64,000 nt of DNA from Blautia sp. (GTDB taxonomy: Bacteria; Bacillota; Clostridia; Lachnospirales; Lachnospiraceae). The stretch is taken from the NCBI GenBank assembly GCA_026169535.1, contig JAPFCU010000078.1, positions 124,001-188,000 of the forward strand, in the 5' to 3' direction. The position numbers were made by a program, and so were the translations under genes. Every line of letters begins with the position of its first letter. Position 1 is the stretch's first letter. The notes under the pieces were generated by a model that saw only the letters and a program-made list of their open reading frames with translations, ran no database searches and was not told the DNA's origin. This document shows, in pieces, positions 1-64,000 of the stretch.

Positions 1-741
1 GATCAGACATTCTTCAATTTCTCCTGTGAGCCTTTTGCAGGTAAATTCCCGGCTGTCCTTCAATGCCCAGATTTTTTCAAAATAGGAACGGAGCTGATAA
101 AGGGAAGAATCCTTCTGATCTTCTGTTTCATATACAAAAATTTCGCGATCGATATTTTTGGCCTTTGAATAATCTCCAAGGAAGAGATTCATTGTGTTCC
201 GACCGCCCAGAAGAAACATCTGCCCGTCGATGATCACATATTTGTCATGGAGTCGCGCCTGTATTTTCCAGGGTTTTAAAAATGTGATTGGATTATAAAT
301 ACGAATGGAAACATTTTCGTGGGAGGCAAGAGCCTGGAACCATTTGTTTCCTTTACCTTTTACATCCATAAAGCCGCTGAATCCGTCTATGATCACCCGG
401 ACCTTTACATCCCGGTCGGCTGCGTGAAGAAGAGCTGCCATAATATCTCTGCCGCTTTTGTCTGCATTAAAATCAAAGGTGGACAGGATGATTTCTTTTT
501 TTGCCTGCTCAAACATGTTCAGACGATAAAGAAGCGCGTCAGTATTGTCGTTGATATAGGCAATCCTTTCTGTCCCTGTTGTCTGACTGTAAAATTCTCT
601 TTCACTGAAATCCCGCTGGAAGCTTTCGGAAACTTTTTTATGCCGGATATACGGTACCGTAAGCAGGGCGATATAGATAAGAACAAGGAGTAGTATGATC
701 CTGCCCGGAGTCAGAAATTTCAGAAAAAAATGTCGTTTCAA
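1..741 (-). CDS. Phospholipase D-like / cardiolipin synthase-like protein, 3' end cut by window edge
   Basis: The minus strand is open for 247 codons from a TTG at 741 to base 1, so the C-terminus lies outside the window. Residues 14-30 form one hydrophobic membrane segment after a short basic N-terminus, which would anchor the enzyme to the membrane facing outwards. A PLD catalytic motif HxKxxxxD is visible at about residues 165-172 (HDKYVIID), followed by a GGRN stretch typical of the family; the second HKD motif should be beyond the edge. The TTG start is chosen because a TGA in the same frame lies just upstream (750-748) and an AAGTGGTGA ribosome site sits 6 bases before it. The family includes cardiolipin synthases and other phosphodiesterases; which one cannot be told from half the protein. 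Confidence 0.8.
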   Translation of the reverse strand, partial: MKRHFFLKFLTPGRIILLLVLIYIALLTVPYIRHKKVSESFQRDFSEREFYSQTTGTERIAYINDNTDALLYRLNMFEQAKKEIILSTFDFNADKSGRDIMAALLHAADRDVKVRVIIDGFSGFMDVKGKGNKWFQALASHENVSIRIYNPITFLKPWKIQARLHDKYVIIDGQMFLLGGRNTMNLFLGDYSKAKNIDREIFVYETEDQKDSSLYQLRSYFEKIWALKDSREFTCKRLTGEIEECLI

Positions 742-965
742 ATTCGTTCACCACTTTCCAATAAAATATAATCCCTGTAGGATGATTGTCAGGTTGTAAT
801 GAAACATTCTATGCCAAATAACAGGAAAAGTAAAGCAGGAAATCTTCTTTCTTTCGTCAATTTTTTGAGATGTTTTCCTGCCATTGTGATTTATTGTATT
901 TTCTGCTATTCTATAGATAGTTTCAGATATTAATTTAGAATATCAGATAAAGGAGAAAGAGCAAG

Positions 966-2033
966 ATGAACAATGATTCAAAGAACACAGAGGGTATGGA
1001 AAAGAAGCATAAACGCCGCGTTCGTTATTCCGGTACTCATCCCAGACATTTCAGTGAAAAATATAAAGAACACCAGCCGGAAAAATATGCAGATGTGGTA
1101 GAAAAGGTCATCCGTAAGGGAAGCACTCCGGCAGGTATGCATATTTCCATTTGTGTAAAGGAAATTCTGGATTTCCTTCAGATCCAGCCGGGACAGAAAG
1201 GACTGGACGCTACTTTGGGCTATGGGGGACATACCCTTGAGATGCTGAAATGCCTGAAAGGAGAAGGGCATATTTACGGTCTTGATGTGGATCCTATCGA
1301 ATCAGCAAAAACAAAAGAACGTCTGAAGAATCTGGGTTATGGAGAAGATATCCTTACAGTAAAGCTCCTGAATTTCCGCAATATCGATCAGGTTGCAGCC
1401 GAAGCAGGAAAATTCGATTTTGTTCTGGCTGATCTGGGGGTTTCCTCTATGCAGATCGACAATCCGGAAAGAGGCTTTTCCTATAAGACAGACGGACCTC
1501 TGGATCTTCGGATGAACCCGCAGAAAGGAGTCAGTGCGGCAGAACGTCTGAAAGAGGTGACAGAAGAAGAGCTTTATGGAATGCTTCTGGAAAATGCAGA
1601 CGAGCCTTATGCACAGGAAATCGCCAGAGCTGTTATCCGCCAGAGAAGGATCAGCCCTATTGAAACCACAACAGATCTGAGAAATGTGATAGAGAAGGCG
1701 CTTTCCTTCCTTCCGGAAAAAGAACGCAGGGAGGCAGTGAAGAAATCCTGTCAGAGATCTTTCCAGGCGCTCCGAATTGATGTAAACAGTGAATTTGAAG
1801 TGCTTTATGATTTTCTGGAGAAGCTGCCTCAGGTGCTGGCGCCAAATGGCCGCGCGGCAATCCTTACTTTCCATTCCGGTGAGGACCGTCTGGTAAAGAA
1901 ATCCTTTAAACAGTTCTATAAAGAGGGAATTTACAGCGAAATCTGTAAGGATGTGATCCGTCCTTCACAGGAAGAATGCAACCGCAACAGCCGTGCGAAG
2001 TGTACAAAGATGAGGTGGGCAGTCCGGGCATAA
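966..2033 (+). CDS. rsmH: RsmH/MraW-like SAM-dependent methyltransferase (N-extended paralogue)
   Basis: This 355-residue protein belongs to the RsmH (MraW) family, which methylates N4 of C1402 in 16S rRNA. It shows the SAM-site stretch LDATLGYGGHT (about 79-89), the family motif ADLGVSSMQID, GFSYKTDGPLDLRMN, and the late FHSGEDRLVK segment. A basic extension of about 45 residues precedes the usual start of the family. It is not next to mraZ, ftsL or murein genes, where the housekeeping rsmH normally sits, but heads a group with a nitroreductase, so it may be a second copy with another substrate. The ribosome site AAGGAGAAAGAG lies just before the ATG. Confidence 0.82.
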   Translation: MNNDSKNTEGMEKKHKRRVRYSGTHPRHFSEKYKEHQPEKYADVVEKVIRKGSTPAGMHISICVKEILDFLQIQPGQKGLDATLGYGGHTLEMLKCLKGEGHIYGLDVDPIESAKTKERLKNLGYGEDILTVKLLNFRNIDQVAAEAGKFDFVLADLGVSSMQIDNPERGFSYKTDGPLDLRMNPQKGVSAAERLKEVTEEELYGMLLENADEPYAQEIARAVIRQRRISPIETTTDLRNVIEKALSFLPEKERREAVKKSCQRSFQALRIDVNSEFEVLYDFLEKLPQVLAPNGRAAILTFHSGEDRLVKKSFKQFYKEGIYSEICKDVIRPSQEECNRNSRAKCTKMRWAVRA

Positions 2034-2074
2034 AAGGAGATATGTTCTGAGACATATAAAATAAGGAGAACCAT

Positions 2075-2866
2075 ATGATAACGATCAATCAGGAAAAATG
2101 TATTGGCTGTGGACTTTGTGCTGCCGACTGCAGCATTGGCAACATCATGATCAAAGATAAAAAGGCAGTGATCAAAAACGACTGTTTTCACTGTGGCCAT
2201 TGCGTGGCAATCTGCCCGTCAGAGGCAGTATCCATACCGGAATACGATATGGATGATGTGGAAGAATATGAGAAGGAAAGTTTTTGTCTGGAACCGGAAA
2301 AGCTGTTGCATAGCATTAAATTCCGTCGGAGTGTCCGCAGCTATAAGCCGGTAAAGGTGCAGAGAGAAGAATTGGAGAAGCTTCTTCAGGCAGGAAGATA
2401 TACGGCTACGGCCAAGAATAACCAGGACTGCCATTTTGTATTTGTTCAGGATGAGTTGGACAGGCTGAAAGAGATGGTCTGGGAGTACATTGACGAAATG
2501 GAGAAAAGGGAAGGGCGGAACATCGCAAGAGAGCTGCTTCCTTATGTTGCTTTTAACAGAAGAAGGAAAAAAGATCCAAAGGATGATTATTTATTCCGGA
2601 ATGCGCCGGTGGTGCTTTTTATTACTTCTGACTGGCCTCTGGATGCAGGCCTTGCGGCTCAGAATATAGAAAATATGGCGGTTTCTTCAGGATTGGGCGT
2701 TTTATATAATGGATATCTGGCAAGGATCGCAGAAGCAAACGAGGAGCTGAAGCAGTGGCTGGGTATAAAGGGAAAGACGATTAAGGCATGTATGCTGCTG
2801 GGATATCCGGAAAGAATCTATGCCAGAACAGCGCCAAGAAAAGAGGCAAATGTGATCTGGAAATAA
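2075..2866 (+). CDS. Nitroreductase family protein with N-terminal 2[4Fe-4S] ferredoxin domain
   Basis: Residues 1-60 form a bacterial-type two-cluster ferredoxin (CIGCGLCAADC, then CFHCGHCVAICP). Residues 80-250 form a nitroreductase-fold FMN domain, starting with the typical RRSVRSYK and containing a GLAAQN-like segment. Such fusions are common in anaerobic Firmicutes and are thought to reduce small molecules with electrons from the ferredoxin domain; the substrate is not known. The gene starts 41 bases after the methyltransferase with a good AAGGAGAACC site, and 15 bases separate it from the next gene, so the group is likely co-transcribed. Confidence 0.88.
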   Translation: MITINQEKCIGCGLCAADCSIGNIMIKDKKAVIKNDCFHCGHCVAICPSEAVSIPEYDMDDVEEYEKESFCLEPEKLLHSIKFRRSVRSYKPVKVQREELEKLLQAGRYTATAKNNQDCHFVFVQDELDRLKEMVWEYIDEMEKREGRNIARELLPYVAFNRRRKKDPKDDYLFRNAPVVLFITSDWPLDAGLAAQNIENMAVSSGLGVLYNGYLARIAEANEELKQWLGIKGKTIKACMLLGYPERIYARTAPRKEANVIWK

Positions 2867-2881
2867 AAAGTAGACGGACTT

Positions 2882-3307
2882 ATGAGCAAGATCAGAAACG
2901 AAGCAAAGATCAAAAATAAAATAATCACCGCCGTAAGAGAGCAGCTGGAACATCGCGCTTTATGGCTGTATCTTCTTAGAGATGAAGCTGCAAAAAGAGG
3001 GATTGATCCAAATGAATTTTCCAGCGCTGCAATTGGCAGATGCGGGCTGATACAGGGAAAAAATCTGGTAAAAAAGGGAAAGACAAAAAGTCTGAAGGGA
3101 CTGAAAAAAACGTTGTTTACGAAGCCTGCGCAGTGGGTTTTTGAAATGAAGGTGTTTGAAAGCACAGATAAGGAAATCGCGCAGCTTTGTGACATTACCA
3201 TGTGCGGCGACCACGGGATCGGAGAAAGATATGACAGTGTTCTGGATCTGCCGAAATGCATTGCAAAAGGAGACGACATCTGTGCGTTGAGATATTACAA
3301 AAAATAA
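2882..3307 (+). CDS. L-2-amino-thiazoline-4-carboxylic acid hydrolase-like protein
   Basis: A 141-residue soluble protein that resembles the ATC hydrolase-like family (Pfam L-2-amino-thiazoline-4-carboxylic acid hydrolase). The family pattern is visible in the C-terminal half: LCDITMCGDHGIGERYD and then a GDDICALRY-type end, with conserved Cys and Asp residues. Named members open a thiazoline ring on the way to cysteine in Pseudomonas; most Firmicute members are uncharacterised, so the name is a family label rather than a proven activity. It lies between the nitroreductase and the Gfo/Idh/MocA oxidoreductase, all on one strand with short gaps. Confidence 0.65.
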   Translation: MSKIRNEAKIKNKIITAVREQLEHRALWLYLLRDEAAKRGIDPNEFSSAAIGRCGLIQGKNLVKKGKTKSLKGLKKTLFTKPAQWVFEMKVFESTDKEIAQLCDITMCGDHGIGERYDSVLDLPKCIAKGDDICALRYYKK

Positions 3308-3327
3308 AATCAAGGAGGATCATACTT

Positions 3328-4296
3328 ATGAGCAGAAAAGTAAAATGGGGAGTTTTAAGTACGGCAGATATTGCAAAGCGCTGCACTATACCGGGAATGC
3401 AAAAAGCGGAGAACTGTTGTCTGTATGGGATTGCGGGACGTTCAAAGGAAAAAGTGGATCAGTACAAAGAAATATTTGGTTTTGAAAAAGCGTACTATTC
3501 TATGGATGAAATGCTGGATGATCCGGAAATCGAAGCAGTTTATATTCCGCTTCCGAATACCTTACATAAAGAATGGGTATTAAAGGCCGCTGCCAAGGGG
3601 AAACATATTTTGTGTGAAAAGCCTTTATCAGGAACAGAGGCAGATGTAAAGGAAATGATTGACGCTTGTGATAAAGCCGGAGTTTTATTTATGGAAGCTT
3701 TTGCGTATTTACACAGTCCTCTGATCACTTCCGTAAAAGCAACACTGGATTCAGGAATCATTGGTGATCTTTCTTTCATGGAGTCTGTTTTTATCACTCC
3801 AGGATATACACCGGATAATATCCGTGTCCGTCGTGAGACATTAGGCGGCTCTGTTTATGATCTGGGCTGCTATTGTACCAGCCTGATGCTGACTTTATTT
3901 GGAGAGGAGCCAAAAGAAGTCAAGGCGATCGGTCATTTTACCGATCAGCACATTGATGATTTTGCTTCTGCATATTTTCATTTTGATGAAAACCGCAGAG
4001 CCTGCATGGTATCCGGTATGTGCTCTGCACAGAGAGGAGACCGGTTCTTCCTTTACGGAACAGAAGGAACCATTGAAGCGCCTATTCCTTTTAATGCAGA
4101 CGGAGACCTGACTTATTATGTGAAAAAGGGAGAGGACTGTCAGGAGGTTCACGTTAGTGTGCGGGACAATTATTGTCTGGAAGTAGAGCAGCTTGGAAAT
4201 TGTATCCTGAACGGAGAACAGCCCCATGTGACCCATGAATTTTCTTTACAGAATGCCCGGGTGATGGATAAAATTTTAAAAGAGATCGGGTATTGA
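3328..4296 (+). CDS. Gfo/Idh/MocA family NAD(P)-dependent oxidoreductase
   Basis: This 322-residue protein has the N-terminal Rossmann fold of the family (VKWGVLSTADIAKRCTIPGM), the conserved EKP motif (ILCEKPLSG, near residue 95) and a C-terminal substrate domain with an LGGSVYDLGCY segment. The family oxidises or reduces sugars and related polyols; the dihydrodiol-dehydrogenase branch is the closest fit, but the substrate cannot be read from the sequence. The ATG at 3328 is preferred over an upstream in-frame ATG at 3256 because AAGGAGGATC precedes it at good spacing and homologues start here; the longer form would overlap the preceding gene. Confidence 0.88.
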   Translation: MSRKVKWGVLSTADIAKRCTIPGMQKAENCCLYGIAGRSKEKVDQYKEIFGFEKAYYSMDEMLDDPEIEAVYIPLPNTLHKEWVLKAAAKGKHILCEKPLSGTEADVKEMIDACDKAGVLFMEAFAYLHSPLITSVKATLDSGIIGDLSFMESVFITPGYTPDNIRVRRETLGGSVYDLGCYCTSLMLTLFGEEPKEVKAIGHFTDQHIDDFASAYFHFDENRRACMVSGMCSAQRGDRFFLYGTEGTIEAPIPFNADGDLTYYVKKGEDCQEVHVSVRDNYCLEVEQLGNCILNGEQPHVTHEFSLQNARVMDKILKEIGY

Positions 4297-4317
4297 TCCA
4301 AAATGAAAGTAGGATTT

Positions 4318-5454
4318 ATGAAAAAGAAAAAAATTATAACATGGATATTGAGCCTTGTGACAGCCTCGGCATCTATATGTATGGTATCAGCGCAGCCACA
4401 GGAAAAATCAACCCAAATAATGGGAGATCAAATTAAAAATAATCTAAATAACGAGATTTCCGCACCTGCAGCAAGAACAGCAGTTGAGGAAGAACCCAAA
4501 GGGGATGTTCAGGAAGGATTATATGTTGTGCCAGGTACCCAGGATTATTTATTTATCAAAGAAACGGAGGGAACAATTTCATTTCATGCAAAATGGAAGA
4601 ATGCTGGAGAGATAAAAAGCAGTGCTGTGTTTTTTAAAGAAAATAAGTATTCTTTTCAGAATGGAGATGATGAAAAAGGTGACAGTATTTCGGGGAATTT
4701 GATATTTGAAGATAAAAAGGCGAGTTTAGTATTTAATGAAGACTGGTTTCTTCCTAGGAAAACAAAATATATATGGCTGAGAGATGCTATGTGGGAATTT
4801 TCAAATGAGCAATTAGAAGAAATATCCAGAGAATTGGGAGTTCCTGATAGTCTGAATGTGAGTTATATTCAGGATGAGGCTTTTTATTGGGATGAAGGAG
4901 AGAAATATCTTAGCCATGTGCATGTCATATATCAGGATAGGGAAGTGGCAGGCGTACAGGCAGATTCTTTTACGGGAGAAATGGTAAAAGAGATATATAC
5001 TTATTCCTCAGATCTGCAGACAGAAAATTCAAATATTGATGTTGAAACAGAGGTTCTGGATATCCGGGAAGATTATAATGAGATAATGCAAAATATTTCA
5101 AATCATAAGTATACAGAAGGACAATTGAGCAACGGTGCAGTTTTTTATATGGGTGAAAAAGGACTGGCATCCATTGTTGTCCCGAAAAATATAGATGGGA
5201 GTGAATACAGCAGATCTTATTATTATAGAGACGGAGAATTGTTTTTTGCCTATTATGAGGGAAAAGATGCTCATCGGTTTTATCTGACACAGGGAAGACT
5301 GATACGATGGAGATATTCAGCTGATGCAGCAAATCCACAGAATGCGATAAATCATGATAGAGAAAACTCTCAGGAATATCTTGAAATGGAAAAGAGACTT
5401 AATCAGGATAATTATGCATTACAACCGTATTTAGATGAATATTTTGGAGTGTAA
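4318..5454 (+). CDS. Putative secreted protein of unknown function
   Basis: I do not recognise the family. The product (378 residues from ATG 4318) begins with a signal peptide: four lysines, a hydrophobic core around residues 6-22 and an alanine-rich cleavage region ending near VSAQ. The mature part is acidic and rich in Tyr, Glu and Asp with no Cys cluster or recognisable motif. ATG 4318 follows AGTAGGA; an in-frame ATG at 4303 would add five residues and has a weaker ribosome site. The gene follows the oxidoreductase closely and ends before a strong terminator. Codon and base use is more AT-rich than in the genes upstream. Confidence 0.6.
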   Translation: MKKKKIITWILSLVTASASICMVSAQPQEKSTQIMGDQIKNNLNNEISAPAARTAVEEEPKGDVQEGLYVVPGTQDYLFIKETEGTISFHAKWKNAGEIKSSAVFFKENKYSFQNGDDEKGDSISGNLIFEDKKASLVFNEDWFLPRKTKYIWLRDAMWEFSNEQLEEISRELGVPDSLNVSYIQDEAFYWDEGEKYLSHVHVIYQDREVAGVQADSFTGEMVKEIYTYSSDLQTENSNIDVETEVLDIREDYNEIMQNISNHKYTEGQLSNGAVFYMGEKGLASIVVPKNIDGSEYSRSYYYRDGELFFAYYEGKDAHRFYLTQGRLIRWRYSADAANPQNAINHDRENSQEYLEMEKRLNQDNYALQPYLDEYFGV

Positions 5455-5466
5455 ATACGGAATCAG

Positions 5467-5540
5467 AAAACCGTTGGATCTGAACATATTTCTGTGATTT
5501 ATATACAGAGAAAAAGTTACAGATCCAGCGGTTTTTGCTT
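5467..5540 (+). terminator. Long-stem terminator after the secreted-protein gene
   Basis: A 16-base arm at 5467-5482 (AAAACCGTTGGATCTG) pairs with 5520-5535 with one mismatch, around a loop of about 37 bases. The right arm ends in TTTT followed by TGCTT. It lies between the convergent genes ending at 5454 and 5567 and may serve both strands. Confidence 0.65.
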
Positions 5541-5566
5541 ATAAAATTTTATACAGACAGATTATT

Positions 5567-6631
5567 TTATGAGGATCGGGACCATACTGGATTCCTTAGG
5601 AATATCTGCACCCAGTTTGACTTTCCGTTAGAGCGATAAAATCCGACACAAAGGTGGGTAAAAGAGGGATTCAGGATATTTGCCCTGTGTCCGGGACTGT
5701 TCATCCAGAGATTCATAACTCCCTGAGGAGTGGAAGCATGGGAATATCCCGCAGCGATATTTTCGCCTGATGCCCATGAATGGATATTATATTCGGAAAG
5801 TATGGAAAAACAGGAGCTTCCATTTGGCCGGATGTGATCGAAAAGTTGATTGATTTCTTTGGCGCGATTCATGGCCGCTTTGTCCCCAGGTACATATGCC
5901 TTAAGCAAAGGAAGTCCTGCTTTTTTACGTTCTTTGTTTACCAGATTTAGAACCTGGGATGCCATTCGGGAAGCTTCCGACTGGATACGGACAGTAACCT
6001 TACAGGTTGCTTTTTTTCCAGATCCGTCTCTGGCAGAAACAGTGATGACAGTGGTTCCATTGGAGACTGCAGTAACCTTACCTGAACCGTTTACAGTGGC
6101 TGCTTTTGGATTGGAGCTTTTCCAGATGATGGATCTGTTTGTAGCATTACGCGGTAAAACAGACGCAGATAAACGGTAACTGCTGCCTTTTTTGTTAAAG
6201 GCCAGAGAGGTACGGTTCAGCTTTATCTGACTGACCCGAAGAGGTACAGTAATGGTTCTTCCTTTTTTATCGTAGGGACCCTGTTTACGGGAATATTTGT
6301 TATACCCACGAACCACGTAGGTGTATTTTTTTCCACCTGTCAGAGGACATTTGGAAGTAGATATATGTGTATAAGAGGTTCCGGTCGTAGAAGATATATA
6401 TTTCCATGACCGGGCACCGTATTGTTTATAGTAAATACGATAGCCGGTTGCACGGGCTGTTTTTTTCCAGGAAAGGGTTACTTTTCTGGAAGGTGAGGCG
6501 GAAATTTTGGCAATGGTTACTTTTGCCGGAACTGCAGAATTTGAAGCGGCAGATATGCTGGCAGGACTCAGTATAGAAACAAACAGAATCATACTGAATA
6601 AGACAGCTATCCATCTTTTTTTCTTTTTCAT
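5567..6631 (-). CDS. Secreted CAP/SCP-domain protein with Big_2 and fibronectin-like domains
   Basis: The 354-residue product has a signal peptide (KKKKR, then a hydrophobic stretch, cleavage near SISAA at about 28). Residues 34-130 look like a fibronectin type III-like module (KVTLSWKKT, YTYVVRGYN). Residues 133-215 are a bacterial Ig-like Big_2 domain (KLNRTSLAFNKKGSSYRL, IIWKSSNPKAATV, GTTVITVSA). Residues 228-348 are a CAP/SCP-PR1 domain with GENIAAGY, NSPGHRANILNP and the closing WVQIF. This is a common surface or secreted protein plan in Lachnospiraceae; the CAP domain's role is not established. The gene is monocistronic, with a GGAGATGAC site before its ATG. Confidence 0.9.
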   Translation of the reverse strand: MKKKKRWIAVLFSMILFVSILSPASISAASNSAVPAKVTIAKISASPSRKVTLSWKKTARATGYRIYYKQYGARSWKYISSTTGTSYTHISTSKCPLTGGKKYTYVVRGYNKYSRKQGPYDKKGRTITVPLRVSQIKLNRTSLAFNKKGSSYRLSASVLPRNATNRSIIWKSSNPKAATVNGSGKVTAVSNGTTVITVSARDGSGKKATCKVTVRIQSEASRMASQVLNLVNKERKKAGLPLLKAYVPGDKAAMNRAKEINQLFDHIRPNGSSCFSILSEYNIHSWASGENIAAGYSHASTPQGVMNLWMNSPGHRANILNPSFTHLCVGFYRSNGKSNWVQIFLRNPVWSRSS

Positions 6632-6730
6632 AGCGTCATCTCCTTATGAAATAAATTTTGACAGATAAGGGGTTCTTATGACAGTATTATACAATAGAAT
6701 CTGGATTTTGTCTCTATCCATGCTGTAAAT

Positions 6731-6767
6731 AAAAATCCTCAAACCGCAATCATGGCAGTTTGAGGAT
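6731..6767 (-). terminator. Rho-independent terminator of the activase-dehydratase gene
   Basis: A perfect 10-bp stem (ATCCTCAAAC at 6735-6744 with GTTTGAGGAT at 6758-6767) has a 13-base loop. Read on the minus strand it is followed by a T-rich run, just after the stop codon of the gene ending at 6783. Confidence 0.85.
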
Positions 6768-6782
6768 CTTTGTGTCGGGAAA

Positions 6783-9700
6783 TTATTCTTTTTTATCTAA
6801 ATTCTTTATTGCAGTGGACAGCATCAGTTTGATCCGGTTCAGCTGGTTTACCTCACTTGCTCCGGGATCGTAGTCAATAGCTACGATATTGGCGCCTGGA
6901 TGAGTCCGGCGTATTTCCTTGATCACGCCTTTGCCCACGATATGGTTGGGCAGACATCCGAAAGGCTGGATGCAGACGATATTCGGTACGCCGCCATTGA
7001 TCAGTTCCAGCATTTCTCCTGTAAGGAACCAGCCTTCTCCAGTCTGGTTGCCCGGAGAGACGATTGGTTCAGCCATTCTGGCAAGATCACGGATGTCTGC
7101 AGCAGGAGAAAAATGACGGCTCTGTTCCAGTGCCTCATTGGCTGCTTTTCTCAGCCAGTCGATGGCCTTGATTCCCCAGTTGGCAACATCGGCTTTGGAT
7201 TTTTTGAATCCAAGATATTCTGATTTAAAATTCTGGTTAAAGAAACAGTAGCTGATAAAGTCGATGAGATCCGGACATACAGCTTCGGCTCCTTCTTCTT
7301 CCAGAAGTTCTGCCAGGTGGTTGTTGGCAGCCGGAAGGAATTTTACAAGAATTTCTCCGACAATTCCTACGCGGGGCTTACGCTGACCAGTAATAGGAAT
7401 CATATCAAAATCATGAACCATTTCTTTGCACAGCTTTTTAAAATGGACATGACTGACACTTCCGCTTTGAATAAAGGCAATAGCTCTCTGTTCCCAGATT
7501 TTATGTTTCCGGTTTACGATGCCTTTTTCCTGTTCGTAAGGACGCATACGGTAAACACATTTCATCAGGATATCTCCAAATACAGCGCCATAGCAGATCT
7601 TTTTTACAAGAGGAAGAGTGAGCTTGAAGCCGGGATTGCTTTCCAGACCGCTTAAATTAAGCGAGATCACCGGAACCTGCTCCATTCCGGCTTTTTTCAG
7701 AGCACGGCGGATAAAAGCAATATAGTTGGAAGCACGGCATCCACCTCCGGTCTGGCTCATGATTACGGCAGTTTTATCCAGATCATATTTACCAGATAAA
7801 AGGGCGTCCATAATCTGTCCTACAACAATCAGAGAAGGGTAGCAGGCATCGTTATTTACGTATTTCAGTCCAACATCCACAGCCTCCCGGTTATCGCTGG
7901 GAAGTACTTCAAAATGATAGCCACAGGTATTAAAAGCCGCCTGGATGATATTAAAATGGAAAGGTGACATCTGTGGGCAGAGGATGGTGTAATCCTTTTT
8001 CATTTCTTTGGTAAAAACAACTTTTTCTATAGAAGCTGGCTGGATCTCGCGTTTTTTATGCTGCTTTTCTTTGGCGCGAAGCGCTGCCAGAAGAGAGCGG
8101 ATACGGATACGGGCGGCACCAAGATTATTTACTTCGTCAATCTTCAAACAGGTATAAATTTTACCGCTTCCGTCCAGAATTTCGTATACTTCATCTGTAG
8201 TAACAGCATCCAGGCCGCAGCCGAAGGAATTCAGCTGGATCAGATCCAGGTCGTCCCGTGTTTTGACAAAGCTTGCTGCTGCATAAAGGCGGGAATGATA
8301 CATCCACTGATCGTTGACGCGGATAGGCCGTTCGATCTTTGCCAGATGAGAGATAGAATCTTCTGTAAGGACTGCCAGCCCGTAGCTGTTGATCAGATCA
8401 GGAATCCCGTGGTGGATTTCCGGATCGACATGGTAAGGACGGCCTGCAAGGACAATTCCCCGGCGTCCTGTTTCCTTAAGGTAGGCAAGAGTTTCTTCGC
8501 CTTTTTTCTCAATGTCGCTTCTTGCGGCAGAAAGTTCTTCCCAGGCCGCATGGGCAGCTTCACGTACCTCTTTTGCGGGAAGTTCCGGAAATACCTGTAC
8601 AAGCCGGTCAGTCAGAACAGCTTCTGAAGTAAAGGCCAGGAAAGGATTACGGAAATCAATATCCTGATCATGGAGCTCATCCACATTGTTTTTGATATTT
8701 TCTGCATAGGAGGTAACGATTGGGCAGTTGTAGTGATTTACTGCATCTGGAAATTCATTTCTTTCATAGGGAATACAGGGATAAAAAATAAATTTGATTC
8801 CCTTTTTCAAAAGCCAGGTTACATGTCCATGAACCATTTTTGCAGGATAACATTCTGATTCGCTGGGGATGGATTCAATTCCCAGTTCATAGATCTTTCT
8901 GGTGGATGTAGGAGAAAGAACCACTTCGTAGTTCAGTTTTGTAAAAAAGGTGAACCAGAAAGGATAATTCTCAAACATGTTCAGCACCCTGGGAATTCCA
9001 ACTTTTCCACGGGAAGCCCGGTCAGGGGAAAGGGGTTCATAAGAGAAGATTCTCTTATACTTGTATTCATACAGGTTTGGTACATGATCTTTGTTTTTTT
9101 CTTTGCCAATGCCCCGCTCACAGCGGTTTCCACTGACAAACTGGCGGCCACCGCTGAATTTATTGATAGTAAGGCGACAGTTATTGGTGCAGCCGCGGCA
9201 GTTTGCCATGGAAGTGCTGTATTTCAGAACATTGATTTTGTCGATAGAGAGCATGGTGGTTTCTTTGCCTTCTTCGTATCTTTCGCGGGCAATTAATGCC
9301 GCGCCAAAAGCACCCATGATTCCGGCAATATCTGGACGGATCGCCTGGCAGTCCGCTATTTTTTCGAAGCTTCTCAAAACAGCATCATTATAGAAGGTTC
9401 CGCCCTGAACAACAATATGTTTTCCAAGTTCAGAAGCATCTGAAACTTTTATTACCTTATAAAGGGCGTTTTTTATTACAGAATAAGCCAGCCCGGCAGA
9501 AATATCAGAAACCTCCGCGCCTTCTTTCTGCGCCTGCTTTACTTTGGAATTCATAAAGACGGTGCATCTGGTTCCAAGATCGATGGGATGCTCAGCAAAA
9601 AGAGCAGCTTTTGCAAAATCCTGCACGCTGTAGTTCAGAGACTTTGCAAAGGTTTCGATAAAGGAACCACAGCCCGAGGAACAGGCTTCATTAAGCTGTA

Positions 9701-11012
9701 CACTGTCTACAGTCTGATTTTTGATCTTAATACATTTCATGTCCTGTCCGCCAATATCCAGGATACAGTCTACTTCAGGATCAAAGAATGCAGCGGCATA
9801 GTAGTGAGAAACTGTTTCAACCTCTCCTTCATCCAGAAGAAGAGCTGCTTTGATCAGTGCTTCTCCGTAGCCGGTAGAACAGGAATAGGCAATATGAGCG
9901 TCTTCCGGCATCAGAGAATAGATTTCCTGAATGGAACGGATAGCAGTTTTTAAGGGGCTTCCGTTATTATTGCTGTAGAAGGAATACAGAAGACTTCCAT
10001 CTTCCCCTACAAGAGCTGTTTTTGTAGTGGTACTTCCTGCATCAATGCCCAGATAACAGTTTCCATGATAAGAAGAAAGTTCTCCGGCAGAGACTTTGTA
10101 GGAACTCTGACGCTGTGCAAACTCCTGGTAGTCCTCCTGTGAGGAAAAAAGTGGTTCCATACGCTCTACTTCGAAATCCAGCTTGATAGAATTGCGAAGC
10201 TGATCTTTCAGAGCTGTAAGGGAAACAGAAACTTCCTCTTTTGCATTCAGTGCAGATCCAATGGCTGCAAAAAGATGGGAATTGTCAGGAACAATGGTGT
10301 GCTCCTCATCCAGCTTCAGCGTACGGATAAAGGCAGCCTTCAGCTCAGACAGAAAATGAAGAGGACCGCCTAAAAATGCCACATGTCCCCGGATAGGTTT
10401 TCCGCAGGCAAGTCCGGAAATAGTCTGATTTACCACAGCCTGGAAAATAGATGCGGAAAGATCTTCTTTTGTGGCGCCCTCATTGATCAGCGGCTGGATA
10501 TCTGTTTTTGCAAAAACTCCGCAGCGGGCGGCAATGGGGTAAAGCGCTTTGTAATTTTTGGCGTACTCATTCAGACCCGGAGCGTCAGTCTGCAGAAGAG
10601 ATGCCATCTGATCGATAAAGGATCCGGTACCTCCTGCACAGATTCCATTCATACGCTGTTCAATGTTTCCATCTTCAAAATAAATAATCTTGGCATCCTC
10701 ACCGCCCAGCTCTATAGCTACATCTGTCTGTGGAGCAATTTTCTGGAGGGAAGAGGAAACGGCAATGACTTCCTGGACAAAAGGAATTTCCAGATGATCA
10801 GCAAGGGTCAGACCTCCGGATCCGGTAATCACCGGATGCAGGGTGAGCTCGCCAAGCTTCTGGTATGCTTTCTGGAGGAGATCAGCGAGAGTTTCCTGTA
10901 TATTGGCAAAATGTCTCTCGTAGTCGGCGAACAGTAAGGTGTCGTTTTCATTAAGAATCGCAATCTTTACAGTGGTAGATCCGATATCAATTCCCAATGT
11001 ATATGTACTCAT
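6783..11012 (-). CDS. 2-hydroxyacyl-CoA dehydratase activase-related fusion protein (BadF/HgdC type, two ATPase domains)
   Basis: A 1409-residue protein. Two ASKHA-fold ATPase domains of the BadF/BadG/BcrA/HgdC type are repeated in tandem: the first begins [13 protein letters not shown] at residue 6 and the second [14 protein letters not shown] at about 318. Each carries the Cys motif of activases ([26 protein letters not shown]) that holds a [4Fe-4S] cluster between subunits. A DUF2229-like region follows (about 670-880, with Cys-rich [11 protein letters not shown] just before), and the last 400 residues resemble the 2-hydroxyacyl-CoA dehydratase (HgdB-like) fold. Family activators use ATP to push one low-potential electron into a dehydratase. 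Here activator and acceptor are on one chain and no separate dehydratase lies nearby, so the substrate is unknown. Confidence 0.85.
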
Positions 11013-11108
11013 AAAGTGTGAATCAGCCTCCTAATCTTGTATCAGTTTCGTTGTATTGCATGTGTTCTTTCTTATTAAAAGTATGTCAAAATATAAAGAT
11101 TCCGTAAC

Positions 11109-11137
11109 ATTATACGACAAAGTTTTTGAAATGACAA
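11109..11137 (-). promoter_or_regulatory. Sigma-A promoter for the activase-dehydratase gene
   Basis: On the minus strand, TTGTCA (11137-11132) and a consensus TATAAT (11114-11109) are 17 bases apart. The predicted start near 11102 leaves a leader of about 90 bases to the ATG at 11012. The interval 11013-11332 otherwise holds only this and the divergent tgt promoter. Confidence 0.7.
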
Positions 11138-11271
11138 TGCACAACTTTCACAATTTGTAAGGGGAATATAAGGAAGAAAATCAGAATATGGATGAAAAAA
11201 ATCGAAATTATAATTTGTAGAAAAAAATCGAAAAAGCCATCTGCAAGAAAAGAAAATCCATGTTCGGATGC

Positions 11272-11300
11272 TTTACATTTAGGAAAATTCCAGTTATACT
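11272..11300 (+). promoter_or_regulatory. Sigma-A promoter for tgt
   Basis: TTTACA (11272-11277) and TATACT (11295-11300) are separated by 17 bases and lie just upstream of the tgt ribosome site GAGAGGGA. Confidence 0.65.
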
Positions 11301-11332
11301 GGTGTACAAATGAATTTCAGAGAGGGAAAAAT

Positions 11333-12469
11333 ATGGCAGAATATAAATTACTGAAAACAGAGGGACGTGCGAAACGGGCAGAGTTTCATACAGTCCACGG
11401 TACTATCCAGACTCCTGTATTTATGAATGTGGGAACGATTGGAGCCATTAAAGGTGCTGTATCTACTATGGATCTCCATGAGATTGGTACCCAGGTAGAA
11501 CTTTCCAATACTTACCATCTTCATGTCCGTCCAGGTGATAAGGTGGTGAAACAGCTGGGCGGTCTTCATAAGTTTATGGTGTGGGATAAGCCCATACTGA
11601 CAGACTCCGGCGGATTTCAGGTGTTTTCTCTTGCGAAACTCCGTAAGATTAAGGAGGAAGGGGTGCATTTCCAGTCTCATATTGACGGACATAAGATTTT
11701 TATGGGACCGGAGGAAAGCATGCAGATCCAGTCAAACCTTGCGTCCACTATTGCAATGGCTTTTGATGAGTGCCCAAGCAGCGTGGCGGATCGTGATTAT
11801 GTACAGAAGTCTGTAGAACGTACAACCCGCTGGCTTGCACGGTGTAAAAAAGAAATGGAACGTCTGAACAGCCTGCCGGACACCATTAATAAAAATCAGC
11901 TTCTTTTTGGTATCAATCAGGGTGCCATTTATGAGGATATCCGTATCCAGCACGCCAAAGAGATTGCAAAGATGGATCTGGATGGCTATGCAGTAGGAGG
12001 ACTTGCAGTAGGAGAAACACATGAAGAGATGTATCGAATCCTGGATGCAGTGGTTCCTTATCTGCCGCAGGATAAGCCCACCTATCTGATGGGGGTTGGG
12101 ACTCCGGCAAATATTTTGGAGGGCGTAGAGCGCGGTGTGGATTTCTTTGACTGTGTATATCCAAGCAGGAACGGACGTCATGGACATGTGTATACCAATC
12201 ATGGAAAAATGAACATGTTTAATGCTAAATATGAACTGGATACCAGACCTATTGAAGAGGGCTGCCAGTGTCCGGCTTGTCGGCATTACAGCAGAGCATA
12301 TATCCGACACCTTCTGAAAGCAAAAGAGATGCTGGGAATGCGTCTTTGTGTGCTTCATAACCTGTATTTTTACAATCACATGATGGAAGAGATCAGAGAT
12401 GCTCTGGATGCAGGGAATTTTGCAGAATATAAGAAGATGCGTCTGGATGGTTTCCAGAGAGGTGAATAA
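11333..12469 (+). CDS. tgt: tRNA-guanine(34) transglycosylase
   Basis: This 378-residue enzyme swaps guanine 34 in GUN-anticodon tRNAs for the queuosine precursor preQ1 (or a queuine-type base). It shows the catalytic DSGGFQVFSL segment, the GGLAVGE loop, the nucleophile region FDCVYPSRNGRHG and the zinc site CQCPAC-HYSRAYIRHL near the end. ATG 11333 gives the normal family length and a good GAGGGA site; an in-frame start at 11192 would add 47 unrelated residues and lies upstream of the promoter. yajC follows, the usual neighbour of tgt. queH, for the final step of queuosine synthesis, lies at 41121. Confidence 0.95.
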   Translation: MAEYKLLKTEGRAKRAEFHTVHGTIQTPVFMNVGTIGAIKGAVSTMDLHEIGTQVELSNTYHLHVRPGDKVVKQLGGLHKFMVWDKPILTDSGGFQVFSLAKLRKIKEEGVHFQSHIDGHKIFMGPEESMQIQSNLASTIAMAFDECPSSVADRDYVQKSVERTTRWLARCKKEMERLNSLPDTINKNQLLFGINQGAIYEDIRIQHAKEIAKMDLDGYAVGGLAVGETHEEMYRILDAVVPYLPQDKPTYLMGVGTPANILEGVERGVDFFDCVYPSRNGRHGHVYTNHGKMNMFNAKYELDTRPIEEGCQCPACRHYSRAYIRHLLKAKEMLGMRLCVLHNLYFYNHMMEEIRDALDAGNFAEYKKMRLDGFQRGE

Positions 12470-12513
12470 ATTGTGAAAAAATTGCACAAGCGAAGAAAAA
12501 ACCATAAAAACAC

Positions 12514-12542
12514 TTGAAGAAAATTCTATTTTTGTGTATGAT
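12514..12542 (+). promoter_or_regulatory. Promoter upstream of yajC
   Basis: TTGAAG (12514-12519) and TATGAT (12537-12542) are 17 bases apart, about 55 bases before the yajC ATG. A second TATAAT lies at 12546-12551 but has no matching -35. Confidence 0.6.
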
Positions 12543-12596
12543 GGGTTATAATGCCTGCGGGCAGGAAACGACAGCTAGGAAACAGGAGGAAACAAA

Positions 12597-12896
12597 ATGG
12601 AAGCAAATGGAGCTGCAAGTATGGGCATGATGATCGTATGGATGGTAGTGATCTTTGGTATCATGTACTTCCTGATGATCCGTCCTCAGAAAAAAGAGCA
12701 GAAAAGACTTCAGACTATGCTGAACAGCATGGAAGTAGGCGACAGCGTTGTTACAACAAGCGGATTTTACGGTGTAGTGATCGATATGACAGAAGAAGAC
12801 GTGATCGTAGAATTCGGAAACAACAAAAACTGCCGTATCCCTATGAGAAAACAGGCAATCGCAGAAGTTGAGAAAGCGGAACAGGCTGCTCAGTAA
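12597..12896 (+). CDS. yajC: Preprotein translocase subunit YajC
   Basis: A 99-residue protein with one N-terminal membrane segment (about 10-29) and the family signature MIRPQKKEQKR directly after it, then a small beta-rich domain (VVTTSGFYGVV, IVEFGNNKNCRIP). YajC associates with SecDF and the SecYEG channel at the cytoplasmic membrane. An AACAGGAGGAAAC ribosome site precedes the ATG. Its position downstream of tgt matches the widespread tgt-yajC order. Confidence 0.93.
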   Translation: MEANGAASMGMMIVWMVVIFGIMYFLMIRPQKKEQKRLQTMLNSMEVGDSVVTTSGFYGVVIDMTEEDVIVEFGNNKNCRIPMRKQAIAEVEKAEQAAQ

Positions 12897-12910
12897 TGAA
12901 TGAAAGATAG

Positions 12911-12938
12911 GTGCTGCATATGCAGCACTTATTTTTTT
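12911..12938 (+). terminator. Rho-independent terminator after yajC
   Basis: GTGCTGCA (12911-12918) pairs perfectly with TGCAGCAC (12921-12928) and is followed by TTATTTTTTT. Confidence 0.85.
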
Positions 12939-13073
12939 ACCAAGAAAGGCGTACATTTTATATTAACTTTCTTATTGTATGAAAAAAACCTGAAAATAAG
13001 AAGGATAAAAGAGTTATAGTCAGAATGACGCACGTTTGAACGTTAACAGCATACAATTTTTCACTTTAACAGG

Positions 13074-13102
13074 TTGAAATCTTTCGCAAAGTGCGTTATT
13101 AT
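13074..13102 (+). promoter_or_regulatory. Promoter of the leuB-ilvD-ilvB-serC-serA operon
   Basis: TTGAAA (13074-13079) and TATTAT (13097-13102) have a 17-base spacer. The short leader contains a hairpin CTGCAGG/CCTGCAG (about 13128-13148) directly before the ribosome site of leuB. There is no T-run after the hairpin, so it is not an evident attenuator. No T-box specifier structure was seen. Confidence 0.6.
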
Positions 13103-13164
13103 AGTAACAATCCAATTTGAAAGGGATCTGCAGGGTGGTTTCCTGCAGAAAGAGGAAAAAGAAA

Positions 13165-14247
13165 ATGGAATATAAGATCGCGTTGATTCCCGGTGACGGG
13201 ATCGGACCGGAAATCGTGAGAGAGGCCAGAAAAGTTCTGGATGCCGTCTGTGCCAAATTCGGTCATACATTTAGTTATTCAGAAGTCCTTCTTGGAGGAG
13301 CCTCTATTGATGTACACGGTATTCCGCTTACGGAGGATGCTGTTGATACAGCGAAAGGGTCGGATGCGGTGCTGATGGGATCTATTGGAGGAGATGCAAA
13401 GACTTCTCCCTGGTATCAGCTGGAGCCGGACAAACGTCCGGAAGCAGGACTTCTGGCTATCCGTAAGGCTCTGAATCTTTTTGCAAATCTTCGCCCCGCT
13501 TATCTTTATCAGGAACTGAAAGAAGCATGCCCTTTGAAGGAAGAGATCATAGGAGAAGGATTTGATATGATCATTGTCAGAGAGCTGACAGGCGGTCTTT
13601 ATTTTGGAGAACGAAAGACCACAGAGGAAAATGGCATAAAAACAGCAGTAGATACACTTTCCTATAATGAAAACGAAATCCGCCGTATTGCAGTAAAGGC
13701 TTTTGATATTGCAATGAAAAGAAGGAAAAAAGTCACAAGTGTGGATAAAGCCAATGTACTTGACTCCTCCCGTCTGTGGAGAAGCATAGTAGAAGAAGTG
13801 GCAGAGGATTATCCGGAAGTAACACTGGAACATATGCTGGTTGATAACTGTGCCATGCAGCTGGTACATGATCCGGCACAGTTTGATGTGATCCTGACAG
13901 AAAATATGTTTGGAGATATTTTGTCGGATGAAGCAAGTATGGTGACAGGATCTATTGGTATGTTATCTTCGGCAAGTCTGAATGATACAAAATTCGGACT
14001 TTATGAGCCAAGTCATGGATCTGCGCCGGATATCGCAGGACAGAATAAAGCCAATCCAATCGCTACCATTCTTTCGGCAGCAATGATGCTTCGTTATTCT
14101 CTTGATCTTGATAAAGAGGCAGATGCAGTTGAAGAGGCAGTACAGAAAGTTCTGGCGGACGGATGGCGTACAGGAGATATTATGAGTGAAGGCTGCATGC
14201 TTACAGGTACGGAACAGATGGGTGATCTGATCGCAGCAGCAGTATAA
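13165..14247 (+). CDS. leuB: 3-isopropylmalate dehydrogenase
   Basis: The 360-residue enzyme oxidises and decarboxylates 3-isopropylmalate to 2-oxoisocaproate in leucine synthesis, using NAD. It starts [14 protein letters not shown], has the substrate-binding [21 protein letters not shown] stretch, [13 protein letters not shown], and the NAD-site segment [21 protein letters not shown] 13165 follows AGAGGAAAAAG; the upstream in-frame start at 13117 would add 16 residues not found in the family. leuA, leuC and leuD are not in the window. First gene of a five-gene amino-acid operon. Confidence 0.96.
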
Positions 14248-14316
14248 AAATAAATTTACCGGAAGGCTGATCCTATAAGGTCAGCGGCCTAAGAATACAG
14301 AAGGGAGAGATAAAAA

Positions 14317-15990
14317 ATGAGAAGTGATGCAGTAAAAAAAGGTTCACAGCAGGCACCGCACAGGTCCCTGTTTAATGCTCTTGGATTTACAAAAGAAGAA
14401 ATGGAACGCCCTATGGTGGGTATTGTAAGTTCTTATAATGAAATTGTTCCCGGACATATGAATCTGGATAAGATTGTGGATGCAGTGAAGCAGGGCGTGG
14501 CTATGGCAGGTGGAACACCTGTTGTATTTCCGGCTATTGCAGTTTGCGATGGCATTGCAATGGGACATACGGGAATGAAATATTCTCTGGTGACAAGAGA
14601 CCTGATTGCAGATTCAACAGAGGCAATGGCAATGGCTCATCAGTTTGACGCTCTTGTTATGGTTCCAAACTGTGATAAGAATGTTCCGGGGCTTTTGATG
14701 GCAGCGGCAAGAATTAATGTTCCTACAATATTTGTCAGCGGCGGTCCTATGATGGCAGGCCGTATCCACGGACATAAGACAAGCCTTTCCAGTATGTTCG
14801 AGGCAGTAGGCGCTTATGCAGCAGGAAATATTACAGAGGATGAGCTGACAGAATATGAAAATAAAACCTGTCCTACATGTGGATCCTGCTCTGGTATGTA
14901 TACTGCCAATTCTATGAACTGTCTGACGGAAGTTCTTGGTATGGGTCTTCGGGGAAATGGAACGATTCCGGCTGTATATTCGGAGCGTATCCGTCTGGCA
15001 AAACATGCGGGAATGCAGGTAATGGAACTGTACAGACGGAATATCCGACCAAGAGATATCATGACGAAAGATGCCATTCTGAATGCGCTTACAGTAGATA
15101 TGGCTCTGGGCTGTTCTACCAACAGCATGCTTCATCTTCCTGCAATCGCTCATGAAATAGGCATGGATTTTGATATCAGCTTTGCAAATGAGATCAGTGA
15201 AAAAACACCGAATCTCTGTCACCTTGCTCCGGCAGGTCCAACTTACATGGAGGATCTGAATGAGGCAGGCGGTGTTTATGCAGTGATGAATGAGCTGAAT
15301 AAAAAAGGACTTTTGCACACAGATTGTATGACTGTAACCGGAAAAACAGTAGGAGAAAATATCCAAAATTGTATAAATCTGAATCCTGAGGTTATCCGTC
15401 CGATTGATGCACCGTACAGTCAGACAGGTGGTCTTGCAGTCCTGAAAGGAAATCTGGCTCCGGACGGCGGTGTAGTAAAACGTTCCGCTGTGGTGGAGGA
15501 GATGATGGTTCATGAGGGACCGGCCAGAGTTTTTGACTGTGAAGAAGATGCAATTGAAGCTATTAAAGGAGGAAAGATTGTTTCTGGTGATGTGGTAGTG
15601 ATCCGGTACGAGGGACCGAAAGGTGGTCCGGGAATGCGTGAGATGCTGAATCCTACTTCTGCCATTGCTGGTATGGGGCTGGGCTCTTCTGTAGCCCTGA
15701 TCACAGACGGGCGTTTCAGCGGAGCATCCCGAGGCGCTTCTATTGGACATGTTTCTCCGGAAGCGGCAGTAGGCGGACCGATCGCCCTGATCGAAGAGGG
15801 CGACATCATCAGTATTGATATTCCGGGACTGAAGCTGGAAGTTAGGGTTTCAGATGAAGAAATGGAAGCAAGAAAGGCGAAATGGCAGCCAAGAGAGCCG
15901 AAAGTAACAACCGGCTATCTGGCAAGATATGCGGCAATGGTAACATCCGGAAACAGAGGTGCGATCCTGGAAGTTCCGAAGGCAAAATAA
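14317..15990 (+). CDS. ilvD: Dihydroxy-acid dehydratase
   Basis: At 557 residues this has the normal length of IlvD, which dehydrates 2,3-dihydroxy-isovalerate and -methylvalerate to the 2-oxo acids of valine and isoleucine. The Fe-S ligands are visible in NCDKNVPG and [16 protein letters not shown], along with [17 protein letters not shown] and the C-terminal [22 protein letters not shown] region (shown in parts). A GGGAGAGA site precedes the ATG. It is 69 bases after leuB; the gap holds a small hairpin (about 14264-14289) without a T-run. Confidence 0.96.
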
Positions 15991-16012
15991 AGGGGAATAA
16001 GGAGGAAAAACT

Positions 16013-17689
16013 ATGCAGATGACAGGTGCGGAGATCATCATAGAATGTCTGAAGGAGCAGGGCGTGGATACTGTTTTCGGTTATCCGGGCGGCGCTATCC
16101 TGAATGTCTATGATGCACTTTATAAATATAAGGATGATATTCACCATATTTTGACCTCTCATGAGCAGGGCGCTGCTCATGCGGCAGACGGCTATGCCCG
16201 TGCAACCGGGAAAGTAGGTGTCTGTATGGCAACTTCAGGACCGGGTGCCACCAACCTGGTAACCGGAATCGCCACAGCCATGATGGATTCAGTGCCGGTG
16301 GTGGCAATTACCGCTAATGTAGGCAAGCCTCTTCTTGGAAAAGATTCTTTTCAGGAGGTAGACATTGCAGGGATTGTGATGCCGATCACGAAACACAGTT
16401 ATATTGTAAAAGATATCGAAAAACTTGCAGATACGATCCGGAAAGCTTTTTATATTGCAAAAAGCGGACGCCCGGGTCCGGTACTTGTGGATGTGACAAA
16501 GGATGTCACAGGTGCCCTTTATGAGTATTCTCCACGTCGTCCGGCAACGGTAAACCGGGAGACCAGTGAAATCCATAAGACAGATGTGGAAAACGCTGTA
16601 AAAATGATCCAGAACGCAGAAAAGCCGTTTATTTTTGTTGGCGGTGGAGCGGTGATTTCCGGCGCGTCCAAAGAGATTACAGAGCTGTCTCACAGAATCC
16701 AGGCTCCGGTATGTGACAGTCTTATGGGAAAAGGCGGATTTTCAGGAGAGGATCCTTATTATACAGGAATGCTTGGCATGCATGGAACAAAGACTTCCAA
16801 TCTGGGTGTCAGCCAGTGTGACCTCCTGATTGTTCTGGGAGCACGTTTCAGCGACCGTGTAACAGGAAATGTCAAGACATTTGCAAATAAGGCAAAAATC
16901 CTTCAGGTGGATATTGATGCGGCTGAGATCAACAAGAACGTACTGGTAGACGCCTATATTGAAGGAGATGTAAAGGAAGTTCTTCGCAGACTCCTTGAGG
17001 AGATCCCGGAAAAGAAACATCCGAAATGGATGGAGCACATCCAGGAGATGAAAGCAAGATATCCTCTGAATTATGACCATACACAGCTTACAGGTCCTTA
17101 TGTGATCGAAAAGCTTTATGAGCTCACCGGCGGTGATGCGATCATTACCACAGATGTGGGACAGCATCAGATGTGGGCGGCTCAGTATTATAAATACAAA
17201 GAACCGAGAACATTTCTGACTTCCGGAGGACTGGGAACCATGGGCTACGGTCTTGGGGCAGCCATCGGAGCAAAAATGGGAAGACCGGATAAAACTGTGG
17301 TAAATATCGCAGGCGACGGATGCTTCCGAATGAACATGAATGAGATTGCAACAGCAGTGCGCTGTGGAAAGCCGCTTGTACAGATCGTCCTGAACAACCA
17401 TGTTCTGGGAATGGTACGCCAGTGGCAGACTTTGTTCTACGATCACAGATATTCACATACTGTATTAAATGATGCAGTAGACTTTGTGAAGATTTCTGAA
17501 GGAATGGGTGCGAAAGCGATCCGTGTCACCAAAATGGAAGAAGTAGAGCCGGCTCTTAAAGAGGCTCTGGCTTCAGACGGACCGGTGGTTCTGGACTGCT
17601 GGATCGACCAGGATTTGAGCGTATTTCCAATGGTACCTGCCGGTGCAAGCATTGATGATGTTTTTGATGAGGAGGATATGAAAAAATGA
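16013..17689 (+). CDS. ilvB: Acetolactate synthase, large (catalytic) subunit
   Basis: A 558-residue thiamine diphosphate enzyme that condenses pyruvate (or pyruvate plus 2-oxobutyrate) in branched-chain amino-acid synthesis. The catalytic Glu lies in TSHEQGAAHAADGYARATG; the TPP site is the GDGCFRMNMNEIATAV...LNN motif near residue 438. The AATNLVTGIATA-like FAD region is present as GPGATNLVTGIATAMMDS. No ilvN regulatory subunit follows; serC overlaps its stop codon instead, so the small subunit must be elsewhere. Confidence 0.95.
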   Translation: MQMTGAEIIIECLKEQGVDTVFGYPGGAILNVYDALYKYKDDIHHILTSHEQGAAHAADGYARATGKVGVCMATSGPGATNLVTGIATAMMDSVPVVAITANVGKPLLGKDSFQEVDIAGIVMPITKHSYIVKDIEKLADTIRKAFYIAKSGRPGPVLVDVTKDVTGALYEYSPRRPATVNRETSEIHKTDVENAVKMIQNAEKPFIFVGGGAVISGASKEITELSHRIQAPVCDSLMGKGGFSGEDPYYTGMLGMHGTKTSNLGVSQCDLLIVLGARFSDRVTGNVKTFANKAKILQVDIDAAEINKNVLVDAYIEGDVKEVLRRLLEEIPEKKHPKWMEHIQEMKARYPLNYDHTQLTGPYVIEKLYELTGGDAIITTDVGQHQMWAAQYYKYKEPRTFLTSGGLGTMGYGLGAAIGAKMGRPDKTVVNIAGDGCFRMNMNEIATAVRCGKPLVQIVLNNHVLGMVRQWQTLFYDHRYSHTVLNDAVDFVKISEGMGAKAIRVTKMEEVEPALKEALASDGPVVLDCWIDQDLSVFPMVPAGASIDDVFDEEDMKK

Positions 17690-18768
17690 GCAGAGTTTAC
17701 AATTTTTCCGCAGGTCCGGCCGTACTGCCGGAACCTGTACTGAAAGAAGTGGCAGAAGAGATGATGGACTATCAGGGCAGCGGCATGTCTGTTATGGAGA
17801 TGAGCCACAGAAGCCCTGAATTCCAGAAGATCATTGATGATGCAGAACAGGATCTTCGTGATCTGATGAACATTCCGGATAATTATAAGGTCCTTTTTCT
17901 GCAGGGCGGAGCCTCCCAGCAGTTTGCCATGATTCCTATGAACCTGATGAAAAACGGAGTGGCTGATTATATCGTAACAGGGCAGTGGGCAAAAAAAGCT
18001 TATCAGGAAGCACAGAAATATGGAAAAGTCAATAAAATCGCTTCTTCGGAAGACAAAACCTTTTCCTATATTCCGGACTGCAGCAATCTGGAGATCAGCC
18101 CGGATGCAGATTATGTGTATATCTGCGAAAATAACACGATTTATGGAACAAAATACAAAACTCTTCCTGATACAAAGGGAAAAACCTTGGTAGCAGATGT
18201 TTCTTCCTGCTTTTTGTCTGAACCGGTGGACGTTAGTAGATACGGTATTATTTATGGCGGTGTACAGAAGAATATCGGACCGGCAGGCATGGTCATTGTG
18301 ATCATCCGCGAAGACCTGATCACAGAAGACGTACTGGACGGAACACCTACCATGCTTACATATAAGACACATGCAGATGCAGGTTCTCTTTATAATACGC
18401 CGAATGCATACTGCATCTATGTATGCGGCAAGGTATTTAAGTGGCTGAAAGCCATGGGCGGCCTTGAGGAAATGAAGAGAAGAAACGAAGAAAAAGCAAA
18501 GATTCTCTATGATTTCCTGGATGAGAGCAAACTCTTTAAAGGAACAGTAGAGCCGGATTCCCGTTCTCTTATGAATGTACCTTTTGTGACCGGAGATAAA
18601 GACCTGGATGCCAAATTTGTAAAAGAAGCCAAGGCAGCAGGACTTGTAAACCTGAAAGGACACAGAACTGTTGGAGGTATGCGTGCAAGTATCTATAACG
18701 CAATGCCAAAGGAAGGTGTAGAAGCACTGGTAGCATTTATGAAAAAATTTGAGGAGGAGAATGCATAA
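17686..18768 (+). CDS. serC: Phosphoserine aminotransferase
   Basis: The 360-residue PLP enzyme makes 3-phosphoserine from 3-phosphohydroxypyruvate. It opens RVYNFSAGPAVLPEPVL, has SHRSPEF, LFLQGGASQQFAMIPMN, the PLP-lysine segment YGGVQKNIGPAG and the C-terminal GHRTVGGMRASIYNAMP. Its ATG overlaps the ilvB stop by four bases (ATGA), and its last base is the first base of the serA start codon, showing tight translational coupling with both neighbours. Confidence 0.96.
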   Translation: MSRVYNFSAGPAVLPEPVLKEVAEEMMDYQGSGMSVMEMSHRSPEFQKIIDDAEQDLRDLMNIPDNYKVLFLQGGASQQFAMIPMNLMKNGVADYIVTGQWAKKAYQEAQKYGKVNKIASSEDKTFSYIPDCSNLEISPDADYVYICENNTIYGTKYKTLPDTKGKTLVADVSSCFLSEPVDVSRYGIIYGGVQKNIGPAGMVIVIIREDLITEDVLDGTPTMLTYKTHADAGSLYNTPNAYCIYVCGKVFKWLKAMGGLEEMKRRNEEKAKILYDFLDESKLFKGTVEPDSRSLMNVPFVTGDKDLDAKFVKEAKAAGLVNLKGHRTVGGMRASIYNAMPKEGVEALVAFMKKFEEENA

Positions 18769-19931
18769 TGTTTCAGTATCATTGCCTGAACCCGATTGCT
18801 GAAAAAGGTTTGAATCTGTTCAGTGAAGATTATAAAAAAACAGAAGACATAAATGAAACAGATGCCATTCTGGTAAGAAGCGCCAAAATGCATGAAATAG
18901 AGCTTTCTGAAAACGTAAAAGCTATTGCTCGTGCCGGTGCCGGAGTAAACAATATCCCGGTGGTAGAATGCGCAGAAAAAGGGATTGTTGTCTTTAATAC
19001 TCCCGGTGCTAATGCCAATGGTGTCAAAGAACTTGTTCTTGCAGGAATGCTCCTTGCTTCCCGTGACATCGTAGGCGGCATTGAATGGGTGGCAGATCAG
19101 AAAGATAATGAAAATATTGATAAACTGGCTGAAAAACAGAAAAAACAGTTTGCAGGCTGCGAGATCAGCGGCAAAAAGCTGGGTATTATCGGACTTGGCG
19201 CGATCGGCGCTCTTGTTGCAAACTCAGCTACACATCTGGGAATGGAAGTTTATGGATATGATCCGTATATATCAATTGATGCAGCATGGAATCTTTCCAG
19301 AACCATTAAACACAGCAAATCTCTGGATGAAATCTACAGCCAGTGCGATTACATTACAATACATGTCCCGCTTCTTGACAGCACCAGAAAGATGATAAAC
19401 AAAGACGCTTTTGATAAGATGAAAGACGGTGTTGTTTTGCTGAACTTTGCAAGAGATCTTCTTGTTGATGAGGAAGCTCTGATTGAAGCTATCGAAAACG
19501 GAAAAGTGAAAAAATATGTTACCGATTTTGCTAATCCTCTTGTAGCAGGCCGCGAGGGAATTCTGGTCACTCCTCATCTTGGAGCATCTACAGAAGAATC
19601 AGAAGAAAACTGTGCAGTTATGGCAGTAAAAGAACTGAGGAATTTCCTGGAAAACGGAAATATTAAAAATTCTGTCAATTTCCCGGACTGCGATATGGGA
19701 ACCTGCGTGGCAGTGGGACGTATTGCCATCTGTCACAAAAATATCCCGAATATGATCAGTCAGGTCACTCAGATCCTTGGGGCAGAGGGACTGAACATTG
19801 CAGATATGACAAACAAAAGTAAAGGCGAATTTGCCTATACACTTATTGATCTGGAAAGTGCTGCTTCCAGAGAGGCTCTGGCAGCGCTTCAGGCAATAGA
19901 CGGAGTATCCAAGGTACGCGTGATCAAATAA
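18768..19931 (+). CDS. serA: D-3-phosphoglycerate dehydrogenase
   Basis: This 387-residue NAD enzyme begins the serine pathway. It has the GAGVNNIP segment, the Rossmann motif LGIIGLGAIGALVAN, the HVPLLDSTRKMIN segment, and the catalytic His in TPHLGASTEESEENCA. The last 70 residues are an ACT domain (ISQVTQILGAEGLNIADM), the usual site for serine feedback in this short form. It closes the operon and is followed by a strong terminator. Co-transcription of serine and branched-chain genes is an unusual grouping worth noting. Confidence 0.95.
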   Translation: MFQYHCLNPIAEKGLNLFSEDYKKTEDINETDAILVRSAKMHEIELSENVKAIARAGAGVNNIPVVECAEKGIVVFNTPGANANGVKELVLAGMLLASRDIVGGIEWVADQKDNENIDKLAEKQKKQFAGCEISGKKLGIIGLGAIGALVANSATHLGMEVYGYDPYISIDAAWNLSRTIKHSKSLDEIYSQCDYITIHVPLLDSTRKMINKDAFDKMKDGVVLLNFARDLLVDEEALIEAIENGKVKKYVTDFANPLVAGREGILVTPHLGASTEESEENCAVMAVKELRNFLENGNIKNSVNFPDCDMGTCVAVGRIAICHKNIPNMISQVTQILGAEGLNIADMTNKSKGEFAYTLIDLESAASREALAALQAIDGVSKVRVIK

Positions 19932-19940
19932 ATAAGTAAA

Positions 19941-19980
19941 AACTCCCGGTCAGTCAGATAAGACTTGCCGGGAGTTTTTT
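19941..19980 (+). terminator. Rho-independent terminator after serA
   Basis: AACTCCCGG (19941-19949) pairs with CCGGGAGTT (19968-19976), followed by a run of T. It lies between convergent serA and the fructokinase gene and probably stops both. Confidence 0.88.
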
Positions 19981-20003
19981 GGAAAAATAAATTTGCAGAA
20001 ATA

Positions 20004-20975
20004 TTATTTTCTGGAAGCGATAAAATTCAGAACCTCTTCTTTGGAAGGCATAACACGGAGAGCGCCTTTTCTGGTGGTGATCAGAGAAGCAGCTGCATTG
20101 GCAAAGGTCAGCAGTTCTTTCAGGTTTTCTTCAGTCAGATCCTCCAGTCCATGTTCCAGAACATAGTTCAGGCTGCTTGCGCAGAAAGTATCTCCGGCAC
20201 CGGTAGTTTCAATGGTATTTTCCTGAAGGAAAGGAGCCACTTCCACACGCATGTCTTTGTAATAAGCACGGCTTCCGTCCTTGCCCATTGTAATAAGTAC
20301 AAGGGGAATGTTATATTTTTCGCGGATCAGAGCGGCACCCTTGTCATAATCTGTGGTGTCAAAAAGGAATTCCACCTCATTGTCGGAGATTTTGAGAACA
20401 TCACATTTAGTCATTCCGTATTCAATTTCTTTGCGTGCATCTTCCAGTGAGTTCCAGAGAGGAGGGCGGAGATTCGGATCGAAGGTGATGATACATCCGG
20501 CCTCTTTTGCCAGTTCAATGGCATGACGGGTAGCTTCTCTGACTCCTTCATGGGTAGAGGATAGGGTACCGAAGTGGAAAATACGGGAAGACTGGATCAG
20601 CTCTTTCTGTACTTCTTCTTTAGTGAGCATCATATCAGCGCCCGGATCACGGTAAAAAGAAAAATCCCTGTCGCCGTCCGGATAGGTATGTACGAACGCA
20701 AGTGTTGTATGATGCTTTTTATCCATAATCAGATTTCTTGTATCGATTCCTACTTCTTCTACCGCTTTTTTCAGCTGATTTCCGAACATATCAGAGCCTA
20801 CCTTGCCGATAAAAGCAGTTTTTTTGCCCAGCTTTTCCAGCATGGCGAGAACATTGCAGGGGGCACCGCCGGGATTGGCCTCCATCATAGGATTTCCCTG
20901 AGAACTTTCTCCATTTTCTGTAAAATCGATGAGCAGCTCGCCAAGAGCTGTAACGTCAAATATTTTGTTTTTCAT
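20004..20975 (-). CDS. Fructokinase (PfkB-family carbohydrate kinase)
   Basis: A 323-residue PfkB-family kinase. It starts VTALGELLIDFTENG, has the N-terminal family signature GGAPCNVLAMLEKLGKKTAF and the C-terminal signature ETTGAGDTFCAS with the catalytic Asp. The spacing and the sequence FYRDPGADMML fit fructokinases of the ScrK type, which phosphorylate fructose at carbon 6; other sugars cannot be excluded. It is a single gene with its own promoter and no sugar transporter or invertase beside it. Confidence 0.88.
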   Translation of the reverse strand: MKNKIFDVTALGELLIDFTENGESSQGNPMMEANPGGAPCNVLAMLEKLGKKTAFIGKVGSDMFGNQLKKAVEEVGIDTRNLIMDKKHHTTLAFVHTYPDGDRDFSFYRDPGADMMLTKEEVQKELIQSSRIFHFGTLSSTHEGVREATRHAIELAKEAGCIITFDPNLRPPLWNSLEDARKEIEYGMTKCDVLKISDNEVEFLFDTTDYDKGAALIREKYNIPLVLITMGKDGSRAYYKDMRVEVAPFLQENTIETTGAGDTFCASSLNYVLEHGLEDLTEENLKELLTFANAAASLITTRKGALRVMPSKEEVLNFIASRK

Positions 20976-21005
20976 AATAGACCTCCTTAAGTTCCTGTTA
21001 GTATC

Positions 21006-21034
21006 AATTTAGACCAGAAGAAAGATTTTGTCAA
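21006..21034 (-). promoter_or_regulatory. Promoter of the fructokinase gene
   Basis: On the minus strand a consensus TTGACA (21034-21029) and TAAATT (21011-21006) are 17 bases apart, with GGAGGTC just before the ATG at 20975. Confidence 0.72.
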
Positions 21035-21136
21035 ACAAATTCAGGCCAAATCTTTATTTTTTTCCCAAAAAATGATAAACTGAATTTATCACAGACTCTA
21101 AGGGAAGAAAAAGTCTGAGTCAGGAGGCAGGAGAAT

Positions 21137-23347
21137 ATGAGCAGAAGTGTTTACGACTATATGGACTGGCCGAGGATCGAGGCTATTGTGTACGGAGAAG
21201 AAGCATCCCCAAAGGATGTGATGAGCCCCAGGCTTACGACGGAAGGGGTTCTGATACAGGGATTTTTTCCTGGAGCAGAATCCGTGGAAGTGGTGTCAGG
21301 CAGAAAATCCTATTCCATGGAAATGGAAGATGAGGCAGGTTATTTTGCTGTTTTGATTCCAGGCAGAAAAATACCGGATTATAAATATCGTGTAACCAGA
21401 CAAGGCGGTACGGAAGTGGCTGCAGATCCGTATGCATTTTCAGGACAGATCACAGAGGACGAAGAAAAGGCTTTCTGTGCAGGTGTGTATTATCATGCTT
21501 ATGAAAAGCTTGGCGCTCACCAAATGACGATTGGTACAACAGAAGGAACCAGTTTTGCGGTATGGGCACCTAATGCGGTCAGCGTCAGTGTTGTGGGAGA
21601 TTTTAATCACTGGGACGGAAGAGGACATTTGATGCACAGAATGCCTATGTCTGGTATTTTTGAATTGTTTGTTCCGGAAGTAAAGGCCGGAGACCTTTAT
21701 AAATATGAGATAACTATAAAGGGCGGACAGAAAGTTCTGAAAACAGATCCTTATGGAACATGTACAGAACTTCCTCCTGCTACCGCGTCTGTAGTTGCAA
21801 AAGCGGCAGGCAATATGGTCTGGGAGGATGAATCCTGGATCAGAGAGAGAAAAAAGTATACAGACAGAAAGCAACCGGTATCTATTTATGAAACAAGTCT
21901 TGATAAATGGAAAAATGGGGAAGAACTCACAGCTTTTGTAAAGAAACTAGGATATACCCATGTAGAACTTCATCCGGTAATGGGATATCTGGATGAGGAG
22001 GCAGGTCCGTATTCCACATTTTCCTATTATGCACCGGATCGAAGATTTGGACTTCCGGAGGAGTTTGCGAAGCTTGTGAACGAACTGCATAAAGCAGAGA
22101 TCGGTGTGATTCTGGACTGGACACCAGCTCATTTTCCAAGATATGCAGAAGGACTGGAGTGTTTTGACGGAACACCTCTTTATGAGGTGCAGGATCCGGA
22201 AATGGCAGTCCATCCTATGTGGGGGACCCTGCTTTATAATTATGAAAGTCCAATGGTTGCAGATTTTCTTCTTGCAAATGTGTTTTTCTGGACAGAGGTG
22301 TATCATGTGGACGGTTTCCGACTGGATGATGTAGATGCTATGCTTTATCTGGATTATGGCAGAGAAGGAAGCCTGTGGAAACCTAATATTTATGGATCCA
22401 GTGAGAATCTGGCAGCAGTGGAATTTTTAAAACATTTAAATTCTATTATAAAGAAAAAGCATCCGGGAATTATTATGATCGCTCAGGAGGATGGACTTTG
22501 GCCGGAGCTTACCGACAGTGTAGAAAATGACCATATAGGGTTTGATTATAAATGGAACAACAATTGGAGTTCGGATTTTCTCCATTACCTTTCTCTTGAT
22601 CCAATGGAGCGACAGTATGATCATGATCAGCTTACAGTTTCCATGCTTTATGCTTACTGCGAACATTATGTACTGACACTTGGGACCAGAAATGCAGGAG
22701 AACTGAAAGAATTTATGGATAAGCTTCCAGGTGATGAAGGGCAGAAACTGTCGCAGATAAGGGCTGCCTATACCTATCAGATGCTGCATCCGGGATTGAA
22801 GATGACTGCTCCGGGAAAGGATATCCCTCAGGAACTGGAAGCGTTTATACATGACCTTAACGAAGTATACTGCAGTCATCCGGCACTCTGGCAGAAGGAT
22901 GATGAGGTGGAAGGTTTTGAATGGGTACAGCTGATGAAATATGAAGAAAATATCCTTACTTTTATGAGAAAGACGGATAAGCCAGAAGAGACTCTTCTGG
23001 CAGTTGTGAACTTTGCAGCAGTTTCCTATGAAAATTATCAGATCGGTGTTCCTTTCTATGGAAAATATAAGGAAATATTTAACAGCGACCGAAAAGAATA
23101 CGGCGGTCAGGGAACTGTGAACCCGCGGGCAAAAACCTGTAAGGCAGAACCATGTGACGAAAGAGAAAATTCACTGAGATTAAGAGTTCCGGCTTTTGGA
23201 GCAGTGATCCTGTCCTGTACTCTTGCGGAGAAAGCAGAAAAGAAGCCGGTAAGAAAAACTGCAGCAAAGAAGAAAGCAGAAAAGCCGGCAGGAAAGAAAA
23301 CTGCTTCGGAAAAGAAAATAGCCGCACAGAAGAAAACAGCGGTATAA
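21137..23347 (+). CDS. Glycogen branching enzyme-like GH13 protein, apparently lacking a catalytic region, with Lys/Ala-rich tail
   Basis: The 736-residue protein follows the GlgB plan: a first beta domain (1-100), a CBM48-type domain (about 130-215, FAVWAPNAVSVSVVGDFNHWD) and a GH13 barrel with DWTPAHFPR, VDGFRLDDVDAMLYLDY (nucleophile region) and IIMIAQEDG (acid/base region). Where true GlgB has the LSHDEV motif with the third catalytic Asp, before the PGDE-QK segment, this protein reads LTLGTRNAG, so that His-Asp pair is absent, and the later LFMGQE-like motif is also changed. The last 40 residues are a basic Lys/Ala/Thr repeat-like tail resembling histone H1 tails. It may be a non-catalytic glycogen-binding relative. 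It has a CAGGAGGCAGG ribosome site and no neighbouring glg genes. Confidence 0.8.
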   Translation: MSRSVYDYMDWPRIEAIVYGEEASPKDVMSPRLTTEGVLIQGFFPGAESVEVVSGRKSYSMEMEDEAGYFAVLIPGRKIPDYKYRVTRQGGTEVAADPYAFSGQITEDEEKAFCAGVYYHAYEKLGAHQMTIGTTEGTSFAVWAPNAVSVSVVGDFNHWDGRGHLMHRMPMSGIFELFVPEVKAGDLYKYEITIKGGQKVLKTDPYGTCTELPPATASVVAKAAGNMVWEDESWIRERKKYTDRKQPVSIYETSLDKWKNGEELTAFVKKLGYTHVELHPVMGYLDEEAGPYSTFSYYAPDRRFGLPEEFAKLVNELHKAEIGVILDWTPAHFPRYAEGLECFDGTPLYEVQDPEMAVHPMWGTLLYNYESPMVADFLLANVFFWTEVYHVDGFRLDDVDAMLYLDYGREGSLWKPNIYGSSENLAAVEFLKHLNSIIKKKHPGIIMIAQEDGLWPELTDSVENDHIGFDYKWNNNWSSDFLHYLSLDPMERQYDHDQLTVSMLYAYCEHYVLTLGTRNAGELKEFMDKLPGDEGQKLSQIRAAYTYQMLHPGLKMTAPGKDIPQELEAFIHDLNEVYCSHPALWQKDDEVEGFEWVQLMKYEENILTFMRKTDKPEETLLAVVNFAAVSYENYQIGVPFYGKYKEIFNSDRKEYGGQGTVNPRAKTCKAEPCDERENSLRLRVPAFGAVILSCTLAEKAEKKPVRKTAAKKKAEKPAGKKTASEKKIAAQKKTAV

Positions 23348-23364
23348 AGAAATAAAAAATCTTC

Positions 23365-23392
23365 TTGCTTTTTTATGAAAAGCGAGTATAAT
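23365..23392 (+). promoter_or_regulatory. Promoter of tRNA-Thr
   Basis: TTGCTT (23365-23370) and a consensus TATAAT (23387-23392) with a 16-base spacer lie 20 bases before the tRNA. Confidence 0.7.
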
Positions 23393-23412
23393 ATTTTGTG
23401 TGTCAAACACAA

Positions 23413-23485
23413 GCTGGAATAGCTCAGTCGGTAGAGCACTTCACTCGTAATGAAGGGGTCGAGGGTTCAAGTCCCTTTTCCAGCT
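23413..23485 (+). tRNA. tRNA-Thr (anticodon CGT)
   Basis: The 73-base cloverleaf has acceptor stem GCTGGAA/TTCCAGC, D arm GCTC-AGTCGGTA-GAGC, anticodon stem CTTCA/TGAAG with loop CTCGTAA (anticodon CGT), and T arm with loop TTCAAGT. The 3' CCA is not encoded; T-rich sequence follows at once. Confidence 0.95.
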
Positions 23486-23501
23486 TTTTATAATATAAAA
23501 A

Positions 23502-23547
23502 GGAGTTTCAGAAGTCTGTCAGCCAGGCTTTTGGAACTCTTTTTTTC
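23502..23547 (+). terminator. Terminator after tRNA-Thr
   Basis: GGAGTTTC...GGAACTC arms (from 23502 and ending 23539) form an imperfect hairpin followed by a TTTTTTT run. Confidence 0.65.
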
Positions 23548-23630
23548 TTAATCAGATATTTCAGAGTTTTCTTTTTATTTTCAATAGTCATAAATTGTGA
23601 TATGATGAATCCGGTAAAGGAGTTTAAGTT

Positions 23631-24968
23631 ATGGATGCAACAGAAAAAAAGATCATTGCAGTGATTGAAGCACATAGAGAAGAGATCATTGCTTTTGCAG
23701 AGGATATAGAAAATCATCCGGAACCAGGATTTCAAGAGTTTCGAACTGCACGTAAAACCGCGGAATTTCTAAAAAAAACAGGATACCAGGTGGAGGAGAA
23801 TGTAGCTCTTACTGGGGTAAGGGCTCACTGGGAAAGAAGGAATGCACAGCAGGGGACAGGAGACACAGGCAGGAAGAATTCCGGATATCCCAATGTAACG
23901 GTTATTGGAGAAATGGATGCCATCGGCTGTCAAAGACATCCGAAGGCAGATCCTCATACAGGAGTGGCTCATGCCTGCGGACATCATGCACAGATGGCGG
24001 TTATGGCAGGAGCGGCCATTGCATTTTCGAATCCGGAGATCAGAAGAGAAATTTCTGGTTCCCTGACCTTTCTGGCTGTGCCGGCAGAGGAATACATTGA
24101 CGCAGACAAGAGAACTGTTTTAAGAGAACAGGGAATCCGTTTGGGCTCCGGAAAAAGCGAGATGATCCGTACCGGAGTTTTTGATCGCACGGATCTTGTA
24201 ATGACCACTCATGTACATATGGTAGACGTAAAAGAGGATTTTTATCTGGGAAATCCTGCCTGCAACGGGTTTAACGCAGAAAGGGTCACAGTCCGGGGAA
24301 AGGCGGCTCATGCAGCCATTGATCCCTGGAACGGAGTCAATGCTCTGAGTATCACCAGCAGCGCAATACAGATGATGGGACTGATGCGGGAGACTTTTCG
24401 GGAGGAGGATCATGTACGCCTTCATAATGTTATACGTAAGGCGGGGGATGTGGTGAACAGTGTACCGGATGAGGCTGTAGTGGAGACAAAGATCCGTGCT
24501 TCCTCGCTGGAAAGAATTCAGGAAATCCGTCAGATGGTGGATCGTGCTTATGATGGAGCTGCTTATGCTTTTGGAGGAAAGATCGAAAGAGAAAATCTTC
24601 CGGGATATATGCCCATCCGTCCAAGAATGGCAGATACGGTTTTGGTTGAGGCTGCAGAGGAACTGGGTCTTGTTTACAGAAACGTGCAGCCGGGAGATTT
24701 TAACAATGCCTGTACTGATGTGGGAGATCTGACACAGTTGTTTCCGGTGATCAATTTTACATTCAGGGGATTTGAAGGAAGACTTCATGGTGAGGATTTT
24801 CATATCACAGATAAGGAAAAGGCATATATTCTTCCAGCGAAGCTGATGGCATTGACAATCTATCGACTTTTGCGGAAAAACGGAGAAGAGGCAAAAAAAA
24901 TAAAGGAAAGTTTTACTGCGGTTTTTGACAAACAGACCTATATAGAGTATATTGAAAAACAAATGTAA
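23631..24968 (+). CDS. M20-family amidohydrolase (AbgB/peptidase-like)
   Basis: This 445-residue metal-dependent hydrolase belongs to the M20 amidohydrolases. Metal-binding motifs are visible in GEMDAIG, HACGHHAQM, the PAEEYID pair and the late LHGEDFHI. A dimerisation/lid domain (about 210-320, VTVRGKAAHAAIDPWNG) is inserted as usual. Members remove acyl or amide groups from amino acids or p-aminobenzoyl-glutamate. It is the first gene of an operon with a PotABCD transporter starting 53 bases later, so its substrate may be an acylated amine or amide brought in by that transporter; this is inference from position only. Confidence 0.88.
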   Translation: MDATEKKIIAVIEAHREEIIAFAEDIENHPEPGFQEFRTARKTAEFLKKTGYQVEENVALTGVRAHWERRNAQQGTGDTGRKNSGYPNVTVIGEMDAIGCQRHPKADPHTGVAHACGHHAQMAVMAGAAIAFSNPEIRREISGSLTFLAVPAEEYIDADKRTVLREQGIRLGSGKSEMIRTGVFDRTDLVMTTHVHMVDVKEDFYLGNPACNGFNAERVTVRGKAAHAAIDPWNGVNALSITSSAIQMMGLMRETFREEDHVRLHNVIRKAGDVVNSVPDEAVVETKIRASSLERIQEIRQMVDRAYDGAAYAFGGKIERENLPGYMPIRPRMADTVLVEAAEELGLVYRNVQPGDFNNACTDVGDLTQLFPVINFTFRGFEGRLHGEDFHITDKEKAYILPAKLMALTIYRLLRKNGEEAKKIKESFTAVFDKQTYIEYIEKQM

Positions 24969-25021
24969 GAATACAGAGGCTGGAATGCAGCCAGACGAGG
25001 AGGCAGTACAGAAACAGAAAT

Positions 25022-26116
25022 ATGACAGAGATTTGTTTGGAATTAAAAAATATCAGAAAAGGATTTTCTGACGAGGAAGAGGTACTGAAGGGTATCAGCC
25101 TTTCAATTGGCAAAGGAGAATTTATTACATTGCTGGGTTCATCCGGATGTGGAAAGACAACGACTCTGCGTATTATCGCAGGACTGGAACAGCCGGATGC
25201 GGGACAGGTTTTTCTTGATGGCAGGGATGTAACCAGTCTGAATCCTGAGGACAGAGATATTAACACCGTATTTCAGAATTATGCGCTTTTTCCTCATATG
25301 AATGTAGCAGATAACATAGGATACGGGCTGAAATTGAAAAAGATTCCTAAAGCTGAAATACGTAGAAAGGTAACGGAAATGCTGGAGCTGGTACAGCTTC
25401 CCGGATATGAAAAAAGAAAGCCCTCGGAGCTTTCCGGAGGACAGAAGCAGAGAGTGGCCATTGCACGGGCACTGATCAATAATCCACAGGTACTTCTTCT
25501 GGATGAGCCTTTAGGTGCACTGGATCTCCAACTTCGCCGTGCCATGCAGGCCGAACTGAAAAGACTCCAGAAAAAGCTGGGTATTACCTTTATTTATATT
25601 ACTCATGACCAGGAAGAAGCTATCAATATGTCGGACCGAATTGCTGTTATGAATCATGGAACCTTTGAGCAGATCGGAACGCCGGATGAAATTTATAATC
25701 ATCCCAGAACAAGCTATGTAGCTACTTTTGTTGGAAATGCAAATATTTTGAAGGGAAAGGCAGAGAACACGAAAGATGGAAAAGTAACCGTAGCCATTGC
25801 CGGAGGGCATATGGCAGCAGCCTGTGAAGATGATTCCATCAGAGCAGGGGAATCTGTAACACTTGCAGTACGAAGTGAAAATATCCGGATTCAGGAAGAA
25901 TGCTCATGTGGACTGCAGGCAAAAGTGGAAGAAAAAAGCTTTGCAGCAGGACAGCTTCGTGTGGTTTTAAGGCTGGCAGACGGATCAGAGCTGGTAGCCA
26001 GCCGTTATGGAATAGATGCAAAAGTGGAACAGGGACAGACAGTAAGTGTCTGCTTCGCACCGGAGGATGCTGTTTTTGTGGACAGATCCGGGGAGGAAAA
26101 GAATGAGCAGGACTAA
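25022..26116 (+). CDS. potA: Spermidine/putrescine-type ABC transporter ATP-binding protein (PotA)
   Basis: The 364-residue ATPase has Walker A GSSGCGKTT, the Q-loop FQNYALFPHM, the signature LSGGQKQRVAIARAL, Walker [12 protein letters not shown] and the switch His in ITHDQEEA. A C-terminal TOBE-like domain (from about 240) marks the polyamine/iron/sulfate type. With potB, potC and potD downstream it makes a complete importer at the cytoplasmic membrane. The potB start overlaps its 3' end by 14 bases. Confidence 0.93.
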   Translation: MTEICLELKNIRKGFSDEEEVLKGISLSIGKGEFITLLGSSGCGKTTTLRIIAGLEQPDAGQVFLDGRDVTSLNPEDRDINTVFQNYALFPHMNVADNIGYGLKLKKIPKAEIRRKVTEMLELVQLPGYEKRKPSELSGGQKQRVAIARALINNPQVLLLDEPLGALDLQLRRAMQAELKRLQKKLGITFIYITHDQEEAINMSDRIAVMNHGTFEQIGTPDEIYNHPRTSYVATFVGNANILKGKAENTKDGKVTVAIAGGHMAAACEDDSIRAGESVTLAVRSENIRIQEECSCGLQAKVEEKSFAAGQLRVVLRLADGSELVASRYGIDAKVEQGQTVSVCFAPEDAVFVDRSGEEKNEQD

Positions 26117-26969
26117 AATAAAAAAACACAGTTCTTCCGTGTGGATGATCCTTCCTCTGTACTTTTTTACACTTGTGTTTGTGGCTGGACCACTTATTTA
26201 TATGGTAGCCTTAAGCTTTGCACAGCCGGGAAGTGGTTCTGCAGTAGAGTGGAACCTGACTCTGGAAAATTATAAAAAAATTCTTGATCCTGTTTATCTG
26301 CAGACTTTTCGGGAATCTTTTCAGCTTGCTCTGACCAGCACGGTCATTATCTGTATATTAGGATATCCATTTGGATATTTTATGGCAAAGATGTCTGAAA
26401 GCTGGAAAAAGAAAGCTATGCTCCTTTTGATGCTGCCTTTCTGGATCAATTCCCTGATCCGGCTTTATGGATGGATTATTATTCTTCAGAATCGTGGTAT
26501 CCTGAACCATGTACTGAAAACACTGGGGATCATTGATAAGCCGCTGAAACTTCTCTACAGCTATCCGGCCATTGTGGTGGGAATGGTGTATGTGCTGCTT
26601 CCGTTTATGATCCTTTCCGTATATTCCAGTGCAGAAAAGCTGGACTGGTCTCTTGTGGAAGCGGCACGAGACCTTGGGGCAGGAAAAATAAAAGCTTTCT
26701 GGACAGTGTCCTTTAAGCTGACTCTTCCGGGGCTTCTTTCAGGTGTGATTCTGACTTTTATTCCTTCTATGGGACTGTTTTTTATTGCAGATATTCTGGG
26801 AGGGAATAAGATCGTTCTGGTGGGAAGCCTGATTCAGGAACAGATGACCAGAGGAAGCAACTGGCCTTTTGCAGCAGCCCTTGCCGTGGTACTGATGATC
26901 CTTACTTCGCTGATGATCGGTCTGTATCGTAAAATTACAAATGTAAAGGAACTGGAGGGAATCGGATGA
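26103..26969 (+). CDS. potB: Polyamine-type ABC transporter permease (PotB)
   Basis: A 288-residue membrane protein with about six hydrophobic segments and the EAA loop VEAARDLGAGKIKAFWTVSFKLTLPG that docks on PotA (quoted in part: EAARDLGAG). ATG 26103 has a GGGGAGGAAAA site inside the end of potA; an earlier in-frame start at 26046 is not supported. Residues about 85-130 and 220-280 are typical BPD_transp_1 regions. Confidence 0.92.
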   Translation: MSRTKIKKHSSSVWMILPLYFFTLVFVAGPLIYMVALSFAQPGSGSAVEWNLTLENYKKILDPVYLQTFRESFQLALTSTVIICILGYPFGYFMAKMSESWKKKAMLLLMLPFWINSLIRLYGWIIILQNRGILNHVLKTLGIIDKPLKLLYSYPAIVVGMVYVLLPFMILSVYSSAEKLDWSLVEAARDLGAGKIKAFWTVSFKLTLPGLLSGVILTFIPSMGLFFIADILGGNKIVLVGSLIQEQMTRGSNWPFAAALAVVLMILTSLMIGLYRKITNVKELEGIG

Positions 26970-27772
26970 AAAAGAATTCAAAATTTTCCAGTCTGTATAT
27001 GGGGATTATCTTTTTCCTTATGTACCTGCCGGTGGCAGTGGTGATCATTTTTTCTTTTAATGAATCCAAGCTTCCTGTACGCTTTACCGGTTTTTCACTG
27101 AAATGGTATCAGGAACTGCTGGGTGACAGCGCCATGATTGAAGCACTTGGAAACAGTCTGATTCTTGGTGTGGCAAGCTGTCTGGTGTCGGCTGTGATCG
27201 GAACTCTGGGGGCAGTAGGTCTGTCCAGAATCCACTGGAAGACAAAGGGGGCGATGGAATACATATCCATCCTTCCGCTGATGATTCCGGAGATCATTTT
27301 GGGAATGGTGCTGATGGCATTTTTCTATTTGCTGAACATTCCTTTTGGTATGCTGACTCTGCTTTTAGGACATACGGTTTTTTGTGTACCGTATATTCTG
27401 ATGGAGGTAAAGGCCCGGCTGGCAGGAATGGATCCTTCCCTGGAGGAAGCTGCCAGAGATCTGGGAGCGGGAAGCTTTCGGGCATTCCGGGATATCACAC
27501 TTCCTCTGATCATGCCGGCTGTAGTATCGGGGTCACTTCTGGCATTTGCCATGTCCATGGATGATGTGGTGATCAGTATTTTTGTCAACGGACCCAGGAT
27601 ATCCACACTTCCGGTCAAGGTGTATACACAGCTGAAAACAGGAGTGACACCGGAGATAAATGCTTTATGTACTTTAATGCTGGCTTTTACGATTGGAGTG
27701 CTTGCAGTTTATTATCTGGCAGGAAGACTGTTAAAAGGGAAAAACAGACTCTTTTCAATAAAGAAAAAATAG
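26966..27772 (+). CDS. potC: Polyamine-type ABC transporter permease (PotC)
   Basis: The 268-residue second permease has six predicted membrane segments, the family N-terminal FNESKLPVRFTGFSLKWYQ after the first helix, and the EAA loop EEAARDLGAGSFRAFRDITLP. Its ATG overlaps the potB stop by four bases. Together with PotB it forms the channel. Confidence 0.92.
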   Translation: MKKNSKFSSLYMGIIFFLMYLPVAVVIIFSFNESKLPVRFTGFSLKWYQELLGDSAMIEALGNSLILGVASCLVSAVIGTLGAVGLSRIHWKTKGAMEYISILPLMIPEIILGMVLMAFFYLLNIPFGMLTLLLGHTVFCVPYILMEVKARLAGMDPSLEEAARDLGAGSFRAFRDITLPLIMPAVVSGSLLAFAMSMDDVVISIFVNGPRISTLPVKVYTQLKTGVTPEINALCTLMLAFTIGVLAVYYLAGRLLKGKNRLFSIKKK

Positions 27773-27821
27773 GCTATACTAAAAAGGTACAGTTTAAATA
27801 TTGCATAAAGAGGAGGACACT

Positions 27822-28853
27822 ATGAAGAAATCAATTGTTATTGCATTATGTGCAGCGCTCTTAGTTACTGCATCAGCCGTACCGGTCAGTGCAGACAGTG
27901 AAAAGGAACTGGTGCTTTTTACCTGGGAAAATATGTTTCCTCAGGAGGTGCTGGACGGATTTGAGAAGGAAACGGGAATTAAGATTGTGTATTCCAACTT
28001 TGATACAGATGAAACCATGTTTGAAAAACTGTCTATGGCAAAAGGTGGTGACTACGATATTGTGATCGCCGATGATTATATTATTGAAAATGTAGTTCAG
28101 GAAGGTCTTGCAGAAAAACTGGACCAGTCAAAGCTGACAGGATTTGAGAACATTAATCCCCTTTATCAGGGACAGTTTTATGACCCGGATAATGAATATA
28201 CGATACCTTATGGAGCGGGTATCCCTCTGATTGTTTATGATCCGGAAATGGTGGATATTGAGATCAAAGGTTATGCGGATCTCTGGGATCCGTCTCTGGA
28301 GGACAGCATTGCTCTGGTGGCGAATTATCGTGTGATCAATGGCATTACAAACCTGATGCTTGGAAAGAGCATGAATGAAGAGGATGTAGAATCAATTAAA
28401 GAGACAGGAGAAAAACTTCTGGAGCTGGCTCCTAATGTACGTCTGATCCAGGATGATAATACACAGAATGCCCTTCTGAACGGAGAGGCAAGTGTGGGCT
28501 TTCTTTATACCTCACAGGTGACAGCTGCTCTTGCAGAATATCCGGAACTTGAGGTGGTTTATCCGGAGGAAGGACTGGGATTTGGCATTATGGGAATGTT
28601 TATTCCAAGCCAGGCACCGAATAAAGAAGCTGCATATCAGTTTATGGATTATATCCTTCAACCGGAAGTGGCGGCACAATGCACAGATTTTATCGGTTAC
28701 TACAGCACAAATAAAGCGGCAGAAGATCTGGTGAATCCGGATCTGGTAGTTCCGGATTCTGTGAAAAAAGGCGAGATTGTACAGAATGTAAGCGCAGAAG
28801 CAGAGGAACAGTATAACAAGAACTGGACAGAATTCAAGGCTGCCTGCGACTGA
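27822..28853 (+). CDS. potD: Polyamine-type ABC transporter substrate-binding protein (PotD)
   Basis: A 343-residue extracellular binding protein. Signal peptide MKKSIVIALCAALLV ending at VSA (about 24); the Cys at 10 is inside the hydrophobic core and does not form a lipobox. Mature sequence follows the PotD/PotF family: LVLFTWENMFPQEVLDGFEKE, YDIVIADDYIIENVV, YTIPYGAGIPLIVYD. ATG 27822 is preceded by AGAGGAGGACAC; an in-frame start at 27801 is less likely. The ligand is probably a polyamine or related cation but the pocket was not analysed residue by residue. Confidence 0.9.
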   Translation: MKKSIVIALCAALLVTASAVPVSADSEKELVLFTWENMFPQEVLDGFEKETGIKIVYSNFDTDETMFEKLSMAKGGDYDIVIADDYIIENVVQEGLAEKLDQSKLTGFENINPLYQGQFYDPDNEYTIPYGAGIPLIVYDPEMVDIEIKGYADLWDPSLEDSIALVANYRVINGITNLMLGKSMNEEDVESIKETGEKLLELAPNVRLIQDDNTQNALLNGEASVGFLYTSQVTAALAEYPELEVVYPEEGLGFGIMGMFIPSQAPNKEAAYQFMDYILQPEVAAQCTDFIGYYSTNKAAEDLVNPDLVVPDSVKKGEIVQNVSAEAEEQYNKNWTEFKAACD

Positions 28854-28873
28854 CAGGACAAAGGGGGTACAGG

Positions 28874-30496
28874 ATGGAAATTTACAAAGGTACTGCAACC
28901 TTTTCGGGAATTGCCATCGGTAAGATTTTATATTACAGCAGAGGCGAGTATCAGATACGTCAGTGTCTGGTGAGCAACATAAAAAAGGAGATTCAGGATT
29001 TTCATGAAGCGAGACGCCAGATTATCTGTAATCTGGAGAGTCTTTATGAGGAAAATAGACAGATTAATGAACAGGCAGCGAATATTTTCCTGGGACAGAT
29101 ACATCTTCTGAAATCAGAAAGCTATCAGAAAGCTATTGAAAGCTGTATTTCTCTGGAGAAGGTAAATGCTGCCTATGCTGTTATGACAAACAGGGATGAA
29201 GTAACAGAAACCTTCCGTAATCTGGAAGAGCCTGTAATACGCAGAAGAATCCAGGATATTCAGGAGGTTTCCGGAAAACTGATACAGATACTGGGAGGGG
29301 CATGTGTGAAGATCAATCTTGGAGAGGATCCGGTGATTGTTGTGTCGGAATCGCTTGCGCCTACAGAAATCATGGAGATGGATAAAGACAAGCTGCTGGC
29401 TGTGGTTATGCATCATGGATCTGCGGTATCTCATACGTCCATTGTTGCAAAAACAATGGAGATTCCTTCTTTGATAGACATAGAAGCTCATGATGAATGG
29501 GATGGACATATGGCTATTGTGGACGGTTATACAGGTACTCTGTATCTGGATCCGGATCAGGAGACAAAGAAAGAGTATAGAATCCGTTTTGAAGCTGACA
29601 AAAAAGAAAAAGAAGAACTCTTGAAATTAAAAAATCAGGCAGATGAGACTGTAGATGGAAGAAAAATTGGCCTTTATGCCAATATCGGAAATATGAGTGA
29701 CCTGAATAATGTACTTTATTATGGTGCTTCCGGAATCGGTCTTTTAAGGAGTGAATTCCAGTATCTGGGAAGAGAAAATTATCCCAGAGAAAACGAACTT
29801 TTTCGTGCTTACAAAAAGCTTGCAGAAACCATGGGAGACAGGCTTGCTGTGATTCGTACTTCGGATCTGGGAGCAGATAAGCAGGCCTCTTATCTGGACA
29901 TTCCGGAGGAGGCAAATCCGATCATGGGAAACCGAGGCATACGCCTGTGTCTGGATCGTAAACGGATGTTTAAGGCACAGCTTCGGGCAATTTACCGTGC
30001 AAGTGCCTATGGCAATCTTGCAGTGATGTATCCTATGGTGGCTTCAGAAGACGAAATGGATGAGATTGAGGCGCTGGTATGTGAAGTAAAAGAAGGTCTT
30101 ACAGAAAAGGAGATTCCTTTCCGTAATATACAGACAAGTATTATGATTGAAACACCGGCAGCCGTGATGATCAGCCGGGAACTGGCAAAAAGAGTGGATT
30201 TCCTCAGTATCGGTACTAATGATCTGACACAGTATACCCTTGCTATGGACAGGCAGAATCCTCTGTTGAAGAAAAAGTATGATGATCATCATCCTGCCAT
30301 TCTTCGTATGATTCAGATGGTGGTAGAGGCTGGTCATGCAGAAGGAAAAAAAGTTGGGATTTGTGGAGAAATCGCAGCCGATACCGGCCTTACAGAAAAG
30401 TTTCTGCGTATGGGAGTAGATTTTCTTTCCGTTGTCCCTGCCTGTATCCTTCCGGTACGAAAAGCTTTGAGAGAAACTGATCTCAGCATAAAATGA
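28874..30496 (+). CDS. PTS enzyme I-family phosphoenolpyruvate-protein phosphotransferase
   Basis: At 540 residues this is close to enzyme I of the sugar phosphotransferase system, which takes phosphate from PEP and passes it to HPr. The phospho-His is in SAVSHTSIVAK (His187), the PEP-binding barrel spans about 255-540 with GIGLLRSEFQYL, and the catalytic Cys497 is in GICGEIAAD. No HPr or enzyme II gene is near. It lies 20 bases after potD, so it is probably the tail of the Pot operon. It may be a specialised EI, or the cell's general one; the ribosome site AAGGGGGTAC is good. Confidence 0.88.
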   Translation: MEIYKGTATFSGIAIGKILYYSRGEYQIRQCLVSNIKKEIQDFHEARRQIICNLESLYEENRQINEQAANIFLGQIHLLKSESYQKAIESCISLEKVNAAYAVMTNRDEVTETFRNLEEPVIRRRIQDIQEVSGKLIQILGGACVKINLGEDPVIVVSESLAPTEIMEMDKDKLLAVVMHHGSAVSHTSIVAKTMEIPSLIDIEAHDEWDGHMAIVDGYTGTLYLDPDQETKKEYRIRFEADKKEKEELLKLKNQADETVDGRKIGLYANIGNMSDLNNVLYYGASGIGLLRSEFQYLGRENYPRENELFRAYKKLAETMGDRLAVIRTSDLGADKQASYLDIPEEANPIMGNRGIRLCLDRKRMFKAQLRAIYRASAYGNLAVMYPMVASEDEMDEIEALVCEVKEGLTEKEIPFRNIQTSIMIETPAAVMISRELAKRVDFLSIGTNDLTQYTLAMDRQNPLLKKKYDDHHPAILRMIQMVVEAGHAEGKKVGICGEIAADTGLTEKFLRMGVDFLSVVPACILPVRKALRETDLSIK

Positions 30497-30506
30497 GGAT
30501 GTATTT

Positions 30507-31646
30507 ATGCAGAACAAAAGTAAAGTGATACTTCTTCCCTGTAGCTCCTACAGGGAAGAACTTGTTTATGAAGAGTTAAAAAAAGGTCTGGAACTTCTGG
30601 GAGGTCTGGAGAAACTGATAAAAAAAGAAGAGAAAGTTCTTCTGAAGCCGAATCTTCTGAAAAAAGCGGAAGTGGAAAAAGCCGTAATCACGCATCCGGT
30701 GGTAGTTGGAATGTTTGCGCGTCTTCTAAAAGAATATGGCTGTAAAAATGTGATCCTTGCAGACTCCTGCGGACATGGAAATACCAGAAAGGTAATTGCC
30801 GGAACCGGTATGGATCGATACATGGAGGAACTCCATATTCCTGCGGTTGATTTTTCAGAAGGGATAAAGATGTCCTATCCGGAAGGCGTCCAGGCAAAAG
30901 AATTTATGCTCAGCAGAGAACTTCTGGAGCAGGATTGTGTAATTTCACTGTGTAAGATGAAGACACATGCTCTGGAACGAATTACAGGAGCAGTAAAAAA
31001 CAGTTATGGATTTGTGTATGGGTTTTATAAAGCAAAAGGACATACACTTTATCCAAGTGCGGACAGCTTTGCCCGAATGCTGGTAGATCTGAACCAATGT
31101 GTGGGGCCTAGACTGTACGTTATGGACGGGATCACAGCAATGGAAGGAAATGGTCCCGGCTCCGGTGATCCTGTAGACATGGGAGTGCTGCTGCTTTCCA
31201 CAGATCCGGTGGCTCTGGACAGTGTGTTCTGCCATTTAGTGCATCTGAAGCCTCAGATGGTTCCAACGAATTACCATGGAGAAAAGATGGGGCTTGGAAC
31301 CTGGAAAAAAGAGGAGATTGAAATACTTACTCCAGACGGTAGAATTTCTATGGAAGAGGCAGTTCATAAATATGGAAACCCGGAGTTTCATGTAGATCGG
31401 AGAATTATGAAGCACGGAATCTGGGAAAAAATGGCAAAAGCCCTGAATATTTTTCAGAAAAAACCATACATTGAAGCAGAAAAATGCATCCGCTGCGGAA
31501 TCTGCGTAAAAAGCTGCCCTGTGCCGGGAAAAGCAGTAGACTTTCGGGACGGACGGGAGCATCCTCCGGTGTATGATTACAAAAAATGTATCCGGTGTTT
31601 CTGCTGTCAGGAAATGTGCCCGGAAAAGGCCATTAAAGTCAAATAA
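30507..31646 (+). CDS. DUF362 protein with C-terminal 2[4Fe-4S] ferredoxin domain
   Basis: Residues 1-280 are a DUF362 domain (VLLKPNLLKKAEVEKAVITHP, ILADSCGHGNTRKV, LCKMKTHALERITGAVKN, LYVMDGITAMEGNGPGSGDP). Residues 318-379 hold two clusters (CIRCGICVKSCPVPGKAV; CIRCFCCQEMCPEKAI). The family's function is unknown; some members are iron-sulfur redox proteins. It follows the enzyme I gene by 10 bases and ends the operon that started with the amidohydrolase. Confidence 0.88.
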   Translation: MQNKSKVILLPCSSYREELVYEELKKGLELLGGLEKLIKKEEKVLLKPNLLKKAEVEKAVITHPVVVGMFARLLKEYGCKNVILADSCGHGNTRKVIAGTGMDRYMEELHIPAVDFSEGIKMSYPEGVQAKEFMLSRELLEQDCVISLCKMKTHALERITGAVKNSYGFVYGFYKAKGHTLYPSADSFARMLVDLNQCVGPRLYVMDGITAMEGNGPGSGDPVDMGVLLLSTDPVALDSVFCHLVHLKPQMVPTNYHGEKMGLGTWKKEEIEILTPDGRISMEEAVHKYGNPEFHVDRRIMKHGIWEKMAKALNIFQKKPYIEAEKCIRCGICVKSCPVPGKAVDFRDGREHPPVYDYKKCIRCFCCQEMCPEKAIKVK

Positions 31647-31713
31647 ATTTGCTGTGGGAAAAATTCTGGTGATGTGCTATGATAATTCACATAAATACTG
31701 AGAGGAGAATATT

Positions 31714-32583
31714 ATGACCAAAAAAGAATTTCAGGAGCTGACAGAGAAGGTTCTTATTCTGGATGGTGCCACAGGTTCCAATCTGATGGCGCAGGGAATG
31801 CCGCGGGGGATTTGTACAGAGCAGTGGGTCATGGAACACAAGGAGATTATCCAGAATCTTCAGAGTGCTTACATTGAAGCGGGAAGCCAGGTGATTTATG
31901 CTCCTACATTTGGAGGTAATCGCAGAAATCTTCAGCAGCATGGTCTGGAGGAACGTATTGAGGAGATCAATCATACGCTGGTTTCCTATTCCAGAGATGT
32001 GGCAGGAGAAAGAGCCTTTGTGGCAGGAGATATTACTACATCCGGGCAATTTGTTACAGCAGAGGGAGAGTATACTTATGAGGATGCCTTTGAGATGTAC
32101 AAAGAGCAGATACAGATACTAAAAGAAGCGGGAGTAGATCTGCTGGTGGCAGAGACTATGATTAATATTGAGGAAACACTGGCGGCAGTAGATGCGGCAA
32201 ATGCAGTCTGTGAGCTTCCGATCATGTGTACCATGACGGTGGAAGCAGATGGCAGTATTTTCAGCGGCGGAAATGCAGTAGAAGCCGCAGTGGCTCTGGA
32301 AAGTGCAGGAGCAGATGCGGTAGGCATCAATTGCTCTGTGGGACCAGACCAGCTGGTATCTGTGGTCCGCAATATCCAGGAGGCTGTTTCTATTCCTGTG
32401 ATTGCAAAACCGAATGCGGGAATGCCGGTAATCGATAATCAGGGGAATGCGGTTTACAGCATGTCTCCGGAGGAGTTTGCCGGACACATGAAAGTTCTGG
32501 TGGAGAACGGAGCATCTATAATAGGGGGATGCTGCGGAACAACGCCAGAGTTTATCCATGCCATGCATAAGCTGTTGAAATAA
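31714..32583 (+). CDS. Homocysteine S-methyltransferase family protein
   Basis: The 289-residue barrel enzyme has the start LILDGATGSNLMAQGM, the first zinc Cys in GINCSVGPDQL and the Cys pair in IIGGCCGTTPEFI. These three Cys bind zinc and activate homocysteine thiolate. In this family the methyl donor can be S-methylmethionine, betaine or methyl-folate through a cobalamin protein; in Lachnospiraceae such short forms often act with a separate MetH part. No cobalamin domain is attached. The GAGAGGAGAAT site precedes the ATG. Confidence 0.88.
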   Translation: MTKKEFQELTEKVLILDGATGSNLMAQGMPRGICTEQWVMEHKEIIQNLQSAYIEAGSQVIYAPTFGGNRRNLQQHGLEERIEEINHTLVSYSRDVAGERAFVAGDITTSGQFVTAEGEYTYEDAFEMYKEQIQILKEAGVDLLVAETMINIEETLAAVDAANAVCELPIMCTMTVEADGSIFSGGNAVEAAVALESAGADAVGINCSVGPDQLVSVVRNIQEAVSIPVIAKPNAGMPVIDNQGNAVYSMSPEEFAGHMKVLVENGASIIGGCCGTTPEFIHAMHKLLK

Positions 32584-32690
32584 GATCCCCGAAGAAAACA
32601 TTTGGAATCGTTCTGTCTGAAGATTTTTGTAATAAAATATATAAAAGATTTTTTTACGCAAAGAGAATCACTTTCAGACAGGAGGATAAT

Positions 32691-33431
32691 ATGAATTTAT
32701 TTGATTTCACTTATTGCGGAAATTATAACCGGCATATTCGAAATCTTTCCCATATGGTTCCGGAGAAATGGAGCTTTGGGGATGGTGATGACAACGGGAT
32801 TTTAAAAGGCTACCTGGAGCATACTTTTAAGCGGGTTTATGAGGAAGGCAAGGTACAGGAAACAGAAGAATATGCAATCTTTAATACAGGACTTTTTAAT
32901 GACTATTATCAGCCGGTGTATGCATTTTTCGTTCATAATCTGATTCCTGGACGCCAGAAATGGTTTCTGGAGGGATTTTATACAGAATATTATCTTCTAA
33001 AATCAGGGATTACCAGTCTTCCGGAACGGGCACAGTATGCGAAGGAACCTGCAGAGCTGGTTTTTGACACTAAATTGGATATTGTTCCGCAGTATGAACA
33101 TATTTTTGATGAGGAAGAAAATGTACAGAGACTTCCGGAAAATGTTCGGACAAGCAGAATGCGCGTACAGCTGTTTGACGGAGCTCTCCGCCAGACAAAG
33201 CATATGCTGGAGGCCGATTACCGTACAGCAGTTCCACAGTATTATAATCATGGAATCCAGCTGCTGATACCGGTTTGTCTTCAGGCACCGGGAAAGGCGG
33301 ATCTGGCACTTGCCTGCGTGAAGACGTCAGATGGGAAGAAGTATCTGGGCCGTACCTGCCTGACTCTTAAAATGGCATACCATAATGCAAGGCTGCTTGC
33401 AAAATTAGACAGCAGCTGGCTTTATCCGTAA
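32691..33431 (+). CDS. DUF3825-type protein of unknown function
   Basis: The 246-residue soluble protein resembles DUF3825: AIFNTGLFNDYYQPVYAFF, a central LPERAQYA segment, RYRTAVPQYYNHGIQLL-like text (ADYRTAVPQYYNHGI) and the end TCLTLKMAYHNARLLAK. The family's function is not known; in some proteins it is paired with RNA-binding OST-HTH domains, but none is here. It stands alone between the methyltransferase and the second Pot operon, with CAGGAGGATAAT before the ATG. Confidence 0.65.
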   Translation: MNLFDFTYCGNYNRHIRNLSHMVPEKWSFGDGDDNGILKGYLEHTFKRVYEEGKVQETEEYAIFNTGLFNDYYQPVYAFFVHNLIPGRQKWFLEGFYTEYYLLKSGITSLPERAQYAKEPAELVFDTKLDIVPQYEHIFDEEENVQRLPENVRTSRMRVQLFDGALRQTKHMLEADYRTAVPQYYNHGIQLLIPVCLQAPGKADLALACVKTSDGKKYLGRTCLTLKMAYHNARLLAKLDSSWLYP

Positions 33432-33488
33432 AAAAGTTAAGACACCATTCAGAAATATTATAATTTTTGTAAAATAACTGGAAATCTA

Positions 33489-33517
33489 TTGAAATTCCTC
33501 TGTTTTTATGATATACA
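33489..33517 (+). promoter_or_regulatory. Promoter of the second Pot operon
   Basis: TTGAAA (33489-33494) and TATACA (33512-33517) are 17 bases apart. The -10 lies inside the left arm of an inverted repeat, which suggests control at this point. Confidence 0.55.
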
Positions 33518-33554
33518 GGAAGAGTTGTCCTGTATAAAAACAGGGGATTTTTTT
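33512..33554 (+). promoter_or_regulatory. Inverted repeat and possible attenuator ahead of potA2
   Basis: A perfect 9-bp inverted repeat, TATACAGGA (33512-33520) and TCCTGTATA (33528-33536), has a 7-base loop. The right arm can instead pair with the following ACAGG (33539-33544 region), which leads into a run of eight T ending near 33555. That gives two exclusive structures, one terminator-like. It could equally be a repressor operator on DNA, since it spans the -10. Confidence 0.5.
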
Positions 33555-33570
33555 TAGGGGAGGAATGGTC

Positions 33571-34644
33571 ATGAGTAATAAACTGATCGATTTTCAAAAT
33601 ATTTCCAAAACTTATGGGATGCAGACCGTTCTGGATGATTTTAATCTTTACATAAGAGAAAATGAATTCCTGACACTTCTGGGTCCAAGCGGATGTGGAA
33701 AAACTACCACACTTCGTATTCTTGGCGGCTTTGAGACTCCGGATGCAGGCCGCGTGATCTTTGACGGAAAGGACATCACAGATCTTCCGCCAAATAAAAG
33801 ACAGCTGAATACCGTGTTTCAGAAATATGCATTGTTCACCCATATGACGATTGCAGAGAACATTGCTTTTGGTCTGAAAATAAAAAATAAAAGTAAACAG
33901 TATATCCATGATAAGATCAAATATGCACTGAAGCTTGTAAATCTGGATGGATATGAAAATCGTATGCCGGATTCTTTAAGCGGCGGACAGCAGCAGCGAA
34001 TCGCTATTGCCCGAGCTATCGTAAATGAGCCGAAGGTGCTTCTTCTGGACGAGCCTTTGGGAGCGCTGGATCTGAAGCTTCGCAAGGACATGCAGTATGA
34101 GCTGATCCGTTTGAAAAACGAGCTGGGAATTACTTTCCTGTATGTTACCCACGATCAGGAAGAAGCTCTTACTATGTCAGATACCATCGTAGTTATGAAT
34201 CAGGGATATATTCAGCAGATCGGAACACCGGAAATGATCTATAATGAGCCAGAAAATGCATTTGTTGCAGATTTTATCGGTGAAAGTAATATTATTTCAG
34301 CTACTATGGTGGAGGACCGCATGGTAAAGATACTGGGCGTAAACTTCCCCTGTGTGGATGAGGGATTTGGACAGAATAAACCGGTAGATGTAGTAATCCG
34401 TCCGGAGGATATCGATCTTCTCAAACCGGGAGAAGGAAGTATCGACGGTGTAGTCACTCATTTGATTTTTAAAGGCGTCCATTATGAAATGGAAGTTACG
34501 GCTAATAACTATGAGTGGCTGGTACACAGTACGGATATGTTCCCGGTAGGTACTCAGGTCAGCATTCATGTGGATCCTTTTGATATCCAGATCATGAAAA
34601 AACCGGAATCCGAAGATGAGGAGGCGGTGAACATTGAAGAGTAA
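33571..34644 (+). CDS. potA: Second polyamine-type ABC transporter ATP-binding protein (PotA)
   Basis: A 357-residue ATPase with Walker [11 protein letters not shown]-loop [10 protein letters not shown], signature [15 protein letters not shown], Walker [12 protein letters not shown], switch VTHDQEEA and a C-terminal TOBE domain. It is clearly a paralogue of the protein at 25022 but not a recent duplicate. ATG 33571 has GGGGAGG seven bases ahead; the in-frame ATG at 33565 is too close to that site. It overlaps the next gene by 11 bases. Confidence 0.92.
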
Positions 34645-35449
34645 ACGTCTTCTGGCTGGCCCGTATCTGTTCTGGTCAGTGTCCTTTGTCATCATACCTC
34701 TTCTGGTGATCGTGTATTATGCTTTTACCAGTGATGATGGTGGACTGACGCTGGCAAATATGTCACAGATCACTACGCCGGAGAACCTGAAAGCTTTGGG
34801 AGTTTCCCTTCTGCTGTCCTTCATCAGTACATTGGTCTGTCTGATCCTGGCATATCCGCTTGCCATGATACTAAACCAGAAACAGGTCAATCAGACCAGT
34901 TTTATTGTACTGATCTTTATCCTGCCTATGTGGATGAATTTTCTTCTGCGTACCATGGCATGGCAGACTCTTCTGGAGAAAAATGGTGTGATCAACAGTA
35001 TTTTGGGATTTCTTCATCTTCCTGCATTGGAGATTATTAATACACCGTATGCTATTATTTTGGGAATGGTATACAACTTCCTTCCGTTTATGGTTCTGCC
35101 GATTTATAATGTGCTGATAAAAATAGATTCCAATGTAATAAATGCAGCAAGAGATCTGGGGGCAAATTCAATTCAGACTTTTCTGAAGGTGACATTTCCT
35201 TTAAGCATTCCGGGAGTGATCAGCGGCATCACAATGGTGTTCGTGCCGGCACTTACCACTTTTGTGATTTCAGATCTTTTGGGCGGCGGCAAGATCCTTC
35301 TGATCGGAAACGTGATCGAGCAGTCCTTTAAGCAGAACAGCAACTGGCATGTGGGCAGCGGACTTTCTCTTGTGCTGATGGTATTTATCATTGCCAGTAT
35401 GGCACTTGTAGCAAAATACGATAAAGGAGAAGGAGGTACGGCATTTTGA
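34634..35449 (+). CDS. potB: Second polyamine-type ABC transporter permease (PotB)
   Basis: A 271-residue permease with about six membrane segments and the EAA loop [21 protein letters not shown]. It begins with TTG at 34634 inside the end of potA2, preceded by GAGGAGGCGGTGA. The next gene overlaps by four bases. It pairs with the PotC half of the following fusion to form the channel. Confidence 0.9.
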
Positions 35450-37317
35450 TCAGAAAAATTTTACAGAAGCTGTATCTGGCTTTAATCTTTATTATACTGT
35501 ATGCACCCATCGTTACCCTGATGGTACTTTCCTTTAACCAGTCCAAAACAAGGGCGAAATGGGGAGGATTTACTCTGAAATGGTATAAAGAGCTTTTTCA
35601 GAATGAGCAGATCATGAGCGCTTTTTATACAACGCTGCTTATTTCTTTTGTGGCAGCGGCAGCGGCAACGCTCATTGGTACAGCGGCAGCTATTGCTATT
35701 CAGGGAATGAAACAGCGGTGGCGCACCTTTTATATGGGTGTGACAAATATCCCCATGATGAATGCGGAGATTGTTATGGGTGTGTCTCTGATGCTTTTGT
35801 TTATTGCATTCAGAATGAAGATGGGGTTTGGAACTATTTTGATCGCACACATCACCTTTAATATTCCGTATGTGATCCTGAGTGTGGCGCCAAAACTGAA
35901 GCAGACAAACCGCCATGTGTATGAAGCGGCACTGGATCTGGGAGCTTCTCCTCTGGAGGCATTTTTCAAGGTGGTATTTCCGGATATCGTGCCAGGTGTA
36001 ATGTCAGGTTTTATGCTTGCGTTTACTATGTCTCTGGATGATTTTGTGATCACGCATTTCACAAAAGGACCGGGGATCGATACCCTTTCGACTAAGATTT
36101 ACACAGAGGTTCGTAAAGGAATCAAACCGGAGATATATGCACTGTCCACCATTATGTTTGTGACAGTTCTTGTGCTTCTGATCCTTATTAATTATTCACC
36201 GGAAGAAAAAGAAGACACAAAAACAAAGAAAAAACCTTCAAGAGTTAAGCGGATCCTGTTCCGTCGTGTGATCCCGGTAACTATCTGTGTACTGTTTCTT
36301 TTTGGAGGATTTTATTATTCCAGAGAAAGCAACGTGATGAACTCTGAAAAAGTGGTGATTTATAACTGGGGTGAATATCTGGATCCGGAAGTTCTGACAA
36401 TGTTTGAGGAAGAAACCGGTATTGATGTGGTCTATGAGGAATTTGAGACGAACGAAATCCTTTATCCTAAGATCAGTTCAGGTGCTATTGCCTATGATGT
36501 GATCTGTCCAAGTGATTATATGATCCAGAGAATGATTGAAAATAATTTGCTTGCAGAGATTGATTTTGACAATATTCCCAACATCAAAAATATTGGAAAG
36601 GATTATATGGAGCAGTCCAGACAGTTTGATCCGGAAAACAAATATTCTGTGCCTTACTGTTGGGGAACAGTTGGAATCCTTTACAATAAAACTATGGTAA
36701 AAGAACCGGTTACCAGCTGGTCGATTCTCTGGGACGAGAAGTATAAAGACAATATTCTTATGCAGGATTCTGTCCGTGATACCTTTGGTGTTACTCTGAA
36801 ATATTTGGGGCATTCTCTGAACTCAACCGACCTTGATGAGCTTACAGAGGCCAGAGACCTTTTGATCAAGCAGAAACCTCTGGTACAGGCATATGTCATT
36901 GATCAGGTTCGTGACAAAATGATCGGAAATGAGGCTGCCATCGGAGTGATTTATTCCGGCGAGGCTATTTATACGCAGAAAGAAAATCCAAATCTGGAAT
37001 ACGTGATTCCGGAGGAGGGAAGTAATATCTGGATTGATTCCTGGGTTATTCCTAAAAATGCAGAAAATAAGGAAAATGGTGAAAAGTTTATTAATTTCCT
37101 TTGCAGACCGGATATTGCTCTGAAAAATTTTGAGTATATCACTTATTCTACGCCAAATATAGAAGCAAGGAAGCTGATCGAGGATGAATCCATCCGGAAC
37201 AGTGAGATTGCTTTTCCGGATCTTTCAAAACATGAAAATCTGGAAACCTTCCAGTATCTGGGAACAGAGGCCGATCAGACTTACGGAGAACTGTGGAATC
37301 AGGTGAAGTCGCACTGA
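35446..37317 (+). CDS. potC: Fused polyamine-type ABC permease and substrate-binding protein (PotC-PotD fusion)
   Basis: This 623-residue protein joins two normally separate parts. Residues 1-255 are a PotC permease (six helices, FNQSKTRAKWGGFTLKWYK, EAA loop YEAALDLGASPLEAFFKVVFP). A basic cytoplasmic linker of about 25 residues (KTKKKPSRVKR) leads to a seventh helix near 282-297 (VIPVTICVLFLFGGFYYS), which would carry the chain outside. Residues 305-623 are a PotD-like binding protein (VVIYNWGEYLDPEVL, YDVICPSDYMIQRMI, YSVPYCWGTVGILYN). The reading frame is open throughout, with no stop or slippery run at the join. Tethering keeps the receptor on its channel and removes the need for a lipoprotein anchor. 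Similar PotCD fusions are known in some Firmicutes. Confidence 0.92.
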   Translation: MIRKILQKLYLALIFIILYAPIVTLMVLSFNQSKTRAKWGGFTLKWYKELFQNEQIMSAFYTTLLISFVAAAAATLIGTAAAIAIQGMKQRWRTFYMGVTNIPMMNAEIVMGVSLMLLFIAFRMKMGFGTILIAHITFNIPYVILSVAPKLKQTNRHVYEAALDLGASPLEAFFKVVFPDIVPGVMSGFMLAFTMSLDDFVITHFTKGPGIDTLSTKIYTEVRKGIKPEIYALSTIMFVTVLVLLILINYSPEEKEDTKTKKKPSRVKRILFRRVIPVTICVLFLFGGFYYSRESNVMNSEKVVIYNWGEYLDPEVLTMFEEETGIDVVYEEFETNEILYPKISSGAIAYDVICPSDYMIQRMIENNLLAEIDFDNIPNIKNIGKDYMEQSRQFDPENKYSVPYCWGTVGILYNKTMVKEPVTSWSILWDEKYKDNILMQDSVRDTFGVTLKYLGHSLNSTDLDELTEARDLLIKQKPLVQAYVIDQVRDKMIGNEAAIGVIYSGEAIYTQKENPNLEYVIPEEGSNIWIDSWVIPKNAENKENGEKFINFLCRPDIALKNFEYITYSTPNIEARKLIEDESIRNSEIAFPDLSKHENLETFQYLGTEADQTYGELWNQVKSH

Positions 37318-37370
37318 TCACATAAGAAACATAGAAAACAGTCTGAATGACAGATTTTGAGGAAACAGAG

Positions 37371-37414
37371 ATCCCCGGAGCGCTCTTTTCAGGAGAGTGC
37401 TTCCGGGGATTTTT
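37371..37414 (+). terminator. Terminator after the second Pot operon
   Basis: ATCCCCGGA (37371-37379) pairs with TCCGGGGAT (37402-37410), with further pairing of GCGCTCT and AGAGTGC inside the stem, then TTTT. It stands between convergent genes. Confidence 0.85.
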
Positions 37415-37424
37415 GGGCTTTATG

Positions 37425-38222
37425 TCAGGAATGTTTCAGACAGTGCTTTTCAATCAGGCTCAGAACTCCATACAGCCCCATGGCAATAACACACAGGATC
37501 ATAATGGACATCAGTACAGTGGTCAGCTTAAAAGTCTGGCTGGAGTAGATGATGAGATAGCCGAGTCCCTGTCGGGCACCGATAAATTCTCCAATGATCA
37601 CCCCAACCAGGCAAAGTCCGATATTTACCTTCATAATACTTAAGATCAGAGGTACAGAGGAGGGAAGGACGATCTTCAGAAGTTCATCTTTTCTTGTTCC
37701 GCCCAGTGTGGCAATCAGTTTGCTTTTGTCTGGATCAGTTTCCCGAAAACCTGCATAGAGATTAATGATGGAGCCAAATATGGCAACGGACATTCCTGCT
37801 ACGATAATGGTTCTGACATTTGCGCCAAGCCATACGATCAGAAGAGGTGCCAGTGCTGATTTCGGAAGGCTGTTCAGGATTACCAGATAAGGCTCCAGAA
37901 TGCGGGAAAGCTTTGGAGACAGCCACAAAAGTACGGCGGTTCCAATTCCCAGAAGTACCACAAAAAAGAAACTGGTCAGGGTTTCAGCAAGCGTGATTCC
38001 GATGTGGACAAACAAAGACTGATCCCGGCACATTTCTGCAAAATTTTTCAGGATTGCCAAGGGACTGCTGAAAATAAAGGAATCAATCCATCCAAAACGG
38101 GAGGAAAACTCCCATAAAATCAAAAAAACAAGAAAAAGCAGAATTCTGGATATATTAACAAAATACTTTTCCTTCCTTCTTTGTAAAAGATACTTTTTCT
38201 GGGCAGGGGAAAGCTCAGGCAT
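37425..38222 (-). CDS. NitT/TauT-type ABC transporter permease
   Basis: A 265-residue permease of the SsuC/TauC/ThiX type with about six membrane segments and the loop GLGYLIIYSSQTFKLTTVLMS near the end. The family carries sulfonates, nitrate, taurine or pyrimidine precursors of thiamine. It overlaps the ATPase gene at 38215 by eight bases. No binding-protein gene lies on either side, so the ligand cannot be guessed. Confidence 0.88.
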   Translation of the reverse strand: MPELSPAQKKYLLQRRKEKYFVNISRILLFLVFLILWEFSSRFGWIDSFIFSSPLAILKNFAEMCRDQSLFVHIGITLAETLTSFFFVVLLGIGTAVLLWLSPKLSRILEPYLVILNSLPKSALAPLLIVWLGANVRTIIVAGMSVAIFGSIINLYAGFRETDPDKSKLIATLGGTRKDELLKIVLPSSVPLILSIMKVNIGLCLVGVIIGEFIGARQGLGYLIIYSSQTFKLTTVLMSIMILCVIAMGLYGVLSLIEKHCLKHS

Positions 38223-38982
38223 GATCGTTCAGCTCCTTCCAGATCTGATTAAAATAAGATTTAAAATCGGGTGCATTTCTTGAGGAAAGAGGCGTTCTGT
38301 TTTTAACAGACAGTTCAATGGGAATGATACCGGCAATCGTGGCAGGGCGTTTTGTCAGGATGAGTACCCTGTCTGCCATACTGATGGCCTCAGAGATGTC
38401 GTGGGTTACCAGAATCGCAGGCTTATTTTCTTTTTTTAATATCCTGCCGATATCATCACTGACATTCAGTCGTGTTTGGTAATCCAGCGCAGAGAAAGGC
38501 TCATCCAGAAGCAAAAGCTCCGGCTTCAGCGCCAGAGTGCGGATCAGAGCGGCTCGCTGCCGCATTCCGCCGGAAAGCTGCGAAGGACGGGCAGAACGGA
38601 ATTTGTCCAAACCATAAGTGCGGAGCATCTGCTCAATGGAGGAAAACTTTTCCGGTGACAGCTGATGCCGTATTTCCAGACCAAGAAGAATATTTTTGTA
38701 AATGGTACGCCATTCCAGGAGATGATCCTTTTGCAGCATATAGCCTATGCGTGGATCTCCACGGGAAACCTGTGTGCCGTTCATGAGAACGGACCCTTTT
38801 TCCGGCTTCAGAAGTCCGCAGATCACATTGAGAAGTGTGGATTTTCCGCAGCCGGACGGACCGACAATAGCCAGGAATTCACCTGGCATCAGATTAAAGG
38901 ATATATGTGAAAGGGCAGGAGTCTCCCCGGAAGGCGTATGATAGGAAAGAGAAAGATCTCTTACTTCCAGAAGCGGTTTCAT
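38215..38982 (-). CDS. NitT/TauT-type ABC transporter ATP-binding protein
   Basis: The 255-residue ATPase has Walker A GPSGCGKSTLL, the signature LSGGMRQRAALIRTL, Walker B LLLDEPFSALD and the switch VTHDISEA. ATG 38982 has GGAGGTATATCC ahead; the in-frame start at 39009 would place nine residues over that site. It is the first gene of a two-gene unit with the permease. An inverted repeat lies 28 bases upstream of the start. Confidence 0.88.
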   Translation of the reverse strand: MKPLLEVRDLSLSYHTPSGETPALSHISFNLMPGEFLAIVGPSGCGKSTLLNVICGLLKPEKGSVLMNGTQVSRGDPRIGYMLQKDHLLEWRTIYKNILLGLEIRHQLSPEKFSSIEQMLRTYGLDKFRSARPSQLSGGMRQRAALIRTLALKPELLLLDEPFSALDYQTRLNVSDDIGRILKKENKPAILVTHDISEAISMADRVLILTKRPATIAGIIPIELSVKNRTPLSSRNAPDFKSYFNQIWKELNDHA

Positions 38983-39009
38983 GGATATACCTCCCTGTAA
39001 ATAATTCAA

Positions 39010-39042
39010 AGTATTTTCCAGGAGTATGTTTTGGAAAATACT
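39010..39042 (-). promoter_or_regulatory. Perfect inverted repeat upstream of the NitT/TauT ABC genes
   Basis: AGTATTTTCC (39010-39019) and GGAAAATACT (39033-39042) form a perfect 10-bp inverted repeat with a 13-base centre, in the leader region of the ABC unit. No T-run follows on the minus strand, so a repressor operator is more likely than a terminator. Confidence 0.45.
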
Positions 39043-39090
39043 ATATGTTATGATATGCCAGAGAGCAGTTTTGTGTACGGCAGATAAAAG

Positions 39091-39135
39091 AAAAATGTAT
39101 CTTTATCCATGAAAAAGGAAAAAGATACATTTTTT
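39091..39135 (-). terminator. Terminator after the ABC exporter gene
   Basis: AAAAATGTATCTTT (39091-39104) is perfectly complementary to AAAGATACATTTTT (39121-39134). On the minus strand the hairpin ends in TTTTTCTTTT, just after the exporter stop codon. Confidence 0.85.
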
Positions 39136-39140
39136 GAAAT

Positions 39141-40895
39141 TTACTTTAATTTTCCATAATACATATCGCTGAAAATCCCCGCTTTATTTATCAGATCCGG
39201 ATATTTTCCGGTTTGTACCACCATGCCATGGTCCATAACAATAATATTATCACAGTTTTTCAGAGTGGTAAGTCTGTGGGCAATGGATATGATTGTCATG
39301 TTGTTTTCGTTCTTCAGCTGTTCAATTTCATTTTGTATAAAACGTTCAGAGGTGTTGTCAAGAGCGGAGGTTGCTTCATCTAAAATCAGAATTTCCGGTT
39401 TTCTTAAAAAAATACGGGCAATAGCGATTCGCTGTTTTTGGCCTCCGGACAGATTACCTCCGCCCTCGCTGACCTTTGTATGGATGCCTTCCGGCAGGCT
39501 GGTGATAAAATCATATAGATTTGACTTTACAAGTGCATCGGTTACTTCTTCTTCAGATGGCTGCTGTTCCAGACCATAACAAATATTTTCCAGAACAGTT
39601 CCGGCAATCAAAAACGGGTTCTGAGGAACAAGGGCTATAATCTGTGACAAATCTTTTCTTGATAAAGACAGAAGGTTCTTGTGATTGATAAAAATAGAAC
39701 CGCTGTATTTTTCTAACTTGCATAGTGCTTTTATCAATGAGGATTTTCCACAGCCGCTTGGTCCGGCGATTCCCCAGAATGCGCCTTTTTTAATACACAG
39801 ATCCATGTTTTCTATAATATTTTTTTTATCACCATAAGAAAAAGTCAGGTTATGAATATCTATAATATAAGGGCTGTCTTTTTTCTGTGCCGGTATATCT
39901 GGGATTTCAGTATAGGAGAAATCATGGGGGATATCTGCCATTTTGAAAAAATCCTCTGCCAGGATCAGACTTTCCGAAAGTTCGTCCAAAATTCTGTGAA
40001 GTTCTTCCAGAGGCTTGATAAGCTGTGAAAAACAAAGGTAGGAGGTAAGAACTGCGCCCACACTGATTCTGCCCTGAGCCGCCAGATATGCAGAGGCGCC
40101 GATCATCAGAACGGTAAAAAATACTTCATTGATAAATTTGAGACAGTCGTATTTAGCCATTTGTAAATGATGTCTCATTTCCTTGCTTCTTAAATATTCT
40201 GATTTATCTGTAAATCTTTTTTCTTCTAAAGAGTTACTGTCTGTGATCCGGATCACTTCGATACCATTGAGCAGTTCAACGACAGCTCCGTCCATATGTG
40301 CTTTTGATTCCAGAAGCTCTATGCGGATCCCTTTTTGCGTATGGATCTGTCTGAACACAATTGTGATTCCGATGGGGACTACCAGGAGCATCAGGGCAGC
40401 AAGGTTTGCCGGAAGGGTAGTAAAAATTACAACAATAGATGCAATACTGTTAAAAATAGCCGGGGCAAAGTCCATAAAAACAAGTTTTTCCAGCTTTACT
40501 GTACCTTCCAGACACCGGTTTAGCCTGCCATGGATATTTCCTGTCATATTTTCTTTAAAGTATGACAGCGGTGCTTTCAGCAGGGAAGAAATTACAAGTC
40601 CTCTGGCTTTTTTCTCTGTTTTTGTGGAAATATCCTCAACCAGGATCCTTCTTAAGATCTTGATGATCTCATTTACGATATTTATGATCAAAATAAAAAA
40701 AAGAATGGGAAAAATCGCATAGAAATTAATTTCAGTCTGAGAAAGGATATCGTCTGTCAGCCAGCCGATTGCTTTGGGCGTGAGCTGCGTTAAAACAGAA
40801 GAAAGAATCATGATCAGCATAATAAAAAGAAAAGTTACTTTCTGTTTCCAGTCCAGCAGACTACGTAAATTATTTAGAATCTGTTTTGATTTCAT
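39141..40895 (-). CDS. ABC exporter, fused membrane and ATP-binding domains
   Basis: A 584-residue half-transporter. Residues 1-310 form a six-helix ABC_membrane domain, and 345-580 the nucleotide-binding domain with Walker A GPSGCGKSSL, signature LSGGQKQRIAIARIF, Walker B ILILDEATSALD and switch IAHRLTTL. It would act as a homodimer or with a partner not found here. ATG 40895 follows AGAGGTGATTTTCCAT at good spacing; the in-frame GTG at 40907 lies within that ribosome site. The substrate (lipid, peptide or drug) is not evident. It stands alone. Confidence 0.88.
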   Translation of the reverse strand: MKSKQILNNLRSLLDWKQKVTFLFIMLIMILSSVLTQLTPKAIGWLTDDILSQTEINFYAIFPILFFILIINIVNEIIKILRRILVEDISTKTEKKARGLVISSLLKAPLSYFKENMTGNIHGRLNRCLEGTVKLEKLVFMDFAPAIFNSIASIVVIFTTLPANLAALMLLVVPIGITIVFRQIHTQKGIRIELLESKAHMDGAVVELLNGIEVIRITDSNSLEEKRFTDKSEYLRSKEMRHHLQMAKYDCLKFINEVFFTVLMIGASAYLAAQGRISVGAVLTSYLCFSQLIKPLEELHRILDELSESLILAEDFFKMADIPHDFSYTEIPDIPAQKKDSPYIIDIHNLTFSYGDKKNIIENMDLCIKKGAFWGIAGPSGCGKSSLIKALCKLEKYSGSIFINHKNLLSLSRKDLSQIIALVPQNPFLIAGTVLENICYGLEQQPSEEEVTDALVKSNLYDFITSLPEGIHTKVSEGGGNLSGGQKQRIAIARIFLRKPEILILDEATSALDNTSERFIQNEIEQLKNENNMTIISIAHRLTTLKNCDNIIVMDHGMVVQTGKYPDLINKAGIFSDMYYGKLK

Positions 40896-41120
40896 ATGGA
40901 AAATCACCTCTGTTTATATAGTTATTATAGGATATGAGCTAATTATATCTGCCAGAAAAAGGAATGTCGAGAAATTTGTTGGATATTTGATAAAAACAGG
41001 AAAGATTTGGGGAGAAAAGACCGTATGAAAACAGCTGCCTATGTTGACGCTGCTGATAAAAAGGGATAAAATATGACCCGTGAGTACATGGAGAATATCA
41101 GATAAGGAGTAAAAATCCGT

Positions 41121-41762
41121 ATGAATAACAGAAATTATCAGAAAGAGCTGGACAAACTGCTTGCAGAGCTTGAAGCAGAAGGAAGAACGCCAAGGCTGTT
41201 TCTTCACAGCTGCTGTGCACCATGCTCCAGCTATGTGTTGGAATACCTGTCCAGGTATTTTGAGATCACTGTATTTTTTTATAATCCAAATATTTCACCG
41301 GCAGAAGAGTATGAAAAGCGTGTGGAGGAGATCCGCAGGATGATCGGTGAAATGAAATTTGTACATCCGGTAAAGCTGATAGAAGGAGAGTATGATCCGC
41401 AGGTGTTTTTCTGCATGGCAAAGGGTATGGAGGATATTCCGGAAGGAGGAGAAAGGTGCTTCGGATGTTATCGGCTTCGTATGGAAGAAGCTGCCCGCCT
41501 TGCAAAGGAGGGAAATTATGACTACTTTACTACAACGCTGTCTATCAGTCCTCTGAAAAATGCACAGAAGATTAACGAGATTGGTGAGGAACTGTCAAAG
41601 ATTTACAAGGTGCCTCATCTTCCTTCGGATTTTAAGAAGAAAAACGGATACAAGCGTTCCATTGAACTGTCCGGAAAATATGGGCTTTATCGACAGGATT
41701 ACTGCGGCTGTGTGTTTTCTAAACGGGAGAGAGAAGAAAATAAAATGCAGAAAAATGAATAA
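41121..41762 (+). CDS. queH: Epoxyqueuosine reductase QueH
   Basis: The 213-residue enzyme belongs to the QueH (DUF208) family, the cobalamin-free reductase for the last step of queuosine synthesis. It shows LHSCCAPCSSYVLEYL, RCFGCYRLRMEEAA and the C-terminal YRQDYCGCVFSKRERE, whose Cys residues bind a [4Fe-4S] cluster and a nearby metal. Together with tgt at 11333 it supports a queuosine pathway in this organism. A GATAAGGAGTAAA site precedes the ATG. Confidence 0.93.
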   Translation: MNNRNYQKELDKLLAELEAEGRTPRLFLHSCCAPCSSYVLEYLSRYFEITVFFYNPNISPAEEYEKRVEEIRRMIGEMKFVHPVKLIEGEYDPQVFFCMAKGMEDIPEGGERCFGCYRLRMEEAARLAKEGNYDYFTTTLSISPLKNAQKINEIGEELSKIYKVPHLPSDFKKKNGYKRSIELSGKYGLYRQDYCGCVFSKREREENKMQKNE

Positions 41763-41820
41763 ATATAATATAAAATGTATAAATATACGAGAAAAACTGC
41801 ATAAAAAGCATATTTTCTCT

Positions 41821-41848
41821 TTGATTTTATAAAAAAGTGTGCTATACT
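41821..41848 (+). promoter_or_regulatory. Promoter of argH
   Basis: TTGATT (41821-41826) and TATACT (41843-41848) with a 16-base spacer lie about 45 bases before argH. Confidence 0.6.
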
Positions 41849-41893
41849 GGGAACACTTAGTTTAATATTATACAGAAACGAGGAGTAATGATT

Positions 41894-43273
41894 ATGGCAC
41901 AGTTATGGGGAGGACGTTTCACCAAGGAAACGGACAAGCTGGTTTATAATTTTAATGCGTCTATTTCCTTTGATCAGAAATTTTATGAGCAGGATATCCG
42001 CGGCAGCAAAGCCCATGTAAAAATGCTGGCAAAGCAGGGAATTCTTACAGAAGCAGAAAGAGACCGGATCCTGGAAGGTCTGGAGGGGATTCTTTCAGAT
42101 GTAAGATCCGGGAAACTTGAAATCACATCCGAGTACGAGGATATTCACAGCTTTGTGGAAGCAAATCTGATTGACCGTATCGGGGATCCGGGGAAAAAAC
42201 TTCATACAGGAAGAAGCCGTAACGATCAGGTGGCTCTGGATATGAAGCTTTATACAAGAGATGAGATCGATGCCATCGATCAGGAGTTGAAGGAACTTCT
42301 TATAGCTCTTCAGAAGATTATGGAGGAAAATATCCATACCTACATGCCTGGATTTACTCATCTTCAGAAGGCGCAGCCGGTTACCCTGGCTCATCATGTG
42401 GGCGCTTATTTTGAGATGTTCCGCAGAGACAGAAGCCGCATGGCAGATATCCGAAAAAGAATGAACACCTGTCCTCTGGGAGCAGGAGCTCTGGCAGGAA
42501 CCACCTATCCTCTTGACAGGGACTATACAGCAGAGCTTCTGGGCTTTGACCAGCCTACCAGAAACAGTATGGATTCTGTATCAGACAGAGATTATGTAAT
42601 TGAGCTTCTTTCTGCCCTGTCTACGGTGATGATGCATCTCAGCCGTTTTTCCGAGGAGATTATTCTGTGGAATTCCAATGAGTATCGTTTTGTAGAGATC
42701 GATGATGCTTACAGTACAGGAAGCAGTATCATGCCCCAGAAGAAGAACCCTGACATTGCGGAGCTTCTTCGTGGAAAGACCGGGCGTGTGTACGGGGCTC
42801 TGATGTCTATTCTTACAACCATGAAAGGAATTCCGCTGGCATACAACAAAGATATGCAGGAGGACAAGGAACTGACCTTTGATGCTATTGACACGGTAAA
42901 AGGCTGCCTGGCATTGTTTACCGGCATGGTATCTACCATGGAGTTCCGTAAGGATGTTATGGAAGCAAGTGCAAAGAACGGCTTTACCAATGCAACAGAC
43001 GCAGCAGATTATCTGGTAAATCACGGTGTTCCTTTCCGTGATGCCCATGGCATTGTGGGACGTCTGGTACTGACCTGTATTGACAGAGGGATTTCCCTGG
43101 ATGAACTGCCCCTGGAAACTTACAAAGAGATCAGTCCTGTTTTTCAGGAAGACATTTATGAGGCCATCAGCATGAAGACCTGTGTGGAAAAACGCTGTAC
43201 TTATGGAGCACCGGGAGCAGAGGTTATGGAAAAAGTTATCTCTGCCAACAGGGAATATCTTGAGAATAATTGA
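41894..43273 (+). CDS. argH: Argininosuccinate lyase
   Basis: The 459-residue enzyme splits argininosuccinate into arginine and fumarate, the last step of arginine synthesis. It opens AQLWGGRFTKETD, has the HTGRSRNDQVALDMKLY segment, and the fumarase-superfamily signature GSSIMPQKKNPD with the catalytic Ser loop. ATG 41894 is eight bases after GAGGAG; an in-frame ATG at 41888 is too close to it. argG is not in the window, so the gene is not in an arginine operon here. Confidence 0.95.
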   Translation: MAQLWGGRFTKETDKLVYNFNASISFDQKFYEQDIRGSKAHVKMLAKQGILTEAERDRILEGLEGILSDVRSGKLEITSEYEDIHSFVEANLIDRIGDPGKKLHTGRSRNDQVALDMKLYTRDEIDAIDQELKELLIALQKIMEENIHTYMPGFTHLQKAQPVTLAHHVGAYFEMFRRDRSRMADIRKRMNTCPLGAGALAGTTYPLDRDYTAELLGFDQPTRNSMDSVSDRDYVIELLSALSTVMMHLSRFSEEIILWNSNEYRFVEIDDAYSTGSSIMPQKKNPDIAELLRGKTGRVYGALMSILTTMKGIPLAYNKDMQEDKELTFDAIDTVKGCLALFTGMVSTMEFRKDVMEASAKNGFTNATDAADYLVNHGVPFRDAHGIVGRLVLTCIDRGISLDELPLETYKEISPVFQEDIYEAISMKTCVEKRCTYGAPGAEVMEKVISANREYLENN

Positions 43274-43293
43274 AAAAGAAAATAAAAAAATAC

Positions 43294-43322
43294 TTGCATT
43301 TTTCCATAAAGTGGTATAGTAT
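43294..43322 (+). promoter_or_regulatory. Promoter of asd
   Basis: TTGCAT (43294-43299) and TAGTAT (43317-43322) have a 17-base spacer, upstream of the AGTGAGGAGAGG ribosome site. Confidence 0.6.
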
Positions 43323-43378
43323 GTACAAGAAAGACAAATGTATGCAATACAAAGACATGAAGTGAGGAGAGGTTTATT

Positions 43379-44464
43379 ATGAGTGAGAAACTGAGAGTCG
43401 GTATTTTAGGAGCTACCGGAATGGTAGGACAGAGATTTATTTCTCTTCTGGAAAATCATCCATGGTTTGAGGTAGTGACACTTGCAGCAAGTGCCAGAAG
43501 CGCAGGAAAAACTTACGAAGAGGCAGTAGGCGCAAGATGGAAAATGGATACTCCGATGCCGGAAGCAGTAAAAAATATTGTGGTAATGAATGTAAATGAG
43601 GTAGAGAAGGTTGCGGCAACCGTTGACTTTGTTTTCTCTGCTGTAGATATGTCCAAGGACGAGATCAAGGCTATTGAAGAAGAGTACGCAAAAACAGAAA
43701 CTCCGGTTGTTTCCAACAACAGCGCGCACCGCTGGACACCGGACGTTCCGATGGTAGTGCCGGAAATTAACCCGGAGCACTTTGACGTGATCGAATTCCA
43801 GAAGAAACGTCTGGGAACAACAAGAGGTTTCATTGCAGTAAAACCGAACTGCTCCATCCAGAGCTATGCTCCGGTGCTGACTGCATGGAAAGAATTCGAG
43901 CCGTATGAAGTAGTGGCTACTACATATCAGGCAATTTCCGGAGCCGGCAAGACCTTTAAAGAGTGGCCGGAAATGGAACATAATATCATTCCGTACATCG
44001 GCGGTGAGGAAGAAAAGAGTGAGAAAGAGCCGCTGAGACTGTGGGGCAAGATTGAGGATGGAGTGATCGTTCCTGCACAGGAACCGGTGATTACCTGTCA
44101 GTGTATCCGTGTACCGGTACTGAACGGTCATACAGCAGCTGTTTTTGTAAAATTCCGTAAGAAACCAACCAAAGAGCAGCTGATCGAAGCGCTCAAAAAC
44201 TTCAGAGGTGTTCCGCAGGAACTTGAGCTTCCGAGCGCACCGAAGCAGTTTATCCAGTATCTGGAGGAGGACAACCGTCCTCAGGTAACCGAGGATGTAA
44301 ACTACGAACACGGCATGGGCGTTTCTATTGGACGTCTCCGTGAGGATACTGTATACGATTATAAATTTGTGGGACTGTCCCACAATACCGTAAGAGGCGC
44401 TGCCGGCGGAGCTGTTCTCTGTGCAGAGACTCTGAAAGCAAAAGGATTCATTGCAAAGAAATAA
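43379..44464 (+). CDS. asd: Aspartate-semialdehyde dehydrogenase (archaeal/fungal-type)
   Basis: This 361-residue enzyme reduces aspartyl phosphate to the semialdehyde for lysine, threonine and methionine. It has the NADP site VGILGATGMVGQRF, SNNSAHRWTPDVPMVVPEIN and the catalytic Cys in AVKPNCSIQSYAPVL. The QAISGAGK loop and IPYIGGEEEKSEKE place it in the archaeal/fungal-like subfamily that many Lachnospiraceae use in place of the classical bacterial type. Single gene, own promoter and terminator. Confidence 0.95.
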   Translation: MSEKLRVGILGATGMVGQRFISLLENHPWFEVVTLAASARSAGKTYEEAVGARWKMDTPMPEAVKNIVVMNVNEVEKVAATVDFVFSAVDMSKDEIKAIEEEYAKTETPVVSNNSAHRWTPDVPMVVPEINPEHFDVIEFQKKRLGTTRGFIAVKPNCSIQSYAPVLTAWKEFEPYEVVATTYQAISGAGKTFKEWPEMEHNIIPYIGGEEEKSEKEPLRLWGKIEDGVIVPAQEPVITCQCIRVPVLNGHTAAVFVKFRKKPTKEQLIEALKNFRGVPQELELPSAPKQFIQYLEEDNRPQVTEDVNYEHGMGVSIGRLREDTVYDYKFVGLSHNTVRGAAGGAVLCAETLKAKGFIAKK

Positions 44465-44473
44465 AGAAGTAAG

Positions 44474-44517
44474 AGAGCCTGACCCTTGCACAAGACAGGG
44501 AGTCAGGCTCTGTTTTT
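44474..44517 (+). terminator. Terminator after asd
   Basis: AGAGCCTGAC (44474-44483) pairs with GTCAGGCTCT (44502-44511), followed by GTTTTT. Confidence 0.85.
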
Positions 44518-44611
44518 ATGTCCGTGATAAGTAAAAATGGTATTCGGAATGAATATCTGAGGATATTGTCTGTTTGATGGGCTGAGATAACTGTGTAGAT
44601 GAGAAATATAC

Positions 44612-45652
44612 TTAACAGCTCATTTGTGTCATCAACTCTTTGAACTCTGTGCAGTCACGCATAAAGGCAAATTCCTCCCTGCTGTTTAGTTCCTCACAAA
44701 AAGAAACGACTACTTTACTGGAAAGCGCTGTCATATCTGCACCTTCTGCATTTCGGTATAGTATGGAATCCTGCGGAGTCCATTCTTTTTTCATTGCAGG
44801 CAGCATTTTTGAGAGAAGCGATAAACTTTTGTTTTTGTCTTTTCTTTCTATTGCAAGTTGTAAATGGGCATTATATCGTTGCCATTTCGGGAAAGAAAAC
44901 TGGCGGGTAACAGCTTCGTACACATCTGCCAAAAAGTCTGCGTCAGTATTGCGGTTTTCATGTAACGCTACTTCAAGCATATTTATTAAAGCTGTTTGTA
45001 TTTCTGTAACGCCGTTTAATATTCTGTGTTCCCATAGTTTTTCGGCGTCAGTGTATTTTTTCTGTTGTTGGTAAAGAATTGCAAGTTGTTCTTCTCTGTC
45101 TATTGTGGAGAATGGCAGTGTATGGATCAGGTCTTCTGCTTTTGAATATTCACCCCGGTTTCTTGAATAGGAAATCAGCATGCTGATTGCGGTATCTCTG
45201 ATTTCAGGTACTTCATTGACGGAGAGTCTCTTATAGAAGTATTCAAGGGTTTCCCGATATTGCTCTGGCTCTGGTACGCTGTAAAGGAATAATGCACCCT
45301 CTAAATATAGTGTGACAGAATATATCAGATTATCACAGGTAGGATATTCATGAATTTTGTTGACTGCCATTTGAAAAGCTTCTTTATAGCTTTTTTCCTG
45401 AACAGTCCGATCAAGTTCGTTGACAAAATTTTCAATTTCTATATCTGTTAAATCTTCCTTGAATGACATAAGCGTATTCATATCAATTTTTAACAGACGG
45501 GCAAGAGCCGGTAAAAGGGTTATATCTGGATATGTGTTTCCTTTTTCCCATTTATTTACTGCAGGGGTGGATACGCCCAGAAATTCTGCAATTTGTTCTT
45601 GTGTTAATGCTAATTCTTTTCGTCTCTTATGGATGATTTGATTTATCTTCAT
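44612..45652 (-). CDS. XRE-family regulator with C-terminal TPR-like helical domain
   Basis: Residues 1-62 are an XRE helix-turn-helix (RRKELALTQEQIAEFLGVST, then VNKWEKGNTYPD). The remaining 280 residues are helical and repeat-like, resembling TPR regulators that sense peptides or partners, with no transmembrane segment. The family function in general is transcription control; the target is not evident. It is divergent from the DUF3796 gene at 45875, with about 220 bases between, where its own control site may lie. Confidence 0.85.
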   Translation of the reverse strand: MKINQIIHKRRKELALTQEQIAEFLGVSTPAVNKWEKGNTYPDITLLPALARLLKIDMNTLMSFKEDLTDIEIENFVNELDRTVQEKSYKEAFQMAVNKIHEYPTCDNLIYSVTLYLEGALFLYSVPEPEQYRETLEYFYKRLSVNEVPEIRDTAISMLISYSRNRGEYSKAEDLIHTLPFSTIDREEQLAILYQQQKKYTDAEKLWEHRILNGVTEIQTALINMLEVALHENRNTDADFLADVYEAVTRQFSFPKWQRYNAHLQLAIERKDKNKSLSLLSKMLPAMKKEWTPQDSILYRNAEGADMTALSSKVVVSFCEELNSREEFAFMRDCTEFKELMTQMSC

Positions 45653-45874
45653 ATATCAGCCCTCCTCTATACTTTCATAATAGCAGAGAGGAGGGCACGG
45701 AACAATAGAACAGTAATTAAGATTTTTATTTATGAAATTAACCATAGGTTAAGAAGATATATGTTTCTGCTGTCTGCAGAGCCATAGTAGCAGAATATAT
45801 TGACAAAAATGGTTGCAATATGGTATATTTCGCTTATAATAATAAAAATATATCACATAAGGAGGGCGAGTATT

Positions 45875-46240
45875 ATGACAGTTAGAAAGTTTTTATATGG
45901 TGCAACGGGTTTTCTTTCATTAATAGGTGTTATTGGGGTTCTGGGCAATGAAAAGGGATTTCTGCCTTTCTTTGTATTTGCAGTAAACTTTGAGTACTGG
46001 TTTATGAAACAAGATGAAATGCTGGATGACTATATGAATAAATCAGCATCCCGTGGTTTTTATTGTGGAATGATTGCTACAGCCTGCACTACTTTATACC
46101 TTTTCCTGATAAATAAAAGTTCTGGAAATGAAGCATTTACCAATGGATTAGCTTTGGGATGGGCGATTGCAGTGATTGTTTATTCTATATCAACTGCATA
46201 CTTTGGGATTAAGGAAAAATGGGGAATATGCAATGATTAA
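45875..46240 (+). CDS. DUF3796-type small membrane protein
   Basis: A 121-residue protein with about four hydrophobic segments (FLYGATGFLSLIGVIGVL, a second near 25-40, then 60-80 and 95-115) and the DUF3796-like MKQDEMLDDYMNKSASRGFY. Function unknown. ATG 45875 follows AAGGAGGGCGAG; an in-frame start at 45800 would add 25 residues over the leader. Its 3' end overlaps the small XRE gene by eight bases, a common pairing in Firmicutes, so the two likely act together. Confidence 0.75.
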   Translation: MTVRKFLYGATGFLSLIGVIGVLGNEKGFLPFFVFAVNFEYWFMKQDEMLDDYMNKSASRGFYCGMIATACTTLYLFLINKSSGNEAFTNGLALGWAIAVIVYSISTAYFGIKEKWGICND

Positions 46241-46433
46241 AAATCGTATGAAAGAATTCAGGGCAAGATATAATATGAAGCAGGAAGATTTAGCAAAAGC
46301 AGTTGGTGTTCGACGGGAAACAATTGGTAATCTTGAAAAAGGAAGATACAATCCGTCCCTTGTATTAGCCTGGAATATTGCAAAGACCTTCCATGTAACG
46401 ATTGAAGAAATTTTTACAGTAACAGATGATTGA
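46233..46433 (+). CDS. Small XRE-family (YozG/Cro-like) transcriptional regulator
   Basis: The 66-residue protein is almost entirely a helix-turn-helix (MKEFRARYNMKQEDLAKAVG, RRETIGNLEKGRYNPSL, AWNIAKTFHVTIEEIF). It matches the small stand-alone XRE regulators that sit next to DUF3796-type or similar membrane proteins and probably repress their own unit. ATG 46233 is preferred because it starts the fold; an in-frame start at 46176 adds 19 unrelated residues. Confidence 0.82.
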   Translation: MIKNRMKEFRARYNMKQEDLAKAVGVRRETIGNLEKGRYNPSLVLAWNIAKTFHVTIEEIFTVTDD

Positions 46434-46566
46434 ACTCATAAGTGACACGATCATAGAATTTGAAAAAGGTATAAACAGCAATAACTTTGTCGTAGATAGC
46501 TTAAAAACGAAGGTTGACGATTCTGCAGGTCACCCGTCCCGGCGAAAATTAAGTAAAACTATTTTA

Positions 46567-46611
46567 GAAATAGCCGTTCCTAAACTTTGACGAGAACAGG
46601 ACGGCTATTTC
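46567..46611 (-). terminator. Inverted repeat terminator of the small toxin-like gene
   Basis: GAAATAGCCGT (46567-46577) pairs with ACGGCTATTTC (46601-46611) around a 23-base loop. On the minus strand a T-rich run follows. The right arm overlaps the stop codon of the tiny ORF, as often seen in type I toxin genes. Confidence 0.6.
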
Positions 46612-46688
46612 TTATGTGTAAGATTCAGAATAGCTACAATCAGTAAAGAAGCACTTACGATTAAGCTTAATTCCTCATATATACTTAT
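46605..46688 (-). CDS. Probable holin-like type I toxin peptide, start codon uncertain (ATA in place of ATG)
   Basis: A 27-codon minus-strand ORF reading xSIYEELSLIVSASLLI, then VAILNLTHKK and stop TAG at 46607-46605. One hydrophobic helix with a charged tail and the SxYEELSL start is the pattern of the putative holin-like toxin family (TxpA/BsrG-related). A nearly full anti-Shine-Dalgarno match AAGGTGGTGA (46703-46694) lies five bases before codon ATA at 46688, exactly where ATG would be expected. Two GTG codons (46700, 46697) are in frame but overlap the ribosome site. It may be a disabled toxin or use a rare start. A promoter and a terminator fit this unit. Confidence 0.5.
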   Translation of the reverse strand: MSIYEELSLIVSASLLIVAILNLTHKK

Positions 46689-46756
46689 AATAATCACCAC
46701 CTTCCGTAAGGTCTCGGAATGGGTGAGAGCACGTCCCCGGCTCCCCAGGTAAGTAT

Positions 46757-46785
46757 ATTATACTGCCATGATGTATATCTGACAG
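46757..46785 (-). promoter_or_regulatory. Promoter of the small toxin-like gene
   Basis: On the minus strand CTGTCA (46785-46780) and consensus TATAAT (46762-46757) are 17 bases apart, giving a leader of about 60 bases. Confidence 0.55.
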
Positions 46786-46973
46786 GGATTCCATTTATCC
46801 CATAAGTCAGGAAAGATCTTCAACTCTTTGAATCCAAGAGATAAATAAAATTTATTTGTTTTTTCATTTGTACGGGCACAAAAGAAGGACTTTCTAACAG
46901 AATCCTGTACATATTCTTCTCGTGATTCGGGAAGATCAAATATTATGGCGTTTTTGCAATTATTTGTATACAT
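46758..46973 (-). pseudogene. Remnant of a GNAT acetyltransferase (C-terminal part only)
   Basis: Seventy-one codons read as the end of a GNAT-fold acetyltransferase: SFFCARTNEKTNKFYLSLGFKELKIFPDLWD and a short closing strand. Full members have about 150 residues, so the N-terminal half with the acetyl-CoA loop is missing. No ribosome site precedes the first ATG at 46973. The stretch 46434-47109 around it holds this relic, the toxin-like unit and otherwise no gene I can support. Confidence 0.6.
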
Positions 46974-47109
46974 GTATGAAAAAAAGATTTATACTAGTAT
47001 AACGAATAACAGAAACTTGGTTTTTATTATACTGGAAAGATAAAAAGTATTTGTGCACAGGAAAATAATCGGACTGCACAGATTTATAAATAAAGGTGAT
47101 GCATTACAA

Positions 47110-47814
47110 GTGGGGAAAAAACAGAAAAGAAACAGGGCAGAGCTTTATTCTCTTCTTCTTCTGGCCGGCGGGAAAAGCAGCCGGATGGGAGAGGATAAGG
47201 CAGGACTTCTTCTGAATGGAGAGAGCTTTCTTTCCTGTCAGATAAAAAAAGCGGAGAAGCTGGGAATCCGGGAGGTTTATGTTTCCGGTCATAATGTTGG
47301 AGAATGTGTCTTCCGGAACGAAAAAATAAAAAGCAGCATACATATCCAGGTGATTTCTGATATTTACAGGGAACGGGGACCGTTAGGCGGACTTCATGCC
47401 TGTATGAAGACCATGGATACTCCTTATTGTCTGGTACTTCCGGTGGATGTGCCTCAGCTTCCGGTGAAGATGCTGGAAGATTTACTTCTTGTTCATGAGG
47501 ACAGACTGGACGCAGTGGATACTGAAGATTTTAGACATTTTGGGTATGAAAGAGCGGGCGGCAATGCCGGGAAGCCTTTGCTGGCGGTGCATGGAGAAAG
47601 AACTGAGCCTTTGATGGGCATTTATCCCACCTGTATGGCAGACTGTATCGGGGAGCAGATACAAAAAGCTTCCGCGCCGGTGTTTCGGATCCTTGATGCA
47701 TGGGGGTATGACACCTGCCGGATTTCCGTGGAGGAATGGCAGATTCAAAATATTAATACGCCGGAGGATTACCGGGAGCTTTTAACGCATATGGAAAAGA
47801 GGAATGAGAGATGA
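47110..47814 (+). CDS. mobA: Molybdenum cofactor guanylyltransferase (MobA)
   Basis: The product (234 residues from GTG 47110) has the nucleotidyltransferase signature LLLAGGKSSRMGEDKAGLLL of MobA, which adds GMP to molybdopterin to make the guanine dinucleotide form used by formate dehydrogenases. Later text VISDIYRERGPLGGLHACM and LPVDVPQLP fits. The GTG is chosen for an AAAGGTGAT site nine bases upstream; another GTG at 47053 is in frame but without a clear site. The gene overlaps moeA by four bases and lies two genes upstream of the formate dehydrogenase that needs this cofactor. Confidence 0.88.
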   Translation: MGKKQKRNRAELYSLLLLAGGKSSRMGEDKAGLLLNGESFLSCQIKKAEKLGIREVYVSGHNVGECVFRNEKIKSSIHIQVISDIYRERGPLGGLHACMKTMDTPYCLVLPVDVPQLPVKMLEDLLLVHEDRLDAVDTEDFRHFGYERAGGNAGKPLLAVHGERTEPLMGIYPTCMADCIGEQIQKASAPVFRILDAWGYDTCRISVEEWQIQNINTPEDYRELLTHMEKRNER

Positions 47815-49022
47815 GAGAGGAAATTTTGCTTGAGGATGCTCTGGAAGAAATTAAAAAGCGGGCGAAGAGGATCACAGACACAAGAAAAGCAGCAGTAAGG
47901 GAGTCTGGAGGATTTTGTCTGGCAGAGGATGTTTATGCGGGAATAGACAATCCGCCTTTTTCACGTTCTCCGGTGGATGGTTATGCAGTCCGGGCGGAAG
48001 ACATAAGGGGGGCTGTCCGCGGAAATCCGGCCAGACTTCAGGTGGCAGGATGTATTTATGCGGGAGATGACGGACAATCCTTTCAGATGAATCCTGGAGA
48101 AGCTTATCGGATCATGACGGGAGCTCCCTTTCCGCAGGGAGCGGATACTGCTGTTAAGCAGGAAGATACAGACTATGGCGAGGATGTGGTGGAAATCTAC
48201 AAAAGCCAGAAGCCATGGGATAATTACTGCTTTCAGGGAGAGGATTATAAAAAAGATAGTCTTCTTCTGAAAAAAGGCTCCCGGATCACCTTTGCGGAGC
48301 AGGGAATCCTTTCTGGTATAGGCCGCACAGATGTAGAGGTTTACCGGAAACCGGTGATAAGAGTACTGACTACAGGAGATGAGCTTTGTGAGCCGGGAAG
48401 CCCTTTGAAGCCGGGAAAGATTTATGATTCCAATGGGATGATGGTGTCTGCACGTCTTTGTGAGCTGGGGGTGCCTCCCAAGTCGGTATCTCACTGTGCA
48501 GACAGTGAGGAGGGGATGGCGGAGGAGCTGAAAAAAGCAGCAGAAGATGCGGATATTATTATTACTACTGGCGGTGTTTCTGTAGGAAAAAAGGATATTC
48601 TCCACGGGGCTCTGGAAATTCTCGGGGCAGAAAAAATATTCTGGAGGATCCGTCTTCAGCCGGGAACCCCTACACTTTTTTCTGTATATAAGGGTACTCT
48701 GATCCTGTCTCTTTCAGGTAATCCTTTTGGGGCAATGGCAAATCTGGAACTTCTTCTTCGCCCTGCGCTGGAAGTGATGACAGGAGATTCTGCATTTGCT
48801 ATGGAAATGCGCCGGGGGATCATGGAGGAGAGTTTTGAAAAAAGATGTCGGGTACGGAGGTTTGTCAGGGCTGTGTATAGAGACGGTAAAGTTACCTTTC
48901 CTCAGGGAATCTCTTCTTCTGGAGCTATCGGTACGTTGCGGGGCTGCAACTGCCTGCTGGACATTCCGGCAGGCAAGGAAAACGTAAAAGCCGGAGAGCA
49001 GGTGGCAGTGTGGATGCTGTAA
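47811..49022 (+). CDS. moeA: Molybdopterin molybdotransferase (MoeA)
   Basis: This 403-residue enzyme inserts molybdate (or tungstate) into adenylylated molybdopterin. It has NPPFSRSPVDGYAVRAEDI near residue 45, the MTGAPFPQGADTAVKQEDT region, TTGDELCEPGSPLKPGKIYDSN and the TTGGVSVGKKD motif, then SLSGNPFGAM. The length is normal. Its ATG overlaps the mobA stop (ATGA), and the mobB start lies 13 bases before its own stop. Confidence 0.93.
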   Translation: MREEILLEDALEEIKKRAKRITDTRKAAVRESGGFCLAEDVYAGIDNPPFSRSPVDGYAVRAEDIRGAVRGNPARLQVAGCIYAGDDGQSFQMNPGEAYRIMTGAPFPQGADTAVKQEDTDYGEDVVEIYKSQKPWDNYCFQGEDYKKDSLLLKKGSRITFAEQGILSGIGRTDVEVYRKPVIRVLTTGDELCEPGSPLKPGKIYDSNGMMVSARLCELGVPPKSVSHCADSEEGMAEELKKAAEDADIIITTGGVSVGKKDILHGALEILGAEKIFWRIRLQPGTPTLFSVYKGTLILSLSGNPFGAMANLELLLRPALEVMTGDSAFAMEMRRGIMEESFEKRCRVRRFVRAVYRDGKVTFPQGISSSGAIGTLRGCNCLLDIPAGKENVKAGEQVAVWML

Positions 49023-49522
49023 AAAAAACGGAGAAGCCTTTTGTGGCGGCGGTAAGCGGTATAAAAAATTCCGGCAAAACCACCTTTCTGGAAAAACTGG
49101 TACTGGAACTGACGCAAAGAGGATATCGTGTGGCGGTAATTAAGCATGACGGTCATGAGTTTCAGGCAGACAGGGATGGGACAGATACTTATCGGATGCA
49201 GCAGGCGGGGGCATACGGAACCTGTATTTTTTCCAAAGGACAGTGGCAAATGGTAAAAAAACAGCCGGATGTGAAAGTGGAGGAGCTTATAGGATTTTTC
49301 CCTGAAGTGGATTTTATCCTGCTGGAAGGAATGAAGGAATCCCTTTTTCCAAAATTTGAGTTGGTACGAAAAGGTATTTCCCAGAAGAGTGTCTGTGATG
49401 CAAAAACTCTTTTAGCACTTGTTACAGACACCGGATTAAGACTGCCGGAAATTATGACTTTAAATCCAGATGAAATCGAAAAGGCAGCAGATATTCTGGT
49501 GAAAGTTAGTATAAACAAATGA
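49010..49522 (+). CDS. mobB: Molybdopterin-guanine dinucleotide biosynthesis adaptor MobB
   Basis: A 170-residue P-loop GTPase-like protein with Walker A SGIKNSGKTTFLEKL and the family motif VIKHDGHEFQADRDGTDTYRM. MobB supports MobA in making and delivering the dinucleotide cofactor. It overlaps moeA and is followed by a terminator, closing a three-gene cofactor unit directly upstream of the formate dehydrogenase cluster. Confidence 0.9.
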   Translation: MDAVKKTEKPFVAAVSGIKNSGKTTFLEKLVLELTQRGYRVAVIKHDGHEFQADRDGTDTYRMQQAGAYGTCIFSKGQWQMVKKQPDVKVEELIGFFPEVDFILLEGMKESLFPKFELVRKGISQKSVCDAKTLLALVTDTGLRLPEIMTLNPDEIEKAADILVKVSINK

Positions 49523-49528
49523 AAAAAC

Positions 49529-49569
49529 AGGGAAAATCTGAAAAAATTTCAGCATTTTCCCTAATTTTA
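49529..49569 (+). terminator. Terminator after mobB
   Basis: AGGGAAAAT (49529-49537) pairs with ATTTTCCCT (49554-49562), with an inner CTGAAA/TTTCAG extension, followed by AATTTTAT. Confidence 0.75.
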
Positions 49570-49582
49570 TATTCAGCTATTC

Positions 49583-49611
49583 TTGTAAAACAAAAGCTGC
49601 AATGTTAAAAT
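49583..49611 (+). promoter_or_regulatory. Promoter of the formate dehydrogenase-hydrogenase cluster
   Basis: TTGTAA (49583-49588) and TAAAAT (49606-49611) have a 17-base spacer, about 70 bases before the fdhF ATG, whose ribosome site is TTAGGAGGG. Confidence 0.65.
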
Positions 49612-49680
49612 ATAAACGAGAATTTAGCTCAAAAAGATAGGAAATCAGTAATTCATATTTTAAGTTAGGAGGGAATAAGT

Positions 49681-51870
49681 ATGGCTTTAAAACAAGTCCA
49701 GACAACCTGTGCGTATTGCGGAGCAGGCTGCCAGATCATGTTCACAGTCGATACAGATGCAAACAAGATTGTGGAAGCAGTCCCTGCAGACGGCAGAACT
49801 AATGCGGGAACCCTCTGTCTGAAAGGTCATTACGGCTGGGATTATCTGAATGATCCCCAGATTCTTACGAAACGTCTTCGTAAGCCGATGATCCGTAAAG
49901 GCGGAAAAAAATCACCTCTCGTAGAGGTTTCATGGGAGGAGGCAATCTCCTATGTAGCGGAACGCCTGGGAGAGATCAAGGAAAAATATGGTCCGGATTC
50001 CATTATGGGAACAGGTTCTGCAAGAGGAGCCGGCAACGAGGCAAATTATCTGATGCAGAAATTTATGCGCGCGTGCATTGGCACCAACAATGTCGATCAC
50101 TGCGCCCGAATATGACATGCGCCTTCGGTAGCGGGTCTACTGTATTCTTTAGGTTCAGGCGCAATGTCAATGGGCATCCCGGAAATTGAGGATGCAGGCT
50201 GTTTACTTTGTTTCGGCTATAACGGAGCAGATTCCCATCCAATTGTCGCAAGACGTATTGTCCGAGGCAAACAGAAGGGAATGAAGATCATCTGTGCAGA
50301 TCCGCGTGTGACAGAAACCGCACGTATTTCAGACATCCATCTGCAGCTTAAGGGAGGTTCCAACCTTGCCCTGGTAAATGCAATGGCAAATGTGATCTGG
50401 AATGAGGGACTGGCAGATACCAGATTTATTGAAGAACACACAAAGGGATTTGATGAATTCCTGAAGGTGATTGAAAAATATACACCGGAATATGCAGAAC
50501 CGATCACACACATTCCGGCAGATGAAATACGCAGGGCGGCAAGAATGTATGCCACTACCAAACCTGCCATGATTCTTTATGGTATGGGTGTCTGTCAGTT
50601 TACGCAGGCAGTGGATGTGGTCAAAGGGCTTGCAAACCTTGCACTGATGACAGGAAACTTTGGCGGTCCGTCTATGGGTATCGGTCCGGTACGCGGACAG
50701 AACAATGTACAGGGAGCCTGTGATATGGGTGCTCTTCCAAACTCTTATCCGGGTTATCAGAATGTGACGGTACCGGAGATTCGTGAAAAATTTGAAAAGG
50801 CATGGGGTGTGCCTCTGTCTGATCAGGTGGGCTGTCCTATTACCCATGTACCACACAGAATCCTTCATGAGAAGGATGAAAAGAAGAGAATCCATGCATA
50901 TTACATATTCGGAGAAGATCCGGCACAGTCAGATCCTGATCTGGCAGAGGTCAGAGAAGCTCTTGATAAATGTGATTTTGTTGTTATGCAGGATATCTAT
51001 ATGAATAAGACAGGTCTTTATGCAGACGTGATCCTTCCTGCTACTGCCTGGGGTGAGAACGAAGGTATTTATACCTGTGCAGACCGTGGCTTCCAGAGAG
51101 TCCGTAAGCTGATTGAACCAGAAGGCGATATGCGTCCGGACTGGAAGATCATTGCAGATATCTCCACAGCTATGGGTTATCCTATGAATTACAGAAATAC
51201 GGAGGAGATCTGGAATGAAATGATCGATCTCTGTCCAAGTTTTACCGGTGCAACCTACGAAAAAATCGAAAAATACGGTGGCGTTCAATGGCCGTGCCGT
51301 GACAAATCCATGGAGGACAGAGGAACGCCTTATCTTCATAAGGATGGTATTTTTGCTACAAAAGATCATAAAGCTCTGTTTTATGGTACAGACTGGCATC
51401 CGCCGGTGGAACTGGAAAATGACCAGTATCCCATGACACTTTCCACGGTTCGTGAAGTAGGTCATTATTCTGTGCGTACTATGACAGGAAACTGCCGCAC
51501 CCTGCGGAATCTGGAGGACGAGCCGGGATGGGTACAGATGAATACTCAGGACTGTGAAAAGATGAGGTTGAAAAAAGGAGAGCTGGTTAAGATTCTTTCT
51601 AAGAGAGGATACTGTATTACCAGATGCCTTCCTACAGATCGTGTAAAACCCGGTGCAACCTATATGACTTATCAGTGGTGGATCGGAGCCTGCAATGAGC
51701 TGACAACAGCCAAACTGGATCCCATCAGTAATACTCCCGAGTACAAATACTGTGCCTGTCGTGTAGAAAAGATTCAGGATCAGGAATGGGCAGAACGTCA
51801 TGTGAGGGAATTGTATGATGATATCCGCGCCCAGATGGGTATCGATACGGGAAAGGGGGCAGAAGCATGA
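49681..51870 (+). CDS. fdhF: Selenocysteine-containing formate dehydrogenase (FdhF), HDCR catalytic subunit
   Basis: Read through the in-frame TGA at 50113-50115, this is one 729-residue formate dehydrogenase with selenocysteine at 145. The reading frame is the same on both sides and the junction NVDHCARI-U-HAPSVAGL matches the active site of FdhF, including the following His. Residues 12-50 hold the [4Fe-4S] site CAYCGAGCQ ... CLKGHYG; the rest is the bis-molybdopterin fold with the MGD-binding C-terminal domain (about 600-729). A SECIS-like hairpin lies 11 bases after the TGA, and selA, selB, selD, tRNA-Sec and fdhD are within 13 kb. In HDCR this subunit interconverts CO2 and formate. It overlaps the next gene by four bases. 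Confidence 0.95.
50113..50141 (+). promoter_or_regulatory. Selenocysteine codon and SECIS element of fdhF
   Basis: TGA 50113-50115 is followed, after 11 bases, by a hairpin GGTAG (50127-50131), loop CGGGT and CTACT (50137-50141). The GGGTCT around the loop resembles the SelB-binding AGGTCT loop of E. coli fdhF, and the spacing from the UGA is the same. Confidence 0.8.
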
Positions 51871-52406
51871 ATTACTTTGTAAAAGGGAACCCTGACCTTT
51901 GTATCGGCTGCCGTACCTGCATGATCGGATGCGTAGTAGCCCATGAGGGAAAGCATATCTTTGAGGTGGATCCGGATTCCTATAGCTTTAATCCGAAACT
52001 TCATATGGTAAAAACAGCGCGCTTAAGTGTTCCGGTACAGTGCAAGCACTGTGAAAATCCGGCATGCATGGCAGTGTGTCCGGCAGGCGCCATTTCCCAG
52101 AAAGACCACTGTATTGTCATTGATACAGATAAATGTATGGGATGTAAATCCTGCATGGATGCATGTCCGTTCGGTGCCATTAATATGACAGTTCAGACAG
52201 GAAAATTCCAGGCGGACGGATCTGAGAAAAAAGTGGCAAACAAATGCGACCTTTGCTATGGACTTCCGGGAGGACCAGCCTGTGTAAGAGTCTGTCCTAC
52301 AGAAGCTTTGACTCTTGTAACAGAGGAGAAATTGGGAGAAGCCATGGAACATAAACGTATGGAAGCTGCCAGAAATACGTATCGGGAAACGCATCCGCAG
52401 GAATAG
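51867..52406 (+). CDS. Four-cluster ferredoxin subunit (HycB/HydN-like) of the formate-hydrogenase complex
   Basis: A 179-residue polyferredoxin with four Cys groups: CIGCRTCMIGC (12-22), CKHCENPACMAVCP, CMGCKSCMDACPFGA and CDLCYGLPGGPACVRVCP. This is the four [4Fe-4S] plan of HycB-like electron carriers. Its start overlaps the fdhF stop, so the two are coupled. In HDCR two or more of these link formate dehydrogenase to hydrogenase; this one is the likely FdhF partner from its position. Confidence 0.92.
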   Translation: MNYFVKGNPDLCIGCRTCMIGCVVAHEGKHIFEVDPDSYSFNPKLHMVKTARLSVPVQCKHCENPACMAVCPAGAISQKDHCIVIDTDKCMGCKSCMDACPFGAINMTVQTGKFQADGSEKKVANKCDLCYGLPGGPACVRVCPTEALTLVTEEKLGEAMEHKRMEAARNTYRETHPQE

Positions 52407-52420
52407 GAGGTCATAAAGCG

Positions 52421-52984
52421 ATGAAAAAAGAAATCGGGTCTTTTGTGGTGGGAGACAGTACCAAATGTACTGGCTGCAAAGCCTGTGAGGTGGCCTGCTT
52501 CACTGTCCATAACCGCAAAAGCAATCATGTTGGAAATACAGTGGGAACCGTTACGGTTCCCGTAACCCCAAGGCTGTTCCTGACCAGATTTGATCAGGGG
52601 TGTATGCCGATCCAGTGTAAGCACTGTGAGGATGCGCCATGTCTGAATGCGTGCAGCAAGGGAGCCATCAGCCGGATCGACCATCAGGTGATTGTAGATG
52701 CAGAAAAATGCATTGGCTGCAAGGACTGTATGCAGGCATGTCCTTTTGGTGCCATTGCGCTTCTTCCTTATGCGAAGGACGGACGTCTGGTGGCACAGCC
52801 AATGTCTGAGGAGCCAAAAGTCTTTGCATCCAAATGTGATCTCTGTGCAGGGATTGAAGGCGGCCCTGCCTGCGTAAGAGTCTGTCCTCATCAGGCGCTC
52901 AGACTGGTGGATCCGGAAGCGGAGCGGGAAGAAAAAAATATCAGGGCAGCAGAGTCACTGCTTCTGACAAAAGACTGGAGATAA
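52421..52984 (+). CDS. Second four-cluster ferredoxin subunit (HycB/HydN-like)
   Basis: At 187 residues it repeats the plan of the preceding gene: CTGCKACEVAC, CKHCEDAPCLNACSKGA, CIGCKDCMQACPFGA, CDLCAGIEGGPACVRVCP. The C-terminus adds a charged helix (DPEAEREEKNIRAAESLLL). In the HDCR of Thermoanaerobacter kivui a C-terminal helix of one HycB builds the filament, so this tail is a candidate for the same role; that is inference. Ribosome site AGGAGGTCATAAAG. Confidence 0.92.
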   Translation: MKKEIGSFVVGDSTKCTGCKACEVACFTVHNRKSNHVGNTVGTVTVPVTPRLFLTRFDQGCMPIQCKHCEDAPCLNACSKGAISRIDHQVIVDAEKCIGCKDCMQACPFGAIALLPYAKDGRLVAQPMSEEPKVFASKCDLCAGIEGGPACVRVCPHQALRLVDPEAEREEKNIRAAESLLLTKDWR

Positions 52985-52999
52985 GGGAGGACAAAATTC

Positions 53000-54358
53000 A
53001 TGATAGTAGCAATTGATCAGAATCTCTGTACCGGCTGCCGTGAATGTGCAGAAGTCTGTCCTGCCTATGCCATTGTAGGCGAACAGGGACAGCCTCAGAC
53101 TATTGATACAGACAGATGCGTGATGTGCGGACAGTGCGTGCAGAAATGTAAATCTTATGTATCCATTCTGACCCATGGAAAAAAAGCCTACGACAGAGTC
53201 AAAAAAGAAAGAAACATTCCGGATTCTGTTCAGGAGCCTCTTTTTGCAGCGTATGCGGTCTGCAATCTGGATAAAGTAAAAGAAGCTCTTGCAGATAAAA
53301 ATAAATTTACCATTGTACAGTGCGCACCGGCAGTCCGAGTTGCCATTGCAGAAGAATTTGGCGAAGATCTGGGAACACTGACACCCGGAAAATTATCTGC
53401 GGCTCTTCATACCCTGGGATTTGACAGGGTGTACGATACCAACTTTCCGGCAGATGTGACCATTATGGAGGAAGGTACGGAGCTTGTGAAGCGTGTAACA
53501 GAAGGCGGCGTTCTTCCAATGTTCACCTCCTGCTGTCCGGCCTGGGTAAAATTCCTTGAGAACAACTATCCGGAGCTTGCCGATCATCTGTCCTCGGCAA
53601 AAAGCCCTCAGCAGATCGGCGGAGCCATTTTCAAAACATACGGGGCACAGCTGGAAGGCAAAGAAGGAAAGGATATTTACAGCGTGTCTGTAATGCCCTG
53701 TACTTGTAAGGAATTTGAAAGCGGTCGTCCGGAAATGAAGGACAGCGGCTTCCGTGACGTAGACGTGGCCATTACCACCAGAGATCTGGCATGGCTTATT
53801 AAAGATATGGGAATTAACTGGGATGATCTTGAGGATCAGGAGTTTGACCAGCCGCTGGGACTGTATACCGGTGCCGGAACAATCTTTGGCGTTACCGGCG
53901 GCGTTATGGAAGCGGCCATTCGTACCGGTTATGAGCTTGTGACCGGACAGCCGATTCCGGATCTTGAGGTAACAGCTGTTCGTGGAACAGAGGGGTTCCG
54001 TACCTCTGTGATAAAAGTAGGCGATCTGGATCTGAAGGTGGGAGTTGTTACCGGGCTGAAAAATGTAATTCCGGTTCTGGAGGCAGTAAAAAATGGAACC
54101 CTGGATCTTCATTTTATTGAGGTAATGACCTGTCCGGAAGGCTGTGTCAGCGGAGGCGGACAGCCGAAGCTTCTTATGGATACGGACAGAGAAGAGGCTT
54201 ATGCGGCAAGAAGGGCGGCAACCTTTGCCCATGACAGAGAACTGACCTACCGTAAATCCCATGAAAATCCGGCGATCAAAAAGATTTATGAGGAGTTTTT
54301 AGAGGAACCAAACAGTAATATTGCCCATCATTTACTGCATACAAAGTATTGCATTTAA
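53000..54358 (+). CDS. hydA2: [FeFe] hydrogenase, HDCR HydA2-type
   Basis: The 452-residue enzyme has two N-terminal [4Fe-4S] sites (CTGCRECAEVCPAYA and CVMCGQCVQKCKSY) and the three H-cluster motifs: TSCCPAWVKFLE (about 176), MPCTCKEFE (about 233) and EVMTCPEGCVSGGGQP (about 373). It lacks the longer N-terminal 2Fe-2S domain of bifurcating hydrogenases, which agrees with HydA2 of HDCR. It would supply electrons from H2 through the two ferredoxin subunits to CO2 reduction. It closes the four-gene cluster with short gaps and a strong terminator region. Confidence 0.93.
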   Translation: MIVAIDQNLCTGCRECAEVCPAYAIVGEQGQPQTIDTDRCVMCGQCVQKCKSYVSILTHGKKAYDRVKKERNIPDSVQEPLFAAYAVCNLDKVKEALADKNKFTIVQCAPAVRVAIAEEFGEDLGTLTPGKLSAALHTLGFDRVYDTNFPADVTIMEEGTELVKRVTEGGVLPMFTSCCPAWVKFLENNYPELADHLSSAKSPQQIGGAIFKTYGAQLEGKEGKDIYSVSVMPCTCKEFESGRPEMKDSGFRDVDVAITTRDLAWLIKDMGINWDDLEDQEFDQPLGLYTGAGTIFGVTGGVMEAAIRTGYELVTGQPIPDLEVTAVRGTEGFRTSVIKVGDLDLKVGVVTGLKNVIPVLEAVKNGTLDLHFIEVMTCPEGCVSGGGQPKLLMDTDREEAYAARRAATFAHDRELTYRKSHENPAIKKIYEEFLEEPNSNIAHHLLHTKYCI

Positions 54359-54371
54359 AAAGGGGAGGCAA

Positions 54372-54398
54372 AGAGGGGCGTCATTCGTCCGCCCCTCT
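54372..54398 (+). terminator. GC-rich hairpin after the hydrogenase gene
   Basis: AGAGGGGCG (54372-54380) pairs perfectly with CGCCCCTCT (54390-54398). There is no clear T-run, so it may protect the mRNA end rather than terminate. Confidence 0.55.
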
Positions 54399-54462
54399 CT
54401 GCACACACCCCCCCGGCTTTATGAGTACGGCAGAAGTGAAAGAGGGAAGGAAACAGTAACTC

Positions 54463-54488
54463 AAAACAGCGGCATGCTGTTTTTTTTA
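54463..54488 (+). terminator. Rho-independent terminator of the formate-hydrogen cluster
   Basis: AAAACAGC (54463-54470) pairs with GCTGTTTT (54476-54483) around GGCAT and runs into TTTTT. The interval 54359-54660 holds this and the hairpin before it; no gene is supported there. Confidence 0.75.
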
Positions 54489-54660
54489 CTTTATTTATCT
54501 TTTTACATTGCTGTTATGAAGTTCTGCTATTATAATAAAAGAAAATTTTTATAAAGGCAGCACATTCAATTCATAAAGTGTTGGCAAACGATAAAAATAT
54601 TTTAGCTGCAGGAAAACATACTTATAGATTTTGTAATAGCAAATAGGGTGTCACAATTAT

Positions 54661-55194
54661 ATGGTAGAAATCAAAGAGTTGAACAGAGAAGTGTATTCGG
54701 GAAAGAATTTCACAGTCAAATATCAAACAAAAGGATATCTTGATATTCAATCAACAACAGAGGGATTTGGTATATCTTATAAGTTCTTCCCTGAACCAAA
54801 AGAAATGTCATTCAGCGATATATTTTTTAATGAATGGTTAGAAAATCCTGTTGGATTTGGTGCGTTTGAAGATGGACAGCTGTTAGGATATGTGGAAGGT
54901 ACATTAGAAGAATGGAATAATCGGTATAGAATTAGTAATATTTGTGTTTTTGACAGTTCAAACCGAAATAATGGTATCGGTTCTCTGTTAATGGAAGTAA
55001 TTTTAGCAGAAGCTTCAAAAAACGGTGCGAGAATGACTGTTCTGGAAACACAGACATGTAATGAAAATGCCTTTGCTTTTTATAAAAAACATGGATTTAA
55101 AATCATAGGGTTTGATTTGTTTGCTTACTCAAATTCAGACCCGGATCGTAATGAAATCAGAATTGAAATGGGAAAAGTTATGGACTTAAAGTAA
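54661..55194 (+). CDS. GNAT-family acetyltransferase (streptothricin acetyltransferase-like)
   Basis: A 177-residue GNAT with the acetyl-CoA loop SNRNNGIGSLLMEVI and the end ETQTCNENAFAFYKKHGFKIIGFD followed by YSN-NEI text, which recalls SatA/YyaR streptothricin acetyltransferases. Resistance activity is not shown. Base composition is clearly more AT-rich than in the hydrogenase genes, which together with its neighbours suggests a later insertion. Confidence 0.75.
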   Translation: MVEIKELNREVYSGKNFTVKYQTKGYLDIQSTTEGFGISYKFFPEPKEMSFSDIFFNEWLENPVGFGAFEDGQLLGYVEGTLEEWNNRYRISNICVFDSSNRNNGIGSLLMEVILAEASKNGARMTVLETQTCNENAFAFYKKHGFKIIGFDLFAYSNSDPDRNEIRIEMGKVMDLK

Positions 55195-55214
55195 AGGGGG
55201 CAGTTTTAAGGTCA

Positions 55215-55733
55215 ATGAAATTAATAAAAGGAAGTTACGAATACAAAGAGCAGATCATTGATATGCTCAAAGAGTGGAAGGAATATAACGATACTCATAA
55301 CGTGAACCGCTCACCAGGGGTTATTTTCAAAAATGATTATGATGACTTTGATTATTATTTGAATAATTTGGAAACAAAGGAACCGAAAAACGGATTGGTT
55401 CCTGATTCTACATTTTTTTGTTTGGATGAGGAACGAAATATCATTGTAGGCGCGGTAAATATCAGGCATTATTTAAATGAACATCTTCTATTACATGGAG
55501 GTCATATCGGCGACGGAATCAGACCGTCTGAAAGAAGAAAAGGATATGCTGTGCAAATGATCGGGCTTGCCTTAGAGGAATGTAAAAAAATGGGAATCAA
55601 AAAAGTTTTGATGGTATGTGATAAAGATAATATTGGTTCTGCGAAATCCATTATAAAAAACGGCGGAATATTAGAAAATGAACAAACAGAAAACGGTAAG
55701 ACAGAGCAAAGATACTGGATTGATTTAGAGTAA
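55215..55733 (+). CDS. GNAT-family acetyltransferase
   Basis: The 172-residue protein has the family loop RPSERRKGYAVQMIGLAL and the closing strand DKDNIGSAKSIIKNGGILENE. Such members are annotated generally as N-acetyltransferases; the substrate is not known. It starts 20 bases after the first GNAT and belongs to the same AT-rich stretch. Confidence 0.8.
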   Translation: MKLIKGSYEYKEQIIDMLKEWKEYNDTHNVNRSPGVIFKNDYDDFDYYLNNLETKEPKNGLVPDSTFFCLDEERNIIVGAVNIRHYLNEHLLLHGGHIGDGIRPSERRKGYAVQMIGLALEECKKMGIKKVLMVCDKDNIGSAKSIIKNGGILENEQTENGKTEQRYWIDLE

Positions 55734-55765
55734 TCGGATAAATACGAAATTTAAGAGGAAGAAAA

Positions 55766-56469
55766 ATGAGTATCATAAAAAACGAAATTCCCATATTGGA
55801 GTTTGATACAGAACAAAATGCAGTGCTCAGCCCCACACATGAAAATCTGGATATCAGGCTTCCAAATAAATGTGTCTTTGCCTTTCTGGCAGGCTATATT
55901 GATGAATATGCCAGAAAGAACAATTTAACACAGGCAGCGCAGTTTATTAGTGCAACGAAAGATTATCCCATTTACATAGCCAAACATAAGGGGGAAGAGG
56001 TGGCCCTTTGCCAGGCTCCTGTAGGAGCGGCTCCTGCGGATGTCTGAAAGCATTTCCTGAAGGAACTTTTCTTGTACCCTACAGGGCGCTGCGGGATGAA
56101 GGAACTTCCTATCATTATGCGCCGCCGTCGCGTTTTATAGAAACCAATAAAAGAGCAAGAAAAGCTATTGAAGAAACTATTTTGGAACACGGCATGAAAT
56201 ATCAGGAGGTGACTACCTGGTCAACCGATGGTTTCTATCGTGAAACGAAAGAAAAAGTCGAATATCGGAAAGGCGAGGGCTGTTCTGTTGTTGAAATGGA
56301 ATGTTCGGCCCTTGCTGCATGCTCATCTTTTCGCCGGGCTGACTGGGGAATGATCCTTTATACTGCTGACAGTCTTGCAGATGTTGAGCAATATGATGAG
56401 CGGAATTTTGGCGGAAACGCATATGAATATGCACTGCTGTTATGTCTAGATGCGGTAGTGAAGATGTAA
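55766..56469 (+). pseudogene. Nucleoside phosphorylase, broken by an internal deletion
   Basis: Two frames give the start and end of one nucleoside (uridine-type) phosphorylase. The first (55766-56047) runs LEFDTEQNAVLSPTHENLD to CQAPVGAAPA, then hits a stop; the second continues from GSCGCLKAFPEGTFLVPYR through SYHYAPPSRFIE and VVEMECSALAA to KM at 56469. About 25 residues between GAAPA and GSCG, part of the substrate loop, are gone. The break lies on GGCTCCTGCGG (56029-56039), which reads A-P-A in one frame and S-C-G in the other, as expected if a deletion joined two copies of a short repeat. The catalytic scaffold is lost, so the gene is dead. Confidence 0.82.
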
Positions 56470-56514
56470 GAGCAGAAAAGCAGACCGATGATTTAAAGTG
56501 GATGGGGAAATTCT

Positions 56515-57756
56515 ATGAGATTTCTAAAAAAACATTTTTCTATGTACAGTCATTTACCAAAAGAAATCTATGTACTGGCTTTTGGCAAGATCATGACAAG
56601 CATGGGCGCTTTAATATGGCCCATGCTCACTTTGATCATGAGTGAAAAGCTGGGTCTGAATGGACAGACCATCGGTCTGTATATGATGATATTTTCTTTG
56701 TTCATGGGACCGTTTTATTTACTGGGAGGCAAACTGGCTGATAAATATAATAAAAAGAATATTATCGTCACCTTTGACTTGATCGGAAACAGTTTGTACT
56801 TTGTTTGCGCTGCATTGCCCATGTCTATGACTACACTGTATTTGTTAGCCATTGCTTCCTTGTTTCAGTCCATGGAGCAGCCCGCCTATGATGCGCTGAT
56901 TGCTGATCTGACAACCTACAGGGACCGGGAAAGAGCATATTCCCTGAATTATCTTGCAATGAATTTGGGATTGGTTATGGCTCCGACTATTGGGGGTATT
57001 TTATTTAATAATTATCTTAATATTTCCTTTTTTATTAACGGGCTGGCAGACATATCCAGTACGCTGTTACTGCTGTTCTTCATTAAGAATGTACGAACTG
57101 CTGATTTGGATAATAAAGCATGGAACGAATATGAAAAAGGTGAAACAGGATCAATATTCAAGGTGTTTTCTCAGCGTAAGTTATTCTTTTTGCTGTTTGT
57201 GATCTCAGGTATAGCGGCGCTGATCTATAATCAGTATAATTTTTTGATGCCTTTACATATGGAAGAAGCTTTTCGTGGCTCAGGCGCTTTTCGCTTTGGA
57301 ATTTTAACGAGTATCAACGCTGTTGTGGTGGTTATAGGTACGCCTATACTGACACAAAAGTTTTCTAAAGTCATAGATGTCAGAATTATGTATTTGGGGC
57401 AGCTGCTGGAATGTTTAGGGCTTGCCTTTTTTATTTTTGTAAATCATTATTTTATAATCGCTGTTGCGGGAATGATTATATTTACCATAGGAGAAATATT
57501 TGGTTCCATATCAAAAACGCCTTATCTTACAAAGAGAATACCGGAAACACATCGCGGACGAGTATTAAGTATTACAAGCAGCTGTGCCGGATTAATTGGA
57601 ATATTAAGCAACTATGTAATAGGAACTCTTATTGACCATTATACATTCAGCACTGTATGGGGGATCATTGCCGCAGTAGGATTATTTGTGATGATTCTAT
57701 ACAGCATTTATTTAAAACTGGACAGAAAGGCTTATCCTGGTCTTTATTCAAAATAA
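56515..57756 (+). CDS. MFS-family transporter
   Basis: The 413-residue protein has about 12 membrane segments. The first cytoplasmic loop shows GGKLADKYNKKNII, the family's second-third helix motif. Residues 200-215 form the central loop. It resembles drug or metabolite exporters of the MDR type, but the substrate is unknown. ATG 56515 is supported by GATGGGGAAATTCT upstream. It is the last gene of the AT-rich insert before selB. Confidence 0.85.
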   Translation: MRFLKKHFSMYSHLPKEIYVLAFGKIMTSMGALIWPMLTLIMSEKLGLNGQTIGLYMMIFSLFMGPFYLLGGKLADKYNKKNIIVTFDLIGNSLYFVCAALPMSMTTLYLLAIASLFQSMEQPAYDALIADLTTYRDRERAYSLNYLAMNLGLVMAPTIGGILFNNYLNISFFINGLADISSTLLLLFFIKNVRTADLDNKAWNEYEKGETGSIFKVFSQRKLFFLLFVISGIAALIYNQYNFLMPLHMEEAFRGSGAFRFGILTSINAVVVVIGTPILTQKFSKVIDVRIMYLGQLLECLGLAFFIFVNHYFIIAVAGMIIFTIGEIFGSISKTPYLTKRIPETHRGRVLSITSSCAGLIGILSNYVIGTLIDHYTFSTVWGIIAAVGLFVMILYSIYLKLDRKAYPGLYSK

Positions 57757-57848
57757 GTTTCCCTATAGTAAAAAAATTTTGCCTGTGGTATGATTGTATA
57801 GGAAAACAGACCAGAAAACATTGTTGGTCTTTAACAGAGGTTAATCTC

Positions 57849-59771
57849 ATGAAATATGGAATTATAGGAACTGCAGGTCATGTAGATCACGGAAAAACCT
57901 GTCTGATCAAGGCTCTGACCGGAATTGACACGGACCGTCTGAAAGAAGAAAAAAAACGTGGAATCACAATAGAACTGGGGTTTGCCTGGATGGATTTCCC
58001 AGGGGGAGAACGTGTGGGGATCGTGGATGTGCCAGGTCATGAAAAATTTGTAAAAAACATGCTGGCCGGTGTAGGAGGCATGGATCTTGTAATGCTGGTG
58101 GTTGCTGCTGATGAAGGTATTATGCCCCAGACTGTGGAGCATCTGGATATTCTGTCTACCCTTGGAATCCGTCAGGGAATTATTGTGATCACCAAAACAG
58201 ACCTTGCAGATCCGGAGCTTGTGGAACTTGTTGAAGAGGATATACGGGAGCTGACGGAAGGAACCTTTCTGGAAAACGCTCCGGTGATCCCTGTATCCGT
58301 ATATAAGAACCAGGGATTGGATCAATTAAAGAAAATTTTGTACCAGATGTATCAGAAGCTGCCGGATCATAAAGAAACCCGGGCTTTCCGGCTTCCGGTA
58401 GACCGGGTGTTTACACTGAAAGGGTTTGGAACAGTTGTCACAGGCACACTTCTGGGCGGAAAAATAAAAAAAGAGCAGGAAGCATTTCTCTATCCGGAAA
58501 ATGTTCCCGTAAAGATCCGGAGCATTCAGGTACATGAACAGGGAGTAGAGGTTGCTCATGCAGGACAGCGTGTGGCGCTGAATCTTCCAGACCGTAAAAA
58601 AGAGGAGATTTCAAGGGGCGATGTGATCGCTTTCAAAAACAGTCTGTATCCGTCCATGATGGCAGATGTGTCTCTGACTGTTCTGCGTCATACAGAGCGT
58701 GTAGTAAAAAATGGAAGCAGAGTTCATATTTATCATGGAACAAAAGAACTTCTGGGGAAGGTGATCCTTCTTGACCGGGAGGAACTGAAGGCGGGAGAAA
58801 CCTGCTATGCTCAGCTGCGTCTGGAGGACGAAACGGTAATGGAAAAAGGCGACCGTTTTGTGATCCGTTTTTATTCCCCGGCAGAGACCATTGGAGGAGG
58901 ATGTATTCTTGACGCCTGTCCCCGTAAGCATAAAAGAAAGGATCCAAAAGTCCTGGAGGCCTGTGGAATCAAAGAAAAGGGAACAGGTGCGCAAATGCTG
59001 GAAACCTCAATTCTGGAGCACAGAGGCTGCTTTTATTCTCTGGAGGAACTGGCAGGAAGAAACTCCCTGGACAGATCCGGGCTGAAAAATACAGCGGCAA
59101 AGCTGACAGAAAAAGGAATTCTGGTGTGTCTGGAAGAAGGCCTTTATATTCACAGAGAAGAAATGAATTTTTATTGCAGAAAAACAGAGCGTATTCTGGA
59201 TGATTTTCATAAAACTTATCCTTTGAAAGAGGGAATGGGGATCGAGGAGCTGCGCAGCAGACTGAAACTGGAAAATTCCAGGATCACAAACGATATACTG
59301 GAAGTACTGAAAACTCAGAAGGTCATCAAGGAACAAAACGGCTGTGTCAGCAAAAAGCGTTTTAAAGTGGTACTGAAGGAGGATGAGGATGCCATCGTAC
59401 AGGAAATCCTTGCGCACTATCTGGAATCCGGTTTTTCCCCTCTTGCCACAGAACTGTATCTGAAGGAGCACAGAAACCAGAAGAAATTTAAACCGGTATT
59501 TACCTCTCTTTTAAATAAAAAAATCCTGATCCGTCTGGATGAGCAGTATTGTATCCATAGGGATTATTACGAAAGAGGAAAAGAAGCTTTCCGGGAAATG
59601 GCACAGAAGAAAGAGAGTATCGCTCTTGGAGAGTACAGAGACTATCTGGGATGTTCAAGAAAGGTAGCGGTGGCCCTTCTGGAGCATTTCGACAAAAATG
59701 GTTTTACAAGAAAGAAAGAAGAAGGACGAGTCCTGAAAGATTCCGGCAAACAGCGTCCTGATCGAACATAA
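57849..59771 (+). CDS. selB: Selenocysteine-specific translation elongation factor
   Basis: A 640-residue GTPase that brings Sec-tRNA to the ribosome at UGA codons with SECIS hairpins. It opens [19 protein letters not shown] (P-loop), has [10 protein letters not shown] (switch I), [14 protein letters not shown] (switch II) and TKTDL. Domains II and III cover about 180-340; residues 380-640 are the winged-helix repeats that bind the SECIS hairpin. ATG 57849 gives the family start MKYGIIG; the open frame to 57657 is not part of the protein. Ribosome site ACAGAGG. It heads selB-selD-selA. Confidence 0.94.
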
Positions 59772-59825
59772 GGGCAGCTTTAAAAGAATACGATAGCCGG
59801 AAATTATGGAAGGGAGATGAGAATT

Positions 59826-60863
59826 TTGGCAGATAAAGAAATTCGTTTAACACAAATGTCAAGTACATCCGGCTGAGCGGCTAAAAAAGGTCCTAAGACC
59901 CTTGCTCAAGTTTTGAGCAAGCTGCCGAAATTCAGTGATCCCATGCTTTTAGTGGGAACAGAGACCTCAGACGATGCTGCGGTCTATAAAATTAATGACG
60001 ATCTGGCAATGATCCAGACGGTTGACTTTTTTACCCCGGTTGTGGATGATCCGTATCTGTTTGGACAGATTGCTGCGGCAAATGCCCTAAGCGACGTATA
60101 TGCCATGGGAGGTGAGCCCAAAGTGGCTCTGAATCTGGCTGCATTTCCGGACTGCCTGGATATAGAGATTCTTGGCGAAATCCTGAAAGGCGGAGCGGAC
60201 AAGGTGATAGAAGCAGGAGCAGTGCTGGCAGGCGGACATACAATCTCTGACAACGAACCGAAATATGGGCTGTGTGTCAGCGGATTTGTAAACCCGAAGC
60301 TTATGTGGAAAAACTATGGAGCAGAAGCAGGAGATGTTCTGATCCTTACCAAACCACTTGGTACCGGCATTCTTTCTACAGCTATCAAAGGAGAACTTGC
60401 TTCAGAAGACGAAATTGAAGCAGCTGTGAAAAATATGACTTTTCTGAATCGGTACGCAAGGGATATTGCAGCAGAATTTTCCATTCACAGCTGTACGGAT
60501 ATTACAGGCTTCGGAATTGCGGGACATGCTATGGAAATGGCAAAGGGAAGCGGAAAAACCCTGGTTCTGGATACCGGAAGTTTTCCGGTTCTTCAAGGAG
60601 TACAGTCCTATACAGAAATGGGATTGATTCCGGCAGGTGCATACAGGAACAGAGAGTATCTGGAAGAAGATGTAGAAAGTCAGATTCCGGGAACCTGGCT
60701 GGAGGATCTGGCATATGATCCGCAGACATCAGGCGGATTGCTTCTCTCTGTACCGAAACAGGAGGCCGCCTGTCTTCTGGATAGGCTAAAAACTTTGGAA
60801 CTTCCCTGTTCGCAGATTGGAGAAGTAAGGGAAAAACAAGAAAAATATTTGATTCTGAAATAA
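59826..60863 (+). CDS. selD: Selenide, water dikinase, itself a selenoprotein
   Basis: SelD makes selenophosphate from selenide and ATP. The frame contains an in-frame TGA at 59874-59876, flanked by TQMSSTSG and AAKKGPKTLAQVLSKLP, exactly the catalytic position (Cys or Sec 17 in E. coli numbering). Thus the protein is 345 residues with Sec at 17, not the shorter piece starting at 59913. A hairpin follows 12 bases later. TTG 59826 is chosen because GGGAG is nine bases ahead; ATG 59817 is in frame but overlaps that site. Other motifs: TSDDAAVY, VDFFTPVVDDPY, LAGGHTISDNEPKYGL. SelD thereby depends on its own product. Confidence 0.93.
59874..59900 (+). promoter_or_regulatory. Selenocysteine codon and SECIS-like hairpin of selD
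   Basis: TGA 59874-59876 is followed after 12 bases by GGTC (59889-59892), loop CTAA, and GACC (59897-59900), with A-T pairs extending the stem. The spacing equals that in fdhF. The stem is short, and the loop differs from the fdhF loop. Confidence 0.65.
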
Positions 60864-60878
60864 GAAAATGAGAAAATT

Positions 60879-62330
60879 ATGGATAAAAATAAAATCTTAA
60901 GACAGCTTCCAAAGGTAGACCGCCTTCTGGAAGAACCAGAAAGCGCAGAGCTCTGCAGACAATATGGCAGAGAAAGGACAATAGAGGCTTTTCGCGAAGC
61001 GCTGGATGTTTTTAGAAATCAGATTCTTCATGGAGAAGAAGGACTGGAGGAGCTTTCAGGAAAAACAAAAGAGATAAAACCAGAAAGGCTCCAGGCCTGG
61101 ATCTTTGACAGAAGCCAAACCAGGCTCATGGAATCGGATACCTCTTCTTTTCAAAGAGTTCTGAATGCTACAGGAGTGATTCTTCATACAAATCTTGGCC
61201 GGGCGCCTATGGGGGAGCATCAAAAATCAGCAGTAATGGAAGCTATGTGGGGATACTCAAACCTGGAGTATGAACTTTTACAAGGGAAAAGAGGACATCG
61301 CCAATCTCATTATAAAGACCTAATCTGCCAGATCACAGGAGCGGAGGATGCTGTGGCAGTTAATAATAACGCTGCCGCAGTAAGTCTGATCCTTGGAGCT
61401 ATGGCAAAAAAAAAAGAAGTGGTGGTTTCCAGAGGGGAGCTGATAGAAATTGGAGGGCGCTTCCGCGTTCCTGATGTAATGGAACAAAGCGGAGCCATTT
61501 TAAGAGAAACAGGCTGTACCAACCGGACAAGGATTTCAGATTATGAAAAAGTTATCTGGGAAGAAACTGCTGCTTTATTAAAGGTTCATACAAGTAATTA
61601 CAAGATTGTGGGCTTTACGGAAGAAACACCAGTAAAGGAACTGGCACAGTTGGGAAAAAGACATGGGATCCCGGTGATCGTAGATCTTGGAAGCGGTGTT
61701 TTGGTGAATCTGGAAAAATATGGACTGGCTCATGAGACTACAGTTCAGGAAGTATTGAAAGAGGGAGCAGACGTGGTCTGTTTTTCCGGCGACAAACTTC
61801 TGGGCGGCCCCCAGGCAGGGATTATTGCCGGAAAGAAAAAGTACATAAAAGCTATAGAAAATCATCCAATGATGCGTATGCTGCGTCTGGATAAGTTTAC
61901 TACAGCAGCTCTGGAAGCTACGTTCCGAGAATATCTGGATGAAAAGAATGCCTGGGCGAATATTCCTGTATTGCAGATGATTGCCAGAGGTGAAGAGGAA
62001 CTGCGTTTACAGGCAGAGATGATTATAAAGGAACTGGGGGAAGGGGGATATCCTGGCAGAATCACCTTAGAAAAAAGCCGTTCCGCAGTAGGAGGAGGTT
62101 CCCTTCCGGGAGAGGAAATGCCGGATTACGCTGTGGTAATAGAGCCGAAAGAGGAAAGAGCAGAGGAGCTTTCGTGCCGTCTTAGAAGGCTTCCGCTGCC
62201 TGTGATCGGTCATATAAAAAATGAAAAAGTGTGGTTGGAGATGCGTACAATCTCTGCGGAAGAAGCCTCCCTGCTGGCAAACGCTCTGAAAGAAGCTCTC
62301 TTTCATAAAAAAAGAGCTGTGGAAATATAA
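60879..62330 (+). CDS. selA: L-seryl-tRNA(Sec) selenium transferase
   Basis: The 483-residue PLP enzyme converts Ser-tRNA(Sec) to Sec-tRNA(Sec) with selenophosphate. It has NATGVILHTNLGRAPMGEHQ, the VNNNAAAVSLIL loop and the PLP-lysine in FSGDKLLGGPQAGII. N-terminal helices (1-80) bind tRNA-Sec. It starts 15 bases after selD; the ribosome site is weak (GAGAA). The gene ends in a sequence that on the other strand forms the terminator of the tRNA-Sec gene. Confidence 0.95.
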   Translation: MDKNKILRQLPKVDRLLEEPESAELCRQYGRERTIEAFREALDVFRNQILHGEEGLEELSGKTKEIKPERLQAWIFDRSQTRLMESDTSSFQRVLNATGVILHTNLGRAPMGEHQKSAVMEAMWGYSNLEYELLQGKRGHRQSHYKDLICQITGAEDAVAVNNNAAAVSLILGAMAKKKEVVVSRGELIEIGGRFRVPDVMEQSGAILRETGCTNRTRISDYEKVIWEETAALLKVHTSNYKIVGFTEETPVKELAQLGKRHGIPVIVDLGSGVLVNLEKYGLAHETTVQEVLKEGADVVCFSGDKLLGGPQAGIIAGKKKYIKAIENHPMMRMLRLDKFTTAALEATFREYLDEKNAWANIPVLQMIARGEEELRLQAEMIIKELGEGGYPGRITLEKSRSAVGGGSLPGEEMPDYAVVIEPKEERAEELSCRLRRLPLPVIGHIKNEKVWLEMRTISAEEASLLANALKEALFHKKRAVEI

Positions 62331-62339
62331 TCCACAGCT
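62304..62339 (-). terminator. Terminator of tRNA-Sec, overlapping the 3' end of selA
   Basis: AGCTGTGGA (62315-62323) pairs with TCCACAGCT (62331-62339). On the minus strand this is followed by CTTTTTTTATG, made by the codons of the last selA residues. The hairpin includes the selA stop codon. Confidence 0.75.
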
Positions 62340-62350
62340 TCATTGCTGTC

Positions 62351-62448
62351 TGGCGGATGCCTGTGAGAATCGAACTCACCCAGGGCGCTCTTAACGTCCA
62401 GCACAGGTTTTGAAGACCAGGGGGCACACCAGTTACCCAACGACATCC
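62351..62448 (-). tRNA. selC: tRNA-Sec (anticodon TCA)
   Basis: On the minus strand a 98-base tRNA runs from GGATGTCG at 62448 to an encoded GCCA at 62354-62351. The anticodon loop is CTTCAAA (TCA at 62413-62411), the T arm is GTGAG-TTCGATT-CTCAC, and a long variable arm (GGACG...GCGCC) is present, as in tRNA-Sec. The acceptor has seven pairs plus a G-A eighth position, and the anticodon stem CTGGT/ACCTG has one T-T mismatch. It is convergent with selA and divergent from fdhD. Confidence 0.92.
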
Positions 62449-62466
62449 ATATTTTGATACCGGAAC

Positions 62467-62495
62467 ATTATAACAGGATATGACGGGAATTTCAA
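62467..62495 (-). promoter_or_regulatory. Near-consensus promoter of tRNA-Sec
   Basis: On the minus strand TTGAAA (62495-62490) and TATAAT (62472-62467) have a 17-base spacer, placing the start about 12 bases before the tRNA. Confidence 0.82.
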
Positions 62496-62576
62496 TAGAG
62501 GGCAATGGGAAAAGATAAGCCTGGCTGTAGACCGCAGTTCGCATCGGTTACAGTCATGGCATCAGAAAGGATTTTT

Positions 62577-63299
62577 ATGAAAAAAACAGAGATATCCATT
62601 CAGAAAATAACAAATAATGATTTTTTGGAATGCATAGATATGGCTGCGCTGGAAGCAGTGTACGACGTATATCTGAATTGCAGCAAAGAATTTCGGATCA
62701 GTTGTACCCCGGAGAATCTGGAGGAACTGATCATGGGCCGCCTTTATACAGAAAACAGGATCAGTGGGACGGAAGAAATGAAAGAAATTATCATCCGGGA
62801 GCAGGAAAAGGAAATTCATATAAAAACTGAAAAAGAAGCCGGAGAAAGCCAGAAGAAGAACCAGGGGAAAAAAAAGTGCTATGAGGGAGAGGCTATGACG
62901 CTTTTTGCTGCGGCAGATAAAATTTTTGAAAATCCGGGAGAGCTTTTCAGAGAAACAGGCTGTGCCCATTGCTGCGCCTTATGGAAGGACGGGGAGATCC
63001 TTTGCTGCTTTGAGGATATTGGCCGTCATAATGCTTTGGACAAAGCAGTAGGAAGGGCGCTTCTTCAGAGGGTATCTTTGGAAGACTGCGTAGTTTTTAC
63101 CAGCGGAAGAGTTTCTTCCGATTATCTTCAAAAGATTGTTCATGCAGAAATCGGAACAGTGGTTTCCAGGGCGGCAGTTACAGATCTTGCAGCAGATCTT
63201 GCACGCAGAAATAAAATAACACTTTATGGTTTTGTAAGAAAAGGAAAGGGAAACTGTTATTCAAAAGAAACGTTTTCTGGGAAAGGAGTATCTGCATGA
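62577..63299 (+). CDS. fdhD: Formate dehydrogenase accessory sulfurtransferase FdhD
   Basis: FdhD passes sulfur from IscS-type desulfurases to the molybdenum cofactor of formate dehydrogenase. The 240-residue protein shows the catalytic Cys pair in GCAHCCALW (about 129-137) and the family segment FEDIGRHNALDKAVG, then VFTSGRVSSD. ATG 62577 follows AGAAAGGA at good spacing; the open frame to 62505 crosses the tRNA-Sec promoter region. Its stop overlaps the next start by four bases. Confidence 0.9.
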   Translation: MKKTEISIQKITNNDFLECIDMAALEAVYDVYLNCSKEFRISCTPENLEELIMGRLYTENRISGTEEMKEIIIREQEKEIHIKTEKEAGESQKKNQGKKKCYEGEAMTLFAAADKIFENPGELFRETGCAHCCALWKDGEILCCFEDIGRHNALDKAVGRALLQRVSLEDCVVFTSGRVSSDYLQKIVHAEIGTVVSRAAVTDLAADLARRNKITLYGFVRKGKGNCYSKETFSGKGVSA

Positions 63300-64000
63300 T
63301 TCATATTGCTGTTGTGGAAGATGAAAAACTGTTTGCAGAACAGATTCTGAATTTTATCAGGAAATATGAAAAAGAGAATAACAGGCAGATCAAAGTGACG
63401 GCATATTCAGACGGAGAAGACATTGTAGAAGATTATAAGGGAGAATACGATATTATTCTCATGGATATCCAAATGAGATTTATGGACGGGATGACTGCGG
63501 CAGAAAAGATCCGAAGTCTGGATGATGAAGTGATCATTATGTTTATTACCAATATGATCCAGTACGCAGTGCGGGGATATGAGGTGGATGCTATGGATTA
63601 TGTGGTAAAGCCGGTGGAATATTTTTCGTTTTCTCAGAAACTGGATAAGGCCATTGCTAGGATTCGGAAAAAGAAAGAAATATATATTACTGTGCCAACA
63701 GAAAACGGAGTAAAGAAACTGGATATCTCCCGTGTCTTTTATATTGAAAGTCAGGGTCATAACGCTATTTTCCGTATGGACTGTGGAGAAATCACAGCCA
63801 GAGCATCCCTGAAAGAATTAGAAGGCAGCATGAAAGAGTATGGGTTCTTTCGCTGTGCCAAAGGATTTCTTGTGAATATGAAGCTGGTGGACGGCATGGC
63901 AGGAAGCGACTGTATGATCAATGGAAATAAAATTCCGGTAAGCCGCACAAAGAAAAAAGAATTTATGGACTGTCTGATACGCTATATGAATGGAGAATAA
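63296..64000 (+). CDS. LytTR-family response regulator
   Basis: The 234-residue protein has a receiver domain (IAVVEDEKLFAEQ with the acidic pair, phospho-Asp in IILMDIQM at about 56, and a DYVVKP end) and a C-terminal LytTR DNA-binding domain (about 130-230, VFYIESQGHNAIF, FFRCAKGFLVNMKLV). Such regulators usually pair with a GHKL histidine kinase, which would lie just outside the window. It overlaps fdhD by four bases (ATGA), so it is co-transcribed with it, though this may be only positional. Confidence 0.9.
   Translation: MIHIAVVEDEKLFAEQILNFIRKYEKENNRQIKVTAYSDGEDIVEDYKGEYDIILMDIQMRFMDGMTAAEKIRSLDDEVIIMFITNMIQYAVRGYEVDAMDYVVKPVEYFSFSQKLDKAIARIRKKKEIYITVPTENGVKKLDISRVFYIESQGHNAIFRMDCGEITARASLKELEGSMKEYGFFRCAKGFLVNMKLVDGMAGSDCMINGNKIPVSRTKKKEFMDCLIRYMNGE

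Follow-up and report, generated by a model that had tools for sequence, protein, structure and literature searches.

The window, i.e., the whole 64,000-nucleotide stretch of DNA analyzed here, carries on its forward strand a compact run of four genes: fdhF (49681..51870), coding for a selenocysteine (Sec)-containing formate dehydrogenase of 729 amino acids; hycB-a (51867..52406) and hycB-b (52421..52984), coding for four-[4Fe-4S] polyferredoxins of 179 and 187 amino acids; and hydA2 (53000..54358), coding for a short [FeFe] hydrogenase of 452 amino acids. The first-pass annotation had described such a one-strand set with gaps of at most 16 bases, and every component of this description is borne out by the ORFs, their translation and family matches: spacings by ORF coordinates are -4, 14 and 15 bases, with the start of hycB-a overlapping the fdhF stop by 4 bases, 14 bases separating hycB-a from hycB-b, and 15 separating hycB-b from hydA2. 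Chance grouping of four genes of the same complex is ruled out, since the identical one-strand order fdhF-hycB-hycB-hydA2 recurs at 13 other loci (L037-L045, L047-L050). The window thus encodes together the fdhF, two hycB and hydA2 genes that define a hydrogen-dependent CO2 reductase (HDCR). A terminator-like hairpin with a T run lies 3' of hydA2 (54463..54483, forward strand), the region as a whole containing 10 such sites against a shuffle mean of 7.6, i.e., no excess, and a promoter scan of the region was uninformative (13 sites as against 12.8 in shuffles). The ORFs examined further 3' encode two GNAT acetyltransferases, a phosphorylase-type fragment, an MFS transporter and SelB; Hyc membrane subunits and [NiFe] hydrogenase subunits are absent among the annotated ORFs beside the cluster, as are NuoE/F-like subunits.

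Translation with table 11 breaks fdhF into ORFs of 144 (49681-50115) and 568 amino acids, which are fused into the single 729-residue protein when the in-frame TGA at 50113..50115 is read as Sec (residue 145, in the context HCARIUHAPSV). Across 60 rows from related loci the codon at this site is TGA in 42 and a Cys codon in 18. Immediately downstream on the same strand lies a putative bacterial SECIS hairpin (50126..50142), with a six-pair stem, a CGGGT loop and a GGTCT motif. This call rests on the comparative pattern, GGTCT being present at the position in 29 of 31 distinct Sec rows and in none of the 18 Cys rows, albeit among rows related to one another, rather than on folding energy, which is no better than that of shuffles (z of 0.17, 0.56 and -0.14), on the Rfam search, which reported no SECIS at gathering level, or on synonymous reshuffling of the window sequence alone, which gives a weak signal (0.051 for all six pairs; 0.016 for the pairs plus GGTCT).

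The FdhF protein scores 836.7 bits against the NCBIfam Fdh-alpha model (cut-off 666.25), and its sequence is that of a bis-PGD-type enzyme with one [4Fe-4S] cluster and a catalytic Sec, as in HDCRs, where this residue is Sec or Cys; the genome contains one fdhF copy of comparable grade. It is closer to E. coli FDH-H (923 bits) than to the FdhF of Thermoanaerobacter kivui (644.7 bits), and in the tree it clusters with the FdhFs encoded at HDCR loci of Acetobacterium, within a 52-row FDH-H-like clade (support 100), outside of which the T. kivui FdhF falls. By its sequence, then, it is a Sec-type FdhF of the FDH-H/Acetobacterium kind, and not of the T. kivui lineage. E. coli FDH-H itself falls among the FdhFs of HydA2 loci in this tree. 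The idea that closeness to FDH-H signals a formate-hydrogen lyase was rejected, because the same part of the tree also takes in FdhFs encoded at HydA2 loci in Acetobacterium, Treponema, C. difficile and other organisms.

Each of the two HycB proteins contains 17 cysteines, 16 of which form four 4-Cys groups, and HydA2 displays two N-terminal 4-Cys groups in addition to the H-cluster cysteines; we take the 4-Cys groups in all three proteins to be cluster motifs. The best solved relative of HycB-b is the HDCR subunit HycB4 (205.5 bits). The HycB3 role of HycB-a rests on its position, since pairwise scores do not favor HycB3 (113.5 bits versus 120.5 for HycB4); in NCBIfam the protein scores about equally to HydN/AegA. 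A C-terminal helix is predicted for HycB-a at residues 153-175 (mean pLDDT 73.5), and the C-terminus of HycB-b is conserved in a 27-row alignment; a C-terminal helix is the feature to which PMC10413684 attributes HDCR filaments.

HydA2 matches the NCBIfam FeFe_hydrog_A model at 422.2 bits (cut-off 405.95), and its best solved relative is the HydA2 of the T. kivui HDCR (658.9 bits, the next scoring 381.7), to which it is 64% identical over the whole length. A tree placing this hydrogenase outside the HydA2 clade had been named beforehand as the outcome that would speak against an HDCR. In the tree of 80 rows, hand-picked from 126 with near copies omitted and B. schinkii absent, a single branch with support 100 separates 58 HydA2 sequences from 22 HydA1-type ones, and the window protein lies among the 58. 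A search of 196 genomes of the order, one other member of the genus included, returned no other match of HydA2 grade, the next scoring 405 bits versus 1047.

The cluster is flanked by genes for cofactor synthesis and Sec insertion, all but one on the forward strand. Upstream lie a gene for a mobA-like nucleotidyltransferase of Mo-cofactor synthesis (47053..47814; below the NCBIfam MobA cut-off), moeA for Mo insertion (47811..49022; MoeA domains) and mobB (49010..49522; TIGR00176, 128.2 bits, cut-off 76.2). Downstream are the selB ORF (57657..59771; 404.8 bits, cut-off 242.25), whose true start is probably internal, since the family model aligns only from residue 69 onward; selD (59817..60863), with an in-frame TGA of its own at 59874-59876 that marks it as Sec-containing; selA (60879..62330); the gene for tRNA-Sec on the reverse strand (62351..62448); and fdhD for formate dehydrogenase maturation (62505..63299).

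The cluster belongs to a Blautia close to B. caecimuris, and the genome of this host is 89.75% complete. The first-pass annotation had left it to the remainder of the genome whether this bacterium is an acetogen, and at the gene level the answer is yes: the search recovered the acs cluster, fhs and metF, acsB and cooS are encoded too, and the Wood-Ljungdahl set of CODH/ACS, corrinoid protein with methyltransferase, fhs, folD and metF is represented, with folD and fchA below their NCBIfam cut-offs. Pyruvate formate-lyase (PFL; 1149 bits), Rnf and the H-cluster maturase HydG are also encoded, as is a bifurcating-type HydABC away from the cluster (contig C17). Across 64 genomes of the genus, HydA2 (at least 74% identity) and FdhF (at least 77%) are found in the same 13, and neither occurs alone; selB is present in 12 of these 13 versus 11 of the 51 others. 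The argH-argC pair lies upstream of the cluster in the window and in four of the eight others examined from among the 12 other carriers. A recent transfer into this lineage alone is unsupported, with 12 further genus genomes carrying the cluster.

An HDCR is the best reading of these genes because the best solved relatives of HydA2 and HycB-b are HDCR subunits and HydA2 falls in the HDCR clade. We put at roughly nine in ten the probability that the four genes encode a soluble complex of this type feeding the Wood-Ljungdahl pathway and supplied by the flanking genes. Its assembly, electron path, activity and reversibility are modeled on its relatives. The H-cluster of HydA2 would split H2, and electrons would pass from the two [4Fe-4S] clusters of HydA2 through the HycB polyferredoxins to FdhF, whose Mo/Sec site would reduce CO2 to formate. 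The mob/moe genes would provide the cofactor, the sel genes Sec insertion and FdhD maturation. The formate could then enter the genome-encoded Wood-Ljungdahl pathway via formyl-THF synthetase. As the reaction would lie near equilibrium and could proceed in both directions, formate derived from PFL or from neighboring organisms could also be released as H2 and CO2.

This last step raises the principal alternative, a possible but distinctly less probable one, that the same complex serves formate disposal as a soluble formate-hydrogen lyase converting PFL formate to H2 and CO2, rather than CO2 reduction. The encoded PFL is in keeping with it, as are E. coli HydN and FDH-H among the relatives of HycB-a and FdhF, and such a role has been suggested for the HDCR of Paenibacillus in a review (PMC6288185). 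However, fhs, acsB, cooS and metF provide an obvious use for formate, and 11 of the 13 genus genomes with an HDCR carry the acsB family; production and disposal may both occur. It is improbable that FdhF pairs with ferredoxin or another partner and that the hydrogenase is a separate enzyme merely sharing the operon: the A. woodii HDCR accepts ferredoxin too, according to the same review, but here two HycB linkers lie between fdhF and hydA2, HydA2 belongs to the clade of HDCR hydrogenases and the two proteins are strictly co-present in the genus. A membrane formate-hydrogen lyase, which the first-pass annotation had already set aside, or an electron-bifurcating complex of the C. autoethanogenum type can be dismissed as most improbable despite the likeness of FdhF to FDH-H, given the lack of Hyc membrane and NuoE/F-like subunits among the ORFs examined, the short form of HydA2 and the location of the bifurcating-type HydABC elsewhere.

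Blautia is a common gut genus, and papers have described Wood-Ljungdahl pathways in it that are without formate dehydrogenase. The patchy, strictly paired FdhF-HydA2 trait, tied to selenium genes, sets species that probably make formate apart from those that probably use it, and this division lends itself to study in cultured Blautia: B. caecimuris DSM 29492 carries the same cluster (L038), and B. luti and B. wexlerae are without it. Tentatively, and with the balance of judgment tilting slightly against, the Blautia HDCR could be viewed as an accessory cassette with its own supply chain (mobA-moeA-mobB, selB-selD-selA, tRNA-Sec and fdhD), whose gain or loss would switch species between formate from H2 and CO2 and reliance on PFL or neighbors, and would largely decide whether Sec decoding is kept. 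On this same tentative footing, HDCRs in general would seem to combine a HydA2/HycB scaffold with an exchangeable FdhF module.

Comparison with known systems delimits what is shared. The proposed T. kivui-like architecture stands as regards gene order, fdhF-hycB3-hycB4-hydA2 in T. kivui (PDB 7qv7; PMC7005907) matching the window, and the protein matches to HydA2 and HycB4 given above agree with it; it does not extend to FdhF, which is Cys-type in T. kivui and Sec-type here. Further, fdhD directly follows the T. kivui cluster (PMC7005907), whereas in the window it lies about 8 kb downstream. The review PMC6288185 gives the A. woodii HDCR as Mo- and Sec-dependent and that of T. kivui as a W enzyme without Sec; this contrast, together with the FdhF groupings, makes the window enzyme A. 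woodii-like in type. The A. woodii complex has the same subunit set, with Sec at position 139 of its FdhF according to that review as against 145 here. A. woodii itself is not among the loci compared, but the Sec copies of FdhF at the HDCR loci of A. bakii, A. paludosum and A. tundrae share about 72% identity with the window protein. Acetobacterium loci (L053, L054, L096) additionally carry a second, Cys-type fdhF, a further hycB, and fdhD between the hycBs, whereas the window cluster is free of insertions. Within the genus, B. schinkii has a Sec-TGA fdhF whose product is 77% identical to that of the window, along with two hycBs and hydA2; unlike the window, its fdhD lies within the cluster and its moeA/mobB genes run on the opposite strand. 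PMC11338639 describes the product of the B. schinkii Fdh gene as an active Fdh. HDCRs are already established, and the Blautia cluster adds a sound new example, offering for biochemistry a mesophilic Sec-type version with the compact T. kivui-like order.

The four genes that the first-pass annotation had read as a hydrogen-dependent CO2 reductase (HDCR) cluster in the T. kivui order, an order described in the accessible part of PMC7005907, do lie at 49681..54358 on the forward strand: fdhF, hycB-a in the HycB3 position (51867..52406), the HycB4-like hycB-b (52421..52984) and hydA2, with spacings of -4, 14 and 15 bases. The top PDB relative of HydA2 is that of the T. kivui HDCR (658.9 bits, runner-up 381.7; 64% identity across the length). 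The phylogeny agrees with this assignment: in a HydA tree of 80 rows, hand-picked out of 126 gathered, the HydA2 rows, including that of the window, lie on one side of a single branch with support of 100, and the window protein falls within a 14-row Lachnospiraceae set, again with support of 100. FdhF matches TIGR01591 (836.7 bits) and scores 923 bits to E. coli FDH-H versus 644.7 to T. kivui FdhF. Both HycB proteins have 16 cysteines in four groups plus one further cysteine; HycB-b scores 205.5 bits to HycB4 of the T. kivui HDCR structure, while the HycB-a scores (HycB4 120.5 versus HycB3 113.5) are not decisive. The AlphaFold2 model of HycB-a (27 rows, mean pLDDT 73.5) has a predicted C-terminal helix at 153-175. 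This fits the HDCR polyferredoxins, in which, according to PMC10413684, filaments are mediated by C-terminal helices; the model is no demonstration of filaments. Judged from the genes alone, the cluster is a genuine HDCR.

Under table 11 the fdhF frame is interrupted by TGA at 50113, and with this codon read as selenocysteine it is intact, with 729 aa and Sec at residue 145. Across 60 fdhF rows from fetched loci the Sec-site codon is TGA in 42 and a Cys codon in 18. Of 31 distinct Sec rows, window included, 29 carry GGTCT at +22 to +26, 22 a six-pair stem and 21 the string GTAGCGGGTCTA, all three features being absent from the 18 Cys rows; folding energy did not support a putative hairpin 3' of the Sec codon. 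On its sequence selD (59817-60863) is itself a selenoprotein gene, its in-frame TGA at 59874 lying in an SGU motif (SSTSGU), and this split provides a second sign that TGA is decoded as Sec at this locus; table-11 ORF calling misplaces its start to a TTG at 59913. The locus also encodes selB, selA and tRNA-Sec, the last detected in 8 of 30 HDCR loci scanned, many incomplete at their ends.

Eight further HDCR genomes, out of twelve, were fetched for comparison of neighbourhoods. The genes mobA-moeA-mobB immediately precede fdhF in six and selB lies downstream in all eight, while argH-argC upstream of mobA, as in the window, recurs in four. Core proteins are conserved across these genomes (fdhF 77-98%), with accessory genes of the same loci far more diverged (mobA 34-92%, selA 48-68%, fdhD 34-55%). 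At 56008-56469 lies a perhaps broken gene, with a phosphorylase domain that covers only positions 75-202 of the 233 in the PNP_UDP_1 profile.

Among 64 genomes of the genus, a HydA2 search at E 1e-120 matched 16, with true HydA2 (74-100% identity) in 13 and HydA1-type hydrogenases, i.e., those outside the HDCR HydA2 clade, in three (52-54%). An FdhF search at 1e-150 matched 23 genomes: the identical 13 carry FdhF at 77-100% with one TGA each (the match in genome G201 covering residues 144-729 only), and the ten other matches are frames of 902-971 aa at 41-47%. A selB match above cut-off occurs in 23/64, namely 12/13 HDCR genomes versus 11/51 others (Fisher p 4.3e-6, indicative only, because the genomes are related). 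The sole HDCR genome without it is 78% complete, and a contig ends 419 bases from its HydA2; in 11/13, hydA2 is followed at a distance of 31 to 5523 bases by selB, with both genes on one contig and in the same orientation. The acsB family is found in 45/64 genomes (two weak matches) and in 11/13 HDCR genomes. Among the best 80 of 273 matches in a genome scan, the closest HydA2 relatives are Lachnospiraceae S14_Bin1 (97%) and Blautia caecimuris DSM 29492 (94%), followed by several Blautia MAGs, B. schinkii (74%), Acetobacterium (71-72%), C. difficile, Treponema and Adiutrix; from these relatives the host is probably a Blautia species.

Whether the host is an acetogen had been left undecided by the annotation, and the Wood-Ljungdahl genes sought in the rest of the genome (2.61 Mb, 85 contigs, completeness 89.75%) were found. 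Its contig C17 holds cooS, acsB, acsE, acsV and the gene for the gamma subunit of the corrinoid protein, together with genes resembling FchA and FolD and a hydrogenase of the HydABC type; elsewhere lie fhs (910.5 bits), metF (134.7), PFL (1149), HydG (945) and three rnfC matches above cut-off. Together these answer the question at the gene level. A monomeric [FeFe] hydrogenase (locus L139, 7412-8914, reverse strand; TIGR04105, 610.6 bits) adjoins the genome's own acs/HydABC cluster. Contig C28 of genome G000 has, at about 85.5-90.4 kb, two adjoining frames, one of 1167 aa that is weakly similar to FdhF and one of 593 aa whose matches are to ferredoxin and of the RnfC-like kind; by resemblance the pair may be a Sporomusa-type Nfn/Stn-like complex.

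In a 55-row FdhF tree the window protein groups with HDCR-locus FdhFs of Lachnospiraceae, Acetobacterium, Adiutrix and Treponema; a support-100 branch sets apart T. kivui, locus L095 and the second FDH of locus L089, and E. coli FDH-H falls among the 52 other rows, opposite T. kivui. The HydA2 and FdhF trees conflict for loci L116 and L095 and for T. kivui (7qv7). The HydA2s of T. kivui and L116 are sisters (support 98), whereas in a 30-row tree a single group of their FdhFs was rejected (p-AU 2.7e-61), as was one of HDCR-locus FdhFs excluding E. coli (p-AU 3.6e-7). From the sequences, FdhF looks to have been exchanged between HDCRs, a lead and not proof, because the tested groups were named after the first FdhF tree was seen, branches are long, and FDH-Hs from outside HDCR loci comprise only E. 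coli and three large FDHs of the genus.

The accessible parts of PMC10103890 and PMC11338639 list B. schinkii and C. difficile strains without Fdh, and PMC11338639 also gives B. schinkii Fdh as active and a Wood-Ljungdahl pathway without Fdh as common. Sec-type fdhF is present at HDCR loci in records titled Blautia schinkii DSM 10518 (L051, 4674-6848) and Clostridioides difficile (L059, L062, L063 and L065, about 5183-7304); the discrepancy may reflect strain differences or masking of genes by the in-frame TGA. The available portions of PMC7005907, PMC6288185, PMC12449052, PMC11338639, PMC10103890, PMC12773636, PMC10213532, PMC10413684 and PMC9124964 yielded no description of this Blautia island; Trischler 2022, 2023 and Dietrich 2022 fell outside this scope, and absence from print is unproven.

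HDCR itself is an already known kind of system. The portion of PMC6288185 consulted lists HDCR clusters and gives the A. woodii enzyme as Mo/Sec and that of T. kivui as W without Sec, and PMC12449052 describes some acetogen MAGs from ruminants as carrying hycB, fdhF and hydA2. The Blautia cluster adds another example, and what makes it worth pursuing is the selenium-molybdenum cassette linked to it, with its patchy occurrence.
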